DNA of 26,773 nucleotides. Source: a virus. How positions within the stretch are numbered: position 1 is the first letter of the stretch; each line of letters opens with the position of its first letter. The notes below the pieces were generated by a model. The model saw nothing but the letters and a program-made list of their open reading frames with translations, did not search any database and had not been told where the DNA came from. Where the stretch lies: IMG/VR virus record IMGVR_UViG_3300008448_000518, positions 1 through 26,773 of that record; one strand, written 5' to 3'. Positions 1-26,773 of the stretch are shown piece after piece. The translations under genes and the position numbers were made by a program.

Positions 1-2
1 CG

Positions 3-341
3 GACGGTTGGGTGACTCGTGCGTTCTACGAGGATGCCGACGAGCGCATCATGCAGCGTGGGAAGTACGAGGGTATCGGTAAGAACACAGCCGCATATCT
101 ATCGACCGACGATCCAGACTTGTATCCCGTGATCCTGCGAAGCGTATTGAATGGGAACATACGGTCATCGCAGTATCGTCAGGCAAGCAGTGGGTACGAA
201 GCACAGTACGACGCAAAACGTGTGAAGGCAGCGATCCTGAAACTGCACGACACTCGTGCGGATATCTACGACATCGTGAAGGTGACTGCCGAGCCGACCA
301 TCATGGGTAACGTGGTCGATAAACCGAGACTGAACCGCTAA
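3..341 (+). CDS. Hypothetical protein, C-terminal part (5' end outside window)
   Basis: The frame is open from the first bases of the window, and residues before the GTG at 12 (Asp-Gly-Trp) read on without a stop. This is therefore most likely the 3' end of a longer gene, although a start at GTG 12 cannot be excluded. About 110 residues are visible. They are charged, mixed alpha-beta in composition, with no signal peptide, membrane segment or motif I recognise. The stop is followed by a 114-nt gap holding the promoter and operator-like sites of the next gene, so this gene probably ends an upstream transcription unit. No function can be assigned. Confidence 0.6.
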   Translation, partial: DGWVTRAFYEDADERIMQRGKYEGIGKNTAAYLSTDDPDLYPVILRSVLNGNIRSSQYRQASSGYEAQYDAKRVKAAILKLHDTRADIYDIVKVTAEPTIMGNVVDKPRLNR

Positions 342-368
342 TCAAATAGCGAACCAAACAGCATCATG

Positions 369-382
369 TAAACACGTGTTTA
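369..382. promoter_or_regulatory. Operator-like palindrome, copy 1 (even-centred)
   Basis: TAAACACGTGTTTA is a perfect 14-bp palindrome followed by TAAAT. It ends 7 nt before the -35 box of the promoter at 390-418. It shares its half-sites (TAAACA/TGTTTA) with six other copies up to 6016. Location and symmetry suggest binding by a dimeric regulator; this role is inferred. Confidence 0.6.
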
Positions 383-389
383 TAAATGC

Positions 390-418
390 TTGACTTGTGA
401 CCTGAGATCAAATATAAT
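390..418 (+). promoter_or_regulatory. Sigma70-type promoter for the MoxR/VWA module
   Basis: TTGACT (390-395) and TATAAT (413-418) are separated by exactly 17 nt, an almost consensus host sigma70 promoter. The expected start of transcription is near 425, leaving about 30 nt of leader before the ATG at 456. It is flanked by the palindrome at 369-382 and by CTAACAGTTAG at 423-433, which covers the expected start point. This is probably an early promoter read by host RNA polymerase. Confidence 0.75.
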
Positions 419-422
419 ATCT

Positions 423-433
423 CTAACAGTTAG
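423..433. promoter_or_regulatory. Second small palindrome over the transcription start
   Basis: CTAACAGTTAG is a perfect 11-bp inverted repeat centred on A428. It sits just downstream of the -10 box, where a repressor would block initiation. Its sequence differs from the TAAACA/TGTTTA family, so if functional it may bind another protein. A short palindrome like this can also arise by chance. Confidence 0.35.
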
Positions 434-455
434 ATAAACAACAACGGAGTGCATC

Positions 456-1529
456 ATGAGCGTGATTAATTTTGGTAAGACGATTTCCCTATCCGAGTTC
501 ACGACTGCCGTGTGCGAGGTAGGCCACCTAGTTACCTTGGTGGGTGAAGGCGAGATGGGTATTGGCAAGTCTGCCGTACTTAAAGAGATCGCCAAACGTA
601 TGCCGACACATCTACCTGCATACATCGACTGCACATTGCTAGACCTAGGTGACTTTGCCCTGCCGTATACCGTGGAAGAAAACGGGATGCGTGTGACTAG
701 GTTCGCACCCAATGCGCGGTTCAGATTCCACGAGGGTAAGCCCGTGATCATCATGCTCGATGAGATCGGCAAGGCGATGGGTGCGGTCAAGAACGTGCTG
801 ATGACCCTGATGAATGAGTTTCGTATCGGTGATCACTATCTGCCAGAGGGGAGTATTGTCTTTGCGACTACTAATCTAGGCGCGGAGAATCTGGGTGACT
901 TGCTGCAACCACATCAACGCAATCGTGTGTGTTCGGTACGTATCCGTAAGTCTGATGCTGATGAGTGGATCAATGACTATGCGCTGAGTAACGGGATCGT
1001 GCCTGAGATCATCGCGTGGGTTAAGCAGTTCCCGCATTGTCTTGCAGCCGGTGACGACCCATCCCAACGTGACAATCCGTATATCAATGTGATCGGTCGA
1101 GCGAACACGGGTGCTGTTGTCACACCACGTAGTCTTGAGAAGGCGAGTTACATCGCACAGCGTAGATCCGTACTTGGTGATGCGCTGACTATTAGTATGT
1201 TGTCAGGTGTGATCGGAGAGTCTGCCGCCCGCGACATGCAAGCGTTCTTCACTGTAGTAGATAAATTACCTACGTGGGATGCCATCATCGCAAGCCCAAG
1301 CACAGCGAAGTTACCGGATGACACTATCGCTCGGTGTATCTGCGTGTTCAGTGCCATCACACGAGTCGAGAAGGACACGTTGTCTAAGTGGATGACGTAC
1401 GTGAATCGCATGGACAAAGAATGGCAAGCCCTGTTTGCCAAGTCTGTAATGAAGTCACCGAAGCAAGCGTTCTGCGTGATGAACAGAGAGTTCCGCGACT
1501 GGGCGTTGGCTAATGAGTGGTTGTTCTAA
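456..1529 (+). CDS. MoxR-type AAA+ ATPase
   Basis: This 357-residue protein is a MoxR/AAA_5-type ATPase. It shows a Walker A motif GEGEMGIGKS (residues 30-39), a Walker B segment ending in LDE (about 97-103), a sensor-1 FATTN (136-140) and a basic QPHQRNR stretch near 151-157 that could hold the arginine finger. MoxR ATPases usually act with a VWA-domain partner as ATP-driven chaperones or metal-insertion machines, and the next gene encodes such a partner. The start is ATG 456, with GGAG six bases upstream. Some annotations call this family CobS because cobaltochelatase uses the same pairing, but nothing here supports cobalamin synthesis. The ATPase fold is clear; the substrate in the phage-infected cell is unknown. 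Confidence 0.88.
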   Translation: MSVINFGKTISLSEFTTAVCEVGHLVTLVGEGEMGIGKSAVLKEIAKRMPTHLPAYIDCTLLDLGDFALPYTVEENGMRVTRFAPNARFRFHEGKPVIIMLDEIGKAMGAVKNVLMTLMNEFRIGDHYLPEGSIVFATTNLGAENLGDLLQPHQRNRVCSVRIRKSDADEWINDYALSNGIVPEIIAWVKQFPHCLAAGDDPSQRDNPYINVIGRANTGAVVTPRSLEKASYIAQRRSVLGDALTISMLSGVIGESAARDMQAFFTVVDKLPTWDAIIASPSTAKLPDDTIARCICVFSAITRVEKDTLSKWMTYVNRMDKEWQALFAKSVMKSPKQAFCVMNREFRDWALANEWLF

Positions 1530-1542
1530 TAAACACTGTTTA
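1530..1542. promoter_or_regulatory. Operator-like palindrome, copy 2
   Basis: TAAACACTGTTTA is a perfect inverted repeat (6-bp arms, one central base). It starts directly after the TAA stop of the MoxR gene and lies 16 nt before the ATG of the VWA gene. Confidence 0.6.
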
Positions 1543-1558
1543 CATATCGGAGTGCAGC

Positions 1559-2713
1559 ATGAACAAGTTAACTGCTGAACAGCGTGTGCAGCGAGCGCAC
1601 GTAGCCCTGATGAACGATCCGAAGTATTGCCTGTATTCGGGCATATTCATGATCGGTAAGACCGAGGTAGATGACAACACGCCTACTGCCTGTACCAACG
1701 GGCGCGACGTTAAGTATGGCCGCAAGTTTGTAGATAAGTTGAGTGAGCAGGAGTTGCGCGGCCTGATCCTGCACGAGAACAAGCACAAAGCGTTCCGTCA
1801 TATGGAGATTTGGAAGCCGTTGTGGGACGAGAACCCGCGCCTAGCCAACATCGCTTGTGATCACGTGATCAACATTCAGATACACGACGAAGATCCGCAA
1901 GGTACATACGTGGCACTGCCGAAGGGTGGGTGCTTGGACTTCCGGTTCCGTGGCATGGATGCAAACACTGTTTACAAAATGCTCAAGGACGAGCAGGGGA
2001 AAGGTGGTGGCGGTGGCGAGGAAGGGTTTGATGAACACGACTGGGAGTCTGGTGAACAGATGACCCGCGAGGAGAAGGAGGTTCTTGCTCGTGACATTGA
2101 CCAAGCCCTGCGACAGGGTGCGATTCTGGCTGGCAAGTTGGGCGGTAACGTACCGCGTGATGTTGTCGATGCGTTGACACCGAAAGTTAATTGGCGCGAG
2201 GTGCTGCGTGAGTTCATCAAGAGCACGTGTTCGGATCGTGACGAGAGCACGTGGCGACGACCAGCCCGTAGGTGGATCGGCCAAGATGTCTACATGCCAT
2301 CAAGTATCTCAACGGCAGTTGGCAAGATCGTGGTTGCCATTGATACGTCAGGCTCTATTGATGGGGCGATGATCGGTCAGTTCTTAGGCGAGATGAAGGC
2401 TATCTGCGATACCGTCAAGCCCGAGACTTTGGAGTTGATGTATTGGGATACGACTGTGTGTCGGCACGAGACGTACGACCGCAATTCATTCGACAACATC
2501 TTGAGATCAACTAAACCTGCGGGTGGTGGCGGCACTGACCCACGGTGTGTGTCGGAGTACGTACGTGAGAAGAACATGAAGCCCGAGTGCATCGTCATGC
2601 TGACCGATGGTGAGGTGTACGCATGGGGTGACACGTGGCCGTGTCCTGTGCTGTGGGCGATTACAACAAAAGGTATTACCGCACCTGTTGGCAAGTCGGT
2701 AACGATTGAATAA
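1559..2713 (+). CDS. VWA-domain protein with HExxH metallopeptidase-like N-terminus (DUF2201-like)
   Basis: The 384-residue product has two parts. The N-terminal half contains HENKH (residues 72-76), an HExxH zinc-site signature as in the putative metallopeptidase domain found with DUF2201. After a Gly-rich, acidic linker (about 145-165), the C-terminal half is a von Willebrand A domain with a complete MIDAS set: DTSGS near 262-266, a Thr in GGGGTDP near 326 and Asp in LTDGE near 350. The start chosen is ATG 1559, preceded by GGAGTGCAGC. An earlier in-frame start at 1517 would overlap the ATPase gene and lacks this site. It is the expected partner of the MoxR ATPase, probably as a metal-dependent adaptor. 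Whether the HExxH half is an active protease is unknown. Confidence 0.85.
   Translation: MNKLTAEQRVQRAHVALMNDPKYCLYSGIFMIGKTEVDDNTPTACTNGRDVKYGRKFVDKLSEQELRGLILHENKHKAFRHMEIWKPLWDENPRLANIACDHVINIQIHDEDPQGTYVALPKGGCLDFRFRGMDANTVYKMLKDEQGKGGGGGEEGFDEHDWESGEQMTREEKEVLARDIDQALRQGAILAGKLGGNVPRDVVDALTPKVNWREVLREFIKSTCSDRDESTWRRPARRWIGQDVYMPSSISTAVGKIVVAIDTSGSIDGAMIGQFLGEMKAICDTVKPETLELMYWDTTVCRHETYDRNSFDNILRSTKPAGGGGTDPRCVSEYVREKNMKPECIVMLTDGEVYAWGDTWPCPVLWAITTKGITAPVGKSVTIE
1962..1974. repeat. Intragenic copy 3 of the TAAACA/TGTTTA palindrome
   Basis: CAAACACTGTTTA lies inside the VWA gene and differs from the intergenic sites by one base in the left arm. It codes for part of Asp-Ala-Asn-Thr-Val-Tyr, so coding constraint may have cost it the symmetry. 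Confidence 0.45.
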
Positions 2714-2723
2714 ACACTGTTTA
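2711..2723. promoter_or_regulatory. Operator-like palindrome, copy 4
   Basis: TAAACACTGTTTA begins with the TAA stop codon of the VWA gene. It is followed by TAAAT and lies 18 nt before the ATG at 2742. The right edge reads TATAAAT, which resembles a -10 box, but no -35 box lies at a suitable distance. Confidence 0.6.
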
Positions 2724-2741
2724 TAAATAGGAGAGTGCATC

Positions 2742-3563
2742 ATGATTCAGAATAGTGCAGTGCTTGTTGACCTGAACATCTCTGTGTGGACTGGTCGCAA
2801 GATGGACAAACGTGTGTCCGAGCAAGTCGATGCGTCTAACAATACGCGAGCGCGAGCCGGTAACTATCACAAAAAACTACTTGCTGGAACCGAGGCGTTG
2901 GATGGGTTGCATCGTGTGGTTGGGCTTGTGCGTCAGTGGCACTACGACAATACGTTGCCGTGGGCTGATAACGGTACGCGCCTGTTGTCTATGGCTAACT
3001 TCTTTGACTACAAGGCATCGCTTGGTGACTTCAAGTCTCAGTTCCATGCGGCGGCTGATGACTTCTACGCACAGTACAACGACCTTGTGAGTGCGGCTGC
3101 GTTCACGTTGGGTGACCTGTTCAATCCGAATGACTACCCGTCCATCGACGAGATCCGACGCAAGAACAGTTTCAAGTACGTGTTCAGCCCTGTACCTGAT
3201 GCGGGTGACTTCCGTGTTGACATCCCGAATGAGTACCGCGAGGAGTTACAGAAGATATCGGATGAGCGTGTCAATGTTGCGATGAAGGACGCATGGGATC
3301 GGCTGCATGACTGCCTGAAACATATGTCCGAGAAGTTGGCAGGTGATGAGAAGCAGGTGTTCCGTGACACGTTGGTGACTAACGCGACTGACTTGTGTTC
3401 GATCCTGACCAAGTTGAACGTGACCAACGACGCTAAGTTGGAGCAAGCGCGTCAACAGTTGGAGTCTGCGTTGGTCGGTGTCGATGCCAAGGACTTACGT
3501 AAGAGCGAGGGTATTCGCCACGAGGTCAAGACTCGCGTCGATGAAATCCTGAGTATGTTTTAA
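2742..3563 (+). CDS. DUF3150-like protein of the MoxR/VWA module
   Basis: The product is 273 residues, predicted soluble and largely helical. Its N-terminal pattern, a hydrophobic strand then DLNISVWTGRKMDK (residues 10-23), resembles the start of DUF3150 proteins as I recall them. The gene's position beside a MoxR ATPase and a VWA protein is the usual context of that family in phages and integrative elements. The C-terminal third is rich in Lys/Glu/Gln and looks coiled. The start is ATG 2742 with GGAGAGTGCATC in front. DUF3150 has no known activity; a structural or substrate role in the ATPase complex is inference. The family assignment rests on recall and context, without a search. Confidence 0.7.
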   Translation: MIQNSAVLVDLNISVWTGRKMDKRVSEQVDASNNTRARAGNYHKKLLAGTEALDGLHRVVGLVRQWHYDNTLPWADNGTRLLSMANFFDYKASLGDFKSQFHAAADDFYAQYNDLVSAAAFTLGDLFNPNDYPSIDEIRRKNSFKYVFSPVPDAGDFRVDIPNEYREELQKISDERVNVAMKDAWDRLHDCLKHMSEKLAGDEKQVFRDTLVTNATDLCSILTKLNVTNDAKLEQARQQLESALVGVDAKDLRKSEGIRHEVKTRVDEILSMF

Positions 3564-3570
3564 GGAGGTG
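3562..3570 (+). promoter_or_regulatory. Unusually strong ribosome binding site
   Basis: AAGGAGGTG is an uninterrupted match to the anti-Shine-Dalgarno end of 16S rRNA. It overlaps the TAA stop of the DUF3150-like gene and sits four bases before ATG 3575. This predicts strong, coupled translation of the small downstream protein. Confidence 0.7.
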
Positions 3571-3574
3571 TGAG

Positions 3575-3829
3575 ATGAAGAACTACATTGCAAAGATCGA
3601 AGAGATCAACGGTGGTATGGAATACAAAACAGAGTTTCTGTTTACCACGAAAAAAGATTCGTGGGCGTATGGCAACAAGGTCGCTGCCGACTGGCGTAGT
3701 GGTAACTCTGACTACGACAGCAACGTGGGCGGGTACTGGAACGAGGAAACAATAATCCGGTTGGACACGGTACACGAAGTGCCGCCCGAAGATTTTGAAG
3801 TGCTACGCAAATACCTACCCGTACTGTAA
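3575..3829 (+). CDS. Small hypothetical protein (84 aa)
   Basis: This 84-residue protein has no recognised domain. It is acidic and aromatic-rich, with an N-terminal strand-like segment (MKNYIAKIEEI) and a central Gly/Asp/Asn/Tyr-rich part. There is no signal peptide, membrane segment or cysteine. It has the strongest ribosome binding site of the window and lies only 11 nt after the DUF3150-like gene. Its stop codon is the first three bases of another copy of the operator-like palindrome. It probably belongs to the same transcription unit as the MoxR/VWA genes. Confidence 0.75.
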   Translation: MKNYIAKIEEINGGMEYKTEFLFTTKKDSWAYGNKVAADWRSGNSDYDSNVGGYWNEETIIRLDTVHEVPPEDFEVLRKYLPVL

Positions 3830-3839
3830 ACACTGTTTA
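3827..3839. promoter_or_regulatory. Operator-like palindrome, copy 5
   Basis: TAAACACTGTTTA again begins with the stop codon of the preceding gene. It is followed by TAAAT and stands 16 nt before the GTG start at 3856. Spacing and flanks match copies 2 and 4 closely. Confidence 0.6.
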
Positions 3840-3855
3840 TAAATGGAGAACTAAA

Positions 3856-4650
3856 GTGCTTAACATTATCGAAGGACAAACGGCAGTGGCCAAGAGTGCC
3901 ACACTCGAAGCACTCATAAAGGGGTTGGCACGTACCCACTACAGCCGATATCCCGTCAATGCGAGATGGCTTACCCACGAACGTGTTCAGTTCTGTGATC
4001 CTCGCTGCCCTAGTTTTGATCTGGGTGAGTTGCTGGTGGGCGACGGCGGCGTCAAGATCTACAGCCCGTTGATTACCAACAACAAGTTTAGAGAAAACAC
4101 TTCAGCTTACAATTCTAAAAAGACAAGTGATCTGAAGAAGATGCGTATGTGGCTGAAGGAATACGTGAAGTGTATGACCCCCGAGCAAATTGCCAGAGAA
4201 AGCGCAGACCGTAAGAACACTGCTTATTACGGTTGGGTACTCGAAGCACAGAACGAAGTTGAGAATCGTATTGGGCAAATGTATGCGTCCAAGGATGAGA
4301 TACTTTTTGATGCGGCTACTTACTTTGAGACCGGTGTTGCGTACTCAACGAAAGTGTTTGTCAACATGAATAGACCTGAAGTTGCAGAAGGACTGAAGGA
4401 GTACGCCATCCGTAAGCGTGAGCCTCGTCCAAATGTGTTCGTACTGATGAACCCTGACAACGTGGTAAATATGTTCGACACTAAAGACAACGGGTTTGTG
4501 AAGACGTTTACCGAACGTGAGCCAACTACGTATGACAATCTTGCAGTTGACCTGCGCGAGAAGATTGCGATCCTGCGCCTGTCTGAGATGAAGAAGATCA
4601 TTCCGCAGGTTGGTGTGCGTGAGACAGAGTGTTGCTTTTGGTTAGCGTAA
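3856..4650 (+). CDS. Hypothetical protein (264 aa), end of the MoxR/VWA module
   Basis: The 264-residue product starts at GTG 3856 with GGAG eight bases upstream (3845-3848). The N-terminus (MLNIIEGQTAVAKSATLEAL) resembles the first strand and Walker-A-like loop of a small ATPase, but the GxxxxGK[ST] spacing is not met: GQTAVAKS has Ala in place of the final Gly. A degenerate P-loop or a chance match are both possible. A long charged middle part follows, then LRPNVF-like strands (FVLMNP near 197-202) that may form a Rossmann-like core. There are no membrane segments. It is separated from the 84-residue gene by the repeated palindrome, which suggests shared control. I do not recognise the family. 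Confidence 0.75.
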   Translation: MLNIIEGQTAVAKSATLEALIKGLARTHYSRYPVNARWLTHERVQFCDPRCPSFDLGELLVGDGGVKIYSPLITNNKFRENTSAYNSKKTSDLKKMRMWLKEYVKCMTPEQIARESADRKNTAYYGWVLEAQNEVENRIGQMYASKDEILFDAATYFETGVAYSTKVFVNMNRPEVAEGLKEYAIRKREPRPNVFVLMNPDNVVNMFDTKDNGFVKTFTEREPTTYDNLAVDLREKIAILRLSEMKKIIPQVGVRETECCFWLA

Positions 4651-4653
4651 CTG

Positions 4654-4682
4654 TTGTAATCGGGTCAAAGGTATGATATTAT
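4654..4682 (+). promoter_or_regulatory. Possible promoter upstream of the 98-aa gene
   Basis: TTGTAA (4654-4659) and TATTAT (4677-4682) are 17 nt apart, matching sigma70 at four and five of six positions. The predicted start lies about at the ATG at 4689, and no Shine-Dalgarno sequence precedes that ATG, so the transcript could be leaderless. Confidence 0.4.
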
Positions 4683-4688
4683 TTAACA

Positions 4689-4985
4689 ATGACCAAACAA
4701 AAAGACAAGTGGTTGTTGAGTGCCAGCATACAACCCAACGGGGATATGTATCCGTTCTACACATTGATTGATCACACGAAGATGCACTCGGCTAGATTCC
4801 ATACAGATAAACACTGTTTACCTAATGAGATCCAAGAACGAGTGGCGTTGATGCGTATCAAGCGTGGTGACTACACACCTACTAACCTAGGTAAGTGGAT
4901 AGGCGAGAGACATTTTGTAGTTGTGCTAGACAAAGACGAGTATCACAACCTACTGGAGATAGTCAGTGGCTACACCGGAAAGTAA
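4689..4985 (+). CDS. Hypothetical protein (98 aa)
   Basis: This is a basic 98-residue protein of unknown family. It appears to be an alpha-beta protein with strand-like segments at the N-terminus (KWLLSASI) and near the C-terminus (HFVVVLD). There is no signal peptide or membrane span. No ribosome binding site is visible before ATG 4689, unlike its neighbours; the nearest upstream signal is a candidate promoter whose start point would fall on the ATG. A copy of the TAAACACTGTTTA palindrome lies inside the gene at 4808-4820. Its last 20 bases overlap the start of the VRR-NUC gene, suggesting translational coupling. Confidence 0.7.
   Translation: MTKQKDKWLLSASIQPNGDMYPFYTLIDHTKMHSARFHTDKHCLPNEIQERVALMRIKRGDYTPTNLGKWIGERHFVVVLDKDEYHNLLEIVSGYTGK
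4808..4820. repeat. Intragenic copy 6 of the palindrome
   Basis: TAAACACTGTTTA occurs perfectly within the 98-aa gene, in a different reading frame from copy 3. It encodes Lys-His-Cys-Leu here, so protein-sequence conservation does not explain its recurrence. Confidence 0.5.
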
Positions 4986-5322
4986 GGTAAAGAAAAAGGT
5001 ATACGAGTTGTTCGATGAGTACGGTAGCAACTCGTACCGAATTACCCCGACTACTGGTGGGTATGGATCATCTGGTGCGCCTGACATCGTGGTTTGCTTT
5101 TTCGGTAAGTATGTAGGCATCGAATGTAAGGCAGGCAAAGGTAAACCAACTGCCCTACAGATGAAGAACCTACAAAACATTGTGAAGGCAGGCGGCTATG
5201 CGTACGTAGTGAACGAGAGGTCTGTCGGTGTATTCGCGCTGATTCTTTCGGGGATACTGTCGAAGCCTAACCCTGCACCACAACCAGAAGTATCTGACCT
5301 GACCCGTGAATACGAGAACTAA
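4966..5322 (+). CDS. VRR-NUC domain nuclease
   Basis: This 118-residue protein matches the small stand-alone VRR-NUC family of the PD-(D/E)xK nuclease superfamily. The core is GAPDIVV (residues 37-43, Asp40) and GIECKAG (51-57, Glu53 and Lys55), followed by a conserved Gln (65) and an AGGYAYVV strand. Phage and eukaryotic (FAN1) members cut branched or flapped DNA; a role in resolving replication or recombination structures is inferred. The start is GTG 4966 with GGAG seven bases upstream, overlapping the previous gene by 20 nt. The protein has the full domain and all catalytic residues. The tail after about residue 100 is Pro-rich and probably disordered. Confidence 0.88.
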   Translation: MATPESKVKKKVYELFDEYGSNSYRITPTTGGYGSSGAPDIVVCFFGKYVGIECKAGKGKPTALQMKNLQNIVKAGGYAYVVNERSVGVFALILSGILSKPNPAPQPEVSDLTREYEN

Positions 5323-5551
5323 AACAAGCAAGGGCGTAGCCCGTAGGATCATGCGACTGGCGGTGTCCAAGTTTGCCATTAGCGTACTGGACATCATGAA
5401 GACGTATCGGTTCACGGAGCGACACGCCAGAAGATATCTGCAATGGATGCAGGACGAGGGGCTGATATATCTGCGATACAAGCAGGACGGCTACTTTTAT
5501 TACTCAGTAACTAGGAACAAACGCGATGAAGTCATTACAAAAATTCGATAA
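5306..5551 (+). CDS. Small winged-helix-like DNA-binding protein
   Basis: The product is up to 81 residues and very basic at its N-terminus. The segment from about residue 23 to 70 (VSKFAISVLDIMK, then HARRYLQWMQDEGLIYLRY, then FYYSVT) reads as helix, recognition helix and beta-wing of a winged helix-turn-helix. The start is uncertain. GTG 5306 overlaps the nuclease gene and has no clear ribosome site. ATG 5351, preceded by AGGA, would give 66 residues and retain the whole winged helix. A role as a regulator or a DNA-end or ssDNA-binding accessory protein is inference. Confidence 0.65.
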   Translation: MNTRTKTSKGVARRIMRLAVSKFAISVLDIMKTYRFTERHARRYLQWMQDEGLIYLRYKQDGYFYYSVTRNKRDEVITKIR

Positions 5552-5831
5552 GGCACTGAAGGTAGCCGCCGAGTATGGGATGGACGGCGTGGACATGCAC
5601 ATTCTTTCAGACATAACCAGCCAGCAGATTGTGAGCGGCGAGGCAACTATCATGCAGTTCTCTGACGGGCGGCCTTACGCATCGTTTGGAACCATCCATG
5701 CGCGCATCAAACGCATGGTGAAAAGCGGCATCCTGACCAAGCGGGTCAAGGAGGACAACCAGCGGTACAAGTTGCTGGAGAGTGGACCGAAGTACGAAGA
5801 GTTTGTCGATAAGTTATATAAAGTTCTTTAA
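5526..5831 (+). CDS. Winged-helix-like protein (101 aa)
   Basis: This 101-residue protein begins at ATG 5526 inside the end of the preceding gene (26-nt overlap). Its middle region (GTIHARIKRMVKSGILTKR, residues about 54-72) has the pattern of a recognition helix followed by a loop and strand of a MarR- or PadR-like winged helix, and the C-terminus is helical. It follows another winged-helix-like gene, but the two are not obviously alike in sequence. It may be a transcription regulator. Target and ligand are unknown. Confidence 0.65.
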   Translation: MKSLQKFDKALKVAAEYGMDGVDMHILSDITSQQIVSGEATIMQFSDGRPYASFGTIHARIKRMVKSGILTKRVKEDNQRYKLLESGPKYEEFVDKLYKVL

Positions 5832-5849
5832 CACACAAGGAGACTAGAG

Positions 5850-6338
5850 ATGAAAACAAAACAAACTAAAGCACAACGTATCAATGCAATGACCGCAAAG
5901 TATCCCGACATGAAGCCGAGGGAGATTGCGAAGCGGTTGGGTATTGATATAGGTCTGGTGTACCAAGTCCGGTACGAGACAAAGAAGAACAGTGAATTTG
6001 TAAACACGGTGTTTACAAAAGCGAAGAAGGAACCGTCGAGGGTCATTGAAGAAGTAACAGAGATGAAGAAGGTGTTGGACGAGTTGGACAAGATTAAAGA
6101 CAGACCTAAATACCGACTAGCCTCTGCACAAACCGACCCCGTAAACCATCCCCCGCACTACAAGGCCGGTGGCATCGAGACTATCGACTTCATCGAAGCG
6201 AAGGATTTGAACTACCGATTGGGCAACGTCATCAAGTACGTAAGCCGAGCGGGAAAGAAAGACTCCGACCCCGTGCAGGATCTGGAGAAGGCAGCGTGGT
6301 ACTTGCAACGTGAGATCGCAGCGAGGAAGAACGCATGA
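5850..6338 (+). CDS. HTH domain fused to DUF3310 (T7 gp1.7-like nucleotide kinase domain)
   Basis: The 162-residue product has two parts. Residues about 20-45 (MKPREIAKRLGIDIGLVYQV) form a helix-turn-helix. Residues about 96-158 match DUF3310: DPVNHPPHYKAGGIETIDFI, then GNVIKYVSRAGKK, then DLEKAAWYLQREI. DUF3310 is the region shared with T7 gp1.7, a small nucleotide kinase. Stand-alone versions are common in phages; the N-terminal DNA-binding addition is less usual. A Lys/Glu-rich linker joins the two. The most extended copy of the palindrome (6000-6016) falls in that linker, so the protein might bind its own gene; this is speculation. ATG 5850 has a good AAGGAG site. Confidence 0.82.
   Translation: MKTKQTKAQRINAMTAKYPDMKPREIAKRLGIDIGLVYQVRYETKKNSEFVNTVFTKAKKEPSRVIEEVTEMKKVLDELDKIKDRPKYRLASAQTDPVNHPPHYKAGGIETIDFIEAKDLNYRLGNVIKYVSRAGKKDSDPVQDLEKAAWYLQREIAARKNA
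6000..6016. repeat. Intragenic copy 7 of the palindrome (longest arms)
   Basis: GTAAACACGGTGTTTAC has perfect 8-bp arms around one base, the most extended symmetry of the family. It lies in the linker region of the HTH-DUF3310 gene. Confidence 0.55.
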
Positions 6339-6451
6339 TTAGGTGGTTGCTTGAATGGTTTAAACGTCGTGAAGAATTTAGGAAGCGGGAGTGGGCACAC
6401 GTTCCGCCCCCTTCATGGGGAGCCAAGCGTGGTGGGAGGGAGTACTGGTGA
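6335..6451 (+). CDS. Very small basic protein (38 aa)
   Basis: ATG 6335 overlaps the TGA of the HTH-DUF3310 gene (ATGA) and has GAGGAAG six bases upstream. The frame runs 38 codons to TGA 6449-6451, where it overlaps the GTG start of the next gene. The peptide starts MIRWLLEWFKRREEF and ends GGREYW: an amphipathic Trp/Arg-rich helix and a short tail. Overlaps at both ends and the ribosome site support it as a real gene in the translationally coupled chain. Possible roles include a membrane-associating or host-inhibiting peptide, but no function is known. Confidence 0.6.
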   Translation: MIRWLLEWFKRREEFRKREWAHVPPPSWGAKRGGREYW

Positions 6452-6735
6452 AAGAGTGGGAAAAATTAGATGAAGCCGGTTGCCGTCGCCTCTGGGCAGC
6501 GGTCATGTACCAAGCAATTAAAGATGTGGACTGCGGAGATGCGAGAGGTATCAACTGGGTATATGCCCGTCGTAACAGTGTAGGGTCTATGCGATGGATA
6601 TGTGACATGTTGGATCTGGACTACAGCAAACTACAGATGCTTTGCACCACACGAGACGGTCGATCCATGATCTTGCGCCGCTCTGAACAGGGCAAGCGTA
6701 GCCCGAGGTCAATGATCAAGGGTAGGACTACATGA
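6448..6735 (+). CDS. Hypothetical protein (95 aa)
   Basis: The start chosen is GTG 6448. It overlaps the preceding TGA and has a strong GGGAGGGAG site, whereas in-frame starts upstream (6391, 6415) lie inside the small gene before it and have poorer sites. The 95-residue product is helical in its first two thirds, with conserved-looking RNSVGSMRWICDMLDLDYSKL (about 43-63), then a basic tail (RRSEQGKRSPRS). The helix pair could be a DNA-binding fold. No family is recognised. Its TGA overlaps the ATG of the next gene. Confidence 0.65.
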   Translation: MKEWEKLDEAGCRRLWAAVMYQAIKDVDCGDARGINWVYARRNSVGSMRWICDMLDLDYSKLQMLCTTRDGRSMILRRSEQGKRSPRSMIKGRTT

Positions 6736-7082
6736 AGAAGTACGAACGGATATCTCGCTACAACCCGTCTGTACCGTTTGATCTGTACAAGGTGCTGTTG
6801 AGACGCAAGCAGGAATCAAAAAACGGGCGCGTCATGTACAAAGATCTTGTTAAGGAATGGGGTGTTGGGCAGCCATACATGGCTAACGCAGTGTTCCGAG
6901 GGATAAAGCAATATGACTACCGCATCTGGAAGGATAGCCAAGGTGAAAATCGAAATAGAACCCGACCTTTTAGAAGAGGTAACAACAGAGGGGCTGAAGC
7001 GGGTTCTTTTATGTTTGAAGGAAGACTACAAAGGCCGCAAAGCAGGACAACAAATATCCATATTCCACACGGACAAGGATAA
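6732..7082 (+). CDS. Hypothetical protein with long out-of-frame overlap (116 aa)
   Basis: ATG 6732 overlaps the previous TGA. The first about 72 residues look like a real small protein with an HTH-like helical region (MYKDLVKEWGVGQPYMANAV, about 35-54). From about codon 73 the frame is Arg/Asn/Gly-rich and shares its DNA with the next gene in another frame for 140 nt. The tail may simply be an open frame without selection, or the gene could be broken by an indel near 6940 from an ancestor that ended earlier. The N-terminal part is fairly secure; the true C-terminus is not. Confidence 0.55.
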   Translation: MKKYERISRYNPSVPFDLYKVLLRRKQESKNGRVMYKDLVKEWGVGQPYMANAVFRGIKQYDYRIWKDSQGENRNRTRPFRRGNNRGAEAGSFMFEGRLQRPQSRTTNIHIPHGQG

Positions 7083-7149
7083 AGACCTAGCGGAACTGAA
7101 GCGGCACATCGACGCATTTAAACTTGTTTTGAAGTACTACGGAGGCTGA
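6943..7149 (+). CDS. Small conserved-type phage protein (68 aa)
   Basis: The 68-residue product starts VKIEIEPDLLEEV and ends with an acidic-helical DLAELKRHIDAFKLVLKYYG, a pattern I recall from short phage proteins of unknown function in replication gene clusters. GTG 6943 is preferred because GGAAGGA lies eight bases upstream and the family-like sequence begins there. ATG 6913 would add ten residues that merely mirror the other frame. It overlaps the preceding gene's frame by 140 nt. No function known. Confidence 0.6.
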   Translation: MKIEIEPDLLEEVTTEGLKRVLLCLKEDYKGRKAGQQISIFHTDKDKDLAELKRHIDAFKLVLKYYGG

Positions 7150-7152
7150 ACC

Positions 7153-7362
7153 ATGAAAATAGTAGATGATGAATCACCACCGGGAGCGTGGAAGGACGAG
7201 ATGAAGGCCGCCCCTTGGGGCTATGGTCAGAGCCAGTTAAAGAAAGTAGAGACCGCAATAAACAACGTCCGTAAGGCAGGTATGTGGGAAGAAGCGCATA
7301 TTTTGTCGTTAGAAATCAGGACGTTACAGATGGAGATTGAGAACCTATCTGGTTTAAAGTGA
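7153..7362 (+). CDS. Small hypothetical protein (69 aa)
   Basis: This is a 69-residue, highly charged and mostly helical protein with a predicted pair of helices (QLKKVETAINNVRKAG, then EEAHILSLEIRTLQMEIENL) and no cysteine or membrane segment. ATG 7153 has GGAGG just upstream, within the end of the previous gene, so translation is probably coupled. Function is unknown; the helix pair could support dimerisation. Confidence 0.65.
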   Translation: MKIVDDESPPGAWKDEMKAAPWGYGQSQLKKVETAINNVRKAGMWEEAHILSLEIRTLQMEIENLSGLK

Positions 7363-7384
7363 AACATTCGGGGGGTAAAATGTT
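7363..7384 (+). promoter_or_regulatory. Small hairpin before the acetyltransferase gene
   Basis: AACATT (7363-7368) and AATGTT (7379-7384) form a 6-bp stem. The 10-nt loop holds GGGGGG (7370-7375), the only Shine-Dalgarno-like tract before ATG 7390. The G run could alternatively pair with CCCC at 7386-7389 beside the start codon. The stem is weak, so a regulatory role is tentative. Confidence 0.3.
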
Positions 7385-7389
7385 GCCCC

Positions 7390-7815
7390 ATGAAGATCAC
7401 TTACGGCCAAGTAGATGCTTCTGATCCGGGGGTCAAGCGGCAACTGAAGGTGCTGCAAAAGGCATGTCTCCCTGCGGATAGCCTTTATTTCCCGGAAGAT
7501 GGGGTGTGGTGGATGGCGTACCACAAGAATACCCCAGTAGGTTTTAGCTGCTTGTCACCATCGCAGCAGATGGAAGATGGGATTTATTTAGGACGCTGCG
7601 GTGTGCTGAGTGCGTACAGGGGGTATGGCATTCAGCGGCAGATGATACGGATACGAGTTCAGTGGGCTAGGAGGCATGAGTATAGATGGGCTGTGTCGGA
7701 TACCACCGACAACATACCGAGTGCCAACAACCTGATCTCGTGTGGCTTCAGACTCTACACCCCCAAAGTTTTGTACTCGTTCGCACGAGCGCTGTACTGG
7801 CGTAAGAGGTTGTAG
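7390..7815 (+). CDS. GNAT-family N-acetyltransferase
   Basis: The 141-residue length and motif order fit the GNAT fold. Strand 4 and motif A are seen in GRCGVLSAYRGYGIQRQMI (residues about 68-86), with the acetyl-CoA pyrophosphate loop RGYG at 77-80. Motif B is seen as NIPSANNLISCGF (108-120), ending in the usual GF. These enzymes transfer an acetyl group from acetyl-CoA to an amine. In phages they may modify host proteins, a toxin or small molecules; the substrate here is unknown. ATG 7390 lacks a close ribosome site, and the G-rich tract 14 bases upstream sits in a hairpin loop. The next gene begins 8 nt later. Confidence 0.82.
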   Translation: MKITYGQVDASDPGVKRQLKVLQKACLPADSLYFPEDGVWWMAYHKNTPVGFSCLSPSQQMEDGIYLGRCGVLSAYRGYGIQRQMIRIRVQWARRHEYRWAVSDTTDNIPSANNLISCGFRLYTPKVLYSFARALYWRKRL

Positions 7816-7823
7816 GGGGTTCG

Positions 7824-8204
7824 ATGCCATTCAAAGATCCGGTCAAACGAAAGGCCATGCAGAAGTTGTACGCACGTAAGTGGTACGAAGGAAATAGACA
7901 AGAAGTTATTAAGAAAGCGAGGAAGGGCAGAGATAAAAACAGAACAGAGTGGGTCGCATACAAGTCGAAGCAGCGATGTAGTCACTGCCGAAAGAAACAC
8001 CCGGCGATCATTGACTTTCATCATGTGATCAAGGAAGGTAAGCGATCCGTTAACTATTTGGCTGTGAGGCAAAGAAACATAGCCGAAGCCATCAAAGAGG
8101 CAGAAGAGAAGTGCATACCGCTCTGCTCCAACTGCCATCGAATACTGCATTGGAACCTAACACAAAAGGCAATGCGTAAAAGGAGAAAGAAGAGTGCAAA
8201 TTGA
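7824..8204 (+). CDS. HNH-type endonuclease-like protein
   Basis: This 126-residue basic protein has a helical N-terminus rich in Lys/Arg and a C-terminal zinc-finger-type HNH arrangement. It shows CSHC at 52-55, DFHH at 64-67 with the likely catalytic His, and CSNCH at 101-105 followed by His109. This pattern is common in phage HNH proteins, including free-standing homing-type nucleases. Cys pairs would bind a structural zinc while the His residues hold the catalytic metal. The start ATG 7824 lies close after the acetyltransferase gene. Target DNA is unknown, and whether it is selfish or part of phage DNA processing cannot be said. Confidence 0.78.
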   Translation: MPFKDPVKRKAMQKLYARKWYEGNRQEVIKKARKGRDKNRTEWVAYKSKQRCSHCRKKHPAIIDFHHVIKEGKRSVNYLAVRQRNIAEAIKEAEEKCIPLCSNCHRILHWNLTQKAMRKRRKKSAN

Positions 8205-8406
8205 AGACGACATACTGGATTTGATTCAGGCTCTACCCAACAACATTAACGACGCTACGACTACAACAGAGATGAAGTTCCTGACTGTAGGCAGTGTGTT
8301 GTGGGCTTGCCGTGACGAGATCATTTGGTTACGTAAAGAAGTAGCGAGGTTGAAACGTGAGCGTGGTAGTAAAAAAGGAAAGAAGGTGTACCGAGTGCAA
8401 ACGTAA
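8194..8406 (+). CDS. Small hypothetical protein with C-terminal coiled segment (70 aa)
   Basis: GTG 8194 overlaps the HNH gene by 11 nt and has AGGAG eight bases upstream. The 70-residue product has an acidic N-terminus (MQIEDDILDLIQAL), a Thr-rich middle and a basic helical C-terminus (EIIWLRKEVARLKRERGSKK). The acidic-to-basic layout is common among small phage accessory proteins. No function is recognised. Its end overlaps the start of the zinc-finger gene by 50 nt. Confidence 0.6.
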   Translation: MQIEDDILDLIQALPNNINDATTTTEMKFLTVGSVLWACRDEIIWLRKEVARLKRERGSKKGKKVYRVQT

Positions 8407-8554
8407 GTTTGCTACGCCCGAGTCGTTTAGATCACATAAATATAAGTTTGGCAGTTGCCGTTCGCTTGAAGCGTTGGCACTAGCCGGGTTCATCGAGACC
8501 GGGAAAGGTTGGCACTACACTAGAGCGCAAAAGAATGAACATTCTGACGATTGA
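8357..8554 (+). CDS. Small C2HC zinc-finger-like protein
   Basis: The 65-residue protein carries CTECKRKF (Cys11, Cys14), then RSH (His27) and GSC (Cys34), spaced like a C2H2/C2HC zinc finger. Aromatic and hydrophobic residues sit at the usual finger core positions. It likely binds DNA, RNA or a protein partner. GTG 8357 overlaps the previous gene by 50 nt and has GAGG eight bases upstream. Its last 20 nt overlap the polymerase gene, so its translation may feed into that of the polymerase. Zinc binding is inferred from spacing. Confidence 0.65.
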   Translation: MSVVVKKERRCTECKRKFATPESFRSHKYKFGSCRSLEALALAGFIETGKGWHYTRAQKNEHSDD

Positions 8555-10361
8555 TTTTGAAACGTACTACGACAAGGAGTTCTCCTTGTCCAAGATGACC
8601 ACTGAAGAATACATACGCGACGACCGGTTTGAAGTAATCGGTTTAGCCGTTGCGTTAAATGATTCCGCGCCGGAGTGGTTTAGCGGGACACGTAAAGAAG
8701 TTTCCGACTGGTTAGCGAAGTTTGACTGGGCGAACTCTTTCGTATTAGCACACAACATGCAGTTTGACGGGGCGATCCTGTCATGGCTGTTCGGTATAAA
8801 GCCGAAGGGTTGGCTCGACACCTTGTGTATGGCACGAGCGAAGCATGGCGTAGAGGCGGGGGGAAGTCTCAAAGCCTTATCAGAACGATACCAACTAGGA
8901 GTGAAAGGCAATGAAGTTGTTAACGCGCTTGGCAGACGCCGTATGGATTTTTCTCCAGAGGATCTTACTAAGTACGCTGATTATTGTATTAATGATTGTG
9001 TCCTTACCTATGATCTATTTAATAAACTGGTTGATGGATTCCCTAGAAAGGAACTCCGAGTCATCGACCTGACACTACGGATGTTCATCGAGCCGACGCT
9101 GGAGTTGGATCTCCCGTTGCTTGAAGCACATCTGGAGTCGGTGAAAGAAAAGAAGGCTGCACTACTGGCGGCTGCGGCAGCAGACCGGGACTCGCTGATG
9201 AGTAACGAGAAGTTTGCCCTACTGCTTTCAACGCTCGGCGTGGAACCACCCAAGAAAATATCTGCACGCACACAGAAAGAAACGTGGGCGTTCGCGAAGA
9301 CCGATGAAGAGTTCAAGGCGTTACTTAGCCATCCAGACCCACGTGTACAGACGTTGGTGGGAGCGCGGTTGGGGACCAAGACCACCCTTGAAGAGACACG
9401 CACACAGCGGTTTATAGACATCGCTTTGCGGGGGGCCTTGCCTGTACCTATTAAGTACTACGCCGCCCACACTGGTCGGTGGGGTGGGGACGACAAGATC
9501 AACCTGCAAAACCTACCGTCTCGTGGGGCGAACGGGGGCAAGTTGAAGAAGGCCATTCAAGCCCCGAAGGGTCACGTGATGATTGACTGTGACTCCTCGC
9601 AGATCGAAGCCCGTACGGTGGCATGGCTCGCAGGGCAGCAGGATTTGGTCGATGCCTTTGAGAAGGGCGAAGACGTTTACAAGATCATGGCCTCAGCCAT
9701 CTACAACAAGCCGGTGGAGGAAGTCACCAAGGACGAGCGGTTCGTGGGTAAGACTACGATTCTTGGAGCCGGTTATGGGATGGGGGCTGCCAAGTTCCAG
9801 ATGCAGTTAAAGACGTTCGGTGTGGACACGGAGTTGGAGGAGTGTAAACGCATCATTGATGTCTATAGACGTACATACCCGTCCATTACCGCACTTTGGC
9901 GACAAGGTCAGAAGTGTGTGGAGTCCATCCTAACCCTGAACGCTGCGACGTTTGGTGTGGTCGATGCAGTCCAGTTTGATCCGAGGGAGTCCGGGTTCCT
10001 ACTACCAAGCGGGTTGTGGCAACGGTACGAAGGACTGCGGAAGGTAACGGATGCCGATGGTAAAGACCAGTATGAGTACTGGACGCGCAAAGGAACCACA
10101 AAGATTTATGGCGGAAAGGTAGTTGAAAACATCTGCCAAGCTGTTGCAAGATGCGTAATCGCTGAACAAATGGTACGCATTTCAAAGAGGTACAAGGTTG
10201 TCTTAACGGTACATGACGCTGTTGCCTGTATCGCTCCCGAAGCGGAAGCCGAGGAAGCCCAAAGGTACGTAGAGGAATGTATGCGGTGGAGACCTGAATG
10301 GGCGGCAACGCTCCCCCTGAACTGCGAATCTGGAGTAGGCAAAAGTTACGGGGATTGTTGA
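8535..10361 (+). CDS. Family A DNA polymerase with 3'-5' exonuclease
   Basis: This 608-residue replicative polymerase has an N-terminal proofreading domain with ExoI DFE (Asp7, Glu9), ExoII HNMQFD (Asp78) and ExoIII Y-x3-D (Tyr150, Asp154). Polymerase motif A is DCDSSQIEAR, Asp353 being the metal ligand; Ser354 replaces the usual Tyr of DYSQIE. Motif B runs from Arg401 through Lys406 to Tyr414-Gly415. Motif C is VHD (His560, Asp561). The residue equivalent to Phe762 of E. coli Pol I (Tyr526 of T7) is Leu410. It is shorter than T7 gp5 (704 residues), and all catalytic residues are present. TGATG overlap couples it to the nuclease gene. Confidence 0.95.
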   Translation: MNILTIDFETYYDKEFSLSKMTTEEYIRDDRFEVIGLAVALNDSAPEWFSGTRKEVSDWLAKFDWANSFVLAHNMQFDGAILSWLFGIKPKGWLDTLCMARAKHGVEAGGSLKALSERYQLGVKGNEVVNALGRRRMDFSPEDLTKYADYCINDCVLTYDLFNKLVDGFPRKELRVIDLTLRMFIEPTLELDLPLLEAHLESVKEKKAALLAAAAADRDSLMSNEKFALLLSTLGVEPPKKISARTQKETWAFAKTDEEFKALLSHPDPRVQTLVGARLGTKTTLEETRTQRFIDIALRGALPVPIKYYAAHTGRWGGDDKINLQNLPSRGANGGKLKKAIQAPKGHVMIDCDSSQIEARTVAWLAGQQDLVDAFEKGEDVYKIMASAIYNKPVEEVTKDERFVGKTTILGAGYGMGAAKFQMQLKTFGVDTELEECKRIIDVYRRTYPSITALWRQGQKCVESILTLNAATFGVVDAVQFDPRESGFLLPSGLWQRYEGLRKVTDADGKDQYEYWTRKGTTKIYGGKVVENICQAVARCVIAEQMVRISKRYKVVLTVHDAVACIAPEAEAEEAQRYVEECMRWRPEWAATLPLNCESGVGKSYGDC

Positions 10362-11026
10362 TGGCTATTAATTACAGTTGGTCTTACTCGTCGTTGGATT
10401 TGTTTATTCAATGCCCACACAAGTATTACCGTCTCAAGGTCAAGAAGGACATCAAGGAGCCGACGAGTGAACATCTGGTGTACGGACTGGACGTACACAA
10501 AGCCGCCGAAGACTACATCAAGGAAGGCAAACCGATACCCGAGAAGTTCGCGTTCATCAAACCGTTACTGGACAGACTCAACGCTTACGAAGGCGAGAAG
10601 TTATGCGAGTACCGGATGGGACTGACTCGCAATCTGGAGCCGTGTGGCTTTTTCGACAAGGGTGTGTGGTGGCGCGGCGTAGCAGATTTGATTATCCTGA
10701 ACGGTGACTCTGCAAAAATAGTGGATTACAAGACGGGAAAGTCGTCTAAACATGCTGATACGAAGCAGTTGGAGATCCTGTCGCTGGCGGTGTTCAAGCA
10801 CTTCCCGCAGGTCAAGCGGGTCAAAGGTGGCCTACTGTTCGTAGTTGCTAACGAGTTCGTCAAGGGCGACTTTGATGCGGAGAAGAGCGACATCTACTGG
10901 CAACGGTGGCTTACCAATACGGGACAGTTGGAGAAGGCATTTGAGTTCGACGTATGGAACGCTCGACCTAACTTCACCTGCAAGAAGTGGTGTCCTGTAA
11001 AGGACTGTGTGCATAACGGGAGATAA
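10361..11026 (+). CDS. Cas4/RecB-like PD-(D/E)xK nuclease, probable iron-sulfur protein
   Basis: The 221-residue protein shows the RecB/Cas4 nuclease order: SYSSLDLFIQCPHKYY (residues 8-23), GLDVH with His46, RGVADLI with Asp109, VDYKTGK with Asp122 and Lys124, and Gln136 of the QxxxY-like helix. One cysteine before the nuclease core (Cys18) and three after it (Cys207, 211, 216) reproduce the layout that holds a 4Fe-4S cluster in Cas4 and AddB. These proteins are 5'-3' exonucleases or flap nucleases. The start is ATG 10361, overlapping the polymerase stop; the in-frame ATG 10298 lies inside the polymerase gene. It probably processes ends in replication or recombination. There is no CRISPR array or Cas1 nearby. 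Confidence 0.87.
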   Translation: MAINYSWSYSSLDLFIQCPHKYYRLKVKKDIKEPTSEHLVYGLDVHKAAEDYIKEGKPIPEKFAFIKPLLDRLNAYEGEKLCEYRMGLTRNLEPCGFFDKGVWWRGVADLIILNGDSAKIVDYKTGKSSKHADTKQLEILSLAVFKHFPQVKRVKGGLLFVVANEFVKGDFDAEKSDIYWQRWLTNTGQLEKAFEFDVWNARPNFTCKKWCPVKDCVHNGR

Positions 11027-11028
11027 CT

Positions 11029-11352
11029 ATGAGTGACATCAAGATACAGTTGAGCCATTCAGACCCAGATCGGGTATGGATGCACGATTACGAATATACC
11101 TATCCTGAAAGTAACGACGGCGGTAACGGCGATTACTTAATACTTAAGATCACTAACAACTGTGGCAATCCTATAGCCGCTTTAGGGTTTGATGGGACTA
11201 GTACTGATCCAATATTCAACGAAGATGGAATTCAGGAATTACATATTAGGATAGACGGTGCGATGGAAATATCGGCCTTGAAGGATATGCTTGGGTTGAT
11301 TGAAAAAGCCCACGAAGTTCAAAACTCACTTAGGAGGAAACATGGCACGTGA
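11029..11352 (+). CDS. Hypothetical acidic protein (107 aa)
   Basis: The 107-residue product is acidic and probably beta-rich in its first two thirds (DYLILKITNNCGNPIAALGF), then helical (SALKDMLGLIEKAHEV). It starts at ATG 11029, two bases after the nuclease gene, and overlaps the HNH gene by 11 nt. No catalytic motif, membrane segment or family is recognised. Position suggests an accessory to the replication cluster. Confidence 0.65.
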   Translation: MSDIKIQLSHSDPDRVWMHDYEYTYPESNDGGNGDYLILKITNNCGNPIAALGFDGTSTDPIFNEDGIQELHIRIDGAMEISALKDMLGLIEKAHEVQNSLRRKHGT

Positions 11353-11593
11353 TTACCGTCGTGAATACGACAACTACCAAGGCAAACCGGAACAGATCAA
11401 GAACCGCGCTAAGCGCAACTCTGCTCGCGCCAAGATGATGAAGGCCGGGCGTGTGGCTAAAGGCGACGGTAAAGATGTTGACCACAAAGTCCCTCTTAGC
11501 AAGGGCGGCTCTGCCAAGAGCAGTAACTTAAAAGTTACTAGTGTTCACGCCAATCGTTCATACAAGCGACAGAAGGACAGGAAACCTGCGTAA
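11342..11593 (+). CDS. Small HNH endonuclease-like protein (83 aa)
   Basis: ATG 11342 is chosen because it has an excellent AGGAGG site at 11332-11337; a longer frame from 11300 lies inside the previous gene. The 83-residue basic product has DVDHKVPLSKGG (residues 45-56, with Asp47-His48), then SNL (Asn62) and ANRSYKR (Asn71), the classic D-H...N...N layout of minimal HNH nucleases. No zinc cysteines are present, unlike the HNH protein at 7824. It may nick DNA during packaging or recombination, or act in host DNA breakdown. Confidence 0.78.
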   Translation: MARDYRREYDNYQGKPEQIKNRAKRNSARAKMMKAGRVAKGDGKDVDHKVPLSKGGSAKSSNLKVTSVHANRSYKRQKDRKPA

Positions 11594-11868
11594 TGAAAAC
11601 ACGAGAACTAGAAGTAGACGAACGAATAAAAAAACTTCGGCTGCAACTTAAGGAAAAGAACTCTAGAATAAAGCATTTAAAAGAGCAAATTGATTTTTAT
11701 CAAGGCGTTCGTAGGACGGATTACGTCAGATTTACTCATTTGTTCGACACTCACGAGCGGTTAAAAAGAAAGTTTGAAGCCAACTTTAAGTTTCACGAAT
11801 ACATTAAAGATGTACTGGACGAAACGGCTGACTTAATGGAATCAGCAGATGCAGATCATCGACAATAA
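11593..11868 (+). CDS. Coiled-coil protein (91 aa)
   Basis: The 91-residue product starts at ATG 11593, sharing the last base of the HNH stop (TAATG). It is highly charged; residues about 3-36 (ending in KNSRIKHLKEQIDFY) show heptad-like spacing of Leu/Ile and are likely coiled coil, followed by helical segments. There are no cysteines or catalytic motifs. The last 20 nt overlap the SNF2-like helicase gene. A structural or adaptor role for the helicase or replication genes is possible but unproven. Confidence 0.65.
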   Translation: MKTRELEVDERIKKLRLQLKEKNSRIKHLKEQIDFYQGVRRTDYVRFTHLFDTHERLKRKFEANFKFHEYIKDVLDETADLMESADADHRQ

Positions 11869-13411
11869 GGCGTTACTGATTAGAGTGCGAGAGCCGCAAC
11901 GGATTACGTCAGTCATCCGTACAGCGAAACAGCTAAACGCTACCGATGTGCTTGTGAGATGGGGTGTGGAAGAAGCGCAGATCTTAAAGAACCTGCGCCT
12001 CAAGGATGTGCCGTCCCCGATCATGGGGAACTACAACTGGCCGGGACTGCAAAAGCCGTTCAAGCACCAGTACACAACCGCAGCGTTCCTGACCCTGAAC
12101 CGTAGGGCGTTCTGTTTTAACGAGCAGGGCACAGGCAAGACCGCCTCGGCCATCTGGGCGGCTGACTACCTGATGCAGCAGGGGCTGATCCGTAGAGTAC
12201 TTGTACTGTGTCCGTTGTCGATCATGCAGTCGGCATGGGAGAACGACCTATTCAAGTTTGCTACGCACCGTACGTGCGCTATCGCACACAGTTACTCGAA
12301 AGAGAAACGCATCAAGGCGGTCGAGAGCGATGCAGAGTTTGTTATCTGTAACTTTGACGGGCTGGATATCGTCAAGGATGCGGTGATCCGTAGCGGGTTC
12401 GATCTTGTCATTATCGACGAGGCCAACGCATATAAGAACGTTTCCACAAAACGCTGGAAGGTTCTCAACAGTATCCTCAACCCGTCCACATGGGTCTGGA
12501 TGATGACCGGTACTCCCGCAGCGCAAGCCCCTACGGACGCATATGGGCTGGCCAAGATCATCAATCCCAACGGCGTACCGAAGTTCTTTGGTTCGTTCAG
12601 AGATCGGGTGCTGACCAAGATCACGCAGTTTAAGTGGGTTCCGCGTCCCCAGTCTGAGCAGATTGTTCACGAAGCCTTGCAACCTGCAATACGGTTCACC
12701 AAGGACGAGTGTCTTGACCTGCCAGAAATGACCTATGTCATGCGTGACATACCATTGACCCCGCAGCAAAAGACCTACTACGAAGAGATTCGTAAACAGA
12801 TGTTGACTATTGCTGCCGGTGAAGAGATCACGGCGGTAAACGCAGCGGCAAGCCTAAACAAACTGCTCCAGTTGTCATGTGGCGCGGTCTACTCGGATAG
12901 TGGTGAGGTGGTTGCGTTCGATGCGAAGAACCGCATGAAGGCGCTACTGGAGGTCGTCGAGGAGGCGAGCCAGAAGGTAATCGTATTCGCTCCATATCGT
13001 CATGCTATTGAGATCATTGCTGAGGAATTAACTGCCAACAAAATCCCATGCGAGATCATCAACGGGGCTGTACCCGTAAGCAAACGCACGGAAATTTTCA
13101 AGAAGTTTCAAGAAGATAAAGACCCACGAGTGTTGGTCATTCAGCCACAAGCCGCAGCACACGGCGTAACGCTACACGCTGCCAACGTGGTTGTCTGGTG
13201 GGGTCCAATAACGTCTATTGAGACTTATTTGCAAGCAAACGCCCGAGTTCACCGTGCGGGTCAACATCACCCCTGTACGGTCGTGCACCTGCAAGGCAGT
13301 CCGGTTGAGCAACGCATCTACAAGATGTTGTCTCAGAAATTGGATGTACACACAAAGTTGGTCGAACTATATCGAAATTTTGTCGAGGAGTCGCTTGACA
13401 ATGTAAAGTAG
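11849..13411 (+). CDS. SNF2-type superfamily 2 helicase/ATPase
   Basis: The 520-residue protein has all main SF2 signatures. It shows KHQ (72-74), Walker A EQGTGKT (92-98), motif Ia VLCPLSI (119-125), motif II VIIDEAN (187-193), motif III TGTP (220-223), a second RecA-like domain starting VIVFAPY, and motif VI QANARVHRAGQ (462-472) with the arginine fingers. Motif II reads DEAN rather than the common DEAH/DEGH. The QARAHRxGQ-like motif VI places it with SNF2 ATPases, which move along duplex DNA or remodel protein-DNA complexes. Compact SNF2 genes are frequent in phage replication cassettes and may clear proteins from DNA or assist recombination. The start is ATG 11849, overlapping the previous gene. 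Confidence 0.9.
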   Translation: MQIIDNKALLIRVREPQRITSVIRTAKQLNATDVLVRWGVEEAQILKNLRLKDVPSPIMGNYNWPGLQKPFKHQYTTAAFLTLNRRAFCFNEQGTGKTASAIWAADYLMQQGLIRRVLVLCPLSIMQSAWENDLFKFATHRTCAIAHSYSKEKRIKAVESDAEFVICNFDGLDIVKDAVIRSGFDLVIIDEANAYKNVSTKRWKVLNSILNPSTWVWMMTGTPAAQAPTDAYGLAKIINPNGVPKFFGSFRDRVLTKITQFKWVPRPQSEQIVHEALQPAIRFTKDECLDLPEMTYVMRDIPLTPQQKTYYEEIRKQMLTIAAGEEITAVNAAASLNKLLQLSCGAVYSDSGEVVAFDAKNRMKALLEVVEEASQKVIVFAPYRHAIEIIAEELTANKIPCEIINGAVPVSKRTEIFKKFQEDKDPRVLVIQPQAAAHGVTLHAANVVVWWGPITSIETYLQANARVHRAGQHHPCTVVHLQGSPVEQRIYKMLSQKLDVHTKLVELYRNFVEESLDNVK

Positions 13412-13423
13412 GAGAGCTAAATT
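13395..13423 (+). promoter_or_regulatory. Candidate internal promoter before the 126-aa gene
   Basis: A consensus TTGACA (13395-13400) is followed after 17 nt by TAAATT (13418-13423), a four-of-six match to the -10 box. It overlaps the end of the SNF2 gene and would start about 17 nt before ATG 13447. It could raise expression of the abundant ssDNA-binding candidate downstream. Confidence 0.45.
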
Positions 13424-13446
13424 CATAAACCCGTGAGGAGAATACT

Positions 13447-13827
13447 ATGAGTGAAATGAACGCAGAAAAACTAGCAGAAGTTTATGTGAAGATACGGGAA
13501 GCCCGACGAGAACTCGCAAAGCAAGACGAGAAACTCAAAGAACAACTGGACGTACTTACCGAACAGTTGTTGGCGATTTGCAAGGACCAAGGGGCTACGA
13601 CGATTCGTACTCAACACGGTACGATCTCGCGACGTATCAACAAACATTATTGGACTAGCGATTGGGATTCGTTCTTCAAGTTCATCAAAGAGAATGACGC
13701 CTTCTCGCTCATGCAGCACCGTATTAACAACAGTAATATGGCGCAGTTTCTTGAAGAGAACCCAAACCTTCACCCGCCCGGTTTACAGGCAGACCTTAAC
13801 CAGACAGTCGTTATTGTGAAACGCTAA
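13447..13827 (+). CDS. Conserved phage-type protein (126 aa), Gam-like coiled N-terminus
   Basis: The 126-residue product has a long N-terminal coiled segment (AEVYVKIREARRELAKQDEK, about residues 10-29, continuing to about 47) and a compact C-terminal part with TIRTQHGTISRRINKHYWTS (52-71), then DWDSFFKFI and NPNLHPPGL. This architecture is frequent in phage genomes next to ssDNA-binding protein genes and is usually left unnamed. The coiled start followed by a small domain recalls Gam-type nuclease inhibitors, but I cannot confirm that. ATG 13447 has GAGGAG eight bases upstream. It lies 9 nt before the ssDNA-binding candidate and is probably co-transcribed with it. Confidence 0.72.
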   Translation: MSEMNAEKLAEVYVKIREARRELAKQDEKLKEQLDVLTEQLLAICKDQGATTIRTQHGTISRRINKHYWTSDWDSFFKFIKENDAFSLMQHRINNSNMAQFLEENPNLHPPGLQADLNQTVVIVKR

Positions 13828-13836
13828 GGAGCGCAT

Positions 13837-14721
13837 ATGAGCAACGAACTCGCAATGTTAGATTCAGGGTTACCGGAGTATCTGAAGACCCTGCAAGTTG
13901 ACGCTACTACCAAAGCCCTCATGGGCGGCAGCGGTACTGGCTCGTCCATCAAGCGTATCTCCATCAAGGGTGGTGTATGGCGCATGGTGATCAACGGTAA
14001 GGAAGTCGCACAGAATGAAGATCGCCACATGAACGTGGTTATCGTCGCTGCTTCCCCGAAGGTATCCCGTACGTACTACGCACAGCAGTATCAGGAAGGT
14101 GGCGAAGTTATTGCCCCGGATTGCTGGTCTGCCGATGGTGAAGTACCTGACCAAAAGGCCACGGCTCCGCAGTCAAAGCGTTGTCTTGATTGCCCGATGA
14201 ACGTACCGGGATCGGGTCAGGGTAACAGCCGTGCTTGCCGTTATAGCCAGCGTATCGCTGTCGTTCTGGCGAACGATGTCGGCGGGGATGTGTTCCAGTT
14301 GACGCTTCCGTCTACGTCTATCTTTGGTGAAGGCGCAGCAGGTAAGTGGCCGCTTCAGGCTTACGCCAAGTTCTTGGGCGGTAAGGGTATCCCGATCACG
14401 GCGGTCGTTACCGAAATGCGTTTTGATACCAACAGCGCTACGCCGAAGATTAACTTCAAGCCTGTAAGTTTCTTGGATGCGGCACAGCACCAGAAGGCCA
14501 TTGATCAGGGCAACACGGATGCTGCCAAGAAAGCAATCACTATGACCGTAGCCGAGGCGGATAACGCCAAGCCGCGCTTGTCTGCTCCTAAAGCCGAACC
14601 TGCTGCGGCTGTTGTAGTTGAAGAAGTAACCGAACCTGTTAAGCGTACTTCCAAGAAAGCCGAAGAAGCCGATGCTGCCAAGCCTGATCTGTCCAAGATC
14701 CTCGCTGAGTGGGATGACTAA
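13837..14721 (+). CDS. Probable single-stranded DNA-binding protein
   Basis: The 294-residue protein fits a phage SSB in layout. A beta-rich core (about 36-225) includes KRISIKGGVWRMVINGKEV and a potential zinc site (Cys96, Cys116, Cys119, Cys134, with CLDC at 116-119). A low-complexity Ala/Glu/Lys linker follows (230-280), then an acidic tail ending in EWDD. Acidic tails of SSBs bind polymerase and helicase partners, and T4 gp32 also holds a zinc in its core. Its place between the helicase and primase genes agrees. The start is ATG 13837 with AAGGAG in front. The assignment is by architecture and context; no SSB family signature is certain. Confidence 0.6.
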   Translation: MSNELAMLDSGLPEYLKTLQVDATTKALMGGSGTGSSIKRISIKGGVWRMVINGKEVAQNEDRHMNVVIVAASPKVSRTYYAQQYQEGGEVIAPDCWSADGEVPDQKATAPQSKRCLDCPMNVPGSGQGNSRACRYSQRIAVVLANDVGGDVFQLTLPSTSIFGEGAAGKWPLQAYAKFLGGKGIPITAVVTEMRFDTNSATPKINFKPVSFLDAAQHQKAIDQGNTDAAKKAITMTVAEADNAKPRLSAPKAEPAAAVVVEEVTEPVKRTSKKAEEADAAKPDLSKILAEWDD

Positions 14722-14954
14722 TGGTTTCTCGTGGGTATTCCACGTTAACGGTACAGGCGATATACGACGCTAATCCGTTCTTGTTGGGTGTGAAACTCGC
14801 CAAGATCTGTGTGAAGCTGAATATCCCTGCCAAAGACGTAGCGGATTACCTTGGTGTAAGTCGGCCTACCGTGTACTCATGGTTCATTGGTAAGCACGAA
14901 GTTTCGGCTAAGCACATAGAACAGGTTCAAAAGCTAATAGATAAATTAGCTTAA
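14721..14954 (+). CDS. Small helix-turn-helix (XRE/Cro-like) regulator
   Basis: The 77-residue protein begins at ATG 14721, overlapping the SSB-like stop (TAATG). Residues about 24-72 form an XRE-type helix-turn-helix: KLNIPAKDVADYLGVSRPTV (32-51) then YSWFIGKHEVS and a closing helix. The size equals a bare DNA-binding domain, like Cro. It is a candidate binder of the TAAACA/TGTTTA palindromes in the left part, though nothing in the sequence proves this link; the HTH-DUF3310 and winged-helix proteins are alternatives. Downstream is the structured leader of the primase gene. Confidence 0.82.
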   Translation: MVSRGYSTLTVQAIYDANPFLLGVKLAKICVKLNIPAKDVADYLGVSRPTVYSWFIGKHEVSAKHIEQVQKLIDKLA

Positions 14955-15036
14955 GGTTGAATGGGCTAGGTTAGCTACCGAAGAGGGCGTTGCCGTCCGC
15001 CCCTGCCCATTTATATTGACGGCCTAGAGGACGGCT
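14955..15036 (+). promoter_or_regulatory. Structured leader of the primase-helicase gene, possible RNA switch
   Basis: The 82-nt gap can fold with an outer stem AATGGGC/GCCCATT (14960-14966 with 15005-15011) and an inner hairpin GGGCG/CGCCC (14985-14989 with 14998-15002). Loop bases GCCGTCC (14992-14998) are a perfect complement of GGACGGC (15029-15035), which covers part of the ribosome site AGAGGA (15026-15031) and the bases before ATG 15037. The two folds share bases, so only one can form. This may control translation of the primase, or act as an attenuator or terminator for the HTH gene. Confidence 0.5.
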
Positions 15037-17916
15037 ATGCTTTCACGTAAGGACTTTCTTGCCTTGGTCCTTCCATCTTTGGAAGAAGGTGAGTCCTACT
15101 GTACGGTTGGCATCAAGGAAGATGGAGAGGACAAGGATGTCCGCCAACGATTTGTACGTAGTATTGACGAGATTTCAGACCATGCAGACGAATTTGTAGA
15201 TACCAAGTACAACGCATTTTTTGCGATGGCTAAGTACGGTGCGGAAGAACGCCGTACCACCAAGAACGCTATTGCTCTAAAGTCGTTTTACATTGATCTT
15301 GATTGCGGCCCCGGCAAACCCTTCTCGGATTTAAACGAAGGCTTGCTGGCTCTACGCGCTTTCTGCAAGGTTACTGGATTACCACGCCCCACGATTGTGA
15401 AGTCGGGTATGGGCGCTCACCTGTATTGGGTTTGTGATCAGGCATTACCACGCGAGAAGTGGACCACACATGCGGAGTGCCTTAAGCAACTCTGCGTACA
15501 GCATAAGTTTGAAGTTGATCCGGTCGTTACTGGAGAGGCTGCGCGTATTCTGCGTATCCCCGGTACGTACCACGTTAAGGACCCGACCAATCCGATTCTG
15601 GTCGAGGTACTACATGCGGCCCCGGAACTCACGTTCGACGAGATAGAGAAACTTCTTGAGCCAAGTTTCGAGATTCTGGCTCAAGCGAACAAGCAGCAGT
15701 ACAAGCGGGAACTAGATCCACTGACCCTATCGCTGATGGGGAACAAGGTCGCCAAGTTTAAAGACCTTCTGATGCGCTCACTGGAAGGTAAGGGCTGCGC
15801 TCAGATCGTACACATCTATAACAACCGTGCCGAACTTAGTTACGATATGTGGCGCGGTGGGTTGAGTATTGCTCAGAAGTGTTCCGACCGGGACAAGGCA
15901 ATCCACATCATCTCTCAAGGGCATCCCGGTTATTCGGCTGAAGCCACAGAGAAGATGGCCAACGGTACGAACGGGCCGTACACCTGCGAACGTTTCCGTA
16001 TCCTAAATCCTACAGGCTGTGAAGGGTGTCCTCACAAGATTGCTACCCCTATTGCGCTTGCCGAACGGGTAGTGGAAGCCACACCGGAGCAGAGCGTAGT
16101 AACGGAAGTTGAAGAAGTAACCAAGGAACTCAAGCAGTACCACATCCCGAAGTTTCCGTTCCCCTTCTTCCGTGGTAAGAACGGTGGTGTCTATTACAAG
16201 ACCACCAAGAAGAACAAAGCCGGTGACGAGGAGGAAACTGAAGAACTCCTGTACCAGCACGACTTTTACGTCGTGAAGCGCATGATTGATCCTGACCTGC
16301 TAGACACGCTTTTGTGTCGGCTGCATACCCCGCGAGACGGTGTGCGGGACTTCATCATGCCTAAAACTACGGTTGTTTCCAGAGACAAGTTCATGGCTAT
16401 GGTGGCCGGGCAAGGAATAGTGCTGCTTGGCAAGAAGCAAGAAATGCTGATGCAGTATGTGAAGGCTTGGGTTGATGAACTTATGAAACATAAGGCAGAA
16501 AAGGCACACAAACAATTTGGTTGGACCGAAGACAATTCGTCGGTGATTATTGGGGATCGTGAGATCAAGGCTACGGAAGTTGTATACAGCCCTCCGTCTG
16601 CTCCGACCCTACCGCACATCCACTACTTTGAACCGAAGGGTGACTTCCAGAAGTGGAAGGAAATCATTAACCACTACGGCAAGCCGGGGCTTGAGGCTAG
16701 AGCGTTCGCGTTCTTCCTAGGATTCGGTACGCCGCTGATGCGGTTCACTGGGTTGGATGGGTTCTTGGTTAACTTGGTTAGCCGTGACTCCGGTACGGGT
16801 AAGACTACGATCCTTCATGCGATCAACAGTATCTACGGGCGTCCGAAGGAACTGACGCTGGCTCCCAAGGATACATATAACTCTCGTATGAACCGCCTTG
16901 GTGTCATGCAGAACCTTGCCGTGACGATGGACGAAATTACCAACATGGCATCCGATCAGATGTCACAACAGGTTTATGACGTTACGTCGGGCCGTGGCAA
17001 GAACCGTATGAAGCAGCACGAGAACAGCGAACGTAGCAACAACAGCACGTTCCAGACTGGCATGGTCACTTCATCCAACCGGTCTGTGCTTGACGTACTT
17101 ATGTCGATGAAGGGGTTCCCGGACGGCGAACTAAAGCGCGTTCTGGAAATCCAGATTCTGCAAGAGGAAGGAGCGGAAGCAACGTGGTCCCGCGAACACT
17201 TTGAACCACTTCTGAAAAACTATGGCCACGCAATAGAGCCATATATGCAAGCGGTTCTATCGCAACTCCCTGCCGTAAGGGATCTATTGGAGGAGATGCG
17301 TAAGAAGGTAGACGCAGAGGCAGGAATACGCCCTTCAGAACGGTACTGGAGTTTGATCGTAGCCTTGGCCATGACGGGTGCGACGATTGCTAAGAAGTTG
17401 GGATTGCACGACATTCCAATTAAGCCAGTGTTTGATTTCGGTATCGAGTTGATTAGGGTCACTCGGGCGAAGACCCGCGAGTTCCTGTTCGACGGTGACG
17501 AGTTCTTGGGCGTGTTTATGCAGCGCCACTTCAACGAGATTCTTGTTATCAACGGTAGGGCCGACAAACGTAACGGACTGGACCACGGGCCGATCAAGGA
17601 GCCGCGTAATGCGCTCACCATGCGGTACGAGCCTGACACAAAGATGTTGTACGTATCGACAGCAGCTTACCGGGCCGAGTGTGAAAAGACTTCTATGAAC
17701 TTTGAGGAGTCGCTAAAACCGTATGCGAAGTGCAAAGCACTCGTTGTCCATCCGGGCGGTAGCTACACGAAGCGTAAACAGATTTTCGCCGGTACGTCGG
17801 CTGGGGCGGGTACGTCCACTATGTGTCTGTGGTTCGACACGAGCAAGTTAGAGTTCTTCAACGAGAGCGCGATTCTGAAGCCCGATGAAGATATACAACC
17901 TGCCAATCCTAGTTAG
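15037..17916 (+). CDS. Primase-helicase (AEP-type primase with C-terminal P-loop ATPase)
   Basis: This 959-residue protein joins priming and unwinding. The N-terminal part is an archaeo-eukaryotic-type primase: FYIDLDC (Asp87, Asp89 as metal ligands), SGMGAHLYWV (123-132, His128), DPVV (Asp161) and ARILRIPGT (169-177). A zinc-ribbon-like CERF...CEGC cluster lies near 315-330. The C-terminal half has Walker A DSGTGKT (584-590, Lys589) and Walker B VTMDE (to Asp632-Glu633), as in DUF927- or D5-like hexameric helicases. It would synthesise primers for the family A polymerase and open the fork. The start is ATG 15037 with AGAGGA, inside a foldable leader. Catalytic residues look intact; the exact helicase subfamily is unsure. 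Confidence 0.87.
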   Translation: MLSRKDFLALVLPSLEEGESYCTVGIKEDGEDKDVRQRFVRSIDEISDHADEFVDTKYNAFFAMAKYGAEERRTTKNAIALKSFYIDLDCGPGKPFSDLNEGLLALRAFCKVTGLPRPTIVKSGMGAHLYWVCDQALPREKWTTHAECLKQLCVQHKFEVDPVVTGEAARILRIPGTYHVKDPTNPILVEVLHAAPELTFDEIEKLLEPSFEILAQANKQQYKRELDPLTLSLMGNKVAKFKDLLMRSLEGKGCAQIVHIYNNRAELSYDMWRGGLSIAQKCSDRDKAIHIISQGHPGYSAEATEKMANGTNGPYTCERFRILNPTGCEGCPHKIATPIALAERVVEATPEQSVVTEVEEVTKELKQYHIPKFPFPFFRGKNGGVYYKTTKKNKAGDEEETEELLYQHDFYVVKRMIDPDLLDTLLCRLHTPRDGVRDFIMPKTTVVSRDKFMAMVAGQGIVLLGKKQEMLMQYVKAWVDELMKHKAEKAHKQFGWTEDNSSVIIGDREIKATEVVYSPPSAPTLPHIHYFEPKGDFQKWKEIINHYGKPGLEARAFAFFLGFGTPLMRFTGLDGFLVNLVSRDSGTGKTTILHAINSIYGRPKELTLAPKDTYNSRMNRLGVMQNLAVTMDEITNMASDQMSQQVYDVTSGRGKNRMKQHENSERSNNSTFQTGMVTSSNRSVLDVLMSMKGFPDGELKRVLEIQILQEEGAEATWSREHFEPLLKNYGHAIEPYMQAVLSQLPAVRDLLEEMRKKVDAEAGIRPSERYWSLIVALAMTGATIAKKLGLHDIPIKPVFDFGIELIRVTRAKTREFLFDGDEFLGVFMQRHFNEILVINGRADKRNGLDHGPIKEPRNALTMRYEPDTKMLYVSTAAYRAECEKTSMNFEESLKPYAKCKALVVHPGGSYTKRKQIFAGTSAGAGTSTMCLWFDTSKLEFFNESAILKPDEDIQPANPS

Positions 17917-18115
17917 ATGGGATAAGTTCCAACCGGGTTCCTCCTTCTTCATACCGTGCATAGATCGCCGTGCTATGGAGAAGGAGGTTTTAAAAGAGGC
18001 AAATCGTTTGAAGGTTGAGGTGTTGTGTAAACATGTTGTTGAGAACAACATGTATGGGTTGCGAGTGTGGCGGGTACCCCCTAGAATGCCCCTGCACTCT
18101 AGTTCTCCTGTTTAG
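17885..18115 (+). CDS. Small conserved-type phage protein (76 aa)
   Basis: The 76-residue product starts at ATG 17885 within the last 32 nt of the primase gene. Its pattern (WDKFQPGSSFFIPCID, then a basic helix KEVLKEANRLKVEV, then YGLRVWRV) recalls small alpha-beta phage proteins found after replication genes, with the GLRVWRV strand as a typical ending. Function is unknown. An exceptional 10-bp inverted repeat (18031-18053) lies within the coding sequence. The stop is followed within 10 nt by the terminator, so it closes the plus-strand unit. Confidence 0.68.
   Translation: MKIYNLPILVRWDKFQPGSSFFIPCIDRRAMEKEVLKEANRLKVEVLCKHVVENNMYGLRVWRVPPRMPLHSSSPV
18031..18053. repeat. Perfect 10-bp inverted repeat in the last plus-strand gene
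   Basis: ACATGTTGTT and AACAACATGT flank a 3-nt GAG spacer. The RNA would form a 10-bp stem, and as DNA the site is an extended palindrome. It is not followed by a T tract, so it is not a terminator. The preceding bases read TAAACATGTT, resembling a half of the left-arm operator family. Confidence 0.6.
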
Positions 18116-18121
18116 GGAGTT

Positions 18122-18149
18122 GGCCCCTGCTTCGGCAGGGGTCCTTTTT
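18122..18149 (+). terminator. Rho-independent terminator between the converging gene blocks
   Basis: CCCCTGC (18124-18130) and GCAGGGG (18135-18141) pair around a stable TTCG loop; GG/CC extend the stem with one bulge, and TTTTT follows at 18145-18149. This is a classic intrinsic terminator for plus-strand transcription. On the minus strand no T run follows the stem. The stop codon of the 2030-residue minus-strand gene (18148-18150) lies at the T tract. Confidence 0.88.
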
Positions 18150-21100
18150 ACGGAGTGATTCCCAACTCGTCGTAGATCTGGTTAGCCAGTTTCGGGTCTA
18201 CCCGTACACCGTTTACGGAATCCAGAATCTTCTTCTGACGACGTTCAATCGCCCCCTTGATCACCTTACCGGTAATCGCCTTCGTCGGGTTACTTGCCGA
18301 GAACGATTGGGCTTCTTCCAGAGCCGTAATGAACCCTTCAGCATCACCACTCATCTGTGCCAAGGCAGCACGGGCAATGATCGCGTTACGGCGTTCGAAG
18401 ATCTTGCTCTCCATACGCTTAGCAGCACCAGCCTCTTCACCAGCCTCGGCAACGTCGCTAGGACGGAATCCAAAGACCTGCATGAACGAGTTGTATGCGT
18501 TCACATCATCAACCAGCGGCATACCGTTAGCGGTGTAAGCACCGTCAGTGGCGTAGCGAATACCTTTGTGAATGTTACCAATCGCTCGTGGAGCCAACTG
18601 CTCAAAGGCTCGTCCGTACTGTTCGTTAGCCATATAGTCAAAGGCACGGGGTACGCCAACGGCGTAGGCATACGCAGGACCGAGGAACTGCTCTAAGGTG
18701 TATGTAACTGGACCGACTTCAGCCATACGCTTCGGGTCTTCACGCCAGAACATACCGGTCCAACCAGTACGGCTAGCAATGTCAACGCCAGTCAGGTAGT
18801 TGACGGGACCCTTGTAGTTGAAGAGGCCGATAGCCTCGCGCATCGCGAAGTCCGGGTTATACGGTTCATCGTCATCACCGAACATACCATTCAGGGCCGA
18901 TACGATTGCCATACCAGCACCGACCAGCGGCATACCCTGAACACCGGCAAACACGTACGCAGTACCAAAGTATCCGATAAGTTCCTTACGGGCGGCGTCT
19001 CTGACTTCTTTGGATTCCCCCTTACCAGCCTCACGCACGGCGCTTACCAGAAGGTTAGTACGTACGATGGCGAACCGCTTGAAGGTCAGTGCAGTACGGG
19101 CGAGTCCATTGCCCATGATGGGAGGCGCAGCCTTCGGGAAGGACGATCCATATACGTCGTAGACAGCACGTTCCGCTTCTTCAAAAGCCTTCTGATCAAA
19201 CGTACCGGCGGGAGTTTTGTTGGCCTTCTTAGCCAGTTCATAGGCAGCCAAGAACGTCGTTTCGCGGTTGAACATATCCGACTTGGCAAACGCCCAGTTG
19301 GTCATACGCTCGACACCGGCCTTGATTCGCTCCAGTTTGGAGTCGATGTTCTTGAACTCGGCAATGTCCCGAAGTTGTTGCTCACGCAACACACCGGAGT
19401 CCAGACCACGCTTGATGACTTCAGCAATCTCGGGAGACTTCTGCTTACTAAAGAAGTTTGAACCCGCTTTCAGGATAGCAGCCGACGCATCGGCAAACCC
19501 ATACTTACCACCCAACCGACTAAGCGTGATAGTTGGGATATCTAAAGTGTTAACGATGGCGGTAGAAATGTTTGCGCCAAGGTACATCTGGTAACTGAAG
19601 TAGCTGAGCTTAGCCGCCCAGTTGTCCAGACTCGGGTTGGCAATGAAGTTCATCTGCCGATCAACCGTCAGAAGCAGGTCTTCATACGTCTTATTAGGCA
19701 GTTCACCTGTATCGACTTTATTAGCAAGATCTGCACGAATCTCTTCCGCAGCTTCGCGGAACTTCGGAGCGAACTCCATGTTAGTCAAACGGCGAGCGTA
19801 ACTACTACCCACGTTAGCGTAGGCTTCCAGTACGTTATTAGAGAAGCCAGCGATTCCTTCACGCCGACGAGACATCTGCAAAATAGATTTGGACGGAAGA
19901 TAGTCCAAGTAATTGTCCACGATCTCCCTAATAACAGCGTCGTTTACCTTGGCTTTTTTCAAAGTGCCTACGATATCGCCAAAGAACCCACTGGAAGGAA
20001 GTTCTGATTTATCCATTTCCCCAACGATGGTCAAACTTTCGTTTTTTGCTCCCTCACGTTTAGCTTTGGCAAGAGCCATATCTCGCTCACGAGGCGAGTC
20101 AAATTGCAGGGCAATGTCTTCCCCATCTTTATCGGTGTAACGAAGTTTGTATTTGCCCGTACGAAACAACGGTAGGTATACCGACAGGCGGCGTTCGTTG
20201 AACTTGTTCAGCATCTTTTGCCATTCGGTAGGCGTTAGATACTGCTGCAACATCTTTTCTACACCGAGCGAATAGTCGATATAGGCAAGGCGTAGTTGCT
20301 TGTATACTTCCTTAACGTCCTTCGGAAGCCGGTCAAACTCTTTGAATATCGGGCTATCTTTCTTAGCCTTCCAGTTGATGTTGCGGCTCGGGTCTACAAC
20401 GTCAAGCACTTCTACCTGCTCAACAGTCGTATCCATCATAGTTTTGTAGAACTTCTCACGCTGGGCAGGCGGGTACTTGTCGAGCACTTGCTGCCAGTTC
20501 TGGATGTTCTCTACGATTTGATCCTGACGATTGCGTAACGTCACGCCCTCTTGGTTTAGGTACTTCCAGAGTTTGCCAAACCCACCGGTAATCTTTCCGT
20601 ACATGCGGTCAAGATCGTGAGCATTAAGCATCCCATACAGGCCACGGCGAACCGCACCCGGTACGTTAGACGCAGCGTTGGTAGCAGCATCATAAGTGTC
20701 CTTACCTGCTTGGGGCAGGCTGGACGGAATCTTGCCGATTGAGTTGATGAAGCGGCGGTCATTGTCGCGCTGCTCAGTCGGTGTCATCGAATACCGAGTA
20801 AGTTCATCAAACGGAGTACCGTCTAAAGGACTTTTAGTAGCAATCCAACCATCAGCCGAACCCGGACCCATCGCATCCAAGAAGTCTTTTACAGACTTGG
20901 CTGGGACGAAACGATTGCCTGTCAATTTAGAGACAAGCTCGCGCAACTTCTTAGCGAGATCTGAGAAGAACTTTTCAACAATGCCTACAGGCTTCTCGCT
21001 AGTCGTAGCCCACTTGGAAGTGTTGTCGGCAAACCATTCGGTAAACGAACGCCAGTAGCTATCTTCACGAGCTAATTGAGTCTCGGGAGTTTTACCCTCC

Positions 21101-24100
21101 GCTTGCGCTTCGGCTGTCTCACGGTTACGCAACGCACGGATAAGGTCAGAACCTTTCTTTTTCTTGGCCTCAACAAGCCAAGCGTTGTACTCCATACGGA
21201 TCGCGTCTTGGACTTCTTTAGGAGCGTTATTAAACGCCACAAGTTCAATCACGTGTCCGAGTTCGTGAGCAATAACTTCAATCGTACGCCCCTCCGACAT
21301 ACCGGGTCTAACCGATATATAGAAGTCCTTGAAGTTCGGACCATACGGACGCGCAGATCCATCCTCGTTAACATTGAGTCCAGCAGACAATGCCGAGGAG
21401 TAAGTACCGTACAGTTTGTATTTGTCAGCCTGCCCACGAACATCTTCAGGATGGAACAGGAATACCCGTATGTTTCCCAACCCCATCGACTTCATCAGGC
21501 TTGACAGGAAGTTAGTATAGTTCGGGTCCATACCCTCGGACGCCACTACGTTTGATCTTGCTCCAGCAAACGGTCCTTGAGGGTTCTGCTCAAACCTTGC
21601 TTTGTCCTCGGCAACAAGACGCTGCTTGGCTTTGACCAATATTTGCTTCTCTTCTGGAGAGAAGTCCTTACCTGCAAATTGCTCGATGTCTATCCGAGTG
21701 TAGATATTGGGAGAACGCTTGACTCCCATGTATTTAGTTTGCCCATCACGGACACCCTGCGCGGTAACAAGCGCGAGGTTTTCATCCGAGTAGACGACCT
21801 TCCCGCCAAACACGCTCTCAATATCTGTAGCCCATTTGGGATGTTCTTTAACCGCAGGTGCGGCCTTTTCTTCAGCAGCCTTCAAGAATTGATCGGCAGC
21901 ATCGCCTTCATCCGACTCCTTAATAAAGATCGGCTTCTCTTTCTTTACTTTAGGTGCAGCCTTTGAACCGCCAGTACGCTTGTAGTACGCAGCGATCTCG
22001 TCATCCGTAGCGTCTTCTCTAAGTTGTACGGCAGGCGGAGTGGTCGGTTTAGCTACCGTCTTAGGCGCTTCTTGCTTCGGCTGGGTAACCTTGGGTTTCT
22101 TGGAAGCAGCAGAGAGTTTCGAAGTCACCAACTGTACTCGCGGTACAGGCTTCTTCAATTCATTAACAATATCTTCGTAACCGGTATTAGTAATCCGCCC
22201 TTCTTCAAAAGCAGTAGCGGCCTGAGTACGAAGTCCGTCTAAGAGACGGTTGTATTCTTCCATCGCTTTAGCGCGAAGGTTTCTTTGGGCAGTACGGCGA
22301 ATAATCGCCATACGCTCTTCAGCACTTAATGGAGCTTTGCCTTGATCCGTTCGACCATCAGTTTGTGGAGGAAGTCCGTCAGTGCCAGCCACTCCTCCCG
22401 GCTTAGGTCCTGTAGTTTGGGGTTTTCCGGGTCGTGGTCGTTGTACAGGCAGTCCAGCGCCTCTTCGAGGACGGGGAGTTCTAACTCCAGCACCACTTCG
22501 TACACTTTGTTCCCCCTCGGGAGTGAACTCCCATTCAAATTTACCCGGTACGAATCGGATAACCCCCTCGTTACGGAGAGAGGCAAGTTCGTTCTTTAGT
22601 TCGCTATCCGGTAGTCCAGTACGCCCACGCAAGTTATCAAATGTCTTGCGAGTATCAGACTCGATCATTGTGCGAAGCACGCGCTGCCTAGGCGGTAGCT
22701 GGTCGATGGGCGCGCTAGAAAAGAAGAACGCAGTCTGTTCTTCGGGCACTCCTTCAGGCGGAGCTTCAATCTCTTCCCGCATCGGTACTGTAGGAATCTG
22801 CGCCCCACGAGGTAACGGAACCTCGTCGGCAAACAAGTCTCCCTGTCCTTCCACAGCTTTCATTCTAGTAAGTGGAAGTTCTTGCTGCGCTTCGTAGTCG
22901 AAATCAAATCGCTCTTGGCCCGGAGCAACCGTAGTCTCCGGGGTTTGAAATACAAACTGGTTTGGCTTGACGTTGCCCTTTTTATCTAACTTAAGCCCAA
23001 GATCTTTGGCTTCTTCTTTGTACGCACGAGAGCGGGGACGTAACCCTCCCAACGCTTCTTCGGCTGGTGTGTACATCCCACGCGGGGCTTCCGTAGTGGG
23101 ACCAAGCAGGTCAAGTTCTGGCTGAGCAATACCGCCTTCCAACGGAAGTTCCTGCTGAGTCATCGGCAGACTACGCAGGTATCCCAAATCATCTTTGGCG
23201 GCAGCAGCAGCGTCTTCGTCAAGCGCAGCCTTTCTAAGAGCCTCTTCAGATCCTTCTACAAACTGAGTTTCACGGAAGGCTTCGTAATCTTCAGCAGGTA
23301 TACCTGTACCTGTAGGGCCTTGTGCAAATACGTCTTCTTCTACGTCTCTGGCTGTAGCCGCATCTGCGGCGGCTTTTTCTTTAGCCGTGGCTGCATCACG
23401 CAACCGGCGACCCAGAGCCAATTCCATGACGGCTCCGATAACCGCACCGGCTCCGCCACCCATAGCAGCGGCTTCGCCTACCCCACCAAATGCAGCCTCT
23501 TCTGGGTTGTATACGCCCTTCTCAATAAGGTTCTGGAGGACTTGGCTACTGGCTTCCTGAAGGGCTTCTTCACCACCAGCGGCGGCAACACGCTTGAGAG
23601 CCGGTACCAGCCCAGCAACTTCCGAGATGGCCTCGTCACCAAAGCCAAATCGACGGAGAACACGTATAGGAGCAAGGGCTTCCAGCGCACCCGGACCGAC
23701 ACCAAGAGCAGTAGCCAGACCACGTTCGCCCTCGGTAGCGCCTTCCTCTTCAGCACGGAGCCGAGCCTCACCAGCACCCGCGCCAACACCAAGCCCGACA
23801 GCCGCAGCGCGACCAGCAAGACCTAATGCACCGAGTGGGAAGAACGGCAGGGTGGAACCAATAGCCTCACCCAACTTACGTCCGGTGGCTTCTTCGTATC
23901 CCGCTTCAGGGGCAAAGGCTTCCCGGAGGGGGTCAACTACGCCAGCAACAGCACGACGTACAGATTGTTCCTGCTCATCAGGTAGGAGTGCGGCAGCACC
24001 GGTAATAGCCGTTTCGCCAAGACCAGCAGCACCGGGAATTAATCCCTTCAGGGCTTCCTTGACCTGCCCACCTATAGTGGTTTCAGGTTCTTCTTTGGCT

Positions 24101-24240
24101 ACCGCAGGGGCTTCTTCTCTCCCAAAGATGTTCGAGAATTGTTGAGAAGCGAAACGCTGTACGTCTTCTGGGCTGGCGTTATCAGGCACCTGCAACCGGG
24201 CAATCCGACCATCCGGTAACTGAACCCGTGCAATAGCCAT
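18148..24240 (-). CDS. Giant virion/ejection protein with gluzincin domain (polyvalent-type, 2030 aa)
   Basis: The 2030-residue protein opens with VQLPDGRIARLQVPDNASPE (residues 6-25), a short N-terminal domain common to large phage internal proteins. Gly/Ala-rich hydrophobic helices follow (about 60-280) that could enter membranes, then Pro/Glu-rich linkers, a winged-helix-like part (about 515-575), and a zincin domain with HELGH (992-996) and Glu1068 in FTEWFADN. The last 600 residues are helical, with a hydrophobic stretch near GYFGTAYVFAGVQGMPLVGA. T7 gp16 (1318 residues) holds a comparable place and cell-wall role. Probable functions are DNA ejection and wall or protein cleavage. Some such proteins carry LPD-type domains, which I could not verify here. 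It starts 11 nt after the 486-residue gene, with AAGGCGG upstream. Confidence 0.75.
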   Translation of the reverse strand: MAIARVQLPDGRIARLQVPDNASPEDVQRFASQQFSNIFGREEAPAVAKEEPETTIGGQVKEALKGLIPGAAGLGETAITGAAALLPDEQEQSVRRAVAGVVDPLREAFAPEAGYEEATGRKLGEAIGSTLPFFPLGALGLAGRAAAVGLGVGAGAGEARLRAEEEGATEGERGLATALGVGPGALEALAPIRVLRRFGFGDEAISEVAGLVPALKRVAAAGGEEALQEASSQVLQNLIEKGVYNPEEAAFGGVGEAAAMGGGAGAVIGAVMELALGRRLRDAATAKEKAAADAATARDVEEDVFAQGPTGTGIPAEDYEAFRETQFVEGSEEALRKAALDEDAAAAAKDDLGYLRSLPMTQQELPLEGGIAQPELDLLGPTTEAPRGMYTPAEEALGGLRPRSRAYKEEAKDLGLKLDKKGNVKPNQFVFQTPETTVAPGQERFDFDYEAQQELPLTRMKAVEGQGDLFADEVPLPRGAQIPTVPMREEIEAPPEGVPEEQTAFFFSSAPIDQLPPRQRVLRTMIESDTRKTFDNLRGRTGLPDSELKNELASLRNEGVIRFVPGKFEWEFTPEGEQSVRSGAGVRTPRPRRGAGLPVQRPRPGKPQTTGPKPGGVAGTDGLPPQTDGRTDQGKAPLSAEERMAIIRRTAQRNLRAKAMEEYNRLLDGLRTQAATAFEEGRITNTGYEDIVNELKKPVPRVQLVTSKLSAASKKPKVTQPKQEAPKTVAKPTTPPAVQLREDATDDEIAAYYKRTGGSKAAPKVKKEKPIFIKESDEGDAADQFLKAAEEKAAPAVKEHPKWATDIESVFGGKVVYSDENLALVTAQGVRDGQTKYMGVKRSPNIYTRIDIEQFAGKDFSPEEKQILVKAKQRLVAEDKARFEQNPQGPFAGARSNVVASEGMDPNYTNFLSSLMKSMGLGNIRVFLFHPEDVRGQADKYKLYGTYSSALSAGLNVNEDGSARPYGPNFKDFYISVRPGMSEGRTIEVIAHELGHVIELVAFNNAPKEVQDAIRMEYNAWLVEAKKKKGSDLIRALRNRETAEAQAEGKTPETQLAREDSYWRSFTEWFADNTSKWATTSEKPVGIVEKFFSDLAKKLRELVSKLTGNRFVPAKSVKDFLDAMGPGSADGWIATKSPLDGTPFDELTRYSMTPTEQRDNDRRFINSIGKIPSSLPQAGKDTYDAATNAASNVPGAVRRGLYGMLNAHDLDRMYGKITGGFGKLWKYLNQEGVTLRNRQDQIVENIQNWQQVLDKYPPAQREKFYKTMMDTTVEQVEVLDVVDPSRNINWKAKKDSPIFKEFDRLPKDVKEVYKQLRLAYIDYSLGVEKMLQQYLTPTEWQKMLNKFNERRLSVYLPLFRTGKYKLRYTDKDGEDIALQFDSPRERDMALAKAKREGAKNESLTIVGEMDKSELPSSGFFGDIVGTLKKAKVNDAVIREIVDNYLDYLPSKSILQMSRRREGIAGFSNNVLEAYANVGSSYARRLTNMEFAPKFREAAEEIRADLANKVDTGELPNKTYEDLLLTVDRQMNFIANPSLDNWAAKLSYFSYQMYLGANISTAIVNTLDIPTITLSRLGGKYGFADASAAILKAGSNFFSKQKSPEIAEVIKRGLDSGVLREQQLRDIAEFKNIDSKLERIKAGVERMTNWAFAKSDMFNRETTFLAAYELAKKANKTPAGTFDQKAFEEAERAVYDVYGSSFPKAAPPIMGNGLARTALTFKRFAIVRTNLLVSAVREAGKGESKEVRDAARKELIGYFGTAYVFAGVQGMPLVGAGMAIVSALNGMFGDDDEPYNPDFAMREAIGLFNYKGPVNYLTGVDIASRTGWTGMFWREDPKRMAEVGPVTYTLEQFLGPAYAYAVGVPRAFDYMANEQYGRAFEQLAPRAIGNIHKGIRYATDGAYTANGMPLVDDVNAYNSFMQVFGFRPSDVAEAGEEAGAAKRMESKIFERRNAIIARAALAQMSGDAEGFITALEEAQSFSASNPTKAITGKVIKGAIERRQKKILDSVNGVRVDPKLANQIYDELGITP

Positions 24241-24251
24241 AGCTGACCGCC

Positions 24252-25712
24252 TTATTCAAATCCGAGGAACTTAAACCCTGACATCTTACCAGTGTCACCC
24301 AGCGAACTTAAACCCAGCATACCAAACAGTTGCTTCTGCCCATCTTCCCGAATCTTGTTGCGAGCGGCCAACTGCTCTTCAGGCTTCATCTTCAAGTACG
24401 TCGGGTCCATAGCCAACGCACCAATCTGATCAGCAACGTTTTCGGATACTTTAAGAGCCGTTTCAAGGTTCTGCCCTCGAAGCGTAGCAGCAGTACGTTC
24501 AGATCCAAGACGAGCTTCAAGGTTCGCAGTGTAGTAAGCAAGAGCGTTTCTGGAGGCTGCTTCCTTAGCTTTAAGCGCACGATCTTCAGATTGCCCCTGC
24601 AACTGAATGGCAGTGTTCAGGTTGCCCATCTTCATCTGCTCATCGGCACGAAGAAGGTTCATACGCTCACGAGCCAACGTGCGTTGGTAGTCCCGATCCG
24701 CTTTATCAATAGCCACACGATTAGTAACATATGACTGACCGGCAGCCGCAGCCGAACCAAGGAACTTAGCACCCGGGCGGCCAGCAGCTTCAGCCATAGC
24801 GAAACCAGCCTGAGCCAAAGCCATACGGCGGTCTTGAGCGGCACGCTTACCAGCCTCTGCCTCTTCTTTATCCAACAACTCTTTGTATGCCGTTGAAGCC
24901 CCACCAATACCAAGGGACTTCTGAAGGGCTTCAATGCGCTTGAGTTGAGTAGCGTATTCGTCTTCCTTCGGTGAAGCCTCAACAGCAGGCATCGCGGCAA
25001 CCGGACGAGGTGCAGCAACAACCTGCTCTTTACGACCCGTGTCTTCCTTTGCCGAGCCTTTAGATACGGTTTCCGCCATGTCTTGTTCGACCGGGGTAAC
25101 GGCAGCTTGCTGTTTAGCAGCTTTGGCAGCCTTAGCAGCGTCAGATTGTGCTTTAGTAAGCGGGAAGTTTTCGCGGAAGAACTGACCAATATCCACATTA
25201 TCTCGGGCCATACTGGTTTCTGAACCAGCCAGCATTCTGCGGAGTTGCCCACGCAACACAGTGGCGCGATTGAACTGTCCGGCTTGCTCTGCCTGAGCAA
25301 TCATTTCCGTAAGTTGTTTGCGTGCGGTTTCCCTTCCAAGCTGAGCAATACCAGCAGCAGGATCGGATTCCAGACCTTCGTTGCCACCTTCAGCGAAAGC
25401 GACAATTCCACCACCCGCGTAGTTGGCGCTATTCATAACACCAGTCGGTACTGCGCCTAAGCCTTGCTCCATAGGAGAAGTGACGGCAGCGAGTTTCTCC
25501 CGCACGGTCGGCATAGACTGCATCGGAGGTTGAGCCGCACGGAGTCTTTCTTGCTGCTTCATCATCAGATACAGCACTGACTGCGGGGCAATACCCGAGG
25601 CGGCGTTCTGCTGGATGTACGCGATCTTCTGCTCCGGAGTCATACCCTCCGTCGCTCGCATAACCCCACGACCAAGTTCCCCAATCGGATCAGGAATTGC
25701 CGGATTCATCAT
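24252..25712 (-). CDS. Probable internal virion protein (486 aa)
   Basis: The 486-residue product begins MMNPAIPDPIGELGRGVMRA. It is rich in Ala, Gln, Glu and Lys. The first 130 residues contain a Gly-rich patch (NYAGGGIVAFAEGG), the middle is disordered (about 185-250), and residues about 255-450 are long charged helices suited to coiled-coil assembly. There is no enzyme motif. Start ATG 25712 overlaps the previous gene's TGA (ATGA), so translation is coupled. Position between a Gln-rich protein and a giant protein matches the gp14-gp15-gp16 order of T7-like ejection proteins, which is the basis for the call. A scaffold role is the alternative. Confidence 0.6.
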   Translation of the reverse strand: MMNPAIPDPIGELGRGVMRATEGMTPEQKIAYIQQNAASGIAPQSVLYLMMKQQERLRAAQPPMQSMPTVREKLAAVTSPMEQGLGAVPTGVMNSANYAGGGIVAFAEGGNEGLESDPAAGIAQLGRETARKQLTEMIAQAEQAGQFNRATVLRGQLRRMLAGSETSMARDNVDIGQFFRENFPLTKAQSDAAKAAKAAKQQAAVTPVEQDMAETVSKGSAKEDTGRKEQVVAAPRPVAAMPAVEASPKEDEYATQLKRIEALQKSLGIGGASTAYKELLDKEEAEAGKRAAQDRRMALAQAGFAMAEAAGRPGAKFLGSAAAAGQSYVTNRVAIDKADRDYQRTLARERMNLLRADEQMKMGNLNTAIQLQGQSEDRALKAKEAASRNALAYYTANLEARLGSERTAATLRGQNLETALKVSENVADQIGALAMDPTYLKMKPEEQLAARNKIREDGQKQLFGMLGLSSLGDTGKMSGFKFLGFE

Positions 25713-26692
25713 GAGGACGACCCTCCAAAGAGACTACCTAGGCCAAGTCCAAGACCCGCGACCTGACCAAGAACATTAGGCGGCTGTTGATACAGTGTCT
25801 GCGTAGCGCCCGAAGCCGGTGTACCGCGCAGGATGTCCGAGAACCACGACAACTGCTGGAACGGCAATCGCTGCTGATCGAGGAACTGCTGGTATCGGTT
25901 CGTGAGGTCCTGCTGAGCAAGAGACTGGATCTGTGCGCCAGCACCCAACTGAGCCTGACCAATACCCAACTTCTGTCCGTACTGCTGTTGACCTAACTGG
26001 CCAAGAGTTCCAGCGGCGGCTAATTGCTGACCGATTCCCTGAATGCCCAGACCAGCACCGAACTGACGGGACTGTTCCGCAAGATTCGCTCCAGCTAGTC
26101 CGTACTGGGCACGCAATGCTGCATCTTGTGCAGCCTGAGCCTGAGCCTGCTGGAAAGCGTTTTGAAGACCTGTTGCTTGAATACCACCAAGTTGGTTCTG
26201 AAGGCCACGTTGAGCTTCTGCTTGGAGCAACGCTTCGCGAGTACCGCCACGAGCACCCGCACGGATACCGGCAGCCTGAAGTCCCGGAATCTGCCGAGAA
26301 TAATCCTCGATTGCCTGCTTCTTTTGCTGTTCAACAACGCCCTGCATATAGGGCGACATATAAGACTGAAGGCCACCCGGTTGTTGTAGGGGTGACGAGT
26401 AGAACTGTTGGGACCCCATAGGGGTGTAATCCCCGGCTTGCATGGCACGAAGTCCAGCCAACCCAGCAAACCCTGTCGCTTGTCCAACCTGCGGAGCGAC
26501 ATCCATTTGGCCAATGCCACGGAAAGCCTGCTCTTGAAGCGGGTTAAACTCCGCCGTTATCTGTCCGGGATACGCTTGATACCCACGACGGGAAAGCCTT
26601 TCAGACTCTCCAAGCAGACGCTCGGCATAAGGCTTAGCCCAATCCGGAATGTTGGAAGTGGTCTGGGTTACTTGTGATACTTCTGTAGCCAT
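25709..26692 (-). CDS. Gln/Ala-rich virion protein, probable internal-core or tail component (327 aa)
   Basis: The 327-residue protein has a Pro/Trp-containing start (IPDWAKPYAERLL), then a long central part (about 75-280) of Gln/Ala/Gly-rich helices with irregular repeats of GLQ, QAQ and GIGQ. It ends with a Gly-rich hydrophobic tail (GQVAGLGLGLGSLFGG). This composition fits a helical structural protein that packs in the virion or crosses a membrane on ejection. Start ATG 26692 has AGGAG seven bases upstream. It leads a tightly packed minus-strand series (overlap 4 nt, then 11-nt gap). Function is inferred from composition and context. Confidence 0.62.
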   Translation of the reverse strand: MATEVSQVTQTTSNIPDWAKPYAERLLGESERLSRRGYQAYPGQITAEFNPLQEQAFRGIGQMDVAPQVGQATGFAGLAGLRAMQAGDYTPMGSQQFYSSPLQQPGGLQSYMSPYMQGVVEQQKKQAIEDYSRQIPGLQAAGIRAGARGGTREALLQAEAQRGLQNQLGGIQATGLQNAFQQAQAQAAQDAALRAQYGLAGANLAEQSRQFGAGLGIQGIGQQLAAAGTLGQLGQQQYGQKLGIGQAQLGAGAQIQSLAQQDLTNRYQQFLDQQRLPFQQLSWFSDILRGTPASGATQTLYQQPPNVLGQVAGLGLGLGSLFGGSSS

Positions 26693-26704
26693 CTGTAGCT
26701 CCTG

Positions 26705-26773
26705 TTAAGCGGGCATGTACTTCCGGGCTTTAACTTCCGGAGCCTGCTTAGTGCGACCGGTACGCGCTTTGCG
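26705..26773 (-). CDS. C-terminal end of an upstream minus-strand gene (partial)
   Basis: Reading the minus strand from the window end, an open frame of 22 codons (RKARTGRTKQAPEVKARKYM, then Pro-Ala) runs to TAA at 26707-26705. It ends 12 nt before the next start, with that gene's AGGAG site directly after, as expected for operon neighbours. The tail is very basic. Too little is visible to name the protein; it is probably a virion protein gene by context. Confidence 0.55.
   Translation of the reverse strand, partial: RKARTGRTKQAPEVKARKYMPA

Follow-up and report, generated by a model that had tools for sequence, protein, structure and literature searches.

An uncultivated phage (podovirus-like, about 64 kb) encodes in its early region a MoxR-like AAA+ ATPase, a metallopeptidase-like VWA protein, a DUF3150-like protein and a 264-residue companion, and the genes of this module lie among copies of a short palindromic control site that differs between the lineages of the phage family. 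The lineage-specific control site is the novel part of the finding, since the triad of ATPase, VWA and DUF3150 proteins is already known. The region described here, taken from a window of 26,773 nucleotides (the whole stretch of DNA that was analysed), corresponds to the downstream half of the early block, and the module lies on the strand opposite to that of the terminase, portal and giant/ejection genes. When compared by blastn with cultured phages, the region gave no matches, and the module genes are absent from the stretches read of HTVC023P, DSL-LC04 and 023Pt_psg01, which are relatives by terminase.

Composition of the module

The five open reading frames reported in the first-pass annotation are present at their positions, all on the plus strand. 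The first, g1 (456..1529, 357 aa; phrog_1297), is an AAA+ ATPase, as had been proposed, with matches above cut-off to Pfam AAA (27.4 bits) and AAA_5 (22.6 bits), and contains the AAA+ core of Walker A and B, sensor 1, arginine finger and sensor 2. Among 66 homologues, Walker A is intact in all 66, Walker B in 64, sensor 1 in 57, the HxRNR motif in 56 and PR[ST]L in 63. It is named MoxR-like, and not MoxR, because the MoxR-type Pfam models AAA_3 (13.8 against a cut-off of 27) and bpMoxR (12.5 against 27) score too low. The second protein, g2 (1559..2713, 384 aa), most likely starts at the ATG at 1559 rather than at the GTG at 1517. The VWA protein with an HExxH motif that had been recognized here is borne out by a metallopeptidase-like DUF2201_N domain (99.7 bits) containing the motif as HENKH and by a DUF2201 VWA domain (69.9 bits); with both domains above cut-off and both HExxH and MIDAS present, g2 belongs to the DUF2201 metallopeptidase-VWA proteins. 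HExxH, the MIDAS motif DxSGS and GGGGT are each found in 72/72 homologues. As for g3 (2742..3563, 273 aa), its description as DUF3150-like holds in that it is homologous to proteins annotated as such, although its own Pfam score of 21.8 bits falls just below the cut-off of 24.9: tblastn reaches 9e-22 with a protein of cyanophage MinM2 annotated DUF3150, and PF11348 matches 10 of 17 g3 homologues at E≤0.01 (best 5.5e-8).

Co-occurrence was evaluated over a set of 80 related viral loci retrieved via the g2 protein, counting for each gene only those loci with enough sequence to contain it. Constant linkage, which had been suspected for all five genes, was found for g2 with g1 (67/67), g3 (63/64) and g5 (48/50), but not for g4 (3/50). 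The 264-residue g5 (3856..4650) is therefore, by presence, a true companion of the AAA+/VWA/DUF3150 triad and a fourth part alongside g1, g2 and g3. The loci are not independent of each other, and their co-occurrence may stem from operon inheritance inside one phage family. The structure predicted for g5 by AF2 is a well-folded alpha/beta protein (pLDDT 93.5), with no Foldseek/PDB match at E≤0.001. Its P-loop-like GQTAVAKS, to which attention had been drawn, does not conform to GxxxxGK[ST] and is absent from 60 homologues; it is a chance resemblance, and g5 was rejected as a P-loop NTPase. The 84-residue g4 (3575..3829) is a passenger outside the conserved module; besides its rarity among the loci with room, a pattern search of IMG/VR recovered it at only 4 loci, and a distant relative in locus L086 occupies a different place, upstream of gene 1.

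The limit of the set at five genes does not stand either, as the conserved neighbourhood also takes in one gene on each side. Downstream, g6 (4689..4985, plus strand, 98 aa; 35/50 loci) is homologous to the C-terminal domain of g5 (hhalign 97%, E 5.6e-11, 90 columns). Upstream, the contig begins inside a plus-strand gene, F27, of which the C-terminal 112 codons remain (3..341); its full length is about 270–320 aa, and full-length homologues occur in locus L007, in all four near-complete genomes and in all main lineages, with no match to a Pfam or PHROG family.

A probable early operon and its proposed function

A sigma-70-like promoter, TTGACT-N17-TATAAT (11/12 positions), precedes g1 at 390..418 on the plus strand. 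A consensus promoter of this type is found before g1 in 59/74 loci, being perfect in 32, and the same search returned 0/79 before g2, 2/69 before g3 and 0/66 before g5, with a rate of 0.04 in shuffled sequence. Since the promoter is present before g1 and nearly never before the following genes, the module is probably a single early operon read by the host RNA polymerase.

The explanation that we prefer as a whole, at slightly below an even chance, is that of an early operon for an ATP-driven remodelling machine, limited by a phage protein that binds palindromes. Host RNA polymerase would start at 390–418 and transcribe g1-g2-g3-(g4)-g5 as one early unit. The g1 protein would be the MoxR-like AAA+ motor, and g2, which has a zinc-metallopeptidase-like domain at its N-terminus, the VWA partner of that motor; the DUF3150 protein g3 would be an all-but-constant third subunit, and g5 a partner specific to this phage family. 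As in NorQ/NorD, to which we draw an analogy, a g1 ring might engage the VWA domain of g2, remodel a target protein with ATP and possibly cleave it too. Because of the early production, the strand opposite to the virion genes and the plasmid counterparts of the triad, the target would be a factor of the host or of establishment rather than a component of the virion. Expression would be limited by a phage protein that binds to the palindromes as a dimer, acting both as a repressor and as an elongation roadblock along the block; this protein is most likely encoded by the block's first gene, which lies outside the contig. The gene set with its motifs and co-occurrence, the promoter, the lineage-specific dyad arrays and the agreement between dyad type and first-gene family are observed directly. 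From these, we infer the protein complex, the ATP-driven remodelling, its target, the identity of the binder and the sign of regulation; the chaperone-like reading of the module fits the intact catalytic motifs.

The pair formed by g1 and g2 has a precedent in jumbo phages, where an AAA+ ATPase adjoins a VWA protein that begins with a metallopeptidase domain (Iyer et al. 2021, PMC7824862). The pair is the same, but here it is found in a podovirus-like phage of about 64 kb, in the early block and with DUF3150 and g5 added; in the stretches read of PA5oct-type and CRP-7 phages, which have the pair, g3, g5 and g6 were unmatched. For this MoxR and metallopeptidase-vWA pair, an assembly role was proposed in the same study by analogy with the Acidianus two-tailed virus, and the module might likewise be a machine for virion assembly, its AAA+ motor and VWA/metallopeptidase protein helping to put virion proteins together and to process them by proteolysis. 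Early genes can serve assembly as well; nevertheless, with a host-type promoter, a location within the early block and opposite in strand to the virion genes, and the same triad on plasmids, which make no virion, we regard this role as unlikely.

The plasmids in question belong to Burkholderiales, and the triad was also found in a Bryobacterales MAG and in cyanophage MinM2. The same three families are adjacent or close in these sets, but their order is ATPase-DUF3150-VWA and they lack g5, g6 and F27, whereas the order in the phage family described here is mostly ATPase-VWA-DUF3150. A single-protein scan of bacterial genomes with DUF3150 yielded two loci. A CobS-DUF3150-CobT gene set is a feature of SXT/IncC; no match to it was obtained in the plasmid searches.

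In NorQ/NorD, as in CbbQ/O and RavA/ViaA, an AAA+ hexamer remodels its target via a VWA/MIDAS partner (PMC13036017), although an HExxH domain and a DUF3150 subunit are not defining parts of NorQ/NorD, unlike in the module. Iron insertion is carried out by MoxR/VWA pairs, NorQD among them (PMC13036017), and the MIDAS is intact; the module could accordingly be a chaperone that inserts a metal or cofactor into a single enzyme of the phage or of the host. This is, however, very unlikely in our estimation: the early block showed no constant metalloenzyme neighbour, an HExxH domain points to peptidase chemistry, and there is no obvious client common to plasmids and phages. The AAA+/metallopeptidase-VWA/DUF3150 set occurs in phages as well as in plasmids, and its predicted early expression in this family shifts the expectation from virion assembly towards a role directed at or against the host.

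Lineage-specific palindromic control sites

The common control site noticed in the first reading, TAAACA-N1-2-TGTTTA, occurs at 369, 1530, 1962, 2711, 3827 and 4808, against about 0.01 expected. Copies precede genes 1, 2, 3 and 5, but there is none before the 84-residue gene. The first dyad, TAAACA-CG-TGTTTA (369..382), lies upstream of the operon promoter with its centre at about -50, and copies of TAAACACTGTTTA are located at 1530..1542 (29 bp ahead of the g2 start), at 2711..2723 (overlapping the g2 stop, 31 bp ahead of the g3 start) and at 3827..3839 (overlapping the g4 stop, 29 bp ahead of the g5 start). Two dyads in the window are within coding sequence: CAAACACTGTTTA, with C as first base, at 1962..1974 inside g2 (offset +404, kept in close relatives), and TAAACACTGTTTA at 4808..4820 inside g6, the final array site in the window, for which the offset is +114 to +132 in 17/19 lineage-A loci.

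In almost all lineages there is a distinct short inverted repeat, with near-invariant arms of 5–7 bp and loops of 3–4 nt. The near-complete genomes contain 11 (G001, G004 and G007) or 12 (G011) copies of their own type, all inside the early block, and none of the other three types. The array spans about 8–10 kb from the divergent intergenic region to near g6, with many copies inside genes. Many dyads of lineages A–C are placed 17–60 bp before translation starts; a purely start-linked role fails in lineage D, because most dyads in g1–g3 are there inside coding sequence. In relation to the predicted transcription start, dyad centres are found at -70, -50, -17 and +23 to +82, and changes in the arms comprise 8 G-U and 16 A-C, i.e., no excess of G-U. 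Both ACCT and AGGT centres are present in lineage C. The missing G-U bias and the varying position with respect to the promoter suggest that the dyads are candidate sites of a DNA-bound repressor or roadblock, and their centres suit a repressor better than an activator.

Their spread and the many intragenic copies, above all in lineage D, might instead recall partition or DNA-organisation sites (ParB/KorB-like) or replication sites whose overlap with promoters is incidental. We give this little chance, as the array is limited to the early block segment described above and no integrase (PF00589) was found in 17 genomes, with a positive control, so that stable maintenance is not suggested. Least probable of all, the dyads would act as hairpins in RNA or as promoters for a phage RNA polymerase (cf. 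the N4 virion polymerase) and not as operators, for which their arm and loop lengths and the many copies right before Shine-Dalgarno sequences might speak, but the RNA strand lacks a G-U excess, some dyads are found upstream of the point where their own promoter starts transcription, the giant gene is DarB-like, and no T7-like RNA polymerase was found in a search run without a positive control. The giant 2030-aa protein had been considered as an N4-like virion RNA polymerase that would use hairpins as promoters, and was discarded as such with only DarB-like and unknown families detected; its N-terminal match to virion polymerase is weak (21.7 bits, 98 residues), and it has no PDB match.

Taken as operators, the dyads resemble several repeated sites of mycobacteriophages. 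Cluster A genomes have 20–30 repressor sites each, the stoperators, whose consensus diverges with the repressor (PMC6550527); these are asymmetric, oriented with transcription and found in temperate phages, whereas the dyads here are symmetric and, as mentioned, the 17 genomes yielded no integrase. Cluster O has 17-bp dyads in 34 copies genome-wide, with one consensus and an unknown binder (PMC4351075), and Cluster K has the start-linked SAS/ESAS, with an ESAS consensus that varies by subcluster (PMC3203893). These sites are likewise multi-copy, but the 11–12 copies here are confined to the early block, the consensus is unrelated between lineages and there is a candidate binder.

A candidate binder of the dyads

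The early block's first gene is the best candidate for a dyad binder, because in the lineage whose site is unrelated, the first gene is unrelated too. One family of first genes, AC, is present in lineages A, C, E and L and in locus L062, and absent from B and D. Both the first gene and the dyad of lineage B are unrelated to these, and L062, a sister of lineage B, has retained an A-type dyad and an AC-type first gene. The structure model of the first-gene product reveals no known DNA-binding fold, and Foldseek returned nothing at E≤0.001. A bolder proposal, which we put forward tentatively and would expect to fail somewhat more readily than to hold, is that the first gene encodes a DNA-binding regulator of a new class, with no known fold, which together with some 11 palindromic operators in each genome forms a self-contained control of early genes, and that in the ancestry of lineage B the regulator and all operators were swapped for an unrelated pair. 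If true, a whole regulon would have switched its recognition code in concert. Within one phage family, the dyad arrays offer a natural series comprising about five operator types and the candidate regulators that match them, which makes the change of recognition sequence in a regulon with at least 10 sites testable by DNA binding.

Two other proteins were considered as binders. The HTH_3 protein at 14721–14954 was rejected, as its recognition helix SRVTVYSWFRG is found in lineages B and C despite their different dyads. Finally, the winged-HTH-like protein at 5526–5831 is present in lineages A, B and C and absent from D, and is a weaker candidate.

Genome setting

The window is an entire IMG/VR virus record, a linear fragment of 26,773 bases that starts within a gene and carries the last part of the early block, genes for replication (DNA polymerase A, a SNF2-type helicase and a DUF927 primase) and then the first opposite-strand genes. 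Near-complete relatives measure 61–65 kb and share one layout: a divergent intergenic region, a plus-strand early block, replication genes and minus-strand virion genes. Judged by its terminase, the family is close to the HTVC023P-type pelagiphages and Phage DSL-LC04 (52–59% identity), with MinM2/Pag-Yong1 at 48%. On the minus strand, a giant protein of 2030 aa (18148–24240), whose C-terminal 700 residues match the DarB-like antirestriction PHROG phrog_10089 (2.4e-55), is followed by a DNA ejection protein (phrog_4287; 25709–26692).

A conserved gene module

Three plus-strand genes form a triad: an AAA+ ATPase (g1, 456–1529), a DUF2201 metallopeptidase-like protein with a VWA domain (g2, 1559–2713) and a DUF3150-like protein (g3, 2742–3563). 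Homologues conserve the Walker A (66/66), HExxH and MIDAS motifs (72/72 each). The g2 family is named “HNH endonuclease” in PHROG 1314 and “HNH endonuclease” or “homing endonuclease” in several GenBank records; this is contradicted by the DUF2201 domains (Pfam), HExxH and MIDAS, and has the look of an annotation error passed on from record to record.

With g2 as key, 80 loci were gathered and the module genes then sought by iterated profiles. Where a locus had room, g1 was present in 67/67, g3 in 63/64, g5 (3856–4650) in 48/50, g6 (4689–4985) in 35/50, with absences mainly in lineage D, and g4 (3575–3829) in 3/50, counts that do not represent independent events, as the loci are related, some being near duplicates and several fragments. 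The first-pass annotation had suggested that g1 to g5 may form one complex; the observation is borne out in part, the proposed set being reduced to a four-gene core that includes g5 and leaves out g4. Small variable genes, of which g4 is one, interrupt the module, and neighbouring members are more than 150 bp apart in 30/74 loci for g1–g2, 45/69 for g2–g3 and 38/65 for g3–g5. Another conserved gene, F27, lies upstream of g1 in all main lineages, the window holding only its tail (3–341). In two loci, L076 and L079, the DUF3150 gene precedes the ATPase gene.

The 264-residue g5 protein belongs to no family in Pfam or PHROG. Its predicted structure is confident (pLDDT 93.5, pTM 0.85) and has no PDB fold match, and its profile (48 sequences) gives only weak matches to designed repeat proteins and p9-1, over or near the helices of g5, to which we attach no meaning. 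The P-loop formerly suspected in this protein is not conserved among homologues and is abandoned. The g6 product is homologous to the C-terminal part of g5 (hhalign 97%).

Probable early transcription and possible function

A predicted promoter, TTGACT-N17-TATAAT, lies at 390–418. Scanning 180 bp before g1 for at least 10 of 12 matches found one in 59 of 74 loci (32 perfect), at a shuffled-sequence rate of 0.04, but almost never before g2 (0/79), g3 (2/69) or g5 (0/66); thus, judging from sequence, g1–g5 are very likely a single unit transcribed early by the host polymerase. Since a promoter also precedes g6 in 18 of 50 loci, a second start may serve g6 and the genes after it.

Relatives of g3 occur in 44 plasmid records, mostly from Burkholderiales, in three cyanophage records and in one Bryobacterales MAG, adjoining g1 and g2 homologues in the cases inspected. 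Relatives of g2 occur in 754 cultured-phage records, two of which were inspected (PA5oct-type and CRP-7 phages); there g1 is present and g3, g5 and g6 have no match. The triad is, therefore, already known from mobile elements, and g5, g6 and F27 are, as far as tested, particular to this phage family. The control site described below is the more novel part of the observation.

The NorQ/NorD system, whose AAA+ ring takes hold of a VWA finger and puts a target under strain (PMC13036017), is the likely model for how g1 and g2 act. The early promoter, the strand of the module and its plasmid carriers make a virion-assembly role, proposed for a related jumbo-phage pair (PMC7824862), a poorer fit in this family.

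A lineage-specific dyad array

The early block carries a repeated palindromic site, which in the window reads TAAACA-N1–2-TGTTTA and is common to the window's own lineage and to locus L062. When short inverted repeats were sought without supervision, nearly every locus proved to have its own over-represented dyad, none being clear in L041, L065 and L084. By the lineage letters assigned in this analysis, the types are TAAACA (A), TACTGTC (B), TTAACA (C), CTAAC(A/T) (D) and TTATCA (E), with further types each seen in single loci. Four near-complete genomes hold 11, 11, 11 and 12 copies of their own type (expected 0–0.1), and each type has zero copies in the other three. These copies all lie in the stretch of the early block between the divergent region and roughly g6, and within a lineage dyad positions are kept even inside genes (A, in g2 at +404 and in g6 at about +117; B, in g5 at +94; D, in g2 at about +906 to +979).

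Relative to the predicted g1 transcription start, the dyad centres lie at −70, −50, −17 and +23 to +82, and the broken pairs have no G-U excess. We interpret the dyads as an array of DNA operators to which a repressor binds as a dimer, and which may also block elongation. A search of 17 genomes turned up no integrase, so lysogenic repression is not suggested. Two variants deserve mention: in L076 (GTTAGTG-N4-CACTAAC) and L079 the arms face outwards relative to lineage D, and L085 has a five-base spacer (GTATGC-N5-GCATAC), with at least 11 core copies in a 9.9-kb contig outside which its first gene falls.

A candidate dyad binder

In each lineage, the first gene of the block, of about 160–190 codons, directly follows the first dyad. 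Family AC occurs in lineages A, C, E and L and in L062; family D, in lineage D, is weakly related to it (E about 4e-5); and family B, in lineage B, is unrelated by profile comparison. No AC member was found in whole lineage B and D records. In the g1-g2-g3 tree, where midpoint rooting makes D the outgroup, B is sister to L062 (support 0.955), yet L062 combines a dyad of type A with a first gene of the AC type (leave-one-out E 1.8e-37); thus, it is with the unrelated first gene, and not with tree position, that the unrelated dyad goes. This concordance is suggestive and falls short of proof, the independent switches being few. L086 pairs a first gene remotely similar to family B (E 3.6e-7) with yet another dyad, AAGTA-N-TACTT. 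The structure predicted for family AC consists of helices throughout (pLDDT 89.7, pTM 0.60) and has no fold match.

The lineage D genome G011 holds two tandem first-gene-family copies (L127:8836–9333 and L127:9855–10319), with a dyad before each. Another candidate binder, a 77-aa HTH_3 (Cro/CI-like) protein (14721–14954, plus strand) that profile searches detect in 25 of 36 virus records, two of these matches being weak and partial, was rejected, as it does not track the dyads. Finally, two small winged-HTH-like proteins (5306–5551 and 5526–5831, plus strand) lie just beyond the array, the latter being present in lineages A, B and C.
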